Positions 1 to 64,000 of a stretch of DNA of 64,000 nucleotides are shown piece after piece (the first letter of the stretch is position 1; every line of letters starts with the position of its first letter). The stretch covers positions 1,019,455-1,083,454 of the forward strand of contig NZ_CP149925.1 of assembly GCF_038087665.1 (NCBI RefSeq). The letters run 5' to 3'. The translations under genes and the position numbers were made by a program. A model generated the notes under the pieces. The model was given only the letters and a program-made list of their open reading frames with translations. It ran no database searches and was not told where the DNA came from. The stretch comes from Gallaecimonas sp. GXIMD4217 (GTDB lineage Bacteria > Pseudomonadota > Gammaproteobacteria > Enterobacterales > Gallaecimonadaceae).

Positions 1-1767
1 GACTGGCTGGCCCTGCTGCCGCCGGCAACCGAGACCGATCAGGCCAGTGCCGAGCCGGTGCCGATCAGCCTGGGGGCGCTGCGTATCGAACGGGGCCTGG
101 TTGCCTTCCGCGACCAGGGCCTGCAGGGCGACTGGCAGCTGGGCATGGAGCTGCTGGCCAGGGAAGTGGCGCTGCCGGCACTGCCGGCCTTCCCGGTGGA
201 GCTGGCGCTGACCCTGGGCGAGGGCAGGGTTGAATTGGCCGGCGAGCTGGAAGCGGCCAGGGGCGCCAGCCTGACCACCCACATCCGGGCACTGCCGTTG
301 GCGGCCGCCGATGCCCTGGTGCGTCACGTCAGCCATGCCAGCCTGACCCAGGGCAGCCTGGATGGCGATTTCAAGCTGGATCTGAACTGGCAGGGCGAGC
401 CGTCCGGCACCGTCCTGGGCGACACCACCATCAACAACCTGCTGCTGACCCGGGCCGGCTCCGACACGGCGCTGCTGAGCCTGCCAAAAGGTGAGATCAG
501 CGCCATCGATCTGCAGCTGGCGCCGAAGATGCTCAGCATCGGCCGGGTCCACCTGGCCGGCCTGGATACCGGCCTCACCATCGAAAAAGACGGTGGCATT
601 TCCTGGGCCAGCCTGCTTAAGGCGCAGCCGCAGGCCGATGGCGAAGAGAAAACGGACGATGCGGGCAAGGCCTTCGACTACCAGGTAAAGGCGATCCTGC
701 TCGAAGACGGCCGCCTGGCCTTCGCCGACAAGAGCCTCAAGCCGGCTTTCGCCAGCCAGATCCACGGCCTGGGAGGCACCGTCAAGGGCCTGGCCAGCCA
801 CCCGGAAGCGGGCATGACCATCGACCTTAAGGGCCTGGTGGAAAGCCACGGCAGGGTGGCGGTCAGTGGCGGCCTGGCCCCGGCCGAACCCCTGCGTAAG
901 ACGGAAGTGGTCGCCAACTTCAGCAACCTGGAGCTGACCACTCTCACCCCCTACGCCCGGCGCTTTGCCGGCTACTACATCGATAAGGGCAAGCTGGATC
1001 TGATGCTGGACTACAAGATCCAGGAGGCCAGGCTCAAGGGCCAGAACAGGGCGGTGTTCGATCAGCTGGAGCTGGGCCAGAAAGATCAGGAGTCCGACGC
1101 GCCCAGCCTGCCCCTGGGACTGGCCCTGGCCCTGCTCAAGGACGGCAACGGCAGGATAGAGCTGTCGTTGCCGGTGGAAGGGGATGTGGATTCGCCCGAG
1201 TTTTCCATCGGCGGCCTGATCGGCAAGGCCTTCTTCAACGCCATCACCAAGGTGGTGACGGCGCCCTTCAGCCTGCTGGCTTCCCTGGTGGACTTCGATC
1301 CCGACAAGCTGTCCCAGGTGAACTTTGCGCCCGGAGAGGCCGGGCTGGATGACGAGCAGCAACAGGCCATGCACAAGGTGGCCGAGGCCCTGCACAAGCG
1401 GCCGGTGCTGGCGCTGGAGCTGCGTGGCCAGGTCACCGATCAGGACAGGCAGCAGCTGGCAAGCCTGGCCCTGGAGCAGGCCCTGGCCGCCGGCAGCAGC
1501 CTGGCGGCCCTCTATGACAGCCGCCATGGTCAAGGCAGCTGGCAGCAGCTGCCGGAGCCGGCGCGGGAGCAGCTCGCCCGCCAGCAGCTGCTGGCCAACT
1601 GGCCTGTCGGCGAGCTGGGGCTGCGGCAGCTGGCCCTGGACAGGGCCAAGGCCATAGGCGAGCTGCTGGTGGCGGATGGTATCGCCGCCGAGCGCATCTT
1701 CTACCTGGAGCCCGCGCCCATGGGGCGGGGAACCCCGACCCTGGCGCTCAATCTCACGGCAAAGTGA
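1..1767 (+). CDS. DUF748 domain protein, 5'-truncated by window edge
   Basis: The frame is open from base 1, so the start lies outside the window; an internal GTG at 58 is probably not the real start. The visible 588 residues have the alternating beta-strand composition of DUF748/AsmA-like envelope proteins. The DUF748 core signature lies around residues 350-430 (a stretch rich in LPLGLALALLKD, followed by IELSLPVEGDVDSPEF and GLIGKAFFNAI). The C-terminus, with a RAKAIGELLVADGI stretch, resembles an OmpA-like tail. AsmA/DUF748 proteins are large periplasmic beta-rich proteins tied to outer-membrane homeostasis or lipid transfer; the exact role here is unknown. It ends in front of a hairpin at 1772. 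Confidence 0.8.
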   Translation, partial: DWLALLPPATETDQASAEPVPISLGALRIERGLVAFRDQGLQGDWQLGMELLAREVALPALPAFPVELALTLGEGRVELAGELEAARGASLTTHIRALPLAAADALVRHVSHASLTQGSLDGDFKLDLNWQGEPSGTVLGDTTINNLLLTRAGSDTALLSLPKGEISAIDLQLAPKMLSIGRVHLAGLDTGLTIEKDGGISWASLLKAQPQADGEEKTDDAGKAFDYQVKAILLEDGRLAFADKSLKPAFASQIHGLGGTVKGLASHPEAGMTIDLKGLVESHGRVAVSGGLAPAEPLRKTEVVANFSNLELTTLTPYARRFAGYYIDKGKLDLMLDYKIQEARLKGQNRAVFDQLELGQKDQESDAPSLPLGLALALLKDGNGRIELSLPVEGDVDSPEFSIGGLIGKAFFNAITKVVTAPFSLLASLVDFDPDKLSQVNFAPGEAGLDDEQQQAMHKVAEALHKRPVLALELRGQVTDQDRQQLASLALEQALAAGSSLAALYDSRHGQGSWQQLPEPAREQLARQQLLANWPVGELGLRQLALDRAKAIGELLVADGIAAERIFYLEPAPMGRGTPTLALNLTAK

Positions 1768-1771
1768 CATC

Positions 1772-1799
1772 AAGGCGGCCCCTGTGGGCCGCCTTGTTG
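1772..1799 (+). terminator. Rho-independent-like terminator after the DUF748 gene
   Basis: A perfect 10-bp stem AAGGCGGCCC / GGGCCGCCTT with loop CTGT lies 4 bases after the stop codon. The following tract (GTTGC) is T-poor, so termination may be weak. Confidence 0.55.
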
Positions 1800-1863
1800 C
1801 AGGGGCCGGCGCCTATACTGCTAGGTATTCGTCAGGCACAAGGTAAGGGAGTGCTGGCCGCCA

Positions 1864-3033
1864 ATGAGGGAGGCTAAGGAGCTTCGGAAGCTAAGCCAAA
1901 GCGGTGAACAGGCGCCTCAAGGCTGGCTGTGGCGCCGGATCCTGGCGCTGCTCAGCCGCCAGCCGCTGGATTTCGAGGAGGAGCAGCGGCGCCTGCTCTT
2001 TGGCGGCCTGTCGCTGGTGGCCCTGGGCATGTTGCTGTTGTTCGGCTGCTACCACCTGCTGGTCGGCCCCTTGCTGGAAGGGGGGCTCAACCTGCTGGTG
2101 GCCCTGGCCGTGGTGATCTGCCTGTGGCGGCTGCGGGGCCGGACCGACGGCAGGTGCTATTACCGGGGGGCGAGCCTGCTGTTCGCGCTGCTGTTTGTCT
2201 TCTTTGCCCTGCAGGGAGGAGACGACGGCGCCCGGGCCTTCTGGGTACTGACCTATCCCGCCTTTGCCTTCTTTATCGGCGGCAGCGCTTTTGGTGCCGT
2301 TGTCAGCCTGGCATTGCTGGCGGCCTGGCTGCTGATCTTCCTGTTGCCCACCGGCCTCACCGGGGCTCCCGAATACAGTGCGGGTTTCGCGATCCGCTTC
2401 GTGGCCAGCTACCTGACGGTGTTCTTCATCGCCCTCCACTTCGAGCGGATCCGCAGCCTCTATTCCAGGGCCGTCCTGCGCCATCAGCGACAACTGGAAC
2501 AGGACAAGGCGGCCCTGCAGGCCTCCCAGGAGCTGATGCGGATCATGGCCCTCAGCGACGATCTCACCGGCATCGCCAACCGCAGGGCCATACTGGCGCA
2601 GCTGGATTCGGCCCTGCAGGAGGCCGGTCGAAGCGGTCGGGCCCTGACGGTGGCGCTGCTGGATATCGATTTCTTCAAACGGGTCAACGACAGCTTCGGC
2701 CACCTGGTCGGTGACATGGTGCTGGTGGCCTGCGTGAAGCGGATCCGAGAAAACATTCGTTGCGGCGATCAGCTGGGGCGTTACGGCGGCGAAGAATTCC
2801 TGCTGCTGCTGCCCGATACCGGCGCTGCCCAGGCCACGGTGCTGCTGGACAGGGTCCGCTGCAGCATTGCCGAGGAAAGCGTCGCCGTGGACGGCGGTGA
2901 GGTGGAGGTCACCATCAGCATCGGCACCGCCACCAGTAACGGCGAGCTGAGTGCCCGCGAGCTGCTGACGGCCGCCGACAACGCCCTGTACTGGGTCAAG
3001 GAGCACGGCCGCAACCAGGTAAAGGTTGGGTGA
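1864..3033 (+). CDS. Membrane-anchored diguanylate cyclase (GGDEF domain)
   Basis: The 389-residue protein would make cyclic di-GMP from two GTP at the inner membrane. Residues about 45-200 contain several hydrophobic segments (five or six predicted membrane spans). A short helical linker around residues 205-225 leads into a C-terminal GGDEF domain. The active-site motif is GGEEF at residues 308-312. An inhibitory I-site RCGD lies at 299-302, exactly five residues upstream, so product feedback is expected. The N-terminal region has no sensor domain I can name with confidence. A TATACT hexamer at 1814-1819 may be the -10 element. The gene stands alone before a repeat-rich region. Confidence 0.9.
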   Translation: MREAKELRKLSQSGEQAPQGWLWRRILALLSRQPLDFEEEQRRLLFGGLSLVALGMLLLFGCYHLLVGPLLEGGLNLLVALAVVICLWRLRGRTDGRCYYRGASLLFALLFVFFALQGGDDGARAFWVLTYPAFAFFIGGSAFGAVVSLALLAAWLLIFLLPTGLTGAPEYSAGFAIRFVASYLTVFFIALHFERIRSLYSRAVLRHQRQLEQDKAALQASQELMRIMALSDDLTGIANRRAILAQLDSALQEAGRSGRALTVALLDIDFFKRVNDSFGHLVGDMVLVACVKRIRENIRCGDQLGRYGGEEFLLLLPDTGAAQATVLLDRVRCSIAEESVAVDGGEVEVTISIGTATSNGELSARELLTAADNALYWVKEHGRNQVKVG

Positions 3034-3040
3034 GCCTCGA

Positions 3041-3524
3041 CAAAATCGCCTGGAGCGATTTTGCATGTCGTCGTAAGACGACAACCCGAAGGGCGAGGGC
3101 CAGGGAGGGTCCGAGTAACCAAAAAGCGCGGCTTTTTGCGCAGGCTGAGCGCGACAAAATCGTCGGGAGCGATTTTGAACATCGAAGCGAAGCGACGATG
3201 GCCCATAGGGCGAGGACAGGGATAGTCCGAGTAACCACAGGATGGCCGAGCCGGAAGGAACCACCAGGGATGGGTCCGGCTCTGTTGCTTGATGGGCATC
3301 CTGGAGCGATTTTGCATGTCGTCGTAAGACGACAACCCGAAGGGCGAGGGCCAGGGAGGGTCCGAGTAACCAAAAAGCGCGGCTTTTTGCGCAGGCTGAG
3401 CGCGACAAAATCGTCGGGAGCGATTTTGAACATCGAAGCGAAGCGACGATGGCCCATAGGGCGAGGACAGGGATAGTCCGAGTAACCACAGGATGTACCG
3501 GCCGGAAGGAACCGCCATGGATGG
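3041..3524. repeat. Hairpin-rich intergenic element with 251-bp tandem duplication
   Basis: Positions 3050-3244 recur at 3301-3495 (offset 251, essentially identical), and weaker similarity continues for about 29 bases. Inside each copy are nested inverted repeats: CAAAATCG/CGATTTTG (3041-3048 with 3056-3063, and 3155-3162 with 3170-3177), GTCGTC-gtaa-GACGAC, AAAAAGC-gcg-GCTTTTT, CATCG/CGATG, and small hairpins with AGGGA in the loop (3097-3112, 3214-3228 and their +251 copies). All six frames give low-complexity, mutually overlapping ORFs, which I do not treat as genes. It looks like a REP/BIME-type dispersed element or a structured RNA. Confidence 0.75.
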
Positions 3525-3619
3525 CTGTCGCCTTCACACTTCAATCCCCTTTCGGTGGGTTGCGCTTCGCTTAACCCACCCTACGACCTAAACCTTTGTC
3601 CAACCCCCAAATTCCAGAC

Positions 3620-3648
3620 AAAAAAAAGCCCGCGACATTGTCGCGGGC
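3620..3648 (-). terminator. Orphan terminator-like hairpin reading on the minus strand
   Basis: A perfect 10-bp stem GCCCGCGACA / TGTCGCGGGC (3628-3637 with 3639-3648) is preceded on the plus strand by eight A residues. Read on the minus strand it is a strong GC stem followed by U8. No minus-strand protein gene lies upstream of it (at higher coordinates), so the transcript it would end is unknown. Confidence 0.6.
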
Positions 3649-4124
3649 AACACAACCACATTTGAAGGAAGGAAATTGATCCAGGGAACAACATTGACGT
3701 CGCACACCAGCATTGACGAGCAAAGGGTCTGCGGGAAAGCGTCAATCACACTACCAAAATCAATGTCAGCCGAGTTGCCGTCGGGCCCTCTCGTTGACGG
3801 GGTGCATTATGTTCCCGGCCTGGTCCGGCCACAACAGAGAAAAATTACCCTTTTTGATAAGAAAAACTAATGTGAAATTAATATGCATGTCATCAGCTGG
3901 CGCTAGCAAAACGGTTTTCTTGTAAAAACTACTTCTAAATCAGCTGCTTGTTTGTTTGTTCGTTTTTTGCGCCATTCAATCTTTTTGAATGTGTATCCAG
4001 TTGTAGCCAGGGGGGGCAAGTAGGATCTTTCGCCATTAATGGCTTGTCTGGCTGGACGAGGGCCCTCCCAGGGGCCAGTTCATGTTGGTATAGTCGGGAA
4101 AACAATGATTTCAGGGAGATAGCA
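3649..4124. other. Intergenic, locally AT-rich, no gene recognised
   Basis: This stretch of about 475 bases holds no convincing protein gene. Short ORFs of 64-70 codons occur but have no recognisable family or good ribosome site. Base composition between about 3840 and 4000 is clearly more AT-rich than the flanks, with T runs and a repeated TTGT element around 3950. It may hold the promoter of the downstream peptidase, the promoter of a minus-strand small RNA ending at 3620, or a remnant of transferred DNA. Confidence 0.4.
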
Positions 4125-6239
4125 ATGAAGCGAGCCCTCGTTCTGGCCGCCGCCGGCCTGCTGGCGGCCTGTCAGCAGAGTCCGGACGCCAATACCGGTA
4201 TCCAATACCCCGTCACCAAGCAGGTCGAGCAGGTGGATGATTACCACGGCACCCTGGTGGCCGACCCCTACCGCTGGCTGGAGGAAGACAACGGCGAGGT
4301 CACCGACTGGGTCATGGCCCAGAAGGACCTGGCGGACGGTTACCTGGCCGGGATCCCGGCCCGCAGCCGTTTCGAAAAGCGCATCACCGATCTCTGGAAC
4401 TACGAGAAGTTCTCGGTGCCCTTCGAGCGCGGCGGCCGCATCTTCTATTACCGTAATGACGGCCTCCAGGCCCAGAGCGTGTTCTATGTCCAGGACGGCG
4501 AAGGTGCGCCGGCCCGGGTGCTGCTGGATCCCAACAAGCTCTCCGAAGACGGCACCGTGGCCCTGTCCGGGGTATCGGTGTCCAACAACGGCAAGATCCT
4601 GGCTTACGGCACCTCCGAGTCCGGCTCCGACTGGCAGACCTGGCGCTTCATCGACATCGACAGCGGCAAGCCGCTGGGTGACGAGCTGAAGTGGATCAAG
4701 TTCTCCGAAGCGGTCTGGGACCATGACGACAAGGGCGTCTTCTATGCCCGCTACGACGAGCCCAAGGGCGAAGAGGCCCTGTCCGGCATCAACTACAACC
4801 AGAAGCTCTACTATCACAGGCTGGGCCACAAGCAGAAGCAGGACAGCCTGGTCTACCAGAGGCCCGATCACAAGGAATGGGGCTTCGGCGCCGAGGTGTC
4901 CGAGGACGGCCGCTACCTGCTGATCAACGTCTGGAAGGGCACCGATTCGCGCAACCGCTTCTTCTTCAAGGATCTCAAGCGCCGCGACAACAAGGTGGTG
5001 GAGCTCATCGGTGAGCTGGAGGCTTCCTACAGCTTCATCGGCAACGACGGCCCTGTGTTCTACTTCCTCACCAACCTGGACGCCCCCAGGGGCAAGGTCA
5101 TTGCCATCGACACCCGCAAGCCCGCCAAGGCCAACTGGCAGGTGCTGGTGCCGGAAGGCGACAACGCCATCTCCTCGGTGCAGCTGCTCAACGAGCAGTT
5201 CGTGGTCCAGGCCATGCGTGACGCCGTCAGCCGCCTCAGCATCTTCGAACGTGACGGCACCTTCGTGCGCCACATTCCGCTGCCCGGCAAGGGCACCGTC
5301 AGCGGCCTGACCGGCAAGCGTGACAAGGCCGAAGCCTTCCTCAGCTACAACTCCTACATCCAGGCGCCGGCCGTGTACCGCTACGACTTCGCCAGCAACA
5401 GGCTGCACGTGCACCGGGCGCCGCAGCTGGCCTATTCCCCCACGGACTTCGTCTCCGAGCAGGTGTTCTACCGCTCCAAGGACGGCACCAAGGTGCCGAT
5501 GATGATCTCCTACAAGAAGGGCCTGAAGAAGGACGGCGCCAACCCGACCCTGCTCTATGCCTACGGCGGCTTCAACATCCCGCTGACCCCCAGGTTCAGC
5601 GCCGCCACCATCGCCTGGCTGGAGGCCGGCGGCATCTACGCGGTGCCCAACCTGCGCGGTGGCTCAGAGTACGGCGAGGCCTGGCACGAGGCCGGCATGA
5701 AGGACAAGAAGCAGAACGTCTTCGACGACTACTTTGCCGCCGCCGAATACCTGATCCGCGAGGGCTACACCCAGCCCGCCAAGCTAGGCGGCTATGGCCG
5801 TTCCAACGGCGGCCTGCTGATGGGGGCCGCCGTGACACAGCGTCCCGACCTGTTTTCCGCCGTGCTGCCGGCCGTGGGTGTGCTCGACATGCTGCGCTTC
5901 CACAAGTTCACCATAGGTTGGGCCTGGACCAGCGAGTATGGCAGCGCCGACAACGCCGAGGACTTCCCCTACCTGCGCGCCTACTCGCCGCTGCACAACG
6001 TCGAGGCGCGCGAGTACCCGGCCACCATGGTGATGACCGCCGACCACGACGACCGGGTGGTGCCTTACCATTCCTTCAAATTTGCCGCCGCCATGCAGGC
6101 CAGGCAGCAGGGTGAGGCGCCGGTGCTGCTGCGGGTGGAAACCAAGGCCGGCCACGGTGCCGGCAAGCCCACGGCCATGCGCATCCGCGAGTATGCCGAT
6201 ATCTATGCCTTCCTCTGGAAGAATATGGGCCTGAATTAA
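4125..6239 (+). CDS. Prolyl oligopeptidase family serine peptidase (S9), lipoprotein
   Basis: The protein has 704 residues if translation starts at ATG 4125, which has a GGGAGA ribosome site 8 bases upstream; a longer reading from 3948 lacks one. The N-terminus is a lipoprotein signal peptide with lipobox LAAC, so the enzyme should be anchored in the envelope. An N-terminal seven-bladed propeller is followed by an alpha/beta hydrolase domain. The nucleophile is Ser560 in GRSNGG, the DHDDRVVP motif supplies Asp near 640, and the catalytic His is His677 in AGHGAG. Family members cleave short peptides after proline. Together with the DUF885 lipoprotein and the TonB receptors in this window it suggests peptide scavenging, which is inference. 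Confidence 0.93.
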   Translation: MKRALVLAAAGLLAACQQSPDANTGIQYPVTKQVEQVDDYHGTLVADPYRWLEEDNGEVTDWVMAQKDLADGYLAGIPARSRFEKRITDLWNYEKFSVPFERGGRIFYYRNDGLQAQSVFYVQDGEGAPARVLLDPNKLSEDGTVALSGVSVSNNGKILAYGTSESGSDWQTWRFIDIDSGKPLGDELKWIKFSEAVWDHDDKGVFYARYDEPKGEEALSGINYNQKLYYHRLGHKQKQDSLVYQRPDHKEWGFGAEVSEDGRYLLINVWKGTDSRNRFFFKDLKRRDNKVVELIGELEASYSFIGNDGPVFYFLTNLDAPRGKVIAIDTRKPAKANWQVLVPEGDNAISSVQLLNEQFVVQAMRDAVSRLSIFERDGTFVRHIPLPGKGTVSGLTGKRDKAEAFLSYNSYIQAPAVYRYDFASNRLHVHRAPQLAYSPTDFVSEQVFYRSKDGTKVPMMISYKKGLKKDGANPTLLYAYGGFNIPLTPRFSAATIAWLEAGGIYAVPNLRGGSEYGEAWHEAGMKDKKQNVFDDYFAAAEYLIREGYTQPAKLGGYGRSNGGLLMGAAVTQRPDLFSAVLPAVGVLDMLRFHKFTIGWAWTSEYGSADNAEDFPYLRAYSPLHNVEAREYPATMVMTADHDDRVVPYHSFKFAAAMQARQQGEAPVLLRVETKAGHGAGKPTAMRIREYADIYAFLWKNMGLN

Positions 6240-6250
6240 CAAGTACATTC

Positions 6251-6275
6251 AGGGGAGCTTAAGCTCCCCTTTCTT
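6251..6275 (+). terminator. Terminator after the prolyl oligopeptidase gene
   Basis: A perfect palindrome, AGGGGAGCTT / AAGCTCCCCT, is followed by TTCTT. It separates the peptidase gene from the tol-pal operon. Confidence 0.65.
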
Positions 6276-6292
6276 ATGGTGAGGAGAATTCG

Positions 6293-6688
6293 ATGGAGCA
6301 TCAGTGGCCGATCCGGGTCTATTACGAAGACACAGACGCCGGTGGCATTGTCTACCACGCCAACTACCTGAAGTTTTTTGAACGGGCCCGCACCGAAATG
6401 CTGCGCGGCCTGGGCATAGAGCAGGATGGGCTGTTGGCGTCCGGTATCGCCTTTGTGGTCCGCTCTGTTAAGATGGACAATCATTTGCCAGCCCGCTTTA
6501 ACGAGGCCCTGACGGTGGTCAGCCAGGTGGTCAACCTGCGCCGCGCCAGCCTGACTTTTCAACAGCGCCTCGTGAATGAGCAGGGACAACTTTTATGTGA
6601 GGCGGATGTCCTGGTTGCCTGCCTGGATCAGAACAAGGGCAAGGCCAGCGGCATACCGTCCAGCGTTTTGGGAGTATTGAAGGGGTGA
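6293..6688 (+). CDS. ybgC: Acyl-CoA thioesterase YbgC, Tol-Pal associated
   Basis: A 131-residue hot-dog-fold thioesterase. The N-terminal [14 protein letters not shown] motif carries the catalytic Asp of the 4-hydroxybenzoyl-CoA thioesterase/YbgC family. It has a strong ribosome site (GAGGAG) 7 bases before ATG. It is the first gene of the classical ybgC-tolQRAB-pal-cpoB cluster and overlaps tolQ by 4 bases (GTGA). In E. coli YbgC hydrolyses short acyl-CoAs and associates with acyl carrier protein and phospholipid enzymes. Length is typical. Confidence 0.95.
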
Positions 6689-7376
6689 ACGCAGAACTTT
6701 CCCTGTTTGACCTGTTCTGGCAGGCCAGCCTGCTGGTCAAGGCCGTGATGTTGTTGTTGCTGGCGCTGTCGGTCATATCCTGGACCCTGATCTTCCAGCG
6801 CTCCAAGGTGCTCAAGAGCGCCGCCAGCCAGTCCCGCAAGTTCGAGGACAGGTTCTGGTCCGGCGTCGACCTCGGCAAGCTCTACCACGAGCTCAGCGCC
6901 AGGGAAGAACACCTGGGCGGCATGGAGAAGATCTTCGTGGCCGGTTTCAAGGAGTTTGCCCGCCTCAGCAAGAGCGGCAGCCGCTCCCCGGTGGCGATCC
7001 TGGAAGGTTCCGACCGCGCCATGCGGGTGAACCTGAACCGGGAAGTGGAAGGCCTGGAATCGCACCTGTCCTTCCTGGCCACGGTCGGCTCCATCAGCCC
7101 CTATATCGGCCTGTTCGGTACCGTCTGGGGCATCATGAACGCCTTTATCGCCCTGGGTAACGTGCAGCAGGCCACCCTGTCCATGGTCGCCCCCGGCATC
7201 GCCGAGGCCCTGGTGGCCACCGCCATGGGCCTGTTCGCCGCCATCCCGGCCGTCATCGCCTACAACCGCTTCTCCCACAAGGTCGAGAAGCTGGATCAGG
7301 CCTATGCCAACTTCCAGGAGGAGTTTGCCTCCATCCTGCACCGCCAGGTCCACGCCAATGACGGGGGCCAGGCGGC

Positions 7377-7380
<4 letters not shown>
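6685..7380 (+). CDS. tolQ: Tol-Pal system proton channel subunit TolQ
   Basis: A 231-residue inner-membrane protein of the MotA/TolQ/ExbB family. It starts at GTG inside the ybgC stop codon, suggesting translational coupling. A first membrane helix lies near residues 15-35; the paired helices around 130-155 and 165-195 carry the conserved [17 protein letters not shown] and [15 protein letters not shown] segments that build the proton pathway. TolQ works with TolR to energise TolA. It overlaps tolR by 4 bases (ATGA). Confidence 0.97.
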
Positions 7381-7802
<422 letters not shown>

Positions 7803-7805
7803 GGC

Positions 7806-8774
7806 ATGCGTGAGACTCCCATGGGATGGCCTCTGGGTGCCTCCATCGGCCTCCACGTGGTGCTGGGCCTGTTCCTGGGCCTGAGCCTGGATTTTTCCGA
7901 GCCGCCGCCCATGCCGCAGCCCCAGGGCCAGCCCATCGCCGCCAAGGCGGTGGATCAGAAACTGGTCGAGGATCAGGTCAAGCGCCTCAAGTCCGAGAAG
8001 GCCGCGGCACAGAAGGCCGAGCAGGACCGCCAGCGCAAGTTGGAAGAACAGAAGAAGGCCGAGCAGCGCCGCATCGAGGAACTGAAGCGCCAGCGCGCCG
8101 AGCAGGAGCGCAAGCGCATCCAGGCCGAGAAGGCCGCCGCCGAGGCCAAGCGCCAGCAGGAGCTGGAGCGCAAGAAGGCCGTCCAACTAGAGAAGGAACG
8201 CAAGCAGAAGCTGGCAGAGAAGCAAAAGGCCGAGGCCGAAGCCAAGGCCGCCGCCGAGCGCAAGCGCAAGGAAGAGGCCGCCGCCAAGGCTGCCGCCGAG
8301 AAGCGCCGCAAGGAAGAAGAGGCCAGACGCAAGGCCGAGGAAGCGCGCAAGAAGGCGGAAGCCGAACGCAAGCGCAAGGAAGAGGAAGCCAGGCGCAGGG
8401 CCGAGGAAGAGCGTCGCCAGCGCGAGCTGGAAGCCCAGCTGGCCGCCGAGCTGGAAGCGGAAACCGCGGCCCGCTCCCAGGCCAGGCAACAGCAGGTGCT
8501 GTCCGAGCTGGACAAGTACCGGGCGCTGATCATCAATACCATCCAGCGCAACTGGGTGGTGGATGACTCCATGCGCGGCAAGGAGGCGGTGATGCGCATC
8601 CAGCTTGGCGGCGGCGGCTTCGTGGTCGACGTGAGCTATGTGAGTGGCGACAGGGCGGTCTATGACTCTGCTCGCAGGGCCGTGTACAAGGCGGGGACCC
8701 TGCCGGTGTCGCCGGATCCGGAAGTCTTCGCCAAGATGAAAGACATCAACCTGACAGTCAAACCACAATTCTAA
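7806..8774 (+). CDS. tolA: Tol-Pal system protein TolA
   Basis: A 322-residue periplasm-spanning protein. One N-terminal membrane helix (about residues 6-30) is followed by a very long charged Ala/Lys/Glu/Arg helix (about 45-225). The C-terminal globular domain (about 230-322, with [14 protein letters not shown]) binds TolB and colicin or phage coat proteins in relatives. It transmits energy from TolQR to Pal at the outer membrane. The repetitive K/R/E/A codons produce long shadow ORFs on both strands, which I discard. Confidence 0.96.
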
Positions 8775-8784
8775 AGGGGTAACT

Positions 8785-10128
8785 GTGCGCTTTATAACGA
8801 CCTTAGTGGCAGCGCTGGCGCTGATGGCCTCCCAGGCCAAGGCGGCGCTGGACATCGTCATCACCGAAGGGGTGGATACCGCCAGGCCGGTGGCCATAGT
8901 GCCGTTCAGGATGGACGGCGGCGCCATGCTGCCGATGCAGCCGGCCGACGTCATCGGCAGCGACCTGCGCAACAGCGGCAAGTTCTCGCCCCTGGCGACC
9001 AACGTCATGCCCCAGCTGCCGGCCAGCCTGGCTGATATCGACTACGACGCCTGGGCCGCCCAGGGCGTCGAGGCCGTGGTGGTGGGGTCCGTCAAGCCCT
9101 ACGGCGGCGACCGCTACCTGGTCAGCTTCGAACTGGTCGACGTGCTGCGCGGCCAGATCACCGGCGGCAACCAGGCCCGCCTGCAGGGCGGCAAGCTGGT
9201 TCAGTCCAGTGCCCATATCCTGGAATCCCGGGAGGCGGTGATCTCCGCCAAGCAGTTCCGCCAGTATGCCCACCGCATGTCGGACATCATCTACGAGAAG
9301 CTGACCGGCGAACGCGGCGCCTTCCTGACCCGTATCGCCTATGTGGTCATGGACAGCGATCCCGTCTACCCCTACAAGCTGATGGTGGCGGACTACGACG
9401 GCTTCAACGAGGCGGTGGTGACCCGGGCCAAGGAGCCGCTGATGTCGCCCAGCTGGTCACCTGATGGTTCACAAATTGCTTATGTGTCATTCCAGAACCG
9501 TACCGCCGAGATTTATATTCAGAACATCTACACGCAGAAGCGGGAAAGACTCACCTCTTTCCCGATGATCAACGGCAATCCCATCTGGTCTCCGGACGGC
9601 AAAAAACTGGCCATGGTGCTGTCCAAGGACGGCAACCCGGAGATCTACGTAATGGATATCGCCAGCCGCCGTGTGGAGCGTCTGACCAACCACTACGCCA
9701 TCGATACGGAACCGTCCTGGTACCCCGACAGCAGGGCCCTGGTGTTCACCTCCGAGCGGGGTGGTCGGCCGCAACTTTATCGTGTAGATTTAGCGAGTAA
9801 ATCCGTTAAACGCTTGACGTTTGAGGGAGAAATGAACCTCGGGGGTTCTGTCAGCCCGGATGGCAAATCACTGATTATGGTCAACCGGACCCAGGGTAAC
9901 TACCGGATCGCGCGCCAGGACCTGGATACAGGTGCGCTGCAGGTTCTGACGCGCACAGACTTGGATGAATCTCCCAGTTTGGCTCCCAATGGCAGCATGA
10001 TCATTTATGCCACGCTGCACAGGGGCCAGAAAGTGCTGGGCTTGGTGTCGGTTGACGGGCGCTTCAAGGCCCGCCTGCCGGCACGCCAGGGACAGGTAAA
10101 GGCTCCGGCCTGGTCACCCTTTTTATAA
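8785..10128 (+). CDS. tolB: Tol-Pal system beta-propeller protein TolB
   Basis: A 447-residue periplasmic protein starting at GTG with an AAGGGG ribosome site 6 bases upstream. A Sec signal peptide ends near residue 20 (QAKA). An N-terminal TolB_N domain is followed by a six-bladed propeller with repeated SPDG blocks ([37 protein letters not shown]). It binds Pal and TolA. The codon choice from about 9465 to 9500 and 9780 to 9830 is more AT-rich than the rest, but the frame is intact. Confidence 0.97.
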
Positions 10129-10167
10129 CTAAACCATTGCACTATCGAAAACCATAAGGACCTAAGG

Positions 10168-10689
10168 ATGCAAACCACCAAACTCCTCAAAGGGATGATG
10201 CTGGCCCTGCCGATCCTGGCACTGTCAGCTTGTTCTTCCACTTCCGGCACCGACGCCGAAAGCCAGACCACTGCCAACCAGCAGGTGGAAGAAGTGGTCA
10301 CCGGTACCGTTGAGCCGGTACTGACCGCCGAGGAAAAGCAGCGCCTGAAAATGGAAGAGCTGCGCCGCGAGCACATCATCTACTTCGACTTCGACAAGTA
10401 CGATGTACGCTCCGAGTTCGCCGAGATCCTGGAAGCCCACGCCGCTTACCTGCGTGACAACGCCAACGTCAAGGTGCTGATCGAAGGTCACGCCGACGAG
10501 CGCGGCACTCCCGAGTACAACATCGCCCTGGGCGAGCGTCGCGGCAAGGCCGTCAAGCAGCACCTGATGGGCCTGGGCGTACTGGACTCCCAGATCACCC
10601 TGGTTTCCTACGGTGAAGAGAAGCCGCTGGATCCCCGCCACAGCGAGGATGCCTTCTCCAAGAACCGTCGTGCCGTTCTGGTCTACTAA
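10168..10689 (+). CDS. pal: Peptidoglycan-associated lipoprotein Pal
   Basis: A 173-residue lipoprotein. The signal peptide ends in lipobox LSAC, so the mature N-terminus is a lipidated Cys. A C-terminal OmpA-like domain (about residues 65-173, with [10 protein letters not shown] and [13 protein letters not shown]) binds diaminopimelate of peptidoglycan. It is the outer-membrane end of the Tol-Pal machine. AAGGACCTAAGG lies immediately before the ATG. Confidence 0.97.
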
Positions 10690-10692
10690 GCC

Positions 10693-11421
10693 ATGAAGCA
10701 CAAGCTGACAAGTCTCGTCTTGTTGGCCGGTCTGTCCGGCGCTGCCTTGGCAGCGCCGGCGCCCGTTGTAGAGGCCGGTGGCGATCTGGAATCTAGAATC
10801 GCCCGGCTCGAGCGCATGCTGGAAGCGCGTAACCGTAGCCAGCTTGAGATGCAGCAACGGCTGACGGCACTGCAGGACGAAGTCCGTGAGATCCGCGGCA
10901 CCACCGAAGAGCACGACTACAAGCTGGGCCAGATCCTCGATCGCCAGCGCGAGCTTTACAAGGAACTGGACAGACGCCTGAGCGCTGCGCCGGTTACCCA
11001 AACCCCCACTGCCACAGCGCAGCCCGCCGTGGACTACAGCAGCAACCTCAGCGAGAACGAGTCCTACGACAGGGCCGTCAATCTGGTCAAGGAAAAGCAG
11101 TACGAGCAGGCCATCAAGGCCTTCCAGGGCTTCCTGAAGCAGTTCCCCAATTCCAGCTATGCGGCCAACGGCCACTACTGGCTGGGGCAGCTCTATTATC
11201 GCGACCGCAAGATGGCCGAGGCCAAGAGTGCCTTCGAGCAGGTGGCCAACCGCTACCCGAACTCCAACAAGCGGGCCGATGCCATCCTGAAACTGGGCCT
11301 GATCGCCCAGGACCAGGGGGACGCGGCGGCCGCACGTGGTCATTACGAAAAAGTGGTGCGCGAGTACCCCAGTTCCACTTCAGCCAAGATGGCAAAGGAC
11401 AGGCTCAGCCGCCTGAAGTAA
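10693..11421 (+). CDS. cpoB: Cell division coordinator CpoB (YbgF), TPR protein
   Basis: A 242-residue periplasmic protein that starts 3 bases after pal. A signal peptide ends near residue 16 (ALAA). An N-terminal coiled coil (about residues 30-95, trimerising in E. coli) is followed by a Pro/Thr linker and three tetratricopeptide repeats (SYDRAVNLVKEKQYEQAIKA onward). It coordinates peptidoglycan synthesis with Tol-driven outer-membrane constriction. It is the last protein gene of the operon. Confidence 0.95.
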   Translation: MKHKLTSLVLLAGLSGAALAAPAPVVEAGGDLESRIARLERMLEARNRSQLEMQQRLTALQDEVREIRGTTEEHDYKLGQILDRQRELYKELDRRLSAAPVTQTPTATAQPAVDYSSNLSENESYDRAVNLVKEKQYEQAIKAFQGFLKQFPNSSYAANGHYWLGQLYYRDRKMAEAKSAFEQVANRYPNSNKRADAILKLGLIAQDQGDAAAARGHYEKVVREYPSSTSAKMAKDRLSRLK

Positions 11422-11482
11422 GCTTGCCGGAAGACGCCCTGCTGGCTTTTTGCGCAAACGGCCTTGGGGGTGTCATTTTTGG

Positions 11483-11510
11483 TTGCATGGCGCCGGGAAT
11501 TGAGTAAGAT
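11483..11510 (+). promoter_or_regulatory. Sigma-70-like promoter of the first tRNA-Lys gene
   Basis: TTGCAT (11483-11488) and TAAGAT (11505-11510) are separated by 16 bases. A GC-rich discriminator (AGGCGCCCG) follows, typical of stringently controlled stable-RNA promoters. The tRNA begins 12 bases after the -10. Confidence 0.7.
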
Positions 11511-11521
11511 AGGCGCCCGTT

Positions 11522-11597
11522 GGGTCGTTAGCTCAGTTGGTAGAGCAGTTGACTTTTAATCAATTGGTCGATGGTTCGAGTCCATCACGACCCACCA
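11522..11597 (+). tRNA. tRNA-Lys (anticodon TTT), copy 1
   Basis: 76 bases including an encoded CCA. The acceptor stem GGGTCGT / ACGACCC is perfect, the anticodon loop CTTTTAA reads TTT, and the T-loop is TTCGAGT. It is the only copy with an obvious promoter directly upstream, and a terminator-like hairpin follows at 11610. Confidence 0.98.
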
Positions 11598-11609
11598 GCA
11601 TTTATAAGA

Positions 11610-11632
11610 GCCTGCTATAGCGGGCTTTTTTG
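11610..11632 (+). terminator. Terminator-like hairpin after tRNA-Lys copy 1
   Basis: GCCTGCT / AGCGGGC (one G-T pair, short loop) is followed by six T residues. If it works, copies 2-6 need read-through or their own promoters. Confidence 0.55.
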
Positions 11633-11691
11633 TCCCCAGGGACAGGCCGCCGGGGCACCTGAAGGGCGCCGGGGCAAAGAAGAATTAAAGT

Positions 11692-11762
11692 GGGTCGGCC
11701 GCTCAGTTGGGTGAGATGCGAGGAAGACGCAGCATCGAACGCGAGTCAGGACGACGAGCCGG
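11692..11762 (+). pseudogene. Degenerate tRNA-Lys-like block 1
   Basis: It begins GGGTCGGCCGCTCAGTTGG, close to the first 19 bases of the intact tRNA-Lys, and keeps a GAGTC and an ACGAC element near the T-arm and acceptor positions. The middle is replaced by a TGCG-AGGAAGA-CGCA stem with a 7-base loop. The acceptor cannot pair properly and no CCA is encoded. The same block recurs four more times between intact tRNAs. Confidence 0.65.
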
Positions 11763-11813
11763 AAGGCGCGCCAGGACGACTGGTACCACCGAAAGACAAT
11801 CGAAGAATTCAGT

Positions 11814-11889
11814 GGGTCGTTAGCTCAGTTGGTAGAGCAGTTGACTTTTAATCAATTGGTCGATGGTTCGAGCCCATCACGACCCACCA
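11814..11889 (+). tRNA. tRNA-Lys (TTT), copy 2
   Basis: Identical to copy 1 except for one T-to-C change at the end of the T-loop (TTCGAGC), which leaves every stem intact. It is preceded by CGAAGAATTCAGT, the block that precedes every later copy. Confidence 0.97.
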
Positions 11890-11955
11890 CTTATTCAGGC
11901 CGCGGGCCATGCCGGAAGGCGGCCAGGATGCTGGCAGACAGTCGAAGAATTCAGT

Positions 11956-12017
11956 GGGTCGGCCGCTCAGTTGGGTGAGATGCGAGGAAGACGCAGCATC
12001 GAACGCGAGTCAGGACG
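11956..12017 (+). pseudogene. Degenerate tRNA-Lys-like block 2
   Basis: Same sequence as block 1 over 62 bases. The following spacer is 25 bases shorter, consistent with a deletion between two CAGGACG direct repeats that flank the missing segment in the other units. Confidence 0.65.
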
Positions 12018-12052
12018 GCTGGTACCACCGAAAGACAACCGAAGAATTCAGT

Positions 12053-12128
12053 GGGTCGTTAGCTCAGTTGGTAGAGCAGTTGACTTTTAATCAATTGGTC
12101 GATGGTTCGAGTCCATCACGACCCACCA
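12053..12128 (+). tRNA. tRNA-Lys (TTT), copy 3
   Basis: 76 bases, identical to copy 1, CCA encoded, preceded by GAAGAATTCAGT. Confidence 0.98.
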
Positions 12129-12183
12129 CTTATTAAGGCCTCAAGGCGCGCCAGGACGCTGGCAGACAATTGAAGAATTCAGT

Positions 12184-12254
12184 GGGTCGGCCGCTCAGTT
12201 GGGTGAGATGCGAGGAAGACGCAGCATCGAACGCGAGTCAGGACGACGAGCCGG
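12184..12254 (+). pseudogene. Degenerate tRNA-Lys-like block 3
   Basis: Same tRNA-like block as at 11692, including the TGCG/CGCA stem and GAGTC element. Confidence 0.65.
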
Positions 12255-12305
12255 AAGGCGCGCCAGGACGGCTGGTACCACCGAAAGAAAATCGAAGAAT
12301 TCAGT

Positions 12306-12381
12306 GGGTCGTTAGCTCAGTTGGTAGAGCAGTTGACTTTTAATCAATTGGTCGATGGTTCGAGTCCATCACGACCCACCA
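12306..12381 (+). tRNA. tRNA-Lys (TTT), copy 4
   Basis: 76 bases, identical to copy 1, CCA encoded, preceded by GAAGAATTCAGT. Confidence 0.98.
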
Positions 12382-12448
12382 CTTATTAAGGCCGCAGGGC
12401 CATGCCGGAAGGCGGCCAGGACGCTGGCAGACAATCGAAGAATTCAGT

Positions 12449-12519
12449 GGATCGGCCGCTCAGTTGGGTGAGATGCGAGGAAGACGCAGCATCGAACGCG
12501 AGTCAGGACGACGAGCCGG
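12449..12519 (+). pseudogene. Degenerate tRNA-Lys-like block 4
   Basis: As the other blocks, but beginning GGATCGG instead of GGGTCGG, a further decay of the acceptor strand. Confidence 0.65.
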
Positions 12520-12570
12520 AAGGCGCGCCAGGACGGCTGGTTCCACCGAAAGAGAATCGAAGAATTCAGT

Positions 12571-12646
12571 GGGTCGTTAGCTCAGTTGGTAGAGCAGTTG
12601 ACTTTTAATCAATTGGTCGATGGTTCGAGTCCATCACGACCCACCA
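12571..12646 (+). tRNA. tRNA-Lys (TTT), copy 5
   Basis: 76 bases, identical to copy 1, CCA encoded, preceded by GAAGAATTCAGT. Copies 4, 5 and 6 are spaced exactly 265 bases apart. Confidence 0.98.
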
Positions 12647-12713
12647 CTTATTAAGGCCGCAGGGCCATGCCGGAAGGCGGCCAGGACGCTGGCAGACAAT
12701 CGAAGCATTCAGT

Positions 12714-12784
12714 GGGTCGGCCGCTCAGTTGGGTGAGATGCGAGGAAGACGCAGCATCGAACGCGAGTCAGGACGACGAGCCGG
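12714..12784 (+). pseudogene. Degenerate tRNA-Lys-like block 5
   Basis: As block 1. The upstream block reads GAAGCATTCAGT here, a change shared with the unit before tRNA copy 6, which suggests recent homogenisation of neighbouring units. Confidence 0.65.
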
Positions 12785-12835
12785 AAGGCGCGCCAGGACG
12801 GCTGGCACCACCAAAAGACAATCGAAGCATTCAGT

Positions 12836-12911
12836 GGGTCGTTAGCTCAGTTGGTAGAGCAGTTGACTTTTAATCAATTGGTCGATGGTTCGAGTCCATC
12901 ACGACCCACCA
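12836..12911 (+). tRNA. tRNA-Lys (TTT), copy 6
   Basis: 76 bases, identical to copy 1, CCA encoded. It is followed after 10 bases by a strong terminator. Confidence 0.98.
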
Positions 12912-12921
12912 CTAATCAAGG

Positions 12922-12946
12922 AACCCCGCCACTGGCGGGGTTTTTT
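12922..12946 (+). terminator. Terminator of the tRNA-Lys array
   Basis: AACCCCGCC / GGCGGGGTT with a 3-base loop, followed by a run of T. Confidence 0.85.
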
Positions 12947-12974
12947 GTTGTCCAACGACTAACTGCGCTATAAT
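12945..12974 (+). promoter_or_regulatory. Probable sigma-70 promoter of nadA
   Basis: TTGTTG (12945-12950) and a perfect TATAAT (12969-12974) are 18 bases apart. The -35 overlaps the tail of the preceding terminator. The nadA ATG lies 38 bases after the -10. Confidence 0.65.
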
Positions 12975-13012
12975 GCGCCGCCACGTCAGGTGGTAGTGAG
13001 TTCGGTGACGTT

Positions 13013-14077
13013 ATGACAGATATGCCCCAGGTAGTAGATATCGATTACCCCTTCCCGCCCAAGCCGGCCCCCCTCAGCGAGGCCGAAAAGGCGGACTACA
13101 AGGCCAAAATCAAGCAGCTCCTGAAAGAACAGGATGCGGTGCTGGTGGCCCATTACTACACGGATCCGGAGATCCAGGCCCTGGCCGAAGAGACCGGTGG
13201 CTGTGTATCCGACTCCCTGGAAATGGCCCGTTTCGGCAAGGAACACCCCGCCAAGACGCTGATCGTGGCCGGCGTGCGCTTCATGGGCGAAACCGCCAAG
13301 ATCCTCAGCCAGGAAAAACGGGTGCTGATGCCGACCCTGGAGGCCACCTGTTCACTGGACCTGGGCTGCCCGGCCAAGGAGTTCAGTGCCTTCTGCGACG
13401 CTCACCCGGACCACACCGTGGTCGTCTACGCCAACACCTCCACCGCCGTGAAGGCCCGGGCCGACTGGGTGGTGACCTCCAGCATCGCCCTGGAAATCGT
13501 CGAGCACCTGGACAGCGAAGGTCACAAGATCATCTGGGGCCCGGACCGTCACTTGGGCTCCTATATCGCCAAGGAAACCGGCGCCGACATGATCCTCTGG
13601 CAGGGCGCCTGCATCGTCCACGACGAGTTCAAGGCCAAGGCCCTGCGTGACCTCAAGGCCGTGTACCCGGACGCCGCCGTGCTGGTACACCCGGAAAGCC
13701 CGGCCAGCATCGTCGAGATGGCCGATGCCGTCGGCTCCACCAGCCAGCTGATCAAGGCGGCCCAGGATCTGCCCAACAAGCAGCTGATCGTGGCCACCGA
13801 CAGGGGTATCTTCTACAAGATGCAGCAGCTGTGCCCGGACAAGGAGTTCATCGAGGCGCCCACCGCCGGCAACGGCGCCACCTGCCGCAGCTGCGCCCAT
13901 TGCCCCTGGATGGCCATGAACGGTCTCAAGTCCATCCATGATGCCCTCACCGCCGAGGACAAGAGCCCCCACGAGATCTTCGTGGACGAGGCCCTGGGCG
14001 AGAAGGCGATGGTGCCGCTGAACCGCATGCTGGACTTCGCCAAGAGCCTCAACATGAAGGCCAAGGGCAACGCCTGA
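13013..14077 (+). CDS. nadA: Quinolinate synthase A
   Basis: A 354-residue [4Fe-4S] enzyme that condenses iminoaspartate with dihydroxyacetone phosphate to quinolinate in NAD synthesis. The three cluster Cys are expected in the [21 protein letters not shown] and [12 protein letters not shown] segments. The early HYYTDPEIQ segment is typical of the family. ATG 13013 is preceded by only a weak ribosome site (GGTGACGTT). nadA after the tol-pal/tRNA-Lys cluster is a conserved gammaproteobacterial arrangement. It has its own promoter and terminator. Confidence 0.97.
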
Positions 14078-14094
14078 GGGTACGTAAGAGTAGG

Positions 14095-14121
14095 AAAAGC
14101 CGCCATTTAGGCGGCTTTTTC
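14095..14121 (+). terminator. Terminator of nadA
   Basis: AAAGCCGCC / GGCGGCTTT with a 5-base loop and a T run. Confidence 0.85.
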
Positions 14122-14171
14122 GTCTCTTTGTCTAAAAGCTCGCCGAACGATACTTTTTCTCTAAAAAGCGG

Positions 14172-14200
14172 TTGACCGGGCGGCGGCCATTACCTAATAT
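14172..14200 (+). promoter_or_regulatory. Sigma-70 promoter of tRNA-Ser
   Basis: TTGACC (14172-14177) and TAATAT (14195-14200) with a 17-base spacer, followed by a GC-rich discriminator (AGCGCCCCG). Confidence 0.75.
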
Positions 14201-14255
14201 AGCGCCCCGTCGACAGGGGAAAGCAAGCGCAGAACGCTGGCGACGAAATAATTTG

Positions 14256-14342
14256 GTGAGGTGTCCGAGTGGCTGAAGGAGCACGCCTGGAAAGTGTGTA
14301 TACGGCAACGTATCGAGGGTTCGAATCCCTCCCTCACCGCCA
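14256..14342 (+). tRNA. tRNA-Ser (anticodon GGA)
   Basis: 87 bases with encoded CCA. The acceptor GGTGAGG / CCTCACC is perfect, the anticodon loop CTGGAAA reads GGA, a long class II variable arm is present (TGTGTATACGGCAACGTATC region) and the T-loop is TTCGAAT. Confidence 0.97.
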
Positions 14343-14351
14343 TATTGAAGC

Positions 14352-14379
14352 TAGAAAGCCCGCTGAAAAGCAGGCTTTC
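14352..14379 (+). terminator. Hairpin after tRNA-Ser
   Basis: AGAAAGCC / GGCTTTCT inverted repeat (one internal mismatch) with a GAAAA loop. No T run follows, so it may be a processing or weak termination signal. Confidence 0.45.
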
Positions 14380-14396
14380 TGCTATCTGGCGTCCGG

Positions 14397-14483
14397 TTGC
14401 AAGCGTCCGACTCGGCCGTAGGAGCCTCGCGCTCGGCTGCACGCAAGCCGCGCTTGCGTTTCGAGCCTCGCCCCTCACCGCCA
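14397..14483 (+). pseudogene. Degenerate tRNA-Ser copy
   Basis: The last 12 bases, CCCTCACCGCCA, equal the 3' end of the intact tRNA-Ser. GTCCGACTCGGCCGTAGGAGC aligns with the intact D-arm region and TTCGAGCC with the T-loop. Its total length of 87 bases equals the intact gene. The 5' acceptor strand (TTGCAAG) cannot pair with the 3' strand, and no Ser anticodon arm remains. Confidence 0.65.
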
Positions 14484-14491
14484 TATAAAAG

Positions 14492-14530
14492 AAAAAGCCC
14501 CGCTCAATCGAGCGGGGCTTTTTCTTTTTT
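14492..14530 (+). terminator. Strong terminator downstream of the tRNA-Ser region
   Basis: AAAAAGCCCCGCTC / GAGCGGGGCTTTTT with loop AATC, followed by CTTTTTTTCC. The symmetric A and T tracts would also allow function on the minus strand. Confidence 0.85.
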
Positions 14531-14569
14531 TCCGGTTTGGGAAGACTTGGTTCGAAGCCTTGGGTTCGA

Positions 14570-14640
14570 CAAAGCGGCAGGATAGCCGCTTTGCACAGCC
14601 AACGGCTGCCCAAAGGGCGAACGCCAGGGATGGCGCGAGT
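14570..14640. repeat. Dispersed hairpin-rich element
   Basis: Contains CAAAGCGGC-aggata-GCCGCTTTG (9-bp perfect stem), GCCC-aaa-GGGC, and AGGGCGAA-CGCC-AGGGAT-GGCG-CGAGT. The last has the same conserved loop and flanks as the hairpins at 3097 and 3214 but different stem bases. No gene is seen between 14531 and 14721. Confidence 0.55.
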
Positions 14641-14721
14641 GGATCCCTCCCGAAGGCCCGCTTATATGTGGCCGTTTTCTAACATGGGGATACAGGTGCC
14701 TGGTGTTGCTGATGGCCGCAC

Positions 14722-15201
14722 TTAACTGCACCCTTCCAATGCCAACAACGCCTCCTTGCGCCACAGGCCGCCGGCATAGCCGGTGAGCTTGCCGCTGGCA
14801 CCCAGCACCCGGTGGCAGGGCACTATGACCGATAGCGGGTTGCGGCCGTTGGCGGCGGCCACGGCCCGCACCGCGCTGGGGCGGCCCAGTGCTTCGGCCA
14901 GCGCCTTGTAGCTGTACGTGTGGCCGAAGGGAATGGCCCTGAGCCCGGCCCAGACCTGCTGCTGAAAGTCGGTGCCCTTGGGGGCCAGTGGCAGCTCGAA
15001 GTCGCGGCGATGACCGGCGAAGTACTCGGTCAGTTGGCGCCGGGCTTCCAGCAGCACCCAATGCTTGCTGCCGTCGTGCCAGGCCGGGCTTCGGCCAGGG
15101 TGGTGCATCTGGCCGTCGAAATAGGCGGCCGTCAGGGCCGACCCGTTTGCCACCAGCAGCAGCTGGCCCAGCGGGGTCTTCATTTCCAGGCAATGGTTCA
15201 T
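14722..15201 (-). CDS. ogt: Methylated-DNA--protein-cysteine S-methyltransferase
   Basis: A 159-residue O6-alkylguanine/O4-alkylthymine repair protein that transfers the alkyl group to its own Cys and is used once. The active-site segment is VIVPCHRV. ATG at 15201 was chosen because it has an AAGGAG ribosome site 7 bases upstream; a longer reading to 15270 overlaps the upstream gene and lacks one. It lies 11 bases after the ada-alkA stop, so the two form an alkylation-repair operon. Confidence 0.93.
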   Translation of the reverse strand: MNHCLEMKTPLGQLLLVANGSALTAAYFDGQMHHPGRSPAWHDGSKHWVLLEARRQLTEYFAGHRRDFELPLAPKGTDFQQQVWAGLRAIPFGHTYSYKALAEALGRPSAVRAVAAANGRNPLSVIVPCHRVLGASGKLTGYAGGLWRKEALLALEGCS

Positions 15202-15212
15202 GGCTGTCTCCT

Positions 15213-16625
15213 TCAGGGCTGCTTCTGCGCCAGGCTGCGCCACAGGTGCATGACGGCGTACGAGCGCCACGGGCGCCAGGGCTCGGCCAAGGCCTGCAGC
15301 CGTTTCCCGTTCGTTTCGCCCAGGGCCTTCTTGACGCCGTGATCGGCCGTCAGGAAGCGATCAGGGCAGCCCAGGGCGCGCATGGCGATATAGTCGGCCG
15401 TCCAGGGGCCTATGCCCGGTAACGCCAGCAGCCTGTCGACCTGAGCGTCCACGTCCTGGCCCGGTTTCAATACCAGCTCGCCGTCGGCCACGGCCCTGGC
15501 CAGCGCCAAGATGGCCCTTGAGCGGCTGGCCAGGATCCCGAGCCGGCCAAGCTGATCCTGGCTTGCCTGCGCCATCCTTTCCGGTGACGGGAAGCTGTAG
15601 GCCAGTTCCTCGAAAGGCGTTTTCAACGGCTCGCCCAAGGCCGTGACGAGGCGGCCGGCCAGGGTATGGGCCGCCTTGACGGTGACCTGCTGGCCGAGGA
15701 TGGCGCGCACGGCCATTTCGAAGCCGTCAAAGGTGCCGGGCAGGCGCAGGCCGGGGGCTCCGGTCGCCAGCTTGCCAAGCGCCGAGGCCACCTCGTCCGG
15801 CCGGCACCAGAGATCGAAGCAATGCCTGGCCCCGGCCACGAGCTGGGGCAGCACGGGCGCCAACGACTGGCTGATGCTGAGGGTGATGGCATTCCCGGCG
15901 CTGCTTGCCTCCAGCCAGCCGCTGTGTTCGCCAAGTTGCAGCGTGCGGCGATAGTGGCCGCCCGTTATGGACTCGACGCCGCGGATCAGCCGCTGCGACA
16001 AAAAGGCCAGCAGCGCCGGCCAGTCGAGCGGCGGCACGAAGGGCAGCGTCAAGGTGATGGGGCTGTCACCGGCCGATTTGCCCTTGCGCAGCTCGGTCGG
16101 GGCCAGGCGGTAGCGTTCCTTGAAGAGGTGGTTGAAGCGGCTGAGGCTCTGGAAGCCGGCCGTCATGGCAATGGTGGCAACGGGCAGCGCCGTGTCGGTG
16201 AGCAGTCGCTTCGCAAGCAGCAGCCGCTGGGTCTGGAGATAGCGGACCGGGGTCGTGCCAAGCTCCTGCTCGAAGACCCGCCGCAAATGCCGGTCGGAGA
16301 CGCCGAGTTCGCTCGCAAGCGCTGCCAGGCTGCCGTCATGGCCGGATTCGAGGCGCTGCAAGGTGGCGCGGACGAGCCTGTCCTTGGCGTCTATGGGGGC
16401 GAGGCCGGGGGCAAGCTCGGGCCGGCAGCGCAGGCAGGGCCGAAAGCCGGCGTCTTCGGCGGCAGCGGCGGAGGAAAAGAAGCGGCAGTTCTCGGGCTTA
16501 GGCGTCTTGGCCGTGCAGACGGGCCGGCAATAGATGCCGGTGGTGACGACGCCGACGAAGAGACGGCCGTCATAGCGGGCATCATTGCTGGTGATGATGG
16601 GGTAGCAGGTGCTGGTTTCCAACAT
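15213..16625 (-). CDS. alkA: Ada-type regulator fused to 3-methyladenine DNA glycosylase II (AlkA)
   Basis: 470 residues from ATG 16625, which has AGGAG 6 bases upstream; ATG 16643 is possible but lacks a good site. Domains: an Ada zinc-binding methyl acceptor (about residues 5-75, Cys pairs in YCRPVC and CLRC), an AraC-type helix-turn-helix (about 80-180), AlkA_N (about 190-300), and an HhH-GPD glycosylase (about 305-460, LPGIGPWTADYIAMRALG with catalytic Asp in DRFLTADHG). The protein should sense methyl phosphotriesters, activate transcription and excise N3-methyladenine. It is co-oriented with ogt. The fusion is known in other bacteria. Confidence 0.92.
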   Translation of the reverse strand: MLETSTCYPIITSNDARYDGRLFVGVVTTGIYCRPVCTAKTPKPENCRFFSSAAAAEDAGFRPCLRCRPELAPGLAPIDAKDRLVRATLQRLESGHDGSLAALASELGVSDRHLRRVFEQELGTTPVRYLQTQRLLLAKRLLTDTALPVATIAMTAGFQSLSRFNHLFKERYRLAPTELRKGKSAGDSPITLTLPFVPPLDWPALLAFLSQRLIRGVESITGGHYRRTLQLGEHSGWLEASSAGNAITLSISQSLAPVLPQLVAGARHCFDLWCRPDEVASALGKLATGAPGLRLPGTFDGFEMAVRAILGQQVTVKAAHTLAGRLVTALGEPLKTPFEELAYSFPSPERMAQASQDQLGRLGILASRSRAILALARAVADGELVLKPGQDVDAQVDRLLALPGIGPWTADYIAMRALGCPDRFLTADHGVKKALGETNGKRLQALAEPWRPWRSYAVMHLWRSLAQKQP

Positions 16626-16699
16626 GGGGGCTCCTGTGTTCATGGAGCCATCATAGGCCGTGGGGGCGGCGAAAGCTTGCCGTTTTCGGACCTGGATTT

Positions 16700-17353
16700 T
16701 CAGATGAAGTCGCAGGGGGCCGAGAAGGTCATCCGCTTGCCGCTGTAGGGGTGGTGAATGCTGAGGTCGGCGGCATGGAGCAGGAGCCGGGGCGAGGCGG
16801 CAAGGGCGTCTCCCGTGGCATAGAAGCGGTCGCCAAGGATGGGGTGGCCAAGCTCAAGCATGTGGACCCGGAGCTGGTGAGAGCGGCCGGTGATGGGAAT
16901 GAGCTCGACAAGGGATGAGTGAGCGTCTTCGGACAGGACGTGGTAATGGGTCTGGGACGGCTTGCCGTTTTCAAGGCAGACCATCTGCTTCGGCCGGTTC
17001 GGCCAGTCGCAGATCAGCGGCAGATCGACCGTGCCTTCCTTTTTCTCTAAGTGACCCCAGACCCTGGCCAGGTACCGCTTCGCCGTTTCCCGCTCCCGGA
17101 ACTGGCGCTTGAGCTCCCGCTCGGCGTCCTTGCGCAGCGCCAGCACCATGATGCCGGACGTATCCATGTCGAGGCGATGGACGACATGGGAGCCGGGATG
17201 CCGCTCCAGGACCCGGGCCCAGACGCTGTCCCTGTGGGCCGGATCCCGGCCCGGCACCGACAGCAGGCCGCTTGGCTTGTTGACGACGAGGATGTCCTTG
17301 TCTTCATGAAGGATGTCCAGCCAGGGGCTTTGGGGCGGTTGGTATTGGAACAT
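16700..17353 (-). CDS. rluA: RluA-family RNA pseudouridine synthase
   Basis: 217 residues from ATG 17353, close to the 219 of E. coli RluA, which modifies 23S rRNA U746 and tRNA U32. Motif HRLDMDTSGIMVLAL carries the catalytic Asp. No S4 domain is present, as expected for RluA rather than RluC/D. The later RSHQLRVHMLELGHPILGDRFY segment is family-typical. The start was chosen over 17410 because the extra N-terminus is unlike the family. Confidence 0.9.
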   Translation of the reverse strand: MFQYQPPQSPWLDILHEDKDILVVNKPSGLLSVPGRDPAHRDSVWARVLERHPGSHVVHRLDMDTSGIMVLALRKDAERELKRQFRERETAKRYLARVWGHLEKKEGTVDLPLICDWPNRPKQMVCLENGKPSQTHYHVLSEDAHSSLVELIPITGRSHQLRVHMLELGHPILGDRFYATGDALAASPRLLLHAADLSIHHPYSGKRMTFSAPCDFI

Positions 17354-17498
17354 GGCGCACTTTCTCTCAAGCGGGGCGCTAAAGATACCGCAACGGCGCG
17401 TCCCGCGCATCCACCTTGCCCTTCGACAAAGCCTTGACTAGACATGAATGTGACCCCGTTGTCTCGGGCCAATTCCCTTCCATTTCGGAGACAGACCC

Positions 17499-17963
17499 AT
17501 GTCAGTGAACAAGGATAAGATTGTTAAAGGTGTGCAGGGCGCCGCCCTGGCCATGGCCGCTGCGGCGCTGTTCAGCTCGCCGGCCCTGGCCGGCGGCGAC
17601 AAGCACGGCAAGAGCGCCTCCCACGAGGTGCATTGCTATGGCGTCAACGCCTGCAAGGGCCACAACGACTGCAAGGGCGCAGACAACGCCTGTGCCGGCC
17701 AGGCGTCCTGCAAGGGCACCGGCTTCGTCACCATGTCCGCCAAGGCCTGCAAGGATGTTGGCGGCAAGAAGAAGGACGACTGGCGCGGCAAGGTCGACAA
17801 GGCCGATCTCGTCAAATGCCACGGCGTCAACGCCTGCAAGGGCCACAACGACTGCAAGACCGCCAAGAACGCCTGTGGTGGCCATGCTTCCTGCAAGGGC
17901 ACCGGTTTCGTGAAGATGTCGGCCAAGGCCTGCAAGGACATTGGAGGCGAGGTTGGCGAATAA
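17499..17963 (+). CDS. bufA2: BufA2-type bufferin metallophore precursor with duplicated Cys module
   Basis: 154 residues starting at ATG 17499 with GGAG 8 bases upstream. A Sec signal peptide (residues 1 to about 31, ending ALA) directs it to the periplasm. The mature part holds two copies of a Cys-rich module: Cys46, 52, 58, 65, 71, 84 and Cys107, 113, 119, 126, 132, 145, offset by 61 residues and joined by a charged linker KKKDDWRGKVDKADL. Bufferins are precursors whose Cys are modified by an MNIO enzyme to give copper-binding groups. MNIO and DUF2063 genes follow directly. A two-module mature peptide appears longer than usual for the family. Confidence 0.88.
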   Translation: MSVNKDKIVKGVQGAALAMAAAALFSSPALAGGDKHGKSASHEVHCYGVNACKGHNDCKGADNACAGQASCKGTGFVTMSAKACKDVGGKKKDDWRGKVDKADLVKCHGVNACKGHNDCKTAKNACGGHASCKGTGFVKMSAKACKDIGGEVGE

Positions 17964-18816
17964 GCACGCCGGGCCCGCAGCAGCGGGCCTTTTGTCACAG
18001 CCCCTGGGCTTCGGCCTGGGGCTCAGATCCGATCATTACCAGGACGTGCTCGACCAGGAGCCCAAGGTGGACTGGTTCGAGATCATCTCCGAAAACTTCA
18101 TGGTGGCCGGCGGCAAGCCCCGGTATTACCTGGATGCCGTCGCCGAACGCTATCCCATCGTCATGCACGGGGTGTCGCTGTCCATCGGCTCCGTCGAGCC
18201 CCTGGACTGGGATTACCTGCACGCCCTCAAGGCGTTGGCCGACCACGTCCAGCCGGCCTGGCTTTCCGATCACCTCTGTTTCACTTCCGTCCATGGCGTC
18301 AACAGCCATGATCTGCTGCCGCTGCCCTATACCCGGGAGGCCGTTCACCATGTGGCCGGACGGGTCCGGCAGATCCAGGATTTCCTGGGCCGGCGCATCC
18401 TGCTGGAAAATGTCTCCAGCTACCTGAGCTACAAGGACGCCGAGATGAGCGAGTGGGATTTCGTCAACGCCGTCGCCGCCGAGGCCGACTGCCTGCTGTT
18501 GCTCGACGTCAACAACATCCATGTCAGTGCCGTCAATCATGGCTTCGACGCCCTGGAATACCTCCAGGCGATGGATCCGGGCCGGGTGCAGCAGTTCCAC
18601 CTGGCCGGCCACAGCAACCAGGGCGACCATCTGATCGACACCCACGACCAGCCGGTGCCGGATCCGGTCTGGGAGCTGTACCGCCACGCCATGGCCCGCT
18701 TCGGCCCGGTCAGCACCTTGCTGGAACGGGACGAGCATATTCCGCCCCTGGCCGAGCTGGTGATGGAGCTGGACAAGGCCAGGCAACTGGCCGCCACTGT
18801 GCGGGGAGCGGCCTGA
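17953..18816 (+). CDS. bufB2: MNIO (DUF692) multinuclear iron oxidase, bufferin modification enzyme
   Basis: About 287 residues if it starts at TTG 17953, which has GGAGG 6 bases upstream and overlaps the bufA2 stop; TTG 17941 and 17992 are alternatives and no ATG fits. The protein is a TIM-barrel DUF692 enzyme. Expected metal ligands lie in HGVSLSIGS (His72), [40 protein letters not shown] and LLERDEHIPP. MNIOs use two or three irons and O2 to modify Cys in RiPP precursors. The terminator-like hairpin at 17972 lies inside this frame. It overlaps bufC2 by one base. Confidence 0.92.
   Translation: MANKHAGPAAAGLLSQPLGFGLGLRSDHYQDVLDQEPKVDWFEIISENFMVAGGKPRYYLDAVAERYPIVMHGVSLSIGSVEPLDWDYLHALKALADHVQPAWLSDHLCFTSVHGVNSHDLLPLPYTREAVHHVAGRVRQIQDFLGRRILLENVSSYLSYKDAEMSEWDFVNAVAAEADCLLLLDVNNIHVSAVNHGFDALEYLQAMDPGRVQQFHLAGHSNQGDHLIDTHDQPVPDPVWELYRHAMARFGPVSTLLERDEHIPPLAELVMELDKARQLAATVRGAA
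17972..17993 (+). terminator. Internal terminator/attenuator between bufA2 and bufB2
   Basis: GGCCCGC-agca-GCGGGCC followed by TTTT, 9 bases after the bufA2 stop. It probably lets most transcripts end after the precursor gene, with partial read-through to the enzyme genes. Confidence 0.55.
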
Positions 18817-19592
18817 TGGCACTGGCCGAACTGCAAGGCGCCTTCCTCGCCGCCCTGAAGGGGGAGCCGGATGCGCTGCTGGCCCAAGTGGCCGAGCAGG
18901 GCCCCCTGGCCCCCGCAGACAGGATTGCCATCTACGGCAATGCCTATCGCCTGCGCCTGGCCGCCGTTTTGGAGACCGATCACCCCATGTTGGCGCTGTA
19001 CCTGGGGGATGAGGCCTTCGGCGAGCTCTGTGAGGGCTATATCGACCACCACCCCTCCCGCCACAAGTCGCTGCGTCATTTCGGCGAGGCGCTGCCGGCC
19101 TACCTGGTCGAACAGGCGCCCTTTGCCGAGCATCCGCAACTGGCCGAGCTGGCCCGTTTTGAACGCCTGCTGCTGGATGCCTTCGACGGCGCCGATGGGG
19201 CCAGGGCGGCACCGGGCTGCCTGGCCGAGCTGGCACCGGAGCACTGGCCAGGGCTCAGGCTGGATTTCCATCCCTGCGTCAGGGTCTTTGAAACACGCTG
19301 CAACGCGGTGCCCATCTGGCAGGCATTGAAGGCGGACGAAATGCCACCGCCGCCGCTGCTGGCACCGGGCCGCTGGCTCATCTGGCGCAGCCGGGACAGG
19401 CTGACCGAGTTTCGGCATCTGGATGAGGACGAAGCCCTGTTGCTGCGGCTGTTGTTGGTCGAGGGGGTGATCTTGGCCGAGGCCTGCGAGGGCCTGGCCG
19501 AGACGCTGCCGGCCGAGCAGATCCCCAGACTGTTGCAAAGCAGCCTGGGGCGCTGGCTCGAGGACGGCATCATCACCGTCCTGCGGCGCTAG
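18816..19592 (+). CDS. bufC2: DUF2063 protein, MNIO partner of the bufferin system
   Basis: 258 residues. The ATG overlaps the bufB2 stop by one base (TGATG), so the two are translationally coupled. The N-terminal DUF2063 region (about residues 1-95) shows the family segments DRIAIYGNAYRLRL and HHPSRHKSLRHFGEALPAYL. In characterised systems this protein forms a complex with the MNIO and helps it bind the precursor. No DoxX-type fourth gene or sigma factor follows. Confidence 0.88.
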   Translation: MALAELQGAFLAALKGEPDALLAQVAEQGPLAPADRIAIYGNAYRLRLAAVLETDHPMLALYLGDEAFGELCEGYIDHHPSRHKSLRHFGEALPAYLVEQAPFAEHPQLAELARFERLLLDAFDGADGARAAPGCLAELAPEHWPGLRLDFHPCVRVFETRCNAVPIWQALKADEMPPPPLLAPGRWLIWRSRDRLTEFRHLDEDEALLLRLLLVEGVILAEACEGLAETLPAEQIPRLLQSSLGRWLEDGIITVLRR

Positions 19593-19601
19593 CCGGCATA
19601 C

Positions 19602-19624
19602 AAAAAAGCCCCCTGGCGGGGGCT
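19602..19624 (-). terminator. Terminator of norZ
   Basis: On the minus strand AGCCCCC / GGGGGCT is followed by T6. It lies between the convergent bufC2 and norZ genes. Confidence 0.75.
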
Positions 19625-19646
19625 AAAGGTCTTCTCGGGTAGAAAC

Positions 19647-21905
19647 TCAGTAGGCGTTGGCCGGCAGCGGGGCCTTCTGGCCGAAGCCCTGCAGGCGCCA
19701 GGCGAACAGCGCCAGCAGCAGGCCGCCCCAGGCGAACAGCACGTCGCCCGGCACCCTCAGCCACACCAGGGTGTGGATGATGTCCTGGTGCAGGAACTCG
19801 GGGCTGCGGGCCGCCCAGTAGCTGACGTCCACGGCTTCGAAGAACTGCAGGAAGCCAACCGGGGCCAGGGACATGAAGCACATGGCGGCCAGGCCGATGT
19901 TCAGGCTCCAGAAGGTCCACTTCAGGATGTTGTCGTTCCAGAAGCGGTTCTCGCTCATGCCGCGCAGGCAGAACAGCAGCAGGCCGATACCCAGCAGGCC
20001 GTACACCCCGAACATGGCGGCGTGGCCGTGCAGCGGCGTGGTGTTCAGGCCCTGCACATAGTAGAGGCTGATGGGCGGGTTGATGAGGAAGCCAAGCAGG
20101 CCGGCACCAACCAGGTTCCAGAAGGCACAGCCGATGAAGAACATGATCGGCCAGCGGTACTTCTCGACCCAGGGCGCGGCCTTGCCGAGACGATAGCTCT
20201 CGTAGGCCTCGAAGCCGATCAGGGCCAGGGGCACCACTTCCAGGGCACTGAACACGGCGCCCCAGGCGATGAAGGACACGGGGGCACCGGTGAAGTAGAG
20301 GTGGTGCAATGTGCCGAGGATGCCGCCGGTCAGGAAGATGGCGGTGGCGAAGATGACCTGGGCATTGGCGGTAGCGGCGCGGATCAGGCCCATGCGGGTG
20401 AACAGCAAGGCGATGACGGCGGTGGCAAAGACCTCGAAGAAGCCTTCAACCCAGAGGTGCACCACCCACCAGCGCCAGTACTCGGCCAGGGCGATGTGGG
20501 TGTGGCGACCCATCATCAGGCCGGCGGCGTACATCAGGCCGATGGCGATGGTGGACAGGAACAGGATCCACATCACCGGCTTGTATTCGCTTTCGCCTTT
20601 CAGGGCCGGAGACAGGGCGCGGGTGACCAGGGCCAGCCAGATCAGCAGGCCGGCGAACAGCAGGATCTGCCAGAAGCGACCCAGATCCACGAACTCGTAG
20701 CCCTGGTGGCCGAACCAGAAGTTTTCACCCAGGGTGAACACCTGCTGTACGCCCAGCCATTCGCCGGCCATGGAGCCGACCACCACCAGTACCAGTGCCA
20801 CATAGAGCACGTTGACCAGCAGTGCCTGGAACTTGGGTTCCTTGCCGGACAGGGCCGGGGCTATGTAGAGGCCGGTACCGAGCCAGGCGGTGGCGACCCA
20901 GAACACGGCCAACTGGGTGTGCCAGGTGCGCACCACTGAGTAGGGCAGGATGTCGGACAGCTGGATGCCGTAGAAGGCCTGACCTTCCACCGCGTAGTGG
21001 GCGGTGATGCCGCCAAGCAGGATCTGGCCGAGGAACAGGGCGATCACCGTCCAGAAGTACTTCTTGGTGGCCTTCATGGAGGGGGTGATGACCATGGCGT
21101 CCAGGGGATCCTGGTCGGGGGCCTTGAGCTCATGCTCGTCCTTGGTGCGGGCATGGTGCCAGGCCAGCACGCCGATGCCGGCGATCAGGAACAGCACGGA
21201 GATCAGCGACCAGCCCAGCAGGTTGCCCTGGGGGGTGTTGCCCACCAGCGGCTCGTGGGGCCAGTTGTTGGTGTAGCTGACATCTTCGCCGGGCCTGTTG
21301 GTCACGGTTGACCAGGCAGTCCAGAAGAAGAAGCCGGCCATGGCCTGGCGATGCTCCTGGTTCGGGATGGGATTTTCCTTGATGGCGTAATCCTCGCGAA
21401 CAGGTTGCATGGCCGGATCGTCGCTGAACAGGCGGTCGTAGTAGTCGACCAGTTCGGCGAAGGCCCTGGCCCGGGCTTCATCGACGATGATGGCGTCCTG
21501 GCGGGCGTCATAGGTGTTGGTGCGGACCTTCTCCTGCAGCTGGGCACGGAGCATGGCCTGGGTGGCATTGGGCGCCAGCTCGTAGTTCTCGAAGCCCTGG
21601 GTCACGGCCAGCTGATCCAGGATCAGCAGCGCTTCCCGGTGCAGCCAGTCGGCGGACCAGTCCGGCGCCACATAGGAGCCGTGGCCCCAGATGGAGCCTT
21701 GTTGATGGCCGCCCATGGAGCGCCAGGCGTCCTGGCCACGCTCGATGTCGGCCTTGGTGAGGAGGACCTCACCGGATTGGGTGATCACCTTGGCGGGGAT
21801 GGGCGGTGCTGCACGGTACAGCTGTCCTCCCAAGAGCCCCAGCACGGTGAAGGAAACGCTGAACACCAAAAATAGTGCCAGCCAGAGTCTTTTTTCCTTG
21901 CTCAT
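19647..21905 (-). CDS. norZ: Quinol-dependent nitric oxide reductase (qNOR)
   Basis: A 752-residue inner-membrane heme-copper oxidase family enzyme that reduces 2 NO to N2O with electrons from quinol. The N-terminal helix and the long periplasmic region (about residues 30-220, cytochrome-c-like fold without heme motif) are the qNOR-specific extension. About twelve further membrane helices carry the conserved His ligands (for example VVRTWHTQLAVFWVATAW, HLWVEGFFEVFAT, HHLYFTGAP, HGHAAMFGVYG). It is divergent from nirK with FNR/DNR-like boxes between them, so it should detoxify NO made by NirK. Confidence 0.95.
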   Translation of the reverse strand: MSKEKRLWLALFLVFSVSFTVLGLLGGQLYRAAPPIPAKVITQSGEVLLTKADIERGQDAWRSMGGHQQGSIWGHGSYVAPDWSADWLHREALLILDQLAVTQGFENYELAPNATQAMLRAQLQEKVRTNTYDARQDAIIVDEARARAFAELVDYYDRLFSDDPAMQPVREDYAIKENPIPNQEHRQAMAGFFFWTAWSTVTNRPGEDVSYTNNWPHEPLVGNTPQGNLLGWSLISVLFLIAGIGVLAWHHARTKDEHELKAPDQDPLDAMVITPSMKATKKYFWTVIALFLGQILLGGITAHYAVEGQAFYGIQLSDILPYSVVRTWHTQLAVFWVATAWLGTGLYIAPALSGKEPKFQALLVNVLYVALVLVVVGSMAGEWLGVQQVFTLGENFWFGHQGYEFVDLGRFWQILLFAGLLIWLALVTRALSPALKGESEYKPVMWILFLSTIAIGLMYAAGLMMGRHTHIALAEYWRWWVVHLWVEGFFEVFATAVIALLFTRMGLIRAATANAQVIFATAIFLTGGILGTLHHLYFTGAPVSFIAWGAVFSALEVVPLALIGFEAYESYRLGKAAPWVEKYRWPIMFFIGCAFWNLVGAGLLGFLINPPISLYYVQGLNTTPLHGHAAMFGVYGLLGIGLLLFCLRGMSENRFWNDNILKWTFWSLNIGLAAMCFMSLAPVGFLQFFEAVDVSYWAARSPEFLHQDIIHTLVWLRVPGDVLFAWGGLLLALFAWRLQGFGQKAPLPANAY

Positions 21906-21953
21906 GACATGCTCCCACAGCGGGTTGGTTATTGTGGTATCGAATATGTCACA

Positions 21954-21994
21954 AATATACAGGTATGCGTAATGCTACTTTTGATCTCGATCAT
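21954..21994 (-). promoter_or_regulatory. FNR/DNR-type box and -10 for norZ
   Basis: TTGATCTCGATCAT (21981-21994) matches the FNR/DNR palindrome TTGAT-N4-ATCAA at 9 of 10 positions. On the minus strand a TATATT hexamer (21959-21954) is centred 31 bases from the box centre, close to the spacing of class II FNR-activated promoters (box at -41.5). Confidence 0.65.
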
Positions 21995-22053
21995 AGGGTG
22001 CTGAGGAAATTGAAATTTCCACAATAAAATACCGGGTAATCCTCGCCCGAAAG

Positions 22054-22094
22054 TTGACCCAAGTCAGTGTTATAAGGAGGGAGCTGTCTAGACT
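22054..22094 (+). promoter_or_regulatory. FNR/DNR-type box and -10 for nirK
   Basis: TTGACCCAAGTCAG (22054-22067) is a weaker FNR/DNR-like palindrome. A TAGACT hexamer (22089-22094) is centred 31 bases downstream, the same geometry as on the norZ side. A TATAAG at 22071 is too close to the box to fit activation. Confidence 0.5.
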
Positions 22095-22130
22095 GGAGGC
22101 GTCAAGTATCCATAAGAAAGGGAGCGTCCC

Positions 22131-23555
22131 ATGAAAGTTAGAAGTGTCGTTGCTGCCGTTGCCATGAGCCTGAGCTTTGGTGCCCTGGCCAAGAGCCTGC
22201 CGGTTGAAGAAGCCATACTGACAGCGCCGCCCATGGTGCCACCGCCGATCAGCCGTGACCATGCCGCCAAGGTGGTAGTGCGGATGGAAACGGTGGAGAA
22301 GGTCATGAAGATGACCGACGGGGTCGAGTACATGTACTGGACCTTCGGCGGCTCCGTGCCGGGCAGCTTTATCCGGGTCAGGGAAGGGGACGAGATCGAA
22401 TTCCACCTCTCCAACCACCCCAGCTCCAAGATGCCCCATAACATCGACCTGCATGCGGTCACAGGTCCGGGTGGCGGCGCCGCCTCCTCCTTCACCGCCC
22501 CGGGTCACACCTCCACCTTCAGCTTCAAGGCCCTCAACCCCGGCCTCTATGTCTACCACTGCGCCACCGCGCCTGTGGGCATGCACATCGCCAACGGCAT
22601 GTACGGCCTGATCCTGGTCGAGCCCGAGGAAGGCCTGCCCAAGGTCGACCGCGAGTACTACGTGATGCAGGGCGACTTCTATACCAAGGGTGAATACGGC
22701 GAAGCCGGCCTGCAGCCCTTCGACATGGAAAAGGCCATCAACGAGGATGCTGACTACGTGGTCTTCAACGGCTCTGTGGGCGCCATGACCGGCGACAACG
22801 CCCTGACCGCCAAGGTTGGCGACAGCGTTCGCCTCTACGTGGGTAACGGCGGCCCCAACCTGGTCTCCTCCTTCCATGTCATCGGCGAGATCTTCGACAA
22901 GGTCTATGTGGAAGGCGGCGATACAATCAACCGCAACGTCCAGACCACCCTGGTGCCGGCCGGCGGCAGCGCCATCACCGAGTTCAAGCTGGACGTGCCC
23001 GGCAACTTCATCATGGTCGACCACTCCATCTTCCGCGCCTTCAACAAGGGCGCCCTGGGCATGATCAAGGTGGACGGCAAGGAGGACAAGGTCGTCTATT
23101 CCGGCAAACAGGCCGATACCGTCTACCTGCCGGAAGGCTCCGCCATCCAGGATGTGGACGGCGAAGCGCCCAAGCCGGTCACCGCCAAGAGCAAGGAGGA
23201 GCAGATCCGCTTCGGCCAGCGCGTCTACGAGGCCAACTGCCAGGCCTGCCACCAGGGTAATGGCCAGGGCATCCCGGCTGCCTTCCCGCCCGTGGCCGGC
23301 TCTGACTTCCTGAACGCAGACCACCAGCGTGCCATCGACGTGGTGCTGCACGGCCTGTCCGGCCCCATCAAGGTCAACGGCAACGCCTTCGACAGCGTCA
23401 TGCCGGCCATGCGCCTGTCCGACGAGGACGCCGCCAACGTGCTGACCTTCCTGCTCAACAGCTGGGACAACAAGGGCGGCAAGGTGACCCCGGCCCAGGT
23501 GGCCGAGCGCCGTAAGAACGGCAAGCCGGTCAAGTTCGACGGCAGCGTGCACTGA
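22131..23555 (+). CDS. nirK: Copper nitrite reductase NirK with C-terminal cytochrome c domain
   Basis: A 474-residue periplasmic enzyme reducing nitrite to NO. A signal peptide ends near residue 20 (ALA). Two cupredoxin domains follow: His103, Asp106 and His108 in HNIDLHA, then His143-Cys144 with His152 and Met157 in [15 protein letters not shown], supply type 1 and type 2 copper ligands and the catalytic Asp. After about residue 345 a fused class I cytochrome c domain carries CQACH (Cys370-His374), a built-in electron donor. It overlaps nirV by one base. Such tethered NirK forms are known in several proteobacteria. Confidence 0.95.
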
Positions 23556-24325
23556 TGCTGACGGCACTGGTATTGGCGGCCAGCGCCGCCATCACCAACC
23601 AGGGCGGGGACATGGTGTCCCTGCCCGCCGGCCTCTATCGGCCGCTGTATCTCAGCAAGGACAGTCCCCTTGTCCAGGTGGCGCCCTTCCAGCTGGACAG
23701 AACTCCGGTCACCAACAGGGACTTCCTGGCCTTTGTGTCCGCCAACCCCAAGTGGGCGCCGGCGCGGATCCCCGGCCTCTTTGCCGAGAACGGCTACCTC
23801 AGCCACTGGAGCGGCGGCCGGCCCAGGACCGTGGAGCTGGACAGCCCGGTGACCCGGGTATCCTGGTTCGCCGCCCAGGCCTATTGTCGGGCCCAGGGCA
23901 AGCGCCTGCCCAGGGTGGCGGAATGGGAATTCGCGGCCCGGGCATCACAAAGCCGTGCCGACGGCAGCAGCGAGCCTGGCTATAACCAGCGCATCCTCAG
24001 CTGGTATGCCAGGCCCAATGCCAAGGTGTTGCCGGCCGTGGCCCAGAGCGCCCCCAACTTCTGGGGCCTGCACGACATGCATGGGCTGATCTGGGAATGG
24101 ACCGAGGACTTCAACTCGGCCCTGGTCAGCGGCGAATCCCGGGCCGACAGCAGCCTCAACACCAACCTGTTCTGCGGCAGCGGTGCCGCCGGGGCGGCCG
24201 ACCCCAGCGACTACGCCGCCTTCATGCGATTCGGTTATCGCGCCAGCCTCAAGGCGCGCTTCACTCAGGAAAACCTGGGCTTCCGTTGTGCCCGGGATGG
24301 AGATATTACGGATGAAAACCCTTAA
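23555..24325 (+). CDS. nirV: NirV-like formylglycine-generating-enzyme family protein
   Basis: A 256-residue SUMF1/FGE-sulfatase-fold protein with a putative signal peptide (LTALVLAASAAI). Family blocks include LDRTPVTNRDFLAFV, RVSWFAAQAYCRAQGKRLPRVAEWEFAAR, HGLIWEWTEDF and a C-terminal GFRCARD. NirV proteins lie next to nirK in several denitrifiers; their role is unclear and maturation or assembly has been suggested. The ATG overlaps the nirK stop, and its 3' end overlaps the Sco gene by 14 bases. Confidence 0.88.
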   Translation: MLTALVLAASAAITNQGGDMVSLPAGLYRPLYLSKDSPLVQVAPFQLDRTPVTNRDFLAFVSANPKWAPARIPGLFAENGYLSHWSGGRPRTVELDSPVTRVSWFAAQAYCRAQGKRLPRVAEWEFAARASQSRADGSSEPGYNQRILSWYARPNAKVLPAVAQSAPNFWGLHDMHGLIWEWTEDFNSALVSGESRADSSLNTNLFCGSGAAGAADPSDYAAFMRFGYRASLKARFTQENLGFRCARDGDITDENP

Positions 24326-24863
24326 GACACTGGCCCTGGCCGCCATGCTGGCCAGCGGATTGGCCCAGGCCAAGCTGCCGGACGACTCCCTCTACCAGCT
24401 GGACAGCCATTGGCAGAACCAGGATGCCGGCCACTTCATGTTGCCGGCCCTGCAAGGCAAAAAGCAGGTGGTGGGCATGATCTACACCCACTGTCTGCAC
24501 ACCTGCCCGATGATCGTGGCCAACATGCAGTCGGTGCAGAAGGCGCTGCCCGAGGGCGAGCGCGACAAGGTGGGCTTTGTGCTGGTGTCCCTGACCCCGG
24601 ACAGCGACACCCCCAAGGTGCTCAAGGATTTCGCCAACAAGCGCGGCCTGGGCGAGGACTGGACCCTGCTGACCGGCACCGAGAGCGACGTGCGGGCCCT
24701 GGCCCTGGCCCTGAATATCCAATACAAGGCCACCATGGACGGTGAGGTCGCCCATTCCAACGCCGTGTCGGTGCTGGATGAGCAGGGCCGGCTGCTGTTC
24801 CAGGAAGTGGGCCTGCCACAAGGGGCCAAGGCCATGGCCGAGCGGGTCCTCAAGGGCGAATAA
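24312..24863 (+). CDS. SCO1/SenC-family copper chaperone
   Basis: 183 residues from ATG 24312 (GGAG about 11 bases upstream). A signal peptide ends near residue 20 (AQA). The thioredoxin-like fold has the copper-binding CxxxC (Cys61, Cys65 in HCLHTCP) and the conserved His148 (VAHSN). Sco proteins deliver copper to cytochrome oxidase; as the last gene of a nirK-nirV operon this one is likely to metallate or redox-maintain NirK, which is inference from position. Confidence 0.92.
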   Translation: MKTLKTLALAAMLASGLAQAKLPDDSLYQLDSHWQNQDAGHFMLPALQGKKQVVGMIYTHCLHTCPMIVANMQSVQKALPEGERDKVGFVLVSLTPDSDTPKVLKDFANKRGLGEDWTLLTGTESDVRALALALNIQYKATMDGEVAHSNAVSVLDEQGRLLFQEVGLPQGAKAMAERVLKGE

Positions 24864-24871
24864 GGGGGCGC

Positions 24872-25297
24872 TCAGTTGTCGCCCTGCATCTTCAACCAGT
24901 AGCTGACCACCCGCTGCTGGTAGTTTTCCTTATGGCGGGGGGTGTGGGAGTGGTAACGGCCCACCGCCTCCCAGATATCGCCATTGGTGGCGATCAGGTG
25001 GCCCTTGAGCAGCCGGGCCGCTACATGGACATTGGTGCAGGTGTCCCAGGCCAGGCTCTGCCAGGTCAACTTGGGGTAATGCTGCTGCATGCTTGGCAGG
25101 TGGATGCTGTTGATCTGCGCCACCCCCAGATCGAAGGTGCCGTTGCTGTTCTTGCGCACCAGTCCCTTCTTGCCCCCCTCCGCCTTGATGATGGCCTTGA
25201 GCAATGAGCTGGCCAGCTGGAAATCCAGCGCCGCCTTGGCGACACAGACGTTGAGTTCCTGCTGGGGAACGACTTGGGGTGGTGGCAGCTCGGTCAT
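24872..25297 (-). CDS. Lytic transglycosylase-like SLT-domain protein
   Basis: 141 residues. The goose-lysozyme/SLT fold is shown by the catalytic Glu40 in KAIIKAEGG and the GVAQIN motif at about 58-63, then WDTCTNVHVAARLLKGHL and VGRYHSHTP near the C-terminus. The architecture resembles small IagB/TrbN-type transglycosylases. No clear signal peptide is seen, so either the true start lies upstream or export uses another route. It is convergent with the Sco gene and divergent from the 4.5S RNA gene. Confidence 0.8.
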   Translation of the reverse strand: MTELPPPQVVPQQELNVCVAKAALDFQLASSLLKAIIKAEGGKKGLVRKNSNGTFDLGVAQINSIHLPSMQQHYPKLTWQSLAWDTCTNVHVAARLLKGHLIATNGDIWEAVGRYHSHTPRHKENYQQRVVSYWLKMQGDN

Positions 25298-25397
25298 TTC
25301 GTTATTGGCATCAGGACTTTAGCTAAAGTGTAGCCGGCCGGTGCCGGGCCGCAAAAGGGCCGGCTGCCTGCTTTATAGGCAAACGCGCCGACTTTCC

Positions 25398-25426
25398 TTG
25401 CTGCCCGGGGGGGCATTATGGATAAT
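25398..25426 (+). promoter_or_regulatory. Sigma-70 promoter of the 4.5S RNA gene
   Basis: TTGCTG (25398-25403) and GATAAT (25421-25426) with an exact 17-base spacer. The RNA begins about 8 bases after the -10. Confidence 0.7.
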
Positions 25427-25433
25427 GTGCCTC

Positions 25434-25543
25434 GGCGACCTCCCTGGTCCCCCCGCAACGATACTTTGTGAACCCGGTCAGGTCCGGAAGGAAGCAGCCG
25501 CAGCAAAGGACTCGTGTGCCGGGGTGTGGCTGGGGAGGGAGCC
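25434..25543 (+). ncRNA. ffs: 4.5S RNA of the signal recognition particle
   Basis: It contains the invariant Ffh-binding region GGTCAGGTCCGGAAGGAAGC with the GGAA tetraloop and the opposing AGCAGCC / GTGTGCCGGG segments as in E. coli 4.5S RNA. The 5' GGCGACCTCCCTGG and 3' GGCTGGGGAGGGAGCC ends can pair to form the long hairpin. The ends are estimated from pairing and may be off by a few bases. The particle targets membrane proteins cotranslationally. Confidence 0.95.
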
Positions 25544-25618
25544 ATCTCCTTGTAGTTCCTTCCTCTGTCCATTAGCCTTCTCCTGTTACAGCCTCTTAAC
25601 GAACAGGAAAAGCAGTCC

Positions 25619-26716
25619 ATGCGTAAGAACACCACGCCCTGTTACTACGGCGACTACCTGCAACTCGACAAGCTCCTCGACGCCCAGCACCCGGAAAGCG
25701 CCAAGTACGGCAACGAAGCCCACGACGAGATGCTGTTCATCGTCGTCCACCAGGCCTATGAGCTGTGGTTCAAGCAGATGCTCCACGAGCTGCGCTCGGT
25801 GATGGCGCTGTTCGGCAGCGATCAGGTGCCCGAAGACAAGCTGGCCACGGCCGTGCACCGGCTGAAGCGCTTCGTCAACATCCAGCAGCTTATCAACCAG
25901 CAGATCGCCGTGCTGGAAACCATGTCGCCCCAGGACTTCCTGGAGTTTCGCGACTACCTGGTGCCGGCCTCCGGCTTCCAGTCCATCCAGTTCAAGGAGC
26001 TGGAGATCCGCCTGGGCATCAAGCGCGGCAAGCGCATCGCCTTCGACCAGAAGTCCTTCTATAACAGGCTCAATGATCAGGACAGGGCCTACCTGGAGGA
26101 TCTGGAGCAGCAGGAGAGCTTCGCCGAGATGCTGGATCGCTGGCTGGCACGGCTGCCGTTCCTGGAGTTCGGCGACTTCGCCTTCTGGGACCACTACCGC
26201 CAGGCCGCCGACGAGATGCTGGACTCCGACGAGGCCATCATCCGCGGCAACCCGCACCTGGACGACGAGGAACTCAAGCAGCAGCTCGAGGAGCTGGGCG
26301 GCACCCGGGCCCGTTTCGCGGCCCTGTTCGATGAAGGCAACCACCAGCAGCTGCTGGACAGCGGCCAGATGGAGCTCAGCCACAGGGCGCTGCTGTCGGC
26401 GCTGTTCATCAACCTGTACCGGGACGAGCCGCTGTTCCACCTGCCGTTCCAGCTGCTGACCTGCCTGATGGAGATAGACGAGCAGTTCACCGCCTGGCGC
26501 TACCGCCACGCCCTGATGGTGCAGCGCATGCTGGGCTCCAAGATAGGCACGGGCGGCTCCAGCGGCCACGATTACCTCAAGCGCACCACCGAGACCAACC
26601 GCTTCTTCAAGGATCTCTACGCCGTATCCACCTACCTGCTGCCCAAGCACGCCCTGCCGGCGCTGCCGAACGAGGTCAAGCGGGAGCTGGGTTTCCATTT
26701 CCAGGGCTTGAAATAA
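25619..26716 (+). CDS. kynA: Tryptophan 2,3-dioxygenase
   Basis: A 365-residue heme enzyme that opens the indole ring of L-tryptophan to N-formylkynurenine, the first step of the kynurenine pathway. Family segments: YYGDYLQLDKLLDAQ, FIVVHQAYELWFKQML with the distal-pocket His, WRYRHALMVQRMLG with the proximal heme-ligand His, and GTGGSSGHDYLK, which binds the tryptophan amino group. No other kynurenine genes are adjacent. The last 36 bases are imperfectly duplicated at 26758. Confidence 0.95.
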   Translation: MRKNTTPCYYGDYLQLDKLLDAQHPESAKYGNEAHDEMLFIVVHQAYELWFKQMLHELRSVMALFGSDQVPEDKLATAVHRLKRFVNIQQLINQQIAVLETMSPQDFLEFRDYLVPASGFQSIQFKELEIRLGIKRGKRIAFDQKSFYNRLNDQDRAYLEDLEQQESFAEMLDRWLARLPFLEFGDFAFWDHYRQAADEMLDSDEAIIRGNPHLDDEELKQQLEELGGTRARFAALFDEGNHQQLLDSGQMELSHRALLSALFINLYRDEPLFHLPFQLLTCLMEIDEQFTAWRYRHALMVQRMLGSKIGTGGSSGHDYLKRTTETNRFFKDLYAVSTYLLPKHALPALPNEVKRELGFHFQGLK

Positions 26717-26794
26717 GAAGCCATGTCGGTCGGCAGCTGCCTGGATCAAAGGAGGCGAGCGGGAGCTGGGTTGCCATTTCCAGGGCATCAAGTA
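26679..26794 (+). repeat. Partial duplication of the 3' end of kynA
   Basis: 26679-26714, encoding the last residues RELGFHFQGLK, recur at 26758-26793 as RELGCHFQGIK followed by a stop, 79 bases apart. The second copy keeps the frame and a stop but has no start, so it is a gene fragment left by duplication or recombination with a divergent copy. Confidence 0.7.
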
Positions 26795-26811
26795 GCGACA
26801 AGTGACCATTG

Positions 26812-26836
26812 AAAAGGGGCCTTATGGCCCCTTTTT
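26812..26836. terminator. Bidirectional terminator between kynA and the HDAC-family gene
   Basis: AAAAGGGGCC-ttat-GGCCCCTTTT, a perfect 10-bp stem usable in both directions between convergent genes. Confidence 0.8.
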
Positions 26837-27732
26837 CACACCAGCTCCATGGCGGCCCGGAACAGCAGCAGGTGCAGATCCACCACCTTCTGCAGATCGC
26901 GCTGGTAGCCGCCGCCTATGACCCCGGCCACCGGCACCTCGGCCTGCCGGCACAGCCCCAGCACCAGGCGATCCCGGGCCAGCACGCCCCGGGTCGATAC
27001 CTGGAAATGGCCCAGCTCGTCGTCCACATGGATGTCGACGCCGGCGTCATACAGCACCAGATCCGGCTGGTAGAGGCGCAGGCTCTGGCTCAGGGCCTGC
27101 TCGACGGCGGCCAGGTAGGCGTCGTCACCGGTGCCGCAGTCCAGGGCCAGATCCCAGTCTGAGTCGGGCTTTCGGGCCGGGTAGTTACGCATCGCGTGGA
27201 TGGAGACGCTGATCACGTCAGGATGGTCGCCGACCATGGTGGCGGTGCCGTCGCCCTGGTGCACGTCGCAGTCGAAGATCAGCACCCGCCGCGCCTCGCC
27301 GCTGGCCACCAGCTCCTGGCCGGCGATGGCCAGATCGTTGAATATGCAGAAGCCGCCGCCTTGGGCGAAGTGGGCATGGTGGTAGCCGCCGGAAAGGTGC
27401 AGGGCCAGGCCATGGCTGAGGGCCTGGCGGGCCGTTTCCAGGGTGCCGGCCACCGAGGCCAGGGTGCGCTCGACCAGGGCCGGGCTCTGGGGAAAGCCGA
27501 TGCGCCTTTCCATGCCGGCAGAAAGCGCCCGGGCCAGGAACTGCCGGCCGTAGTCCCGGCAGTGCCAGCGCAGCGGCAGTGTTTCGTCCGGCTCGGGCCG
27601 GACATAGCGGTGGGGCCGGCCGGCCAGCTCGGCCTCCAGGCATTCCCTGAGGCGCTGGTACTTGCCGATGGGAAAGCGATGCTTGGCCGGCAGCGTGAAG
27701 CTGTAGCTGGGGTGGTAGATCAGGGGCAGCAT
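26836..27732 (-). CDS. Histone deacetylase/AcuC-family amidohydrolase
   Basis: A 298-residue zinc-dependent arginase-fold protein. Motifs: HHAHFAQGGGFCIFND with the catalytic His pair, IFDCDVHQGDGTATM with zinc-ligand Asp and His, and DAGVDIHVDDELG with the second zinc Asp. The YHPSY opening is typical of the bacterial subgroup. The substrate could be acetylpolyamine, acetoin-pathway or protein acetyl groups and cannot be told from sequence. The DUF2057 gene upstream ends at the same base (27732), so the two are probably cotranscribed. Confidence 0.9.
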   Translation of the reverse strand: MLPLIYHPSYSFTLPAKHRFPIGKYQRLRECLEAELAGRPHRYVRPEPDETLPLRWHCRDYGRQFLARALSAGMERRIGFPQSPALVERTLASVAGTLETARQALSHGLALHLSGGYHHAHFAQGGGFCIFNDLAIAGQELVASGEARRVLIFDCDVHQGDGTATMVGDHPDVISVSIHAMRNYPARKPDSDWDLALDCGTGDDAYLAAVEQALSQSLRLYQPDLVLYDAGVDIHVDDELGHFQVSTRGVLARDRLVLGLCRQAEVPVAGVIGGGYQRDLQKVVDLHLLLFRAAMELV

Positions 27733-28259
27733 CAGCCTTGCTGCTTCAGCCAGGCCTTGAAGTTGGCCCTGCTCTTTTCATCAGCCTGCTGCCACCAGTA
27801 TTTCAGCATCTGTTCCGCCTGGGGTGAGGGGTTGCCGAGCTGCTGGACCGGCTCGGTCCTGGGAGCGGGCGCCTGGCTGGGTTTGGCCGTGGCCAGGGCC
27901 TTGCCCTGGCGCTCGAGTACGAAGCGAGGCGCCTTGGCAAAGGCCTTGATGGCCTCGGCGTCCGCCAGCCCGGGCGTGGTCAGCAGGTACTCACCCTCGG
28001 CGGGGATGCTCAGCTCGACCCAGATCTCGTTGGAACGCACCGTCTCGTGGTCCTCGAAGCCTTCCTCCACCAGGGTCTTGAAACTGGCCTTGAGGCGGTG
28101 TTGGCCCGGGGCCAGCTGCAGCTGCTCGGTCTTCTTCCACAGGTAATTGGCTACTTCCTGGTCGTCCACCTGGTGGACATAGACCTCGTCGGCCAGCTTG
28201 ATATTGGCGGCCAGGGCCAGGGACGGCAGCAGGGCCAGGGTGGTAAGCAGTGTTTTCAT
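27732..28259 (-). CDS. DUF2057 (YccT-like) secreted protein
   Basis: 175 residues from ATG 28259 (GGAG 6 bases upstream); the adjacent ATG at 28262 is possible. A signal peptide ends near residue 17 (ALA). The body matches DUF2057: the early KLADEVYVHQVDDQEV, the central APGQHRLKASFKTLVEEGFEDHE and a C-terminal helix MLKYWWQQADEKSRANFKAWL. E. coli YccT/CsgI inhibits curli subunit formation; I would not transfer that function without curli genes nearby. It overlaps priC. Confidence 0.82.
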   Translation of the reverse strand: MKTLLTTLALLPSLALAANIKLADEVYVHQVDDQEVANYLWKKTEQLQLAPGQHRLKASFKTLVEEGFEDHETVRSNEIWVELSIPAEGEYLLTTPGLADAEAIKAFAKAPRFVLERQGKALATAKPSQAPAPRTEPVQQLGNPSPQAEQMLKYWWQQADEKSRANFKAWLKQQG

Positions 28260-28831
28260 CATCCTCTCCAGGCACTTTCCAGTGCCGCCAGGCGTTCTTC
28301 CAGTTCGGTGATGGCCTGGCGACATCGGCCCAGGCGCTGGTACAGCTTGAGTATTTCACCCTGCTGTTTCACTGTCATGACACTGTCATCTTTTAGCTGG
28401 CGGATCCGGCCCAGCAGGCGCTGCTCGAACTCCCAGTACTGGGCCAGCTGGCCGTAGAGGGGCTGGTAGCGGCCCACCAGGGCCCTGGCCGCCTTGTGCC
28501 AGCGCTTGGGGCTGGTGGCATCGGCCAGCTGGTGCTGGGCCATGGCCCGCTTGAGGGCGGTGAACTGGTCCTCGATGCGTGCCAGGCGCCGGGTAAGGGC
28601 CTCCGGGCTGAGGCTGTGCAGCTGTTCGGCCAGTTGCGCCAGGTTCTGTTCCAGCTCCATGGCATAGGGTGTGAAGGCCCGGCCGTTGCCGTGGAAGAGC
28701 CCCCGGGGAAAGAGCGGCCGGCCCACCTCGGCCAGCTTGCCCCTGAGCTCCCTGGCCCTGTCCAGGGTTCCGGCCTCCTCGGCCAGCTGGCGGCAGGCGG
28801 CCCTGAGTTTGTCGATCAGCGGTTGGTTCAC
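28259..28831 (-). CDS. priC: Primosomal replication protein PriC
   Basis: A 190-residue, mostly helical and basic protein that helps reload DnaB at abandoned forks. Family traits: a long N-terminal helix pair, RPLFPRGLF and YGQLAQYWEFEQRLLGRI near the C-terminal third. It overlaps yfcA by 4 bases (ATGA) and the DUF2057 gene at its 3' end. Clustering with dinG suggests a replication or repair theme, though yfcA between them does not fit that. Confidence 0.85.
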   Translation of the reverse strand: MNQPLIDKLRAACRQLAEEAGTLDRARELRGKLAEVGRPLFPRGLFHGNGRAFTPYAMELEQNLAQLAEQLHSLSPEALTRRLARIEDQFTALKRAMAQHQLADATSPKRWHKAARALVGRYQPLYGQLAQYWEFEQRLLGRIRQLKDDSVMTVKQQGEILKLYQRLGRCRQAITELEERLAALESAWRG

Positions 28832-29598
28832 CAGGCCTCCCAGGCCAGCTTGGCGGCCATGACGATCACCACGGCAATGAACACCGGGCGGATGAAGCGG
28901 CCGCCAAAGTGAATGGCGGAATGGGCGCCGAGCCAGGCGCCGACCATCAGGGCCGCCCCCATGGCCAGGCCCAGGGCCCAGTGGATATGGCCCAGCACCG
29001 CGAAGGTGACCAGGGAGACGCCATTGGAGATGAAGTTCATCACCCGGGCCAGGCCGCTGGCGTGGAGGATATCCAACCGATACAGGGCCAGGGTGGAGAC
29101 GGTCCAGAACGAGCCGGTGCCGGGGCCGAAGGCGCCGTCATAGGTGCCGAGCAGGCCGCCCTGCAGGCCCTGCTTGAGCTTGAGGCGGTTGCCCCTGGGC
29201 AGGGCGTGGTGGCCGTCTTCGACCCTGGGCATGAACAGGGTATAGAGGGCGGTGGCGAAGATGGCCACCGGCAGGGCCTTTTCCAGCCACTCTGCCCTGA
29301 GCCAGTCCACCATCAGGGTGCCGAAGATGGCGCCCAGGGCCGTGCCCAGGGCGGCCAGGGCCCAGAGGCTGGGATCGAACAGCTTGCGGCGGTAGAAGGT
29401 CCAGCCGGCGGTGGCGGAGCCGAAGGTGGCGGCCAGCTTGTTGGTGCCCAGGGCCATATGGGGCGGCAGGCCGGCGGTGAGCAGGGCCGGCACCGTCAGC
29501 AGGCCGCCGCCACCGGCGATGGCGTCGATAAAGCCGGCCAGGGCCGCCACCAGGGGCAGCCAGAGCCAGAGCTGGCCGTCGATAACCAGTTCGGTCAT
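28828..29598 (-). CDS. yfcA: TSUP (TauE/SafE, YfcA-type) membrane transporter
   Basis: A 256-residue protein with about eight membrane helices. The N-terminal repeat GFIDAIAGGGGLLTVPALL and the matching GTYDGAFGPGTGSFWTVS in the second half are hallmarks of the family. Substrates in relatives are sulfite or sulfonate-related anions; here unknown. The start overlaps the dinG stop (ATGA) and the end overlaps priC. Confidence 0.9.
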   Translation of the reverse strand: MTELVIDGQLWLWLPLVAALAGFIDAIAGGGGLLTVPALLTAGLPPHMALGTNKLAATFGSATAGWTFYRRKLFDPSLWALAALGTALGAIFGTLMVDWLRAEWLEKALPVAIFATALYTLFMPRVEDGHHALPRGNRLKLKQGLQGGLLGTYDGAFGPGTGSFWTVSTLALYRLDILHASGLARVMNFISNGVSLVTFAVLGHIHWALGLAMGAALMVGAWLGAHSAIHFGGRFIRPVFIAVVIVMAAKLAWEAW

Positions 29599-31625
29599 GG
29601 GGTTTCAACTTCTCGTGTGAAGGGGGGCAGGGCATCCAGCAGCTGGCGGCCGTAGCGGCGGCTGATCACCCGCCGGTCGAACAGCACTATGGTGCCATAA
29701 TCGCTCTCGCTGCGCAGCAGCCGGCCGGTGGCCTGGACCAGGCGGCGGGCGGTCTGGGGCAGGGCGATCTCCATGAAGGGGTTGCCGCCGCGCTTCTCGA
29801 TGAATTCGGCATGGGCCTGATCCACGGGGGAATCGGGCACCGCAAAGGGCAGTTTGGTGATCAGCAGCTTGGTGAGCAGCTCGCCCTTGAGATCCAGGCC
29901 TTCGGAGAAGGAACCGGTGCCGAACAGTATGGAGCCCTGGCCCTGCTCCCGGCGCAGCCTGTGGGCCTCCAGCATGGCCTGGCGGTTCTCCCGGCCCTGG
30001 ACCAGGGGCGGGTGGGGCAGCTTGTGGCCACACTTTTCCAGCACCGCCTGCATCTGCCAGTAGCTGGCGAAGAGCACCAGGGTGCCTTCGTCTTCCTTTA
30101 TATAGGAAGGCAGCAAGGCCGCCAGGCGTTCGGTGAATTCGGCCTGCTGGGGCTCGGCGTCGATGCCGGCCACCACCAGGGTGGCCTGGTTGGGATAGTC
30201 GAAGGGGGCGGGCACGTCCAGGTAGCGACAGCCCTTGATGGGCGTCAGGCCGGCCTCCATGGCGAAGTGCTTGAAGCCCTGGTGGGTCCTCAGCGTGGCC
30301 GAGACCAGCACGGCCCCGGCGCAGCGGTTCCACAGCTGGTGACGGAGCTGTTCGGAGACACTGATGGGGGAGACGCACAGGGACAGGTCGTCCTTGTGCA
30401 CCGCCACCCACTTGGCCCAGGGTGCCTGCCTGCCTTCGGCCTTGTGGTTGAGGCCCTGCCAGAGCTTTTGCAGCACCTCGACCCTGTCCAGGCCCTCGGC
30501 CAGTTGGCTTTGCAGCCGGGTCAGCACCGCATCGCCCGTGGCTTGTTCGGCCAGGGGCGCCAACACCTTGTTCAACTGCGTCACCAAGCGGCCGGCGGCG
30601 CCGCTCTGATCCTCGGCCAGGGCGGCCAGCCAGTCCGGCAGTTCCCCTTCCGGGAAACGATAACCTGCCTCGGTGAGCCAGGGCTGCTTGCCCAGCCAGC
30701 GGTAGACGTCCTGGTGGGCGCCGGCCAGTTCCTGGCAGAGATCCTGGGCGCTCATGGCCGGCCCTACCAGGCTGTCCCGCTTCAGCTGGCCCATGACCTC
30801 GTCCAGCCAGCCGGGGATCCTGGTCAGCCAATCCCTGCTGGCCAGCAGCCGGGCCTCCACGGCGGCGAAACGCCTGGCCGTTTCCGGCAGGTGATGGGCC
30901 TCGTCGATGACATAGAGACAGTCTTCCGGCTCCGGCAGCAGGCTGCCGCCCCCCAGGGCCAGATCGCTCAGCAGCAGGTGATGGTTGACCACCCAGATAT
31001 CGGTGCGCTCCAGATCGCGGCGGCTCTGGTGGTAGGGGCAATGCTGGTGGAGGCTGGAGGCGGCCGAACAGCTCAGCTTGTCGGAGGCGATCCTGGCCCA
31101 GGTGGCATCTTCGATGGGCTGGGGCCAGTGATCTCGATCACCATTCCAGCTATTTTTCTCCAGTGCCGATCTCAGCTTTTTGAACAGGCTGAGCTCCGCC
31201 TGGCTGGCGGCAAACAGCTCGCCCTGGCCGGCCGCCTGCAACGCCAGCTTCTCCCGGCAGCAGTATCTTTGCCGGCCTTTCAGCAGCCGGAAACTGAAGT
31301 CGATGCCGCTTTCCTTGGCCAGCAGCGGCAGATCCTTTTCCACCAGCTGTTCCTGCAGCGCCACCGTCGCCGTGGCCACCACCAGCTTGCGGCCGTGGCC
31401 CTTGGCAAGGGGCAGGGCGGAGAGCAGGTAGGCCAGGGACTTGCCGACGCCGGTGCCGGCTTCGGCGACCAGGATCCGCTCTTGTCTGTGGTACTCGCCG
31501 GCCAGGGTTTTTGCAATCTCGGCAATGAGTTGCGTCTGGCCCGGCCTGGGTTTGTAGCCGGGCAGGGCCTGGGAGACCTGCTTGTGGGCGGCGCGGATCT
31601 GCTTCTTGAGGGCGTCGGAAAGCAC
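29595..31625 (-). CDS. dinG: ATP-dependent DNA helicase DinG
   Basis: A 676-residue superfamily 2 XPD-like 5'-3' helicase. Walker A AEAGTGVGKS (about residues 54-63), Walker B/DEAH VIDEAHHLPE, and cluster Cys in the RYCCREKL and CSAASSLHQHC regions fit DinG, which carries a [4Fe-4S] cluster and resolves R-loops and G-quadruplexes. The C-terminal helicase motifs FGTGSFSEGLDLKGE and QATGRLLRSESDYG are present. It is the first gene of the dinG-yfcA-priC-DUF2057-HDAC run. Confidence 0.92.
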   Translation of the reverse strand: MLSDALKKQIRAAHKQVSQALPGYKPRPGQTQLIAEIAKTLAGEYHRQERILVAEAGTGVGKSLAYLLSALPLAKGHGRKLVVATATVALQEQLVEKDLPLLAKESGIDFSFRLLKGRQRYCCREKLALQAAGQGELFAASQAELSLFKKLRSALEKNSWNGDRDHWPQPIEDATWARIASDKLSCSAASSLHQHCPYHQSRRDLERTDIWVVNHHLLLSDLALGGGSLLPEPEDCLYVIDEAHHLPETARRFAAVEARLLASRDWLTRIPGWLDEVMGQLKRDSLVGPAMSAQDLCQELAGAHQDVYRWLGKQPWLTEAGYRFPEGELPDWLAALAEDQSGAAGRLVTQLNKVLAPLAEQATGDAVLTRLQSQLAEGLDRVEVLQKLWQGLNHKAEGRQAPWAKWVAVHKDDLSLCVSPISVSEQLRHQLWNRCAGAVLVSATLRTHQGFKHFAMEAGLTPIKGCRYLDVPAPFDYPNQATLVVAGIDAEPQQAEFTERLAALLPSYIKEDEGTLVLFASYWQMQAVLEKCGHKLPHPPLVQGRENRQAMLEAHRLRREQGQGSILFGTGSFSEGLDLKGELLTKLLITKLPFAVPDSPVDQAHAEFIEKRGGNPFMEIALPQTARRLVQATGRLLRSESDYGTIVLFDRRVISRRYGRQLLDALPPFTREVETP

Positions 31626-31836
31626 GGCAAACCTGGGGTGGAATTAGGGTGCGCCCAGTGTAGAGCTTCGGCGACACGATGCAACAGTATGGGCGAGCGG
31701 TCGGCTTTTAAAAGAGCGCCTTTTATTGGGGCCAAGGGAAGGCAATTTCTAATCGCCAATCCGGATGTGCCAACCGCTTAAAAAAACGGCTTCTGTCCAA
31801 TCCCTCAATGAACCGTGAAATTTCACCGGGCCACCG

Positions 31837-31852
31837 GCCTTGTACACAAGGC
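31837..31852. promoter_or_regulatory. 16-bp perfect palindrome upstream of TonB receptor 1
   Basis: GCCTTGTACACAAGGC is a perfect inverted repeat 56 bases upstream of the -35, a plausible operator for a dimeric regulator. A following TTTGTTG tract means a weak terminator is also possible. Confidence 0.4.
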
Positions 31853-31907
31853 TTTGTTGAATTGTTTGCCTTTGCGGTGCTGTTGTTTTTTATATGTAAA
31901 AACCCTG

Positions 31908-31937
31908 TTGACCATGCTCGCGGCCTGTGTTTATAGT
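31908..31937 (+). promoter_or_regulatory. Sigma-70 promoter of TonB receptor 1
   Basis: TTGACC (31908-31913) and TATAGT (31932-31937) with an 18-base spacer, about 97 bases before the start codon. Confidence 0.65.
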
Positions 31938-32033
31938 TGTGTCGACGGTTGGGCTATGCCCACAAAATGTTAACGGTCGCAATATAAGTGGCCGGACTAA
32001 GAAGCCATGTAAATGGTCCAGGGAGAAAAACCT

Positions 32034-34739
32034 ATGTATCGCAATAAGGTCGCGAACTCCGTTCGCTGGGCGCTGCTTGCCGGTGCCGCCACTACTGCTT
32101 TCGCCATGCCGGCCGCTTTTGCTGCCGACGAAGGTGCTGAAGACGTAGAACGCATTGAAGTTACCGGTTCCCGCATCAAGCGTACCGACCTCGAAGGCGC
32201 CAGCCCCGTTGTTGTCATCAGCTCCGAAGACATCGAAGCTGGCGGTTACAACTCCGTTCAGGAAGTGCTGGGCAGCCTGACTCAAAACTCCGGTGGCTCC
32301 CTGAGCACCCAGGAAATCCACGGCTTCACCCCCGCCGCCAGTGGTGTAAACCTGCGTGGCGCCGGCCTGGGCCGCGTGCTGATCCTCATCGACGGCAAGC
32401 GTGTACCCAAGTACCCCTTCGGTGCCGGTGGTACCGACAACTTCATCGATACCGCCAATATGCCCCTGGGCGCCATTGAGCGTATCGACGTCCTGACCTC
32501 CGGTGCGTCCGCCATCTACGGTTCCGACGCCATGGGCGGTGTAATCAACATCATCCTGAAGAAGGACTTCGAAGGCGTTGCGACCAAGGTCCGCGCCAGC
32601 GACACCGATGCCGGTGGCAAAGAGCAGTTCCAGGCTTCCCTGCTGGTAGGCGCCGCCTCCGACAAGGGTAATGTCACCTTCTTCCTGGAGCACGACAACA
32701 AGAGCCGCCTGAAGGCGTCTGAGCGTGACAACTTCGACGTGGGCACCGACCTGGCCTTCAACCACCCCTTCTCCTCCTTCAGCTCCTACGGCATCAGCCT
32801 GCGTAACGCCGGTTCCACCGTGCTGCAGACCCTGAGCCCGGAAGAGTGTGAAGAGCGTGGCCTGCAGTTCTGGGACTACGGTCGCAGCAACGTTGGCGGT
32901 GTTTGTGGCTTCGACCGTACCAGCATGCGTGACCTCTATCCTGCGAGCGAGCGCACCTCCGCCATGGTCAAGTTCAACTATAACCTGAGCGACGACCACG
33001 AGCTGTACGGCCGCCTGGACTGGACCAACGCGTCCTCCACCACCCGCATCGAGCCGATGCCGGTCAACGACTACACCTATGTTGTGGCCGGTGACGAAGT
33101 CACCATCAGCTCCGACCTGTCTGGCGAGTCCAAGACCTTCGACAAGGCCACTGCCTTCGGTGGCGACTTCGCCTCCCTGGGTGATGGCGAGTACTTCTAC
33201 ACCCGTCGTATGATGGAATTCGGCCACCGCCGTGCCGACTTCACCACCAACAACTTCAGCTTCGTTTCCGGTGTTCAGGGTCTGCTGACCGAAGACATCG
33301 ACTACGACTTCTCCTGGCAGTTCTCTCGTCAGAAGATCGACGAGCGCAACAGCGGCTACGCTTCTGCCGGCCTGTACTTCGAGTACCTGACCAGTGGTGA
33401 GAACGGTCGTTCCCAGTTCGACGTGATGACCGCGGAAGAAGTGGCCCAGGCTGCTTACAAGCCCTTCCGTGCTGGTGAGTCCAGCCTGACCGGCTTCAGC
33501 TTCGACATCAGCGGTCTGCTGTTCGACCTGCCTGCCGGTGAAGTTGGCTTCGCCGCCGGTGCCGAGTACTACCGCGAGTGGTTCTCCGATGAGAGCGACT
33601 CCGAGTCCGCCAAGAACAACATCCTGTCCACCGGTGGTGCTTCCGGTTCTGGCGCCCGCGACCAGAAAGCCATCTACGCCGAGGTTGAGATCCCCGTCCT
33701 GGAGAACCTGACCTTCAACGTGGCCGGTCGCTACGATGACTACAGCGACTTCGGTGGCGAGTTCAGCCCGCAGCTGACCCTGAGCTACCGTCCCATCGAC
33801 GACCTGCTGCTGCGTGCCCTGTGGACCGAGACCTTCCGTGCCCCGGACATGATGCGCGTCTACGGCGACCCGTCTCTGGGCTTCTCCCAGGTTACCGACC
33901 CCTTCGCCTGTACTCAGATTGGCGGCACCGTGGGTGACCCGGACGGCGATCCGGTCTGTTCCGGCGAGCACTATGTTGAAGTGCTGACCGGTCCGAACCC
34001 CGACCTGGATCCGGAAGTGGGTGAGAACTGGAACATCGGTGCCGTGTACACCCTGGCTACCGATATCGGTGAGTTCGACTTCTCTATCGACTACTGGGAG
34101 ATGGAGATCGAGGACATCGTTAACGACCTCGCCACTCAGACCATCCTGACCAACTTCGAGACCTACAACGAGTTGATCGAGCGTGACGCTATTGGCCAGG
34201 CCGTACGTGTCAACAACACTGCCCAGAACGTTTCCTTCCGTGAAACTGCCGGTATCGACCTGACCGTTGGCTACCGCAAGGGTACCGACCTGGGTGACTT
34301 CAGCGTCAACGTGACCGGTTCCTACCTGGACAAGTGGGATGAGCAGTTCGACGTCAACTCCGACGTTGTCGACCAGCTGAGCACCACCAACGTGCCGGAG
34401 TGGAAGATCAACACCAACCTGGGTTGGTCCTACGACAAGTTCGCCGCCAACATCCTGATCCGTTACACCGACGAGATGAACGGCGTCAACGCGTCTGACT
34501 TCGAAGACGTTTCCCACGAGGACTTCCCGTTCTCTCGCAAGATCGACAGCTACACCCTGGTGAACCTGTCCATGAACTACTACGCGACCGAGAACCTGTC
34601 CTTCCAAATCGGTGTTAACAACGTCTTCGACGAAGGTCCGAACGTTGACTACACCGACTTCGGCTGGCCGCACTACCCCCGCGAGTACACCGACCCCACT
34701 GGTCGTGAGTACTACGGTGTAGTTGAGTACCAGTTCTAA
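32034..34739 (+). CDS. TonB-dependent outer-membrane receptor 1
   Basis: 901 residues from ATG 32034 (AGGGAG 7 bases upstream). A signal peptide ends near residue 31. A TonB-box/plug segment RIEVTGSRIKRTD opens the plug domain (about 40-180, with VNLRGAGLGRVLILIDGKR and ASAIYGSDAMGGVINIILKK), followed by a 22-strand barrel ending in an aromatic residue (YQF). The family imports large substrates energised by TonB; the substrate is unknown. Codon use is strongly biased, suggesting high expression. It is closely related to the receptor at 42181 and lies directly upstream of the TonB2 module. Confidence 0.94.
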   Translation: MYRNKVANSVRWALLAGAATTAFAMPAAFAADEGAEDVERIEVTGSRIKRTDLEGASPVVVISSEDIEAGGYNSVQEVLGSLTQNSGGSLSTQEIHGFTPAASGVNLRGAGLGRVLILIDGKRVPKYPFGAGGTDNFIDTANMPLGAIERIDVLTSGASAIYGSDAMGGVINIILKKDFEGVATKVRASDTDAGGKEQFQASLLVGAASDKGNVTFFLEHDNKSRLKASERDNFDVGTDLAFNHPFSSFSSYGISLRNAGSTVLQTLSPEECEERGLQFWDYGRSNVGGVCGFDRTSMRDLYPASERTSAMVKFNYNLSDDHELYGRLDWTNASSTTRIEPMPVNDYTYVVAGDEVTISSDLSGESKTFDKATAFGGDFASLGDGEYFYTRRMMEFGHRRADFTTNNFSFVSGVQGLLTEDIDYDFSWQFSRQKIDERNSGYASAGLYFEYLTSGENGRSQFDVMTAEEVAQAAYKPFRAGESSLTGFSFDISGLLFDLPAGEVGFAAGAEYYREWFSDESDSESAKNNILSTGGASGSGARDQKAIYAEVEIPVLENLTFNVAGRYDDYSDFGGEFSPQLTLSYRPIDDLLLRALWTETFRAPDMMRVYGDPSLGFSQVTDPFACTQIGGTVGDPDGDPVCSGEHYVEVLTGPNPDLDPEVGENWNIGAVYTLATDIGEFDFSIDYWEMEIEDIVNDLATQTILTNFETYNELIERDAIGQAVRVNNTAQNVSFRETAGIDLTVGYRKGTDLGDFSVNVTGSYLDKWDEQFDVNSDVVDQLSTTNVPEWKINTNLGWSYDKFAANILIRYTDEMNGVNASDFEDVSHEDFPFSRKIDSYTLVNLSMNYYATENLSFQIGVNNVFDEGPNVDYTDFGWPHYPREYTDPTGREYYGVVEYQF

Positions 34740-34773
34740 GTGACCTAGTTCACAAAGACGGAATGTCAAGTCA

Positions 34774-34804
34774 ACGGGCCTCCCTAGGAGGCCCGTTTTT
34801 TTTG
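34774..34804 (+). terminator. Terminator of TonB receptor 1
   Basis: ACGGGCCTCC-ctag-GAGGCCCGT with a T8 run. Confidence 0.9.
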
Positions 34805-34836
34805 GTTTAGAGGCCGGTCGGGGTGCCGTCGTCGTG

Positions 34837-34865
34837 TTGACACCTTGTTACATATCTGGAATTAT
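34837..34865 (+). promoter_or_regulatory. Probable promoter of the TonB2 operon
   Basis: A perfect TTGACA (34837-34842) with AATTAT (34860-34865) after 17 bases. The -10 is poor, but the position about 105 bases before the first gene fits. Confidence 0.45.
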
Positions 34866-34969
34866 CCGAAGTCGGTACATCTGGCTACCTGGCTTCGATG
34901 TGCCTATACAGAGCCCCTGCCGCAACGGCGGTCAGGGAATAAATAACGATAAGACGTTGGTTGGGAACT

Positions 34970-35752
34970 ATGTCCAGACTAAGCAAGAGAAGCACACTAG
35001 CTGCGGCTCTGGCCGGTGCGCTTGCCGTAGCCAGTACTTCCGCATTTGCGGCCGATCCTCTTGTCTCTTCTCAGCAAGTAGAGAAGCAAATCAATGACGC
35101 CGCCGCGGCCTCGCAAGCCAAAATTGACCGCCTTTCTGATCAAACTCGCGACATCGTCGGTGAATACCGTGCCGTGGTTGCTGAGACAGAGAACCTCAAG
35201 GTCTACAACGATCACATCGCCAAGCTGATCGACAGCCAGATGAAAGAGGTTGGCAACTTCGAACGCCAGATTGCCAACATCACCAAGACACAGCAGGGCC
35301 TGGTCCCGCTGATGTACAAGATGATCGACACCCTGGAGCAGTTCGTTGCTCTGGACCTGCCTTTCAAGAAGGAAGATCGTGTTAATCGTGTCGCCAAGCT
35401 GCGTGACATGATGGAAGACTCTTCCGTTTCCACTTCCGAAAAGTACCGTCAGGTCATGGAAGCCTATCAAATCGAAGTGGAGTACGGCTCCAAGATCGAT
35501 ACCTACAAAGGCACCCTGGATCTGAACGGCAAAGAGCTGTCTGTTGACTACTTCTACATGGGCCGTATTGCCTTCATCGCCATGTCCGGCGACGGCAAGC
35601 ACGCTTGGCGTTGGGACAAGGCCTCCGAAGGCTGGGTAGAACTGGGCGAGGAATACCTCTCTTCCATCGAAGAGGCCATGAAGCTGGCTAACAACGCCGC
35701 CGTTCCGAACCTCCTGAAACTGCCTGTAGAAGCACCGGAGTCCGCAGAATGA
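34970..35752 (+). CDS. DUF3450 periplasmic coiled-coil protein of the TonB2 cluster
   Basis: 260 residues from ATG 34970; a TTG at 34961 is less likely. A signal peptide ends near residue 28 (AFA). A long coiled coil (about residues 35-120) is followed by a compact domain. DUF3450 genes start the TonB2 operon in Vibrio and relatives, ahead of ttpC-exbB-exbD-tonB-TPR, which is exactly the order here. The function is undefined, probably support of the TtpC periplasmic part. It overlaps ttpC by 4 bases. Confidence 0.9.
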   Translation: MSRLSKRSTLAAALAGALAVASTSAFAADPLVSSQQVEKQINDAAAASQAKIDRLSDQTRDIVGEYRAVVAETENLKVYNDHIAKLIDSQMKEVGNFERQIANITKTQQGLVPLMYKMIDTLEQFVALDLPFKKEDRVNRVAKLRDMMEDSSVSTSEKYRQVMEAYQIEVEYGSKIDTYKGTLDLNGKELSVDYFYMGRIAFIAMSGDGKHAWRWDKASEGWVELGEEYLSSIEEAMKLANNAAVPNLLKLPVEAPESAE

Positions 35753-37110
35753 AAACCGTATTGAAGAGTGTTGTACTGGCGGCCGCCGTCGCCCTGTCCG
35801 CTCAGCCGGTGCTGGCCGCGGACGCCCCCAAGGCGAAGAACCTGGAAGAACTGCTGCAGCAGGTGAAGAAAGATCGCCTGTCCGAAGGCCGCATCAACAA
35901 GCAGCGTGAGCAGGAGTTCCTGTCCGAGCGTGCCGACAAGCAGGCCCTGCTGCGTAAGGCCAAGGCCGAACTGGCTGCGGAGAAGAGCCGCGGTGAGCAA
36001 CTGGCCGCCGACTTCGCCGAGAACGAGAAGACGCTGTCTCAGCTGGAAGAAGAGCTGACCCTGGCCGTTGGTAACCTGGGTGAGGCCTTCGGTATCGTTC
36101 GTCAGGTGGCTGGCGACCTGAACTCCCGCTTCCAGAACTCCATCATCTCCGCCCAGTTCCCGGGTCGTGAAACACTGATGTCCGAGCTGGCCCAGACCAA
36201 GGACCTGCCGGAGCTGCCCCAGCTGGAAGAACTGTGGTTCGCCCTGCAGCAGGAAGCGACCCAGTCCGGCAAGATCGTCAAGTTCAGTGCCGAAGTCAGC
36301 ACCAACGAGGGCGAGAAGGTTACCCAGGACGTGGTCCGTGTTGGTGCCTTCAACCTGATGAACGAAGACGAGTACCTGGTCTACAGCTCTGACAACCAGG
36401 CAATCACCGAGCTGGGCCGCCAGCCCGAAGCCCACTTCGTGTCTTCCGTGAAGAACTACATGGGCGAAGGCGCCGGCGTACACCCGCTGTACGTTGACCC
36501 TTCCCGCGGCACCATCCTCAGCCTGCTGACCACCAAGACTACCCTGGGTGAGTACTACGAGGCCGGTGGCATCGTTGGTTACATCATCACAGGCGTACTG
36601 CTGCTGGGCCTGCTGATCGTGCTGGAGCGCCTGCTTGTGCTCAGCGCCATCGGCGGCAAGATCCGCAAGCAGCTGAAGTCCGACGTGGCCGACGAGTCCA
36701 ACCCCCTGGGGCGCATCATCAAGGTCTACGAGAACAACCGCAACGTTGACGTCGAGACCCTGGAGCTGAAACTGGACGAGGCCATCCTCAAGGAAACCCC
36801 GCGCATCGAGCGTGGCGTCAGCGTCATCAAGATCCTGGCCGCCATCGCCCCGCTGTTGGGTCTGCTGGGTACCGTTACCGGTATGATCGCCACCTTCCAG
36901 TCCATCACCCTGTTCGGTACCGGTGACCCCCGTGTCATGGCCGGTGGTATCTCTACCGCCCTGGTAACCACGGTACTGGGCCTGGTTGCCGCTCTGCCCC
37001 TTATCTTCCTGCACTCCATCGTGTACGCACGTAGCCAGGCTCTGATCCACGTGGTTGAAGAGCAATCCGCCGGCATCATCGCTGCCCACGCGGAGAAGGA
37101 GAATAAGTAA
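35749..37110 (+). CDS. ttpC: TtpC, ExbB-like protein with N-terminal periplasmic extension
   Basis: 453 residues. A signal-like N-terminus and a coiled coil (about 25-110) lead to a periplasmic domain up to about residue 265. A MotA/TolQ/ExbB domain follows, with helices near 275-300, 360-385 and 400-430 (including IAPLLGLLGTVTGMIATF). In Vibrio, TtpC is an essential extra component of the TonB2 motor for some receptors. It overlaps its neighbours on both sides by one to four bases, so translation is coupled. Confidence 0.93.
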   Translation: MKTVLKSVVLAAAVALSAQPVLAADAPKAKNLEELLQQVKKDRLSEGRINKQREQEFLSERADKQALLRKAKAELAAEKSRGEQLAADFAENEKTLSQLEEELTLAVGNLGEAFGIVRQVAGDLNSRFQNSIISAQFPGRETLMSELAQTKDLPELPQLEELWFALQQEATQSGKIVKFSAEVSTNEGEKVTQDVVRVGAFNLMNEDEYLVYSSDNQAITELGRQPEAHFVSSVKNYMGEGAGVHPLYVDPSRGTILSLLTTKTTLGEYYEAGGIVGYIITGVLLLGLLIVLERLLVLSAIGGKIRKQLKSDVADESNPLGRIIKVYENNRNVDVETLELKLDEAILKETPRIERGVSVIKILAAIAPLLGLLGTVTGMIATFQSITLFGTGDPRVMAGGISTALVTTVLGLVAALPLIFLHSIVYARSQALIHVVEEQSAGIIAAHAEKENK

Positions 37111-37637
37111 TGATGCTTTTCCTGATGGAAATCTGGGAGTCTGTCAGGGATTTTATGAACACCGGCGGCGACGTCCTTTGGCTGGTTGCCGGTGCGCTGT
37201 TCATCATGTGGTCGCTCATGATCGAGCGTTACTGGTACCTCAGTGCGGTCTTTCCCAAGGAAATGAAACGCATTGTTGGTGACTGGGACGCTCGTGCCGA
37301 CACCACATCCTGGTATGCGCATAGAATCCGTGAGGCCTGGATCTCCCAAGCCCAAGTGAAATTGCAAGCGCGTATGCAGCTCATCAAGACACTGGTGGCA
37401 ATCTGCCCCTTGATGGGTCTCCTCGGCACAGTTACCGGCATGGTAGCCGTGTTCGAAGTCATGGCGCAGATGGGTACGGGTAACCCCCGTCTGATGGCAT
37501 CCGGCATCTCCATGGCCACCATCCCGACCATGTCGGGCATGGTCGCCGCCCTGTCCGGTGTCTTTTTCAGCTCCCGTCTGGAAGCCAAGGTCAAGGTGGC
37601 GGAACACCGCCTCATTGACAGCATGCCGCATCACTGA
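37110..37637 (+). CDS. exbB: ExbB proton channel subunit (TonB2 system)
   Basis: A 175-residue MotA/TolQ/ExbB-family inner-membrane protein. A first helix around residues 20-38 is followed by VAICPLMGLLGTVTGMVAVF (about 92-111) and a third helix near 130-150. With ExbD it forms the proton-driven stator that energises TonB2. The ATG overlaps the ttpC stop. Confidence 0.95.
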   Translation: MMLFLMEIWESVRDFMNTGGDVLWLVAGALFIMWSLMIERYWYLSAVFPKEMKRIVGDWDARADTTSWYAHRIREAWISQAQVKLQARMQLIKTLVAICPLMGLLGTVTGMVAVFEVMAQMGTGNPRLMASGISMATIPTMSGMVAALSGVFFSSRLEAKVKVAEHRLIDSMPHH

Positions 37638-37651
37638 ATGAGAGAGTAGCT

Positions 37652-38053
37652 ATGGCACGTAAACGTGTACGGCAGGAAGAAGAAGCCGCCATCGATATGA
37701 CCCCGATGCTGGACATCGTGTTCATCATGCTGATCTTCTTCATCGTGACCACCTCCTTCGTCAAGGAGTCGGGCCTGGACGTCAACCGTCCGACCGCGGC
37801 CACTGCCACCAAGAAGAAATCCGCCACCATCTTCATCGGTATCTCCGAGAATGGTGAGGTAATGATGGAAAAGCGTAACGTTGACGTAGAGCGCGTTCGC
37901 GCCAACGTCGAGCGTATGCTGGCCGAGCAACCCGAGGCTTCGGTCATCATCCAGGCCGACCGGAACGCCAAGCATGGCATCGTGGTCGAAGTGATGGACC
38001 AAGTCAAAGCCGCCGGAATCGACAAGATTTCCGTCGCAGCGGAGAACAAGTGA
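37652..38053 (+). CDS. exbD: ExbD proton channel subunit (TonB2 system)
   Basis: 133 residues with one N-terminal membrane helix. The IDMTPMLDIVFIMLIFFIV segment (about residues 15-33) contains the essential Asp. The C-terminal domain is periplasmic. A GAGAG site lies upstream of the ATG. tonB follows one base after its stop. Confidence 0.96.
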   Translation: MARKRVRQEEEAAIDMTPMLDIVFIMLIFFIVTTSFVKESGLDVNRPTAATATKKKSATIFIGISENGEVMMEKRNVDVERVRANVERMLAEQPEASVIIQADRNAKHGIVVEVMDQVKAAGIDKISVAAENK

Positions 38054-38054
38054 T

Positions 38055-38690
38055 ATGGCACGTACCTTAGCAAGTATTTTGCTTGGGATTGCCGTCACCT
38101 TTGGGCTGTTCTACTTCATGGCTTTTCTAGTCTCAGGTGGTGGTGAGAAGTTCAAGGAAATTGAACCCTTGCCGCCCATTGAGATAGTAATGAACGAGCC
38201 GGAGGATGACCCTCAGCGCAAGACCCGGCAAATTCCCAAGAAGCCGCCACCGCCTAAGCAGCCGCCGAAGCCGATGAAGGCTATCCCGGACGAGCCGAGC
38301 AAGCCCCAGCAGCAGATGCAGCAGTTGGATCTGCCCAAGCTGGACCTGGCTGCCCGCGGTTCCGGTCCCGGCATAGGTGCTCCCAGCATCGGCCAGGGCC
38401 TGGGTGGCGACGGCGAAGCCACGCCCATCTTCCGGATCGATCCCAAGTATCCGGTGGAAGCGGCCCGTGATGGCCGTGAGGGCTGGGTATTGCTGCAGTT
38501 CACCATCAACGAGGTGGGCGGTGTCGAGGACATTTCCGTCATCGATGCGGAGCCCAAGCGTCTCTTCGACCGTGAAGCCAGGCGCGCCCTCAAGAAGTGG
38601 AAGTACAAGCCCAAGATCGTTGACGGCAAGCCCGTTAAGCAGCCGGGCATGAAAGTGACCCTGGACTTTAACCTGGAGGGCAAAAAGTAA
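38055..38690 (+). CDS. tonB: TonB2 energy transducer
   Basis: 211 residues. An N-terminal membrane helix (about 7-28) is followed by a Pro/Lys-rich periplasmic spacer (PKKPPPPKQPPKPMK). A C-terminal TonB domain (about 120-208, with FRIDPKYPVEAARDGREGW and KWKYKPKIVDGKPV) contacts receptor TonB boxes. The short spacer and operon partners place it in the TonB2 class of Vibrio-type systems. The TPR gene starts at its stop. Confidence 0.95.
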   Translation: MARTLASILLGIAVTFGLFYFMAFLVSGGGEKFKEIEPLPPIEIVMNEPEDDPQRKTRQIPKKPPPPKQPPKPMKAIPDEPSKPQQQMQQLDLPKLDLAARGSGPGIGAPSIGQGLGGDGEATPIFRIDPKYPVEAARDGREGWVLLQFTINEVGGVEDISVIDAEPKRLFDREARRALKKWKYKPKIVDGKPVKQPGMKVTLDFNLEGKK

Positions 38691-39976
38691 TGAAGATGAC
38701 CAAACTCGCGTCTTCACTGCTGGCTGTCCTGGCCCTGAGCACCGGCGTCCTGGCGATGCCTTCTCAGGCCATTGCTGCCGAAGAAGCCAAGCCGGAAAGC
38801 CAGGTGGTTCAGGTCAAGAAGGTCGCCAAGCGTAAAACCCGTACCCTCAGCCAGTCTGCGGGCAAAAAGGTTTCCAAGGCCTTTGATCTCTTTACCGAAG
38901 AAAACTACAAGGGCGCGCTGGATGTCCTGCTTGATCTGGATCCCAGAGACGGTTACGACAAGGCCTATGTGTACCGCTTTATCGGCACCCTGTACTACTA
39001 CACCGAGCAGCATGACAAGTCTTTGCGCTACCTGAAGGAAGCCGCCGACATGGACGTGCTGAACCAGGCTGAGCAGGAAGGTACGCTCAAGCAGGTGGGT
39101 GACATGTACGCCCAGGCCGAGAAGTGGCGTGACGCCATGAAGTACTACTACAAGTGGATGGATTTCTCCGGCAAGGAAGATCCTGACGTTTGGGTACGGA
39201 TTGCCAACGCCCACTACAGCCTCAAGGAGCTGGACAAGGTTATCCCGGTCGCCGACAAGGCCATCGCCCGCTACAAGAAACCCAACAAGAACCCTTATGT
39301 TCTGAAGGTGGCTTCTTACTTCGAGCGCAAGATGTACAAGCCTGCCTCCAAGGTACTGGAAGAGCTGGTACGCATCGAGCCCAAGGAGAAGCGCTGGTGG
39401 GTCCAGCTAGCGACCATGTATGTGCTGCTCAACGACAACGTCAAGGCATTGGCAACCTACGATCTGGCCTACAAGCAGGGCTTTATCAACAAGGAAACCG
39501 AAGCCAAGGCGTTGGCCCAGCTGTTTGCCAGCCAGGAAGTGCCATACAAGTCAGCCAAGCTGCAGGAGGAATTCCTCAAGGCAGGTATCCTCAAGGCCGA
39601 TGAGAGCAGCTACAGCACTCTCGCCAACACCTGGCACAGTGCCAAGGAGTTGGACAAGGCCATCGAGTACTATGGCAAGGCTGGTGAAGCCGGTAATAAC
39701 GGCAAGTACTTCCTGAAACAGGGCAACCTGCTGCTGGAACAGGAAAAGTACCAGGCCGCCCAGGCTGCACTAGGCAAGGCCATTGCGGCAGGTGATCTGC
39801 GTCAACCTGGTCGTGCTCATCTGGCCCTGGCCCAGGCCTATTTCTTCCAGCAGAAGTACCTGGATGCCATCAAGGAACTTCGCCTGGCCAAGAAGTATGA
39901 CGACGCCCGCAAGACCGCCGTCAGCTGGGAAGGTTATGTCCGGGAAGAGGCTGGCCGTAAAGGTGTCAAGCTGTAA
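38690..39976 (+). CDS. Tetratricopeptide-repeat protein of the TonB2 cluster
   Basis: 428 residues. A signal peptide ends near residue 29 (IAA). At least six TPR-like repeats fill residues 60-410 (for example YRFIGTLYYYTEQHDKSLRYLKEA and HLALAQAYFFQQKYLDAIKEL). The homologous last gene of the Vibrio TonB2 operon is also a periplasmic TPR protein. It is probably a scaffold for TonB2/TtpC or receptors, which is inference. Confidence 0.9.
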   Translation: MKMTKLASSLLAVLALSTGVLAMPSQAIAAEEAKPESQVVQVKKVAKRKTRTLSQSAGKKVSKAFDLFTEENYKGALDVLLDLDPRDGYDKAYVYRFIGTLYYYTEQHDKSLRYLKEAADMDVLNQAEQEGTLKQVGDMYAQAEKWRDAMKYYYKWMDFSGKEDPDVWVRIANAHYSLKELDKVIPVADKAIARYKKPNKNPYVLKVASYFERKMYKPASKVLEELVRIEPKEKRWWVQLATMYVLLNDNVKALATYDLAYKQGFINKETEAKALAQLFASQEVPYKSAKLQEEFLKAGILKADESSYSTLANTWHSAKELDKAIEYYGKAGEAGNNGKYFLKQGNLLLEQEKYQAAQAALGKAIAAGDLRQPGRAHLALAQAYFFQQKYLDAIKELRLAKKYDDARKTAVSWEGYVREEAGRKGVKL

Positions 39977-39995
39977 AATGCTTGAAGCAAGCATC

Positions 39996-40026
39996 AAAAG
40001 CCCCCAGTTATTGGGGGCTTTTTTGT
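39996..40026 (+). terminator. Terminator of the TonB2 operon
   Basis: AAAAGCCCCCA-gtta-TTGGGGGCTTTT followed by further T residues. Confidence 0.88.
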
Positions 40027-40038
40027 AAGGGAAAAGGA

Positions 40039-41805
40039 ATGAAACGAGTTGCATACCTGCTGGCCGCGGTGGTACTGAGCGGCTGTGGAGGCGAGCCCGA
40101 GCCTAAGGCCAAGCCGGCAGGGCTTAATGAGTTGGTGGAAGGGTACTTTGACCAAAGCCTGGCGCTGCAGCCCATGACCGCCACTTTGGTGGGTGAATCC
40201 AGATTCAATCACGTGTTTGGCAACGGCTATAGCGAGGCTGCCCTAGAGACTGCCGAGGCAATGGATAAGGCCGCCCTGGAGGGTCTTTCCACCGTTGACA
40301 GAGACAGTCTCTCCGGCAGCGACAAGCTCAGCTACGACATGTTCCTCTGGGAGCTGAAACTTGCCGAGCAGGGCCGCCAGTTTCCTTTCTACATGCTGCC
40401 GGTCAACCAGTTTGGCAGTGATCTGATGACCTTCTTCCAGCTTGGTTCCGGCAGCAGTGCCCAGCCCTTTGATTCGCTTGAGGACTACGAGCGCTTTGCA
40501 CTGCGTGCCGAAGGTCTGCCGGCCTGGATAGATACCGCCATCATGCGCATGCGCCAGGGAATGGAAGACGAGGTCACCTTGCCCCGGGTCTTGGTCGAGC
40601 GGGTGATTGAACAGCTGCGTCCCCATCTGGTCAGTACACCCGAGCAGAGCCTGTTGTGGAGCCCGGTAGCCTCCCTGCCTTTAGGGCTGGGGGAAAGCCG
40701 CAGCGGCATCGAGGGCCGTTACAGCAAGCTCATCATGGGAACGGTCGTGCCGGCCTTGACGCGTTTCAGCCACTTCCTCGACAAGGAATACCTGCCTTCG
40801 GCGCGTGCCAGTAGCGGCCTTTGGGATCTGCCCAACGGCAAGGCCTGGTATCGCCACCAAATCAAGGTCCACACCACCACGCAAATGACCGCCGACCAGA
40901 TCCACCGGCTGGGACTCAAGGAAGTGGCCCGGATCCACGATGAAATGCGCCAGATCCAGCAGCAGTTGGGCATCAAGGGGGGGCTGCGCGACTTTCTCAA
41001 CCACATGGCCACGGAGCCCGGCTATTTCTTTGCCGAGCCGGAACAGCTGGTGGCCGGCTACGAGGCCCTTAAGGGTGATATCAACGCCCTGCTGCCGGCC
41101 TATTTCGATCTGATGCCAAGGGCCGACTACGAGGTTCGAGAGGTGGAAGCCTACCGGGCCAAGTCCGCCGCCGGGGCTTCCTATGAGCCACCGGCCATTG
41201 ATGGCTCCAGGCCCGGCATCTTCTATATCAACACCTACAACCTCAAGGCGCAGCCGAAATGGGGCATGACCACCCTCAGCCTGCATGAGGCGGCCCCCGG
41301 CCATCACTTCCAGATAGCCCTGCAACAGGAGCTGGAAGGCCTGCCCCGGTTCCGCCGTTTCAACTATTCCACCGCCTTTGTTGAGGGCTGGGCACTCTAC
41401 GCCGAATACCTGGGCATCGAAATGGGGCTCTTTGCCGATCCCCTGCAGCATTTCGGCAAGCTCAGTGACGAGCTGCTCAGGGCCATGCGCCTGGTGGTTG
41501 ACACCGGACTTCATGCCAAGGGCTGGAGCCGGGAGCAGGCCATTGCCTATATGCTGGAAAGCTCGGCCATGGCCGAGTCCGATGTCAGGGCGGAGGTGGA
41601 GCGCTACATGGCCCTGCCCGGGCAGGCCCTGGCCTACAAGGTGGGCCAGCTGAAAATCCTGGCGCTGCGACAGCACGCCCAAGAGGCTCTCGGCGATAAA
41701 TTCGACATCAGACAATTCCACCGGCAGGTGCTGGGGCAGGGGGCCATGCCCCTGGCGCTGCTGGAACAGCGTATCGACGAATGGATCCAGTCCCGACCAG
41801 GTTAA
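40039..41805 (+). CDS. DUF885 lipoprotein, putative zinc peptidase
   Basis: 588 residues from ATG 40039 (AAAAGGA just upstream). The lipobox VLSGC at residues 11-15 makes it an envelope lipoprotein. The DUF885 core has a metallopeptidase-like motif LHEAAPGHHFQIA around residue 416 and a downstream FVEGWALYAEYLG with a candidate third-ligand Glu. DUF885 proteins are M3/M2-like peptidases of poorly known specificity. Its location between the TonB2 module and a second receptor suggests processing of imported peptides, which is inference. Confidence 0.88.
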   Translation: MKRVAYLLAAVVLSGCGGEPEPKAKPAGLNELVEGYFDQSLALQPMTATLVGESRFNHVFGNGYSEAALETAEAMDKAALEGLSTVDRDSLSGSDKLSYDMFLWELKLAEQGRQFPFYMLPVNQFGSDLMTFFQLGSGSSAQPFDSLEDYERFALRAEGLPAWIDTAIMRMRQGMEDEVTLPRVLVERVIEQLRPHLVSTPEQSLLWSPVASLPLGLGESRSGIEGRYSKLIMGTVVPALTRFSHFLDKEYLPSARASSGLWDLPNGKAWYRHQIKVHTTTQMTADQIHRLGLKEVARIHDEMRQIQQQLGIKGGLRDFLNHMATEPGYFFAEPEQLVAGYEALKGDINALLPAYFDLMPRADYEVREVEAYRAKSAAGASYEPPAIDGSRPGIFYINTYNLKAQPKWGMTTLSLHEAAPGHHFQIALQQELEGLPRFRRFNYSTAFVEGWALYAEYLGIEMGLFADPLQHFGKLSDELLRAMRLVVDTGLHAKGWSREQAIAYMLESSAMAESDVRAEVERYMALPGQALAYKVGQLKILALRQHAQEALGDKFDIRQFHRQVLGQGAMPLALLEQRIDEWIQSRPG

Positions 41806-41821
41806 ATTAAGGTGTAAAAGC

Positions 41822-41857
41822 AAAGGCCTTCCTGTTTTAGGAAGGCCTTATTTTTTG
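41822..41857 (+). terminator. Terminator of the DUF885 gene
   Basis: AAAGGCCTTCCT-gtttt-AGGAAGGCCTTA followed by T6. Confidence 0.88.
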
Positions 41858-42066
41858 GGTTGTTGTTGAGCGCATTTTTTAAACGCTTTGTCTCGGATAG
41901 GAGACTTTGGTTATTTTTTGTAAAGCCCTCTGGTTTACACGTATCGCTTTGAGTTAAAAGGAAAAAGCGCCGAGGTGAAACATTGGCAAAACCAAATCGC
42001 ATCCTTGGTGCAACCTTATCTTGTCAGTTGGTAAACATAAATAACCTTTTATATCAATGGCTTAGA

Positions 42067-42098
42067 TTGACAATATCAGTTTGATGACAGAGTATCTC
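42067..42098 (+). promoter_or_regulatory. Probable promoter of TonB receptor 2
   Basis: TTGACA (42067-42072). The -10 could be GAGTAT (42090, 17-base spacer) or TATCTC (42093, 20-base spacer); neither is ideal. Confidence 0.4.
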
Positions 42099-42147
42099 TG
42101 ACGGTTTTTAATAACCAAATAACAACACAACCATAAATCCTAGTCGT

Positions 42148-42165
42148 AGCGAACGCCCGTTCGCT
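42148..42165 (+). promoter_or_regulatory. Leader hairpin just before the ribosome site of TonB receptor 2
   Basis: AGCGAAC-gccc-GTTCGCT, a perfect 7-bp stem, ends 2 bases before the AGGGAG ribosome site. It could stabilise the mRNA or tune initiation. Confidence 0.5.
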
Positions 42166-42180
42166 TTAGGGAGAAATGTC

Positions 42181-44844
42181 ATGACGTCTAAGAACCAACT
42201 GGCTTATGCGGTCAAGCTCGCCCTCTTTGCCGGCGCAGCGTCTGCCGTAACGGCCCCCACCTTTGCTGCCGACAGCGTCGAAGACGTAGAACGCATCGAA
42301 GTCACCGGCTCTCGTATCAAGCGCACCGACATGGAGAATGCCTCTCCTGTTGTTGTGGTTTCTGCCGAAGAAATTGCCGCCCGTGGTTTCAGCACCGCCC
42401 AGGACGTGCTGGATGCCCTGACCCAGAACTCCGGTGGCTCCCTGACCCAGCAGGAGTCTTTCGGTTTCACCCCGGCCGCTTCCGGCGTTAACCTGCGCGG
42501 TGTTGGCCTGGGCCGGTCCCTGACCCTGATCGACGGCAAGCGCGTACCCAAGTACCCCTTCGCCGCCGGCGGCGCCGACAACTTCACCGATACCGCCAAC
42601 ATCCCGGCCGGTGCCATTGAGCGCATCGAAGTCCTGACCACTGGTGCTTCCGCCATCTACGGCTCCGACGCCATGGGCGGCGTTATCAACATCATCCTCA
42701 AGAAGGAAGTTGAAGACACCATCGTCAAGCTGTACGGCTCCACCACCGACGACGGCGGCAAGGAAACCGGCAAGATCAGCATCCTGAGCGGTGTTTCCGG
42801 TGAAGACGGCCGCATGCTGTTCTTCCTTGAGCACGAAAACCGCAACAAGCTGATGGCCAGCGATCGTGGCTTCCTGGGCAGCGACCTGGGCGATGGCCAC
42901 CCCCGTGGCAACTACAGCTCCTATGGTGCCAGCCTGCGCAACGCCGACGGCGATGTCGTCAAGACCCTGTCCGCCGAGGAGTGTGCCGAGCGTGGCTTCC
43001 AGTGGACAGGTAGCAACTGTGGCTTCAACCGCTCCTCCATGCGTCAGCTGCTGCCCGATGCCGACCGCACCTCTTTGATGCTGAAGTTCAACAAGGAGCT
43101 GGGTTCCGATCACGAGCTGTACAGCCGTGTTGACTACACCCACTCCAACGTGGCCAACCGCGTCGAGGCCATGCCCCTGGACGACTACCTGTTCACCGTC
43201 AACGGCGGCCAGGTCACCGTCACCCCGGACGTGGCCAACTCCTCCCTGAGCCAGAGCTACGATCAGGCTACCGCCTTCAACGGCGACTTCGTGGGCCTGG
43301 CCGACGGTGAGTACTACTACACCCGTCGCGCCGTGGAATTCGGTCCCCGCGCTTCCGACTTCACCACCAACAACTTCACGCTGTTGACCGGTATCAAGGG
43401 CTACCTGGGTGACTACGAGTACGACACCTCCTGGAGCTTCTCCCGCCAGAAGGTCGACCGTGAAGGCTCCGGCTACGCCACCGTCGACGGTTACTTCAAG
43501 TACCTGACCTCCTGCGAGAACGGCTGCTCCCAGCTGCTGGCCGTGACCGACGAGCAGGTGGCCATGGCCGCCTTCCAGCCCATGAAGAAGGGCGAGTCCT
43601 CCATGGTCAGCTGGAACGCCGGTATCAGCGGCGATCTGTTCGATCTGGATGCCGGTACCGTGCAGTTCGCCGCCGGCCTGGAAATGAACAAGGAATGGTT
43701 CTTCGACCGCTCCGACTCCTTCTCCATCAACGGCGAAGTGCTGAGCACCGGTGGTGCCGCAGGTGAAGGTTCCCGTAAGCAGTACGCCGCTTACACCGAA
43801 GTGGCCGTTCCCGTCATGGAAAATCTGACCGCCACCCTGGCCGGTCGCTACGACCACTATGACGATGCTTCCGATGTGGGTGGTGCCTTCTCTCCCCAGG
43901 TGGCCATCGAGTACCGCCCCATGGAAGACCTGCTGCTGCGGGCGCTGTGGGCCGAGACCTTCCGTGCCCCCGACATGCAACGCCTGTTCGGTGAGCCGAC
44001 CCGCGGTTTCGTTTCCGACGTGGTTGACTTCCAGAGCTGTGCCCAGGACGGTATCGGTTTCGATGCCTGTGCCACCAACGAGGACTACCGCATCACCAGC
44101 GTCAACTCCATCTCCGGCCCCAACAACGAGCTGGAAGAGGAGACCGGTGAGAACTGGAACCTGGGTGTGGTCTACAACCTGAACGGTCTGGACATCTCCG
44201 TTGACGTCTGGAACGTCGAGATCGAGAACATCGTTTCCGACCTCAGCGTCAGCGACGTCTTCGAAAAGCACGAGATCTACGGCAACCTGATCGATCGTGA
44301 CCCCGTCACCGGTCGTGTCACCGTCAACACCCAGGCCATGAACCTGGCCCGCCAGGAAGTGGCCGGTGTCGACCTGTCCCTGGGTTACCTGCTGGATACC
44401 GCTGCCCTGGGCTCCTTCAAGTTCAAGCTGGAAGGTACCTACAACAGCAAGTGGGAAGAGCAGGTCGCCGAAGGCTTCGAGGTCACCAACGAGCTGGCTC
44501 GCGGTGGCATCCCGCGCTGGCGCGCCAACTTCAGCACCCGCTGGGCGCCCACCGACACCCTGAGCACCACCGTCCTGGTCAAGTTCATCGACGAGCACAA
44601 GGCTGCCAACTACTACAAGTTCGGCACCCAGCCCGACTACAGCCTGCGTGTAGCCGAGCACTTCGAAGTGAACTGGAACGTCACCTACGACGTGCTGGAC
44701 AGCGTGACCCTGGCCGCCGGTATCAACAACCTGTTTGACGAAGGTCCGGAAGTCGACAACACCCTCGGCTGGCCCTTCTACGACTCCAGCTACTACAGCC
44801 CCGTGGGTCGTGAGTTCTACGCCTCTGCCGAGCTGCGTTTCTAA
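42181..44844 (+). CDS. TonB-dependent outer-membrane receptor 2
   Basis: 887 residues; ATG 42181 with AGGGAG 7 bases upstream. A signal peptide ends near residue 29. The plug again opens with RIEVTGSRIKRTD and shares long near-identical blocks with the receptor at 32034 (FTPAASGVNLRG, LIDGKRVPKYPF, ASAIYGSDAMGGVINIILKK), so the two are recent paralogues. The barrel halves diverge more, consistent with different ligands. The C-terminus ends in Phe (ELRF), the usual outer-membrane insertion signal. Confidence 0.94.
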   Translation: MTSKNQLAYAVKLALFAGAASAVTAPTFAADSVEDVERIEVTGSRIKRTDMENASPVVVVSAEEIAARGFSTAQDVLDALTQNSGGSLTQQESFGFTPAASGVNLRGVGLGRSLTLIDGKRVPKYPFAAGGADNFTDTANIPAGAIERIEVLTTGASAIYGSDAMGGVINIILKKEVEDTIVKLYGSTTDDGGKETGKISILSGVSGEDGRMLFFLEHENRNKLMASDRGFLGSDLGDGHPRGNYSSYGASLRNADGDVVKTLSAEECAERGFQWTGSNCGFNRSSMRQLLPDADRTSLMLKFNKELGSDHELYSRVDYTHSNVANRVEAMPLDDYLFTVNGGQVTVTPDVANSSLSQSYDQATAFNGDFVGLADGEYYYTRRAVEFGPRASDFTTNNFTLLTGIKGYLGDYEYDTSWSFSRQKVDREGSGYATVDGYFKYLTSCENGCSQLLAVTDEQVAMAAFQPMKKGESSMVSWNAGISGDLFDLDAGTVQFAAGLEMNKEWFFDRSDSFSINGEVLSTGGAAGEGSRKQYAAYTEVAVPVMENLTATLAGRYDHYDDASDVGGAFSPQVAIEYRPMEDLLLRALWAETFRAPDMQRLFGEPTRGFVSDVVDFQSCAQDGIGFDACATNEDYRITSVNSISGPNNELEEETGENWNLGVVYNLNGLDISVDVWNVEIENIVSDLSVSDVFEKHEIYGNLIDRDPVTGRVTVNTQAMNLARQEVAGVDLSLGYLLDTAALGSFKFKLEGTYNSKWEEQVAEGFEVTNELARGGIPRWRANFSTRWAPTDTLSTTVLVKFIDEHKAANYYKFGTQPDYSLRVAEHFEVNWNVTYDVLDSVTLAAGINNLFDEGPEVDNTLGWPFYDSSYYSPVGREFYASAELRF

Positions 44845-44860
44845 GCACAGTCCGCAAACT

Positions 44861-44890
44861 AAAAAGCCCGCCGTCCGGCGGGCTTTTTTT
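44861..44890. terminator. Bidirectional terminator between TonB receptor 2 and pheA
   Basis: AAAAAGCCCGCCG-tc-CGGCGGGCTTTTTTT serves both convergent genes. Confidence 0.9.
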
Positions 44891-44891
44891 A

Positions 44892-46892
<2,001 letters not shown>

Positions 46893-46918
46893 GGTCGTAT
46901 CCTCATGGTCCATAAACG

Positions 46919-46945
46919 AAAAAGGCCTCCCGATTGGGAGGCCTT
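46919..46945 (-). terminator. Attenuator terminator before pheA
   Basis: On the minus strand AAGGCCTCCC-aatc-GGGAGGCCTT is followed by T residues. It lies between the leader-peptide stop and the pheA start, the position expected for transcription attenuation. Confidence 0.85.
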
Positions 46946-46963
46946 GCTGGTGTGTGCTGCGCT

Positions 46964-47038
46964 TTAGAAATGCACGACGCCACCGCCTCCCCGGGGGAAG
47001 GTGGTAAAAAAGAAGAAGGTGGCGGTCAGCTGGTGCAT
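46964..47038 (-). CDS. pheL: Phe-rich leader peptide (PheL-type) of the pheA attenuator
   Basis: A 24-codon [21 protein letters not shown] then GGVVHF. Four consecutive Phe codons (TTC TTC TTT TTT) plus a fifth after two Thr match the logic of E. coli pheL, where scarcity of charged tRNA-Phe stalls the ribosome and prevents formation of the downstream terminator. The stop codon lies 18 bases before the terminator stem. The ribosome site is weak (GAGCCGC). Confidence 0.88.
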
Positions 47039-47174
47039 CTGCGGCTCTATTACGTTGCGATGCCTATAGCAATATCGCAGCCGCCATGAGATGGCAAACA
47101 ATATTTACGAAAACGGCTAAAAATAATTTCATCGTGTGATTGACAAGGCGCCTGCTCTTTTAAGGCAAGGCACA

Positions 47175-47200
47175 AAAAAGCCGCCAGGTGGCGGCTTTTT
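47175..47200. terminator. Bidirectional hairpin at the end of the DksA-like gene
   Basis: AAAAAGCCGCC-aggt-GGCGGCTTTTT overlaps the stop codon of the minus-strand gene ending at 47199. Confidence 0.8.
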
Positions 47201-47543
47201 ATCCACTCTGGCAGTCGTTACACCTTTGGGTGGTGGGGTCGGAGTCCAGCAGCCTGGGCGGGATCTCGCTTTCGCAGTCGGCGCACAGGCCAAACAGGCC
47301 CAGATCCAGCTGGCAGAGGGCGGCCTCCACCCGGCCCAGTCGCTCGGTCAGGCCGTGCAGCTGGCGGTCGTGAAGGGCGTCGACGTATTGCTGAATACCG
47401 TCCAGGCCCTGTTGGCGCAGGGCATAGATCACCTTGTTGGCCACGCCCAGTTCGGTGAGGCGGGTGGCGGTTTGCGCGAGCAGGGTATTCTGCTCCTTTT
47501 CCAGTCGTTGGCGAAATTCGGTCAGCTGTGAAGCGGCCAACAT
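47199..47543 (-). CDS. DksA/TraR-family zinc-finger protein
   Basis: 114 residues from ATG 47543 (AGGAG 8 bases upstream). An N-terminal helical hairpin (about 1-80) is followed by a C4 zinc finger with CADC and CNDC. Full-length DksA is about 150 residues and has acidic residues at the coiled-coil tip; this shorter form could bind the RNA polymerase secondary channel or be a divergent regulator. It lies downstream of dusC in the same direction. Confidence 0.85.
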   Translation of the reverse strand: MLAASQLTEFRQRLEKEQNTLLAQTATRLTELGVANKVIYALRQQGLDGIQQYVDALHDRQLHGLTERLGRVEAALCQLDLGLFGLCADCESEIPPRLLDSDPTTQRCNDCQSG

Positions 47544-47613
47544 GGGTTGTCTCCTGACAATGAGCACAGGATGGCAGTCTACGGCAGGCGCTGTCAGCAA
47601 AACCTGATCGACA

Positions 47614-48552
47614 TCAAGCGGCCCTGGCTTTTCTCAGCTTGGCGAGGATGTCGTCCTTGTTCCTCAGGGTGCGGATCTGCTCGAAGAAGGCCTGGGCCTG
47701 GGGGTATTGCAGGCGCAGGAAACCCAGCCACTGCTTGATGCGGTTGGGATAGTAGAGGCCCTTGTCGCCGGCCAGCTCGAAATCGGAATACCTGTCCAGC
47801 AGCGCCAGCACCTGGACCCAGGGCAGGGCGGGGACGTCCTGTTTGATGACGGCGGCCAGGTTGGGCTGTGCCAGGGCACCCCGGCCCAGCATCAGATCCT
47901 GGCATTGGGATTGGGCCTGGCAGTTCAGGGCATCCTCGCGGCTCCAGATCTCGCCGTTGGCGATCACCGGCAGCTTGACCACCTCCCTGACCTTGGCGAT
48001 CCAGTCCCAATAGGCCGGCGGCTTGTAGCCTTCGCGCTTGGTGCGGGCATGAATGGCCAGTTCGCTGGCGCCGGCGGCCTCAATGGCGGCGGCGTTCTCC
48101 AGGGCCAGGGACTTGTCGTCGAAGCCCAGGCGGATCTTGGCGGTAACAGGCTGGTCGGCGGGGACCGCCTCCCGTACCGCCTTCACTATGGCGTAGAGGG
48201 TTTCCGGCTCCTTGAGCAGCACGGCGCCGCCCCTGTGCTTGTTGACCGTCTTGGCCGGGCAGCCGAAATTGAGGTCGACCCCGGGCGAGCCCAGTTCCAC
48301 GGCCCGGGCCGCGTTCTCGGCCAGCCACACCGGGCTCTGGCCCAGCAATTGGATACGGACCGGTACCCCGGAGGGGGTGCGGGCGCCCTGGTGCAGCTCG
48401 GGGCAGAGCTTGTAGAACACCTTGGGCGGCAATACCTGATCCACCACGCGCACGAATTCGGTGACGCACAGATCGAAGCCGCCCAGCTCGGTCAGCAGCT
48501 GGCGCATCAGGTGGTCGACGACGCCCTCCATGGGGGCAAGGATCAGTTTCAT
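47614..48552 (-). CDS. dusC: tRNA-dihydrouridine(16) synthase DusC
   Basis: A 312-residue FMN-dependent reductase of U16 in tRNA. The N-terminal MKLILAPMEGVVDHLMRQLLT segment, the catalytic Cys in NFGCPAKTVN, and VIANGEIW plus MLGRGAL FMN-binding blocks match E. coli DusC in order and length. The C-terminal helical tRNA-binding domain is complete. Confidence 0.94.
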   Translation of the reverse strand: MKLILAPMEGVVDHLMRQLLTELGGFDLCVTEFVRVVDQVLPPKVFYKLCPELHQGARTPSGVPVRIQLLGQSPVWLAENAARAVELGSPGVDLNFGCPAKTVNKHRGGAVLLKEPETLYAIVKAVREAVPADQPVTAKIRLGFDDKSLALENAAAIEAAGASELAIHARTKREGYKPPAYWDWIAKVREVVKLPVIANGEIWSREDALNCQAQSQCQDLMLGRGALAQPNLAAVIKQDVPALPWVQVLALLDRYSDFELAGDKGLYYPNRIKQWLGFLRLQYPQAQAFFEQIRTLRNKDDILAKLRKARAA

Positions 48553-48695
48553 GGCCTACTTTTGGATTGCCCAGGGGGCTGGAAAGTTTACGCTTTTTCC
48601 TGTTTATTGAAAGAAATAGCTACCCCTTCGGGTCAATAACAACAAGGCCGGGCAGACCGGTCCCAACAACAAGCAACTGTGAGAAGGAAAGGACG

Positions 48696-49265
48696 ATGAA
48701 AAATCTGAAGCAAAATACCGTAGCTGCTGCCCTGGGCGCCGTTGTGGTCGGTTCCCTGGCCACTCTGCCGGCCTCTGCGGATGCTTCACCTTTTGCCATG
48801 CAGGATCTGGCTCAGGGCTACCAGCTGGCCACCTTCGAAGGCAAATGCGGTGAAGGTAAATGTGGTGGTAGCGCCGGCAAGGAAGGCGAAGGCAAGGGAG
48901 AAAAGGAAGGCAAATGCGGTGAAGGCAAGTGCGGCGCCGAGAAGAAGGCCATGAAGGAAGGTAAATGTGGCGAAGGCAAGTGTGGCGCCGAGAAGAAGGC
49001 CATGAAGGAAGGTAAGTGCGGCGAAGGCAAGTGTGGCGCCGAGAAGAAGGCCATGAAGGAAGGTAAGTGCGGCGAAGGCAAGTGTGGCGCCGAGAAGAAG
49101 GCCATGAAGGAAGGTAAGTGTGGCGAAGGCAAGTGTGGCGCCGAGAAGAAGGCCATGAAGGAAGGTAAATGTGGCGAAGGCAAGTGCGGCGCCGAGAAAA
49201 AGGCCGAAAAGAAAGACAAGAAAGAAGGTAAATGCGGCGAAGGCAAGTGTGGCGGCAGCCACTAA
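48696..49265 (+). CDS. bufA1: BufA1/HvfA-type metallophore precursor with 16 EGKCG motifs
   Basis: 189 residues from ATG 48696 (AAGGA upstream). A signal peptide (1 to about 28, ending ASA) is followed by a short conserved segment SPFAMQDLAQGYQLA and then the repeat region. Cys occurs only in EGKCG motifs, always paired as EGKCGEGKCG: eight pairs, sixteen Cys. Five identical 17-residue units (pair plus AEKKAMK) form the centre. In homologues the MNIO converts EGKCG Cys into copper-binding heterocycle/thioamide groups. Characterised precursors carry far fewer motifs, so this one looks amplified. It is periplasmic after export. Confidence 0.92.
   Translation: MKNLKQNTVAAALGAVVVGSLATLPASADASPFAMQDLAQGYQLATFEGKCGEGKCGGSAGKEGEGKGEKEGKCGEGKCGAEKKAMKEGKCGEGKCGAEKKAMKEGKCGEGKCGAEKKAMKEGKCGEGKCGAEKKAMKEGKCGEGKCGAEKKAMKEGKCGEGKCGAEKKAEKKDKKEGKCGEGKCGGSH
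48915..49170 (+). repeat. 51-bp in-frame tandem repeat in bufA1
   Basis: Five 51-base units encode EGKCGEGKCGAEKKAMK with a few synonymous differences (for example AAATGC/AAGTGT for Lys-Cys). A degenerate sixth unit (AEKKAEKKDKK) and flanking pairs frame the array. The near-identity suggests recent slippage or unequal recombination. Confidence 0.85.
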
Positions 49266-49283
49266 GGGCCAGCGCTGGTAAGG

Positions 49284-49314
49284 AAAACGAGCGGACCCAG
49301 GTCCGCTCGTTTTG
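49284..49314 (+). terminator. Terminator between bufA1 and bufB1
   Basis: AAAACGAGCGGACC-ca-GGTCCGCTCGTTTT, a perfect 14-bp stem with T4, 18 bases after the precursor stop and just before the enzyme gene's ribosome site. The enzyme genes have no separate promoter I can see, so partial read-through is likely. Confidence 0.8.
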
Positions 49315-49329
49315 TCTCAAGGAGTCTCT

Positions 49330-50166
49330 ATGACATTTGCGGTTCAAGGTTGTGGCCTGGGGCTGAGGCGCGATTTCGTCGAGGAGATCGGCGACAGCCT
49401 GCCCAAGCCGGTGCAGTTTCTGGAAGTGGCACCGGAGAACTGGATGAAGCTGGGCGGCGCCTACGGCAAGGCCTTTCGGCGCCTGACCGAGCGCCATCCC
49501 TTCGTCTGCCACGGTCTGTCGCTGTCCATCGGCAGTCCGGCGCCACTGGACATGGCCTTTCTCAAGGCGCTCAAGGTCTTCCTGGACGAGCACCGGATCC
49601 GCCTCTACTCCGAGCACCTGTCCTACTGCTCGGGGGAGGGCCATATGTACGATCTGATGCCCATCCCCTTTACCGAAGAGGCGGTTCGCCACGTGGTGGC
49701 GCGGATCAGGCAGGTGCAGGAGGTGCTGGAGCGGCCGCTGGTGCTGGAAAACGTCTCCTATTATGCCGCCCCCGGCAAGGAGCTGGACGAGCTGAGCTTC
49801 ATCCAGGCGGTGCTGGAGGAAAGCGACTGCCAGTTGCTGCTGGACGTCAACAACATCTACGTCAACGCCATCAACCACGGCTATGACGCCGAGGCCTTCC
49901 TCAAGGGCCTGCCCACCGGGCGCATCGCCTACGGCCATATCGCCGGCCACTACAAGGAGGCCGAGGATCTCATTGTCGACACCCACGGCGCCGACGTCAT
50001 AGACCCGGTCTGGGCACTGCTGGACAAGGCCTACCACCACCACGGCGTCTTCCCGACCCTGCTGGAGCGGGACTTCAACCTGCCGCCCCTGACCGAGCTG
50101 GTGGCCGAGGTGGCCCTCATCGACCGCTGCCAGCGGCAACATCAAGTGCAAGTGGAGAGCGCCTGA
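49330..50166 (+). CDS. bufB1: MNIO (DUF692) multinuclear iron oxidase, BufB/HvfB type
   Basis: 278 residues; ATG 49330 with AAGGAG 6 bases upstream. Metal-ligand segments match the enzyme at 17953: HGLSLSIGS (His61), [51 protein letters not shown] and [10 protein letters not shown]. In the Haemophilus HvfB and Caulobacter bufferin systems this enzyme modifies EGKCG Cys using O2 and a di- or tri-iron centre. It is one base from bufC1. Confidence 0.94.
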
Positions 50167-50167
50167 G

Positions 50168-50917
50168 ATGGGATTCAAGGCAGTACAGGAAGCCTTTATG
50201 GCCCACATCAAAGATCCGGAGCAGGTGCCCGGCCCGCCGGGCATCGAAGACAGGCGCATGGCCATTTACCGGGAGCTGTTCTTCAACAACATGGAAGGCT
50301 TCCTCAGCAACGGCTTTCCGGTGCTGAAAAGCCTGTACGGCCAGGAGCATTGGCTGTCGCTGGTGCGCGCCTTCTTTGCCCGCCACCAGTGCCAGACGCC
50401 GCTGTTTCTGGAAATCGGCCGGGAGTTCCTGCACTACCTGGCCAACGAACATGAGCCGAGGCCGGTGGATCCACCCTTCCTGGTGGAGCTGGCCCATTAC
50501 GAATGGCTGGAGCTGATGGTGGCCACGGTGGACGAGCCCGATGACGGCCTGCTGGACCAGCTGGACGACGGCACGCCCCTGGCGGTGCCGGCCTGCGCCA
50601 AGGCGGTGTCCTACCCCTGGCCGGTGCATGAGATCAGCCGCGACTTCCAGCCCAACGAGCCCCTGGACTCGCCTATCTACCTGCTGGTGTACCGCGACCG
50701 CCAGGACGAGGCGGCCTTTATGGCCATCAACGCCGCCACCGCCCAGCTGCTGCTGCTGCTGGAACAACAGCCCGGACAGAGCCCGGCCCAGCTGGTGGAG
50801 GCCATGGCCGCGCTGATGCCCCAGGTGCCCAGGGAGCAGCTGGCTCGGGGCCTGATGCAGACCCTGGCCGCCCTGGCCGAGCGGGGCGCCGTGCGCCGTC
50901 ACCTTGGCGAAAATTGA
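50168..50917 (+). CDS. bufC1: DUF2063 protein, MNIO partner (BufC/HvfC type)
   Basis: 249 residues. The N-terminal DUF2063 domain (about 1-95: DRRMAIYRELFFNNMEGFLSNGFPVL and ARHQCQTPLFLEIGREFLHYL) is followed by a second helical/beta domain, as in HvfC. The partner binds the precursor and MNIO. Divergence from the protein at 18816 matches the different precursor type. The stop codon overlaps an FNR-like palindrome at 50914. Confidence 0.9.
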   Translation: MGFKAVQEAFMAHIKDPEQVPGPPGIEDRRMAIYRELFFNNMEGFLSNGFPVLKSLYGQEHWLSLVRAFFARHQCQTPLFLEIGREFLHYLANEHEPRPVDPPFLVELAHYEWLELMVATVDEPDDGLLDQLDDGTPLAVPACAKAVSYPWPVHEISRDFQPNEPLDSPIYLLVYRDRQDEAAFMAINAATAQLLLLLEQQPGQSPAQLVEAMAALMPQVPREQLARGLMQTLAALAERGAVRRHLGEN

Positions 50918-50942
50918 TCCAGGTCAAAGCTTCCGTTACACT
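50914..50942 (+). promoter_or_regulatory. FNR-like palindrome overlapping a sigma-70 promoter
   Basis: TTGATCCAGGTCAA (50914-50927) fits TTGAT-N4-ATCAA at 9 of 10 positions. Its first six bases serve as a -35 (TTGATC) with TACACT (50937-50942) after 17 bases. In this arrangement FNR binding would block, not activate, the promoter. Confidence 0.5.
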
Positions 50943-50983
50943 GCGCGCGCTGCAATTTTCGTCGAAGCTGTAAGGAAGTATCG

Positions 50984-51103
50984 ATGGCCGATCAAAATTT
51001 CAAAGAAGTCTACGGCGCCCGTCACTTTTTCGGTCTGCTGCTGGCTCTGCTGATCCCCACCATGCCCACCAGCATCTCCCTGATCCGTTACCTGATGGGA
51101 TGA
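50984..51103 (+). CDS. 39-residue putative membrane miniprotein
   Basis: ATG 50984 is preceded by an excellent AAGGAAG site 6 bases upstream; TGA is at 51101. The protein reads MADQNFKEVYGARHFFGLLL onward, with one hydrophobic segment broken by IPTMPTS and a C-terminus SLIRYLMG. A promoter lies upstream and a perfect terminator directly downstream, so it is a monocistronic unit. I do not recognise a family. Confidence 0.65.
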   Translation: MADQNFKEVYGARHFFGLLLALLIPTMPTSISLIRYLMG

Positions 51104-51118
51104 TTGCCCGGCATGCGC

Positions 51119-51148
51119 AAAAAGCCACTCCTGGAGTGGCTTTTTGTT
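51119..51148 (+). terminator. Terminator of the 39-residue ORF
   Basis: AAAAAGCCACTCC-tg-GAGTGGCTTTTT followed by GTTTTTT, 16 bases after the stop. Confidence 0.88.
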
Positions 51149-51192
51149 TTTTGGGGGGTAAGCTAAAGGCAAGTCGACAACCCGGGGCGCCC

Positions 51193-51579
51193 ATGGTCAA
51201 GCGTTATCTCTTTCTCCTCAGCGGCTGGACCGCCATCGCCCTGGGCACCCTTGGGGTGGTGCTGCCGGTACTGCCCACCACCCCCTTCATCCTGCTGGCG
51301 GCCTGGTGTTTCGCCAAGGGCTCGCCCCGCTGGCACCACTGGCTCAGGAACAACCGCTATTTCGGCCAGATGGTCACCGAATGGGAGGTCCGCCGCGCCC
51401 TCAGGCGCCGCTACCGCAACAGGGCCATCGCCCTGATGGTGGTGACCTTCGCCGTCTCCCTCTACCTGGTGCCCCTGTGGTGGGTGCGGGGGCTGCTGGT
51501 GGCGCTGATGCTGGCGGTGATCACCTACCTGATGCGGCTGCCCGTCATCGAAGAGGGGCGGGATTGCCAAGGCCGATAA
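51193..51579 (+). CDS. ybaN: YbaN-family (DUF454) inner-membrane protein
   Basis: 128 residues from ATG 51193. Two membrane hairpins: residues about 5-45 with the family motif LGVVLPVLPTTPFILLAAWCFAKGSP, and residues about 76-115. The central WLRNNRYFGQMVTEWE loop is typical. The function is unknown. ybaN precedes apt in E. coli too, which supports the assignment. No clear ribosome site is present. Confidence 0.88.
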   Translation: MVKRYLFLLSGWTAIALGTLGVVLPVLPTTPFILLAAWCFAKGSPRWHHWLRNNRYFGQMVTEWEVRRALRRRYRNRAIALMVVTFAVSLYLVPLWWVRGLLVALMLAVITYLMRLPVIEEGRDCQGR

Positions 51580-51651
51580 AAGCCCTTACCCTTGCGCCTT
51601 TGGTTTCATCGGGCCTTTGGCCCTGGTCGTTACTCACAAAGACAAATCATC

Positions 51652-52197
51652 ATGAGCGAAGCTAGCCTGGCGCGCATCAAGGGCGCCATCCACACCGTTC
51701 CCGATTATCCGAAACCGGGCATCCTGTTCCGCGATGTCACCAGCCTGATGCAGGATCCCCAGGCCTTTGCCGAAACCATCAACCTGATGGCCGAACGCTT
51801 CGAAGGCATGGGCTTCACCAAGATCGTCGGCACCGAGGCCCGTGGCTTCATCTTCGGCGCGCCCCTGGCCCTGGCCCTGGGCATCGGCTTCGTACCGGTG
51901 CGCAAGCCCGGCAAGCTGCCCCGCAAGACCATAGCCCAGAGCTATGAGCTGGAATACGGCGCCGATACCCTGGAGATCCACGAGGATGCCATCAGCCAGG
52001 GCGACAAGGTGCTGATGGTGGACGATCTGCTGGCCACAGGCGGCACCATAGAGGCCACCGCCAAGCTGATCCGCGCCCTGGGCGGCGAAGCCAACCATGC
52101 CGCCTTTGTGGTGTCGCTGCCTGACTTGGGCGGCGAGCAGCGCCTGGCTGAGCACAATATCGACGTCTACCGCCTGGTGGAGTTCGAAGGCGAGTAA
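51652..52197 (+). CDS. apt: Adenine phosphoribosyltransferase
   Basis: 181 residues. It converts adenine and PRPP to AMP in purine salvage. The PRPP-binding motif [13 protein letters not shown] lies at about residues 120-132; the [10 protein letters not shown] and [14 protein letters not shown] segments are family-typical. ATG 51652 gives the standard length, although the upstream ribosome site is poor. dnaX starts 57 bases downstream. Confidence 0.96.
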
Positions 52198-52254
52198 GAG
52201 CGCCGCAAGCTGTGGTAGCATGCCCCTAATACCGTTAGGAACACGACGATAGGC

Positions 52255-54531
52255 ATGGCATATCAGGTCTTGGCGCGCAAATGGCGCCCGCAGCAATTCT
52301 CCGCCCTGGTGGGGCAGGAACATGTGGTCAGGGCGCTCAACAACGCCCTGGATCAGGACCGGCTGCACCATGCCTACCTGTTCACCGGCACCCGCGGGGT
52401 GGGCAAGACCACCCTGGCGCGGATCTTCGCCAAGAGCCTCAACTGCGATCTGGGAGTGACCTCCACCCCCTGCGGCCAGTGCAGCGCCTGCCAGGAGATC
52501 GAGCAGGGCCACTTCGTCGACCTCATCGAGGTGGACGCCGCCTCCCGCACCAAGGTGGAAGACACCAGGGAGATCCTGGAAAACGTCCAGTACCGGCCCA
52601 GCCGGGGCCGCTACAAGGTGTACCTCATCGACGAGGTGCACATGCTGTCCCGCCATTCCTTCAACGCCCTGCTCAAGACCCTGGAAGAGCCGCCGGCCCA
52701 TGTGAAGTTCCTGCTGGCCACCACGGATCCCCAGAAGCTGCCGGTGACCATCCTGTCCCGTTGCCTGCAGTTCAACCTCAAGAGCCTGGGCCAGGAGGCC
52801 ATCCAGAACCACCTGGCCCAGGTACTGGGCCAGGAGCAGGTCCCCTTCGAGGATACCGCCCTGGCGCTGCTGGCCAAGGCCGCCAAGGGCTCCATGCGCG
52901 ACGCTCTCAGCCTCACCGACCAGGCCATCGCCCACGGCAGCGGCGCCCTGCGCATGGACGAGGTGCAGCAGATGCTTGGCACCCTGGATACCCGTTTCGC
53001 CGAACATCTGGTGTCCGCGGTGCTGGCCGACGATGCCCAGGCACTGCTGGCGGCCCTGGACGAACTGGCGCCCCTGTCGCCGGATTACCAGGCGCTGCTG
53101 GGCGATATCCTTACCCTGCTGCACCAGATGGCCGTGGCCCAGCAGGTGCCGGGCACCCAGGGCGAGGCCGCCGAGCGCCTGGCCGGCCACGTCAGCCCCC
53201 AGCAGCTGCAGCTTTACTACCAGATGGCCGTGCACGGCCGCCGGGATTTCCCCTATTGCCCGGATCCGCGCATGGCCCTGGAGATGACCCTGCTGCGCAT
53301 GCTGGCCTTCAGCCGCCAGGAGGCGCCGGCCCAGCAGCAGAGCCCGGCGCCGGCCAGCCGGCCGCCGCTGATGCCCAAGCCGGATATCAAGGCCGAACCC
53401 AAGTCACGGCCGGCCCCGGTTGCCACACCCGTCCAGGACCTGGAGCCGGTCACGGCCAAGGCGGTGGCGCCAGCGCCTGTTGTCGAGCCCGAGGCCCTTG
53501 CCCCCAAGGCGGCACCGGAACCGGTCGTGGCGGCCCAGGCCGTTGAGGCCCCGGAGCTGGAAGCCCAGCAGGAGCAGATCCTGGCCATGGCCCAGGCCCA
53601 GGGCTACCAGCCGGCGGAAGCGCCCGCCCAGCCCGTGGCACCGCAAGAACAGGTGCCGCCCGAGCCCGAGGTCCATGAGCCGACGCCCCAGGGCGCGGCC
53701 GAGGCGTCCCCGGCCGGGAGCGCCACCCAGGCCGTGCTCCAGGCCCAGTTCATGCTGCGCAGCCAGCGCAGGCAGGGTGGCCAGGAGGAAGCCCAGCCGC
53801 TAAAAAAGCCCCAGCCGACGACCAACCCGGCAGCTGAGCCGGGCACCCGGCCCGTGGTGCGTCCGGCGGCCCAGGACAAGCCGCCCCTGGATGACGAGCC
53901 GCCGCCCTGGCTGGACGACGACGAGGCGTCACCCTGGCAGGAGCCGCCTGAACCGGCAGCGCCCGCCGCTGAAAGGCCCCAGGTGGCCATGATGCCCGAG
54001 CCGGTGGCAGCGGCTGCCGAACCAGCGGCGCCCGAGCCGGCCCCGCCAGCAGCGCCCGCGGCCATGCCGGCGCAGTCGAGGGAGGCCCGTCGCCAGGCCT
54101 TTGAACAGTATCCCGGGGTGATCCAGGCCCTGGCCGCCACGGCCGACAACGACAGGGACTGGTACCATGCCAGCCGTGCCCTGCAGCTGGGCGGCCTGGC
54201 CAAGCAGCTGGCCATGAATTCGGTGCTGGTCAAGGAGGGCGAGCGCTGGCAGCTGCTGCTGACCCCGGCCCAGAAGCACCTGGCCAGCGAACGCCAGCGC
54301 CAGGAGCTGGAGTCGGCCCTGCGTGAGGCCGGTCTGTATGACGGCGAGCTGCAGGTGACAGTCGCCGAGGCCAAGGGGGAAACGCCCCTTGCCATCATCG
54401 AGCGGATCAAGGCAAGCTGCCTGTCCTATGCCAACCAGGTGCTGGCCGATGATCCCGTCGCCCGGCAGCTGCTGAACGAATTTGATGCTGAACTGGACGT
54501 CGACACCGTGCGTCCCGTCTTGAACAACTGA
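52255..54531 (+). CDS. dnaX: DNA polymerase III subunits tau and gamma
   Basis: A 758-residue clamp-loader ATPase (tau). Walker [10 protein letters not shown] (about residues 44-52), zinc-binding Cys in [16 protein letters not shown], and Walker [10 protein letters not shown] lie in the AAA+ core. A long Pro/Ala/Glu-rich region (about 360-620) separates the core from the C-terminal DnaB- and alpha-binding domains. Position 53802 holds A AAA AAG in the same register as the E. coli programmed -1 frameshift site, which would make a gamma-like product. It is followed by ybaB and recR, the conserved order. Confidence 0.96.
53783..53843 (+). promoter_or_regulatory. Programmed -1 frameshift signal in dnaX
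   Basis: A heptamer A AAA AAG (53802-53808) is read as CTA AAA AAG in the zero frame. An internal Shine-Dalgarno-like AGGAGG lies at 53783-53788, 13 bases upstream. After a -1 slip nine codons follow, then TGA at 53835-53837. A CCCGGC-agctga-GCCGGG hairpin (53826-53843) lies downstream. The product would be about 527 residues. Confidence 0.75.
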
Positions 54532-54541
54532 GGAAGATACG

Positions 54542-54871
54542 ATGTTTGGTAAAGGTGGAATGGGCAACCTGATGAAGCAGGCCCAGCAGATGCAAGAGCG
54601 CATGCAGAAGGCCCAGGAAGAGATCGCCAACATGGAAGTGATCGGCGAAGCCGGCGCCGGCATGGTCAAGGTGGTCATGCTGGGCAACCACAACGTGCGC
54701 CGCATCGACATCGACGAGTCCCTGATGGAGGACGACAAGGAGATGATCGAAGATCTCATCGCCGCCGCCATCAACGATGCGGTGCGCCGCGTCGAGGAAG
54801 AGTCCAAGAAGCGCATGGCCGAGGTCACCGGCGGCATGAAGCTGCCCGGCGGCATGCAGTTCCCCTTCTAA
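54542..54871 (+). CDS. ybaB: YbaB/EbfC nucleoid-associated protein
   Basis: A 109-residue small dimeric DNA-binding protein. It opens with a glycine-rich [19 protein letters not shown] helix and the core carries the family's [12 protein letters not shown] and [17 protein letters not shown] blocks. It lies between dnaX and recR, 3 bases before recR, as in most bacteria. Confidence 0.95.
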
Positions 54872-54874
54872 GCC

Positions 54875-55474
54875 ATGGAATTCAGCCCGCTGCTCAAGGA
54901 GCTGATCCAGGCCCTGAGGGTGCTGCCCGGGGTGGGGGCCAAGTCCGCCACCCGCATGGCCTTTCACCTGCTCGAGCGCGATCGCAGCGGCGCCCTGGCC
55001 CTCGGTGACGCCCTGAAGCGGGCCATGGAGGGCATAGGACACTGCAGCCGGTGCCGGACCTTCTGTGAGACCGAGCTGTGCAGCCTCTGCGCCAACCCCA
55101 GGCGCGCCGAGAACGGCCAGCTCTGCATAGTGGAGACCCCGGCCGACGTCATGGCCATAGAGCAGACCGGCCTCTTCGCCGGCCGCTACTTCGTGCTGAT
55201 GGGGCACCTGTCGCCCCTGGACGGCATAGGCCCGGCCGAGCTGGAGCTGGACAGGCTCGACGTCCTGCTGGAAGGTGGCGATTGGCAGGAGGTGATCCTG
55301 GCCACCAACCCCACGGTGGAGGGAGATGCCACCGCCCACTATGTGGCCGACATGACCCGCCGCCACGGCATCAGGGTCAGCCGCATCGCCCATGGCGTGC
55401 CGGTGGGCGGCGAGCTGGAGTTCGTGGACGGCACCACCTTGTCCCACAGTTTTACCGGCCGCCAGCCGCTGTGA
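54875..55474 (+). CDS. recR: Recombination protein RecR
   Basis: 199 residues. An N-terminal helix-hairpin-helix ([17 protein letters not shown]), a C4 zinc finger ([16 protein letters not shown]), a Toprim domain ([19 protein letters not shown]) and the C-terminal Walker-like segment [20 protein letters not shown] are all in order. With RecF/RecO it loads RecA on gapped DNA. Confidence 0.97.
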
Positions 55475-55476
55475 GC

Positions 55477-55502
55477 AAAAGCCCCTGCAAAGGGGCTTTT
55501 TT
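55477..55502 (+). terminator. Terminator after recR
   Basis: AAAAGCCCCT-gcaa-AGGGGCTTTTTT. Confidence 0.88.
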
Positions 55503-55506
55503 CTGC

Positions 55507-55534
55507 CTTGAAATTGCCTTTGCCGTCCCCATCT
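55507..55534 (+). promoter_or_regulatory. Sigma-32 heat-shock promoter of htpG
   Basis: CTTGAAA (55507-55513), a 13-base spacer and CCCCATCT (55527-55534) match the sigma-32 consensus (CTTGAAA / CCCCATNT) at every informative base. The start codon is 41 bases downstream. Confidence 0.88.
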
Positions 55535-55575
55535 ATTGTCTCGACCCATAACCAGTTGAGGAAGCTGAGACAGTC

Positions 55576-58286
<2,711 letters not shown>

Positions 58287-58294
58287 GTGAAAAG

Positions 58295-58321
58295 AACGCC
58301 CCACCCGGGGCGTTTTTTTTC
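58295..58321 (+). terminator. Terminator of adk
   Basis: AACGCCCC / GGGGCGTT with a 4-base loop and T8. Confidence 0.88.
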
Positions 58322-58395
58322 GTATCCTAACGGCCATCAAGGTTTGTCGGAGCCGGCCCAACCGGCTCTCACCATTGCCAAGGCCGGACATCGCT

Positions 58396-59475
58396 ATGCA
58401 CTACAAGGGCTCCCCCGCATTTTCCCACGACCAGCAGCCCAAGCTGGGCGTGCTGCTCACCAACCTGGGCACCCCGGATGCGCCCGACAGCAAATCCCTG
58501 CGCCGCTATCTCAGGGAATTCCTCTGGGATCCCCGCATCACCGAGATGCCCCGGCCCCTGTGGTGGCTGGTGCTGAACGGCGTCATCCTCAACATCAGGC
58601 CGCGCAGGAGTGCCGAAGCCTACAAGACGGTGTGGACCGAGCGCGGTTCGCCGCTGCTGGCCCACAGCCTGGATCAGGCCGGTGGCATCGAAACGCGGCT
58701 CAGGGAAAGGTTCGGAGACCATGTCGAAGTGGCGCTTGGCATGCGTTACGGCAACCCGTCCCTGGCCGGCGCCGTCGACGAGCTGCTGGCCAAGGGGGTG
58801 CGCCGGCTGCTGGTGTTGCCGCTCTATCCCCAGTATTCGGCCACCACCACCGCCAGCACCTTCGATGCCCTGGCCCAGGATTTCCAGGGCCGGCGCTGGC
58901 TGCCACAGCTGCGCTTTGTCAGCCACTACCATGACTTCGACCCCTATATCGAGGCCATGGCGGCGCGGATCCGCCGCCACTGGCAGGAAAAGGGCAGGGC
59001 GGACCGGCTGATCTTCTCCTTCCACGGCATTCCCGAGCGCTTCTTCAAGAAAGGCGACCCCTACTTCTGCGAGTGCCACAAGAGCGCCCGGCTGCTGGCC
59101 GAGCGACTCGGCCTGGAAGAGGGCCAGTGGCAGCTCTGCTTCCAGTCCCGTTTCGGCCGCGAGCCCTGGCTCAAGCCCTACCTGGACGAGACCCTCAAGG
59201 TCCTGCCGGGCCAGGGCGTGAAATCGGTGCAGGTGTTCAGTCCCGGCTTTGCCGCCGACTGCCTGGAGACCATAGAGGAACTGGGGGTGGAGAACCGGGA
59301 TTATTTCCTGGCCGCCGGTGGCCAGGATTACCAGTTCATTTCCTGCCTCAATGCCGAGCCCGAGCACCTGGATGCGCTTTGCCAGCTCATCGAGCAGAAC
59401 CTGGCCGGCTGGACCCTGCCCCGGGGCGACGAAGGCGGCCAAACGGCCGCCCTGGCCAGCAAAATGGGCGCCTAG
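58396..59475 (+). CDS. hemH: Ferrochelatase
   Basis: 359 residues from ATG 58396; a TTG at 58375 is less likely. It inserts Fe2+ into protoporphyrin IX, the last step of heme synthesis. Family blocks: VLLTNLGTPDAP near the start, MRYGNPS, LPLYPQYSATTTAS, the active-site His in FSFHGIPERF, and SRFGREPWLKP. It follows adk as in E. coli. Confidence 0.97.
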   Translation: MHYKGSPAFSHDQQPKLGVLLTNLGTPDAPDSKSLRRYLREFLWDPRITEMPRPLWWLVLNGVILNIRPRRSAEAYKTVWTERGSPLLAHSLDQAGGIETRLRERFGDHVEVALGMRYGNPSLAGAVDELLAKGVRRLLVLPLYPQYSATTTASTFDALAQDFQGRRWLPQLRFVSHYHDFDPYIEAMAARIRRHWQEKGRADRLIFSFHGIPERFFKKGDPYFCECHKSARLLAERLGLEEGQWQLCFQSRFGREPWLKPYLDETLKVLPGQGVKSVQVFSPGFAADCLETIEELGVENRDYFLAAGGQDYQFISCLNAEPEHLDALCQLIEQNLAGWTLPRGDEGGQTAALASKMGA

Positions 59476-59498
59476 GCGCTGTTTCGGCGTCGCCCTGT

Positions 59499-59524
59499 AA
59501 GCCCGGCCTCGTGCCGGGCTTTTC
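59499..59524 (+). terminator. Terminator of hemH
   Basis: AAGCCCGGC-ctcgt-GCCGGGCTTTT. Confidence 0.82.
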
Positions 59525-59652
59525 ATGCTTAACACCTTGTTTCTTCAACAGGAATTGGAGCATCAGCTCTAATTCGGGCAGGGAGCCACCTGGGCAGGGG
59601 ATACGGCTGTACGCTGAATTCGCTTTAATTTCTCAATAAAAACAAAGGCTTG

Positions 59653-59658
59653 TATAAT
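59653..59658 (+). promoter_or_regulatory. -10 hexamer of the fadL-like gene
   Basis: A perfect TATAAT 33 bases before the start codon. The best -35 (TTTCTC, 18 bases upstream) is weak. Confidence 0.5.
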
Positions 59659-59690
59659 GCCGGCTCTTTTTTTCAGACAGAAAGCAAGCC

Positions 59691-61193
59691 ATGCAGTACC
59701 GCCTTTCTCTGTTGGCCGCCGCCCTGCTGAGCACCACTGCCCAGGCCGCCGGCTACAAGATCTTTGAACAATCCACCTCCTCCATGGGCTCCGCCTATGC
59801 CGGCCGTGGCGCCTTGGTGGAAGACGCCACCGTCGTCTACTCCAATCCCGCCGCCATGAGCCGCCTCGGTGGCAGCGAGCTGGTCGGCGGCCTCAGCCTG
59901 GTATCGGCCGAAGTGGCCTTCGACAATGCCAGCGCCACCGATGCCCGCGGCCTGCAGGTCCAGGGCAAGAGCGCCGATACCCTGGAGGCCCTGGCCGCCA
60001 TTCCCCACTTCTACTACCACAGGCCGCTGTCCGAGCGGATCCACTTCGGCCTGGCCCTGGTGGTGCCCTATGGCGTCGAGTCCGACTATGACGACGACTT
60101 CGTCGGCCGCTATTTCGCCGATGAGTCCCGCTTCGAGATCCTCAGCCTGCAGCCGACCCTGAGCTATGCCCTGGACCAGGCCTGGTCGGTGGGCCTTGGC
60201 ATCAACCTCAACCATGCCGAGGGCAAGCTCAGCAAGTTCAAGGATCACGGCGGCCTCTGCCAGCTGCCGGACCAGTACGTCAATCAGCTGTACGGCATGA
60301 TCTCCGGCGGCGCCTTCACCCAGGTGGCCCAGGACGGTTACTGCCGGTCCCACTACAGCGTCGAGGGCGACGACTTTGGCGTCGGCATGAATGTGGGCAT
60401 CCACTACCAGCCCAGCGACAAGCTGCAGCTGGGCCTGGCCTGGCACTCCCAGGTCCACTACCGGCTCAAGGGCGACTCCGAGATCACCCACACCCCCATC
60501 AGCGGCGAATTCGTCCCCGAGGGCGCGCCCTTCTGGGTGGCGCCGACCATCCCCGGGGTGGTGGACGGCCAGAAGCTGCCGGCCGTGGATCTGGCGACCA
60601 ATAAGCTGGCCATCAACGACCGCCTGGTGGAGGCCAGCCAGCTCAGCCTGACCACGCCCCAGTCGCTGATGCTGTCTGGCGCCTACCAGCAGGGTGATTG
60701 GACCTGGCTGGCCACCGCCAACTGGACCGACTGGAGCCAGTTCCAGTCCATCCGCGTCGAAAGCCGGGCCGGCTTCGGCCCCATCTCCGTCTCCACCAGC
60801 CAGGCCCAGAACCTCAACGAGGCCGGCCTGATAGGTTATATCCCCGAGCACTGGCAGGACGCCTGGGCCTATGCGGTGGGTCTTCACTATCGCCTGGACG
60901 AGGCCATGAAGCTGCGCCTGGGCTATGCCCTGGACGAGTCGCCCATCCCAGACAGCCACCGCACCGCCCGCATTCCTTCCAGTGACCGCCAGTGGTTCAC
61001 CCTGGGGCTCGGCTGGCAGCTGGCGCCCCAATGGCAGCTGGATCTGGCCTACGGCTACATGTTCATGGACGATGTCCGCGTCGAGGAGCGGGAGTTCAAC
61101 GCCCAGGATCAGGCGCTCTATCAGTCCGGCTACCAGGCCGACTATGAGATAGACGCCCATGTGCTGTCGGCGCAGCTGGCCTATCGCTTCTGA
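59691..61193 (+). CDS. fadL: FadL-family outer-membrane long-chain fatty acid transporter
   Basis: A 500-residue protein. The signal peptide ends at AQA (about residue 19), and the mature start AGYKIFEQSTSSMGSAYAG with DATVVYSNPAAMSRL forms the FadL hatch/NPA region. A 14-stranded barrel follows, ending in aromatic YRF. The family imports long-chain fatty acids or other hydrophobic compounds. Its location between hemH and gsk differs from E. coli, and the subfamily is not certain. Confidence 0.92.
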   Translation: MQYRLSLLAAALLSTTAQAAGYKIFEQSTSSMGSAYAGRGALVEDATVVYSNPAAMSRLGGSELVGGLSLVSAEVAFDNASATDARGLQVQGKSADTLEALAAIPHFYYHRPLSERIHFGLALVVPYGVESDYDDDFVGRYFADESRFEILSLQPTLSYALDQAWSVGLGINLNHAEGKLSKFKDHGGLCQLPDQYVNQLYGMISGGAFTQVAQDGYCRSHYSVEGDDFGVGMNVGIHYQPSDKLQLGLAWHSQVHYRLKGDSEITHTPISGEFVPEGAPFWVAPTIPGVVDGQKLPAVDLATNKLAINDRLVEASQLSLTTPQSLMLSGAYQQGDWTWLATANWTDWSQFQSIRVESRAGFGPISVSTSQAQNLNEAGLIGYIPEHWQDAWAYAVGLHYRLDEAMKLRLGYALDESPIPDSHRTARIPSSDRQWFTLGLGWQLAPQWQLDLAYGYMFMDDVRVEEREFNAQDQALYQSGYQADYEIDAHVLSAQLAYRF

Positions 61194-61206
61194 GCACATC
61201 CGCTGC

Positions 61207-61235
61207 AAAGCCGGCCCCAGGGCCGGCTTTTTTTT
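61207..61235 (+). terminator. Terminator of the fadL-like gene
   Basis: AAAGCCGGCCC-ca-GGGCCGGCTTT followed by T5. Confidence 0.9.
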
Positions 61236-61368
61236 GGCTTCTGCTGTCCTAGTCTTTAGAGGGGCGGGGCAGGCGCAATTTTGTGCCACGCACCGGGTGA
61301 GCCGGGCCTTACCTTTTGCTAAAATCCGCCGCCATTGACCCTCTGGGTCTTCACAGGATTCGGCAAGC

Positions 61369-62673
61369 ATGAAATTTCCAGGCCAACGCAAGAGCAAACA
61401 CTTCTTCCCGGTGGAATCCCGGGATCCCCTGATGAGCGAACTCTCGCCCCAAAACAAACCCATCTCCACCCACATCTGCGGCATCGACCAGGTGCTGGTG
61501 GACATCGAGGCCCATGTGCCCGAGGGTTTCCTGGAAAAGTACGGCCTGTCCAAGGGCCACTCCATGGTGATCAGCCCGGAGAAGGCTGAGGCCATCTACA
61601 AGGAGCTGGTGGACAAGGGCCTGATCGTCTCCGAGTTCGCCGGCGGCACCATAGGCAACACCCTGCACAACTACTCCGTGCTCAGCGACGACAAGTCCAT
61701 CCTGTTTGGGGTCATGAGCGAGCAGATCAAGGTCGGCAGCTCCGCCTACCGCTACCTGTGCAACACCTCCTCCAAGGTGGATCTCAACCACCTGCAGCCG
61801 GTGCCTGGCTCCATCGGCCAGTGCATCACCCTGATCGCCCCCGACGGCGAGCGCAGCTTCGCCATCAACAAGGGCGAGATGGATCACCTCAGCCCCGATT
61901 ATGTGGACAAGAAGCTGGTGCAGGGCGCCGCCGCCCTGGTGGTGACCGCCTACCTGATGCGCTGCGAGGAGCACGAGCCCATGAAGGCCGCCGCCCTGCA
62001 GGCCGTGGCCTGGGCCAAGGAGGCCGGCGTGCCCGTGGTGCTGACCATGGGCACCAAGTTCATCGTCGAAGACAGGCGCGACTGGTGGCAGGACTTCATT
62101 CGCGACAATGTCACCGTCGTGGCCATGAACGAGGACGAGGCCGAGGCCCTGACCGGCCTGGCCGACCCCCTGCTGGCGGTGGAGCAGGTGCTGGAGTGGA
62201 CCGACTTGGTGCTGTGCACCGCCGGCCCGGTCGGCCTCTACCTGGGCAGCCATGTGGACGAGGCCCAGAAGCGCGAGACCAACAGCCAGCTGCTGCCGGG
62301 GGCCATTCCCGAGTTCAACCGCTACGAGTACTCCAGGCCCATGCGCCGGGAAGATTGCGAGAACCCCATCAAGGTCTATTCCCATATCAGCCCCTACATG
62401 GGCGGCCCGGAGCGCATCAAGAACACCAATGGCGCCGGCGACGGCGCCCTGGCGGCGCTGCTGCACGACATGGCCGCCAACGGCTACCACAAGCTCAACG
62501 TACCGGGCTCCAGCAAGCATCACGCCGACTACCTGACCTATTCCTCCCTGTCCCAGGTCAGCAAGTACGCCAACCGGGTCTCCTACGAGGTGCTGGTGCA
62601 GCATTCGCCGCGCCTGTCCCGGGGCCTGCCGGAGCGGGAGGACTCCCTGGAAGAGGTGTACTGGGACCAGTAA
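61369..62673 (+). CDS. gsk: Inosine-guanosine kinase
   Basis: A 434-residue PfkB-family nucleoside kinase, the same length as E. coli Gsk. Family traits: the MKFPGQRKSKHFFPV start, FAGGTIGNTLHNYSVL, and the catalytic NTNGAGDGALAALLHD block at about residue 350. It phosphorylates inosine and guanosine in purine salvage. hemH-gsk proximity is conserved, and apt in the same region adds a salvage theme. Confidence 0.96.
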   Translation: MKFPGQRKSKHFFPVESRDPLMSELSPQNKPISTHICGIDQVLVDIEAHVPEGFLEKYGLSKGHSMVISPEKAEAIYKELVDKGLIVSEFAGGTIGNTLHNYSVLSDDKSILFGVMSEQIKVGSSAYRYLCNTSSKVDLNHLQPVPGSIGQCITLIAPDGERSFAINKGEMDHLSPDYVDKKLVQGAAALVVTAYLMRCEEHEPMKAAALQAVAWAKEAGVPVVLTMGTKFIVEDRRDWWQDFIRDNVTVVAMNEDEAEALTGLADPLLAVEQVLEWTDLVLCTAGPVGLYLGSHVDEAQKRETNSQLLPGAIPEFNRYEYSRPMRREDCENPIKVYSHISPYMGGPERIKNTNGAGDGALAALLHDMAANGYHKLNVPGSSKHHADYLTYSSLSQVSKYANRVSYEVLVQHSPRLSRGLPEREDSLEEVYWDQ

Positions 62674-62692
62674 CACCCCTTGCGAGCACGAG

Positions 62693-62716
62693 AAGGCGCC
62701 CTGGGGCGCCTTTTTT
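62693..62716 (+). terminator. Terminator of gsk
   Basis: AAGGCGCC / GGCGCCTTTTTT around CTGG. Confidence 0.8.
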
Positions 62717-62780
62717 GAAGGGGCAGGCCAGGACGTCATCGACTACAGTCTGTCTTGCCTAAACAGAGGGGGACACAGGG

Positions 62781-63353
62781 ATGATTTCAACGGAACAAAG
62801 GCAGGTGCTGCGCGACAAGCTGGCCCTGTACGAGGGCTGCATCGAGCACATGTACCTGGACAGCAACGGCTATGTGACCGTGGCCATAGGCCAGCTGCTG
62901 GCCAACCAGGACGCGGCATTGAAACTGCCCTTCCTGCGCCAGGACGGCAGCGCCGCCGCCAGCAGCGAGATCCTGGCCGACTACGAGGCGGTGCGGGCCC
63001 AGCCGGCCGGCAAGCGGGCCAGCTACTACGGCACCTTCACCCAACTGCACCTGACCCAGGCGGCGATGGATGCCCTGGTCGACGGCCATATCGACAGCTT
63101 CGGCGCCGAACTGCTCCGGCTTTACCCGGACTTCGACCAGTACCCCAGCCAGGTGCAGCTGGGCCTCTTTGACATGATCTTCAACCTGGGCATGCACAAG
63201 CTGCAAAGCGGCTTTCCCAGCTTCAACAGGGCGGTCAAGGCCAGGGACTGGCAGGAGGCGGCGCGCCAATGCCACCGCCGGGGCATCGGCGAGTCCCGCA
63301 ACAACTACGTCAGGGGCCTGTTCGAGGAGGCGGCGGCCATGGCACCGGTCTAG
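62781..63353 (+). CDS. GH24-like (phage-type lysozyme) protein
   Basis: 190 residues. The start of the fold resembles T4-type lysozyme: Glu18 (LYEGC), Asp27 (MYLDSNG) and Thr33 (VTVAIG) match the Glu-Asp-Thr catalytic triad. A later LFDMIFNLGMHKLQSGFPSF block is the second lysozyme signature. No signal peptide is seen, as in phage endolysins, but no other phage genes are adjacent. The stop overlaps the convergent gene by 3 bases. Confidence 0.8.
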   Translation: MISTEQRQVLRDKLALYEGCIEHMYLDSNGYVTVAIGQLLANQDAALKLPFLRQDGSAAASSEILADYEAVRAQPAGKRASYYGTFTQLHLTQAAMDALVDGHIDSFGAELLRLYPDFDQYPSQVQLGLFDMIFNLGMHKLQSGFPSFNRAVKARDWQEAARQCHRRGIGESRNNYVRGLFEEAAAMAPV

Positions 63354-63997
63354 CGCCGCCAGGCCGCCTGGATCAGGGCCAGCACCTCGCTGTCCGAGGT
63401 CTGGGAAAAGTCCCGGTACCACTGGCCTATGGCCATGAAGGGCTCAGGGGTGGCCAGGCACACCACCTTGTCGGCCCTTTTCTTTAGCCTGTCCACCGTA
63501 TCCGGCGGCGCCACCGGCACCGCCACCCAGAGCGCTTCGGGCCCCTGGCTACGGACCGCGTCCAGGGCCGCCAGCATGGTGGCACCGGTGGCCACGCCAT
63601 CATCGACAACGATGACAAGACGGCCCTTAAGTTCGGGCCAGGGCCGCTCGCCCCGGTAGGCCCGCTCCCGTCGCTCAAGCTCCGCCTGCTCCTCGGCCAG
63701 CACCCTGGCCATGGCCTCGTCGCTGACCGGGTAGCTGGCCAGCAGCTCCTCGTTCAGCACCTTGACGCCGCCGCTGGCGATGGCGCCCATGGCCAGCTCC
63801 TTGTGGCCGGGGTAGCCGAGCTTGCGCACCGTCAGCAGATCCAGTTCGGCGTCCAGAGTCTCGGCGATGGCGGCCGCCACGGGCACGCCGCCACGGGGCA
63901 GGGCCAGCACCAGTATGGGTGGCCTGGGCTGCCGGGCCGCCAGGGCATGGGCCAGGGCCAGGCCGGCGGCCTCGCGGTTGGGAATGGGCAAGTCCAT
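63350..63997 (-). CDS. Phosphoribosyltransferase-family protein
   Basis: 215 residues from an ATG 3 bases inside the window edge; the true start may lie just outside. The PRPP-binding motif VIVVDDGVATGATM is at about residues 128-141. LALPRGGVPVAAAIA near residue 31 and TVRKLGYPGHKELAMGAI are typical of a group of uncharacterised PRTases often found with dienelactone-hydrolase domains. The substrate is unknown. Confidence 0.85.
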   Translation of the reverse strand: MDLPIPNREAAGLALAHALAARQPRPPILVLALPRGGVPVAAAIAETLDAELDLLTVRKLGYPGHKELAMGAIASGGVKVLNEELLASYPVSDEAMARVLAEEQAELERRERAYRGERPWPELKGRLVIVVDDGVATGATMLAALDAVRSQGPEALWVAVPVAPPDTVDRLKKRADKVVCLATPEPFMAIGQWYRDFSQTSDSEVLALIQAAWRR

Positions 63998-64000
63998 GGG

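Follow-up and report, generated by a model that had tools for sequence, protein, structure and literature searches.

The bufA2 gene of Gallaecimonas sp. GXIMD4217 encodes a small precursor in which a block of six cysteines occurs twice. Does this doubling set the operon apart from known bufferins, how did it arise, and what might two modules on one chain do? We addressed these questions in a window of 64,000 nucleotides (contig NZ_CP149925.1, positions 1,019,455 to 1,083,454) and in related genomes.

A Buf2 operon with a duplicated precursor

The operon and its parts lie on the forward strand at the following positions of the window:

17499..17963, +: bufA2, precursor of 154 residues with an export signal and two 6-Cys modules (NCBIfam NF050166)
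17499..17591, +: likely N-terminal export signal, residues 1-31, ending in SSPALA before GG; no lipobox Cys; cleavage site placed by eye
17634..17750, +: module 1, Cys46-Cys84
17751..17816, +: linker of 22 residues, KDVGGKKKDDWRGKVDKADLVK
17817..17933, +: module 2, Cys107-Cys145
17943..17947, +: GGAGG, from its sequence a likely ribosome-binding site for the bufB start at 17953
17953..18816, +: bufB, MNIO maturase (NF050167, PF05114); start TTG 17953, with GGAGG ahead and overlapping bufA2, or the alternative TTG 17992
17971..17993, +: stem-loop GGGCCCGC-AGCA-GCGGGCCT and short T run, lying after the bufA2 stop and ahead of the conserved BufB start
18816..19592, +: bufC, DUF2063 partner protein (PF09836)

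The first-pass annotation had proposed a BufA2-type RiPP precursor followed by MNIO and DUF2063 genes, and profile searches agreed, with all three products above cut-off. BufA2 matched NF050166 in two stretches (143.1 bits, cut-off 60), BufB scored 385.8 bits with NF050167 (cut-off 310) and 386.5 bits with PF05114 (MbnB_TglH_ChrH), and BufC scored 67 bits with PF09836 (cut-off 27.2). The bufC product did not reach the HvfC profile NF050145 (46.1 versus 142 bits), and its C-terminal match to PF22106 (NGO1945_C), which would correspond to the RRE-type part of the partner protein, remained below the cut-off (22.7 versus 27). The order bufA-bufB-bufC with an MNIO maturase is that of Buf2 operons. 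A pattern scan found no sigma-70-like promoter.

BufA2 contains twelve cysteines, at positions 46/52/58/65/71/84 and 107/113/119/126/132/145. The spacing 5-5-6-5-12 thus occurs twice with an offset of 61 residues, and in 100,000 shuffles of the core residues the set of five spacings never recurred in the second half. The modules are identical at 33 of 39 residues, and at the DNA level they form a 135-nt direct repeat (17634-17768 and 17817-17951, spacing 183 nt) of 85% identity. The internal duplication and the charged linker between the modules, both claimed from the sequence at the outset, are therefore real. The modules had also been called complete. All six cysteines are indeed present in each, but the Cys-Lys motif is not: Lys follows Cys2, Cys3, Cys5 and Cys6 in both modules, whereas Cys4 is followed by Ala in module 1 and Gly in module 2, so that three of the four Cys-Lys pairs at Cys2-Cys5 are found per module (all four being a family pattern, not a curated criterion).

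The N-terminus resembles a Sec-type signal peptide by eye, and pattern scans found no lipobox in the window protein. The AlphaFold model of BufA2 was weak (mean pLDDT 64.6), so structural claims on the Cys loops are withheld. A PDB sequence search with a profile of 54 proteins gave no match up to E 1.

Distribution of the two-module layout

In PMC12452194 (Antoine et al. 2025), 90% of Buf2 precursors are reported to contain 6 Cys and the remaining ~10% to contain 12, and one 12-Cys precursor was modelled as duplicated domains. In the literature examined, two-module bufferins amount to that one percentage and that one model. A search by title and abstract opening, with most subscription papers outside its reach, found no paper on the evolution of two-module bufferins, and the words hairpin, terminator, concerted, gene conversion and denitrif- do not occur in PMC12452194.

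We counted modules in three overlapping genome samples (G000 and G010 are common to all three). In the order to which the window species belongs, the BufA2 profile exceeded its cut-off in 29 of 394 genomes, and 24 of the 29 had two modules in one frame. The class sample yielded 67 of 369 genomes, two of them clearly two-module; two further genomes (G736, G746) had split partial matches in one frame. In the phylum sample, 26 of 398 genomes were positive and four were two-module. All clear two-module cases in the class and phylum samples came from the same order. The Cys pattern agreed with the module count in 29/29 order genomes and 26/26 phylum genomes; in the class sample it covered 32 of 67 genomes (L119-L148 together with G000 and G010), the remainder being counted from the HMM table. 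The idea that a double module is a rarity thus fails within the order, where the layout is ordinary, and the published ~10% also speaks against it; in the wider samples two-module members are a minority (2/67 and 4/26). An alternative to the fused module pair is seen in some one-module genomes (L140, L164, L167-L169), where two separate bufA2 genes lie side by side.

When named genomes were searched with the window protein, 80 of 167 loci were kept. The Cys pattern classed 79 of these as two-module, with members in Shewanella, Amphritea, Marinobacterium, Cognaticolwellia, Motilimonas, Marinicella and others; as the query was itself a two-module protein, these 80 loci yield no frequency. The set of two-module ORFs defined by Cys pattern comprised 103 members, 80 of them distinct. 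A bufB gene follows in 102 and a bufC gene in 101 of the 103. Two two-module precursors (L116 and L080) had no bufB or bufC match in the flanking stretch examined. L080 has an extra Cys in module 1, which breaks the search pattern and places it outside the 103; it was counted as one-module in the module-match, first lipobox and bufB/bufC counts, and omitted from the stricter lipobox, Cys4 and stem-loop counts.

It had also been observed that no DoxX-type and no sigma factor gene adjoins the operon. This is correct, the flanks being rluA upstream and norZ downstream, both on the opposite strand. The supposed significance of the gap is lost, however. Sigma and anti-sigma genes are reported with Buf1 and not with Buf2 clusters (PMC12452194). 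DoxX was found at just 10 of 79 two-module loci (flanks up to 3.5 kb, some shorter), so its absence is the usual state. The DoxX scan relied on a profile derived from a single DoxX protein and its relatives, and Pfam confirmed four of the ten, those that were tested. Flanks of about 1.5 kb were too short for the purpose, which excluded the one-module loci and 24 of the two-module loci.

The published 12-Cys example is Cognaticolwellia aestuarii WP_077285100 (PMC12452194); the C. aestuarii two-module locus in our set, L087, is not equated with it here. L087 has a lipobox and DoxX, and the window locus has neither. With the 12-Cys Buf2 bufferins, the window operon shares two 6-Cys domains, the bufABC order and the lack of a sigma factor; it differs by Ala/Gly in place of Lys after Cys4, a short bufA-bufB gap and norZ/nirK alongside. 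Two-module Buf2 is hence a published layout, common in related genomes, and the window operon is a clear member of this class. The patterns described below merit a short comparative study, not the claim of a new system.

Proposed function

The best overall explanation, to which we assign a probability of about 0.8, is a Buf2 ('12Cys') bufferin operon whose product would be modified by BufB and BufC, exported, and sequester copper, with its modules held at fixed spacing. BufA2 would be made with a Sec-type signal, and in the cytoplasm BufB, together with the DUF2063 protein BufC, would oxidize selected cysteines to thiooxazoles, most likely those in Cys-Lys pairs such as Cys2, Cys3 and Cys5 of each module. 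The modified peptide would then be exported and bind periplasmic copper, with two modules per chain. For the window operon, the thiooxazole chemistry, the export and the copper role are drawn by analogy: bufferin chemistry and role are published, and the characterized bufferins act with copper (PMC12452194).

Origin and apparent coupled change of the two modules

For 78 distinct two-module proteins, we asked which module of other proteins matched the N module best. N modules won in 67 cases and C modules in 3, the other 8 being ties, which rules out a recent duplication in the window species alone. In only 4 of the 78 proteins was the own C module a better match than the best N module elsewhere. 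Module starts lie 61 residues apart in 100 of the 103 two-module ORFs, and the linker has 22 residues in 102. In 54 aligned proteins, linker residue L104 is invariant, and D93 and W95 are conserved in at least 90%.

A quick BufB tree of 134 rows placed all 81 partners of two-module precursors in a single branch (99% SH-aLRT) that also includes 9 one-module rows. When the 81 were held monophyletic, in a test that left out two long rows, the constraint was not rejected (p-AU 0.776) and the likelihood was above that of the free search. These patterns fit a single old duplication that would have been inherited together with its BufB maturase. A module may later have been lost, or bufB transferred on its own.

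The two modules of one protein resemble each other more than modules paired at random. In 25 proteins thinned from the 78 (two of the 80 distinct proteins had been dropped earlier for other spacing), the within-protein agreement at variable positions was 18.96, against a mean of 16.77 in 2000 random re-pairings (sd 0.27, maximum 17.64), a comparison that ignores relatedness, so that the spread is too narrow and the significance overstated. The agreement stems mostly from positions 17, 19, 21, 23, 25 and 29, around Cys4 and Cys5, with some contribution of positions 2 and 6; positions 33-38 show no excess. In the same 25 proteins, identical residues were encoded by identical codons more often than codon use predicts, with 193 of 317 versus 151.7 expected between Cys3 and Cys5, 163 of 282 versus 151.6 between Cys1 and Cys3, and 128 of 231 versus 110.7 in the C-terminal part. 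The two copies appear to have undergone concerted evolution, and the simplest reading of the codon data would be homogenization at the DNA level by gene conversion.

What the pairing does for the peptide can be read in two ways. It may be plain dosage, two independent modules doubling the sites per translated chain without any interaction, and we regard the odds of this as only slightly short of even. Retention of all six cysteines in both modules of 78/78 proteins is as expected for dosage, although the set was selected by that pattern, and so is the existence of one-module relatives with the same maturase family. For independent beads, however, a fixed linker length and coupling within the protein would be superfluous. 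These are the observations that would be explained if the modules were one co-operating unit, in which the conserved linker defined a fixed pair of metal sites, or a single shared one, and in which the modules were kept alike by gene conversion or by fit to the same BufB and BufC. The constant linker and its conserved residues, an agreement above all 2000 re-pairings that is concentrated at positions 17-29 and missing from 33-38, and the codon excess between Cys3 and Cys5 all point this way. On the other hand, linker conservation could serve export or folding only, the re-pairing test neglects kinship, the own C module seldom wins over foreign N modules, and a site model at the pLDDT obtained is unreliable. 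We therefore hold the co-operating unit to be a serious contender with roughly a one-in-three standing, behind dosage. Two-module proteins offer direct tests of how an MNIO enzyme acts on a tandem substrate and of whether two metal sites on one chain co-operate.

The residue after Cys4 and the lipobox

One-module BufA2 proteins (NF050166), among which we take Caulobacter bufferin 2 to belong, have the module spacing and the maturase family in common with the window operon. Unlike the window protein, they have a single module and a Lys after Cys4, the latter in 60 of 61 distinct proteins; 46 of the 61 have Cys-Lys at all four of Cys2-Cys5. Two-module proteins have this Lys less often, in 30 of 78 N modules and 18 of 78 C modules, with mainly Ala or Gly in the others, and the residue after Cys4 agrees between the two modules in 56 of the 78 (these counts, like those for DoxX, were not thinned for similarity). 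We predict that Cys4 is treated differently in the two-module subfamily, which would mean fewer thiooxazoles per module than in one-module Buf2.

In PMC13097082, BufA2 is labelled a Cys-Lys substrate, and the Lys-Cys enzyme FonBC leaves the motifs NACKG and HNDCK unprocessed while the motif LVHCY is modified once. The last result shows that a following Lys is not required by every such enzyme. Since the 5-mer LVHCY fits the Cys1 site in many two-module proteins, the Cys-Lys rule for the modified cysteines is not secure.

A more far-reaching proposal would make the 12-Cys bufferins a distinct subfamily, derived from one old duplication, with modules kept alike by gene conversion in Cys3-Cys5 and fixed in spacing, and with Cys4 freed from the Cys-Lys pattern in both modules at once. 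Each chain would then form not two one-module sites but a paired metal site with a different make-up, such as three modified Cys and one free thiol per module. Taken as a whole, we consider this proposal rather unlikely.

Two-module precursors also differ in their signals. Of the distinct precursors, 52 of 82 with two modules and 4 of 61 with one module match a lipobox pattern (Fisher p 6e-13), as judged by a regular expression rather than a signal predictor and with related sequences that are not independent. After thinning at 80% identity the counts were 30 of 42 and 3 of 46; a first, looser pattern had given 51 of 83 and 4 of 62. At the site where a lipobox such as LMGC is found in many relatives, the window protein reads LFSS and should therefore be soluble. 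Predicted lipoprotein signals are reported for ~16% of Buf2 (PMC12452194), and lipidated bufferins are mentioned in PMC12636315.

The bufA-bufB gap

In the window, the gap is short, with 52 nt up to the GxGLR codon, and contains the stem-loop at 17971-17993, with eight pairs followed by 4 T. A generic terminator scan did not report this stem-loop on the + strand, and its role is uncertain because the T run is short. The gap contains a stem of at least eight pairs at 45 of 82 loci with two modules and at 35 of 52 with one, compared with 2.4 and 5.7 in dinucleotide shuffles; a stem plus T run was found in 17 of 82 and 11 of 52, with 0.8 and 1.2 expected. It is a fair guess that across the family the element is an attenuator or 3'-end stabilizer that yields more precursor than enzyme. 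In the window, judging from the anatomy alone, it could let bufA2 expression exceed that of bufBC.

The norZ-nirK-sco neighbourhood

The genes around the operon are:

upstream of bufA2, opposite strand: rluA
19647..21905, -: norZ-type nitric oxide reductase (PF22085, PF00115), part of a species-specific block
22131..23555, +: nirK, copper nitrite reductase with C-terminal cytochrome c (TIGR02376, 376.5 bits, cut-off 296.3; PF00034)
23555..24325, +: FGE-sulfatase domain protein (PF03781, 121.3 bits), by position presumably nirV
24312..24863, +: SCO1/SenC copper chaperone-like protein (PF02630, 70.4 bits)
24887..25291, -: transglycosylase-SLT-like gene at the far edge of the block (coordinates of the match)

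The operon is part of a 7.5-kb block (17411-24886) with norZ, nirK, the FGE-domain gene and the SCO-type gene, between rluA and the SLT gene, which are direct neighbours in all four congeners examined. Beyond the SLT gene (PF01464), the congeners have a tryptophan 2,3-dioxygenase gene (PF03301), and the same genes are found in the window. BufA2 and norZ had no match in the four congener genomes, each of which carries a single MNIO gene of a different kind, with 46-49% identity to BufB. Joint gain of the block at one site is the simplest reading, but the congeners may instead have lost it. Within 17200-25700, no direct or inverted repeats of at least 20 nt bound the block, and G+C shows no clear break (0.59-0.69 per kb over 14000-24000), so that no mechanism of gain was seen.

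Judging by position, the peptide might shield NirK, the copper enzyme encoded nearby, or provide it with copper. That its main role is to serve periplasmic NirK in this way, and not general copper defence, would suit a block placed between genes that adjoin in 4/4 congeners, and the lack of BufA2 and norZ matches in these. Still, joint absence may reflect loss, the neighbourhood may be chance, and the flanks of the other two-module loci gave no norZ, nirK or SCO match; a nirK query gave matches of ~29% at two one-module loci only. Recurrent linkage with norZ/nirK is thus ruled out within the flanks examined, and we judge a dedicated NirK role improbable. Handling of a metal other than copper, suggested by bufferin domains fused to MerC in mercury-related clusters (PMC12452194), is more improbable still, given the copper activity of the bufferins characterized there and the copper-linked nature of the nearest metal genes in the window.

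Other MNIO loci and a tRNA array

The window contains a second MNIO operon (48696-50917) of the HvfABC/EGKCG oxazolin type. It resembles bufA2BC in having a repeat-bearing Cys precursor, an MNIO enzyme and a DUF2063 partner, and differs by an HvfA-type precursor with 16 EGKCG motifs, in which Lys precedes Cys instead of following it, and by HvfB and HvfC products above their cut-offs (439 and 298 bits). A third MNIO locus, of Buf1/DUF2282 type (L002), lies in the same genome (G000:C1, about 890 kb). It shares with the window operon an MNIO over the BufB cut-off, a Cys-bearing precursor and an N-terminal hydrophobic signal, and is set apart by a PF10048 precursor and a sigma-70-type gene, the frame of which overlaps the end of the partner-protein frame. 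One 3.35-Mb genome thus contains three bufferin-like types. Elsewhere in the window, six tRNA-Lys(ttt) genes lie at 11522-12911, five identical and one with one base changed, separated by long, mutually similar spacers of 163-216 nt.
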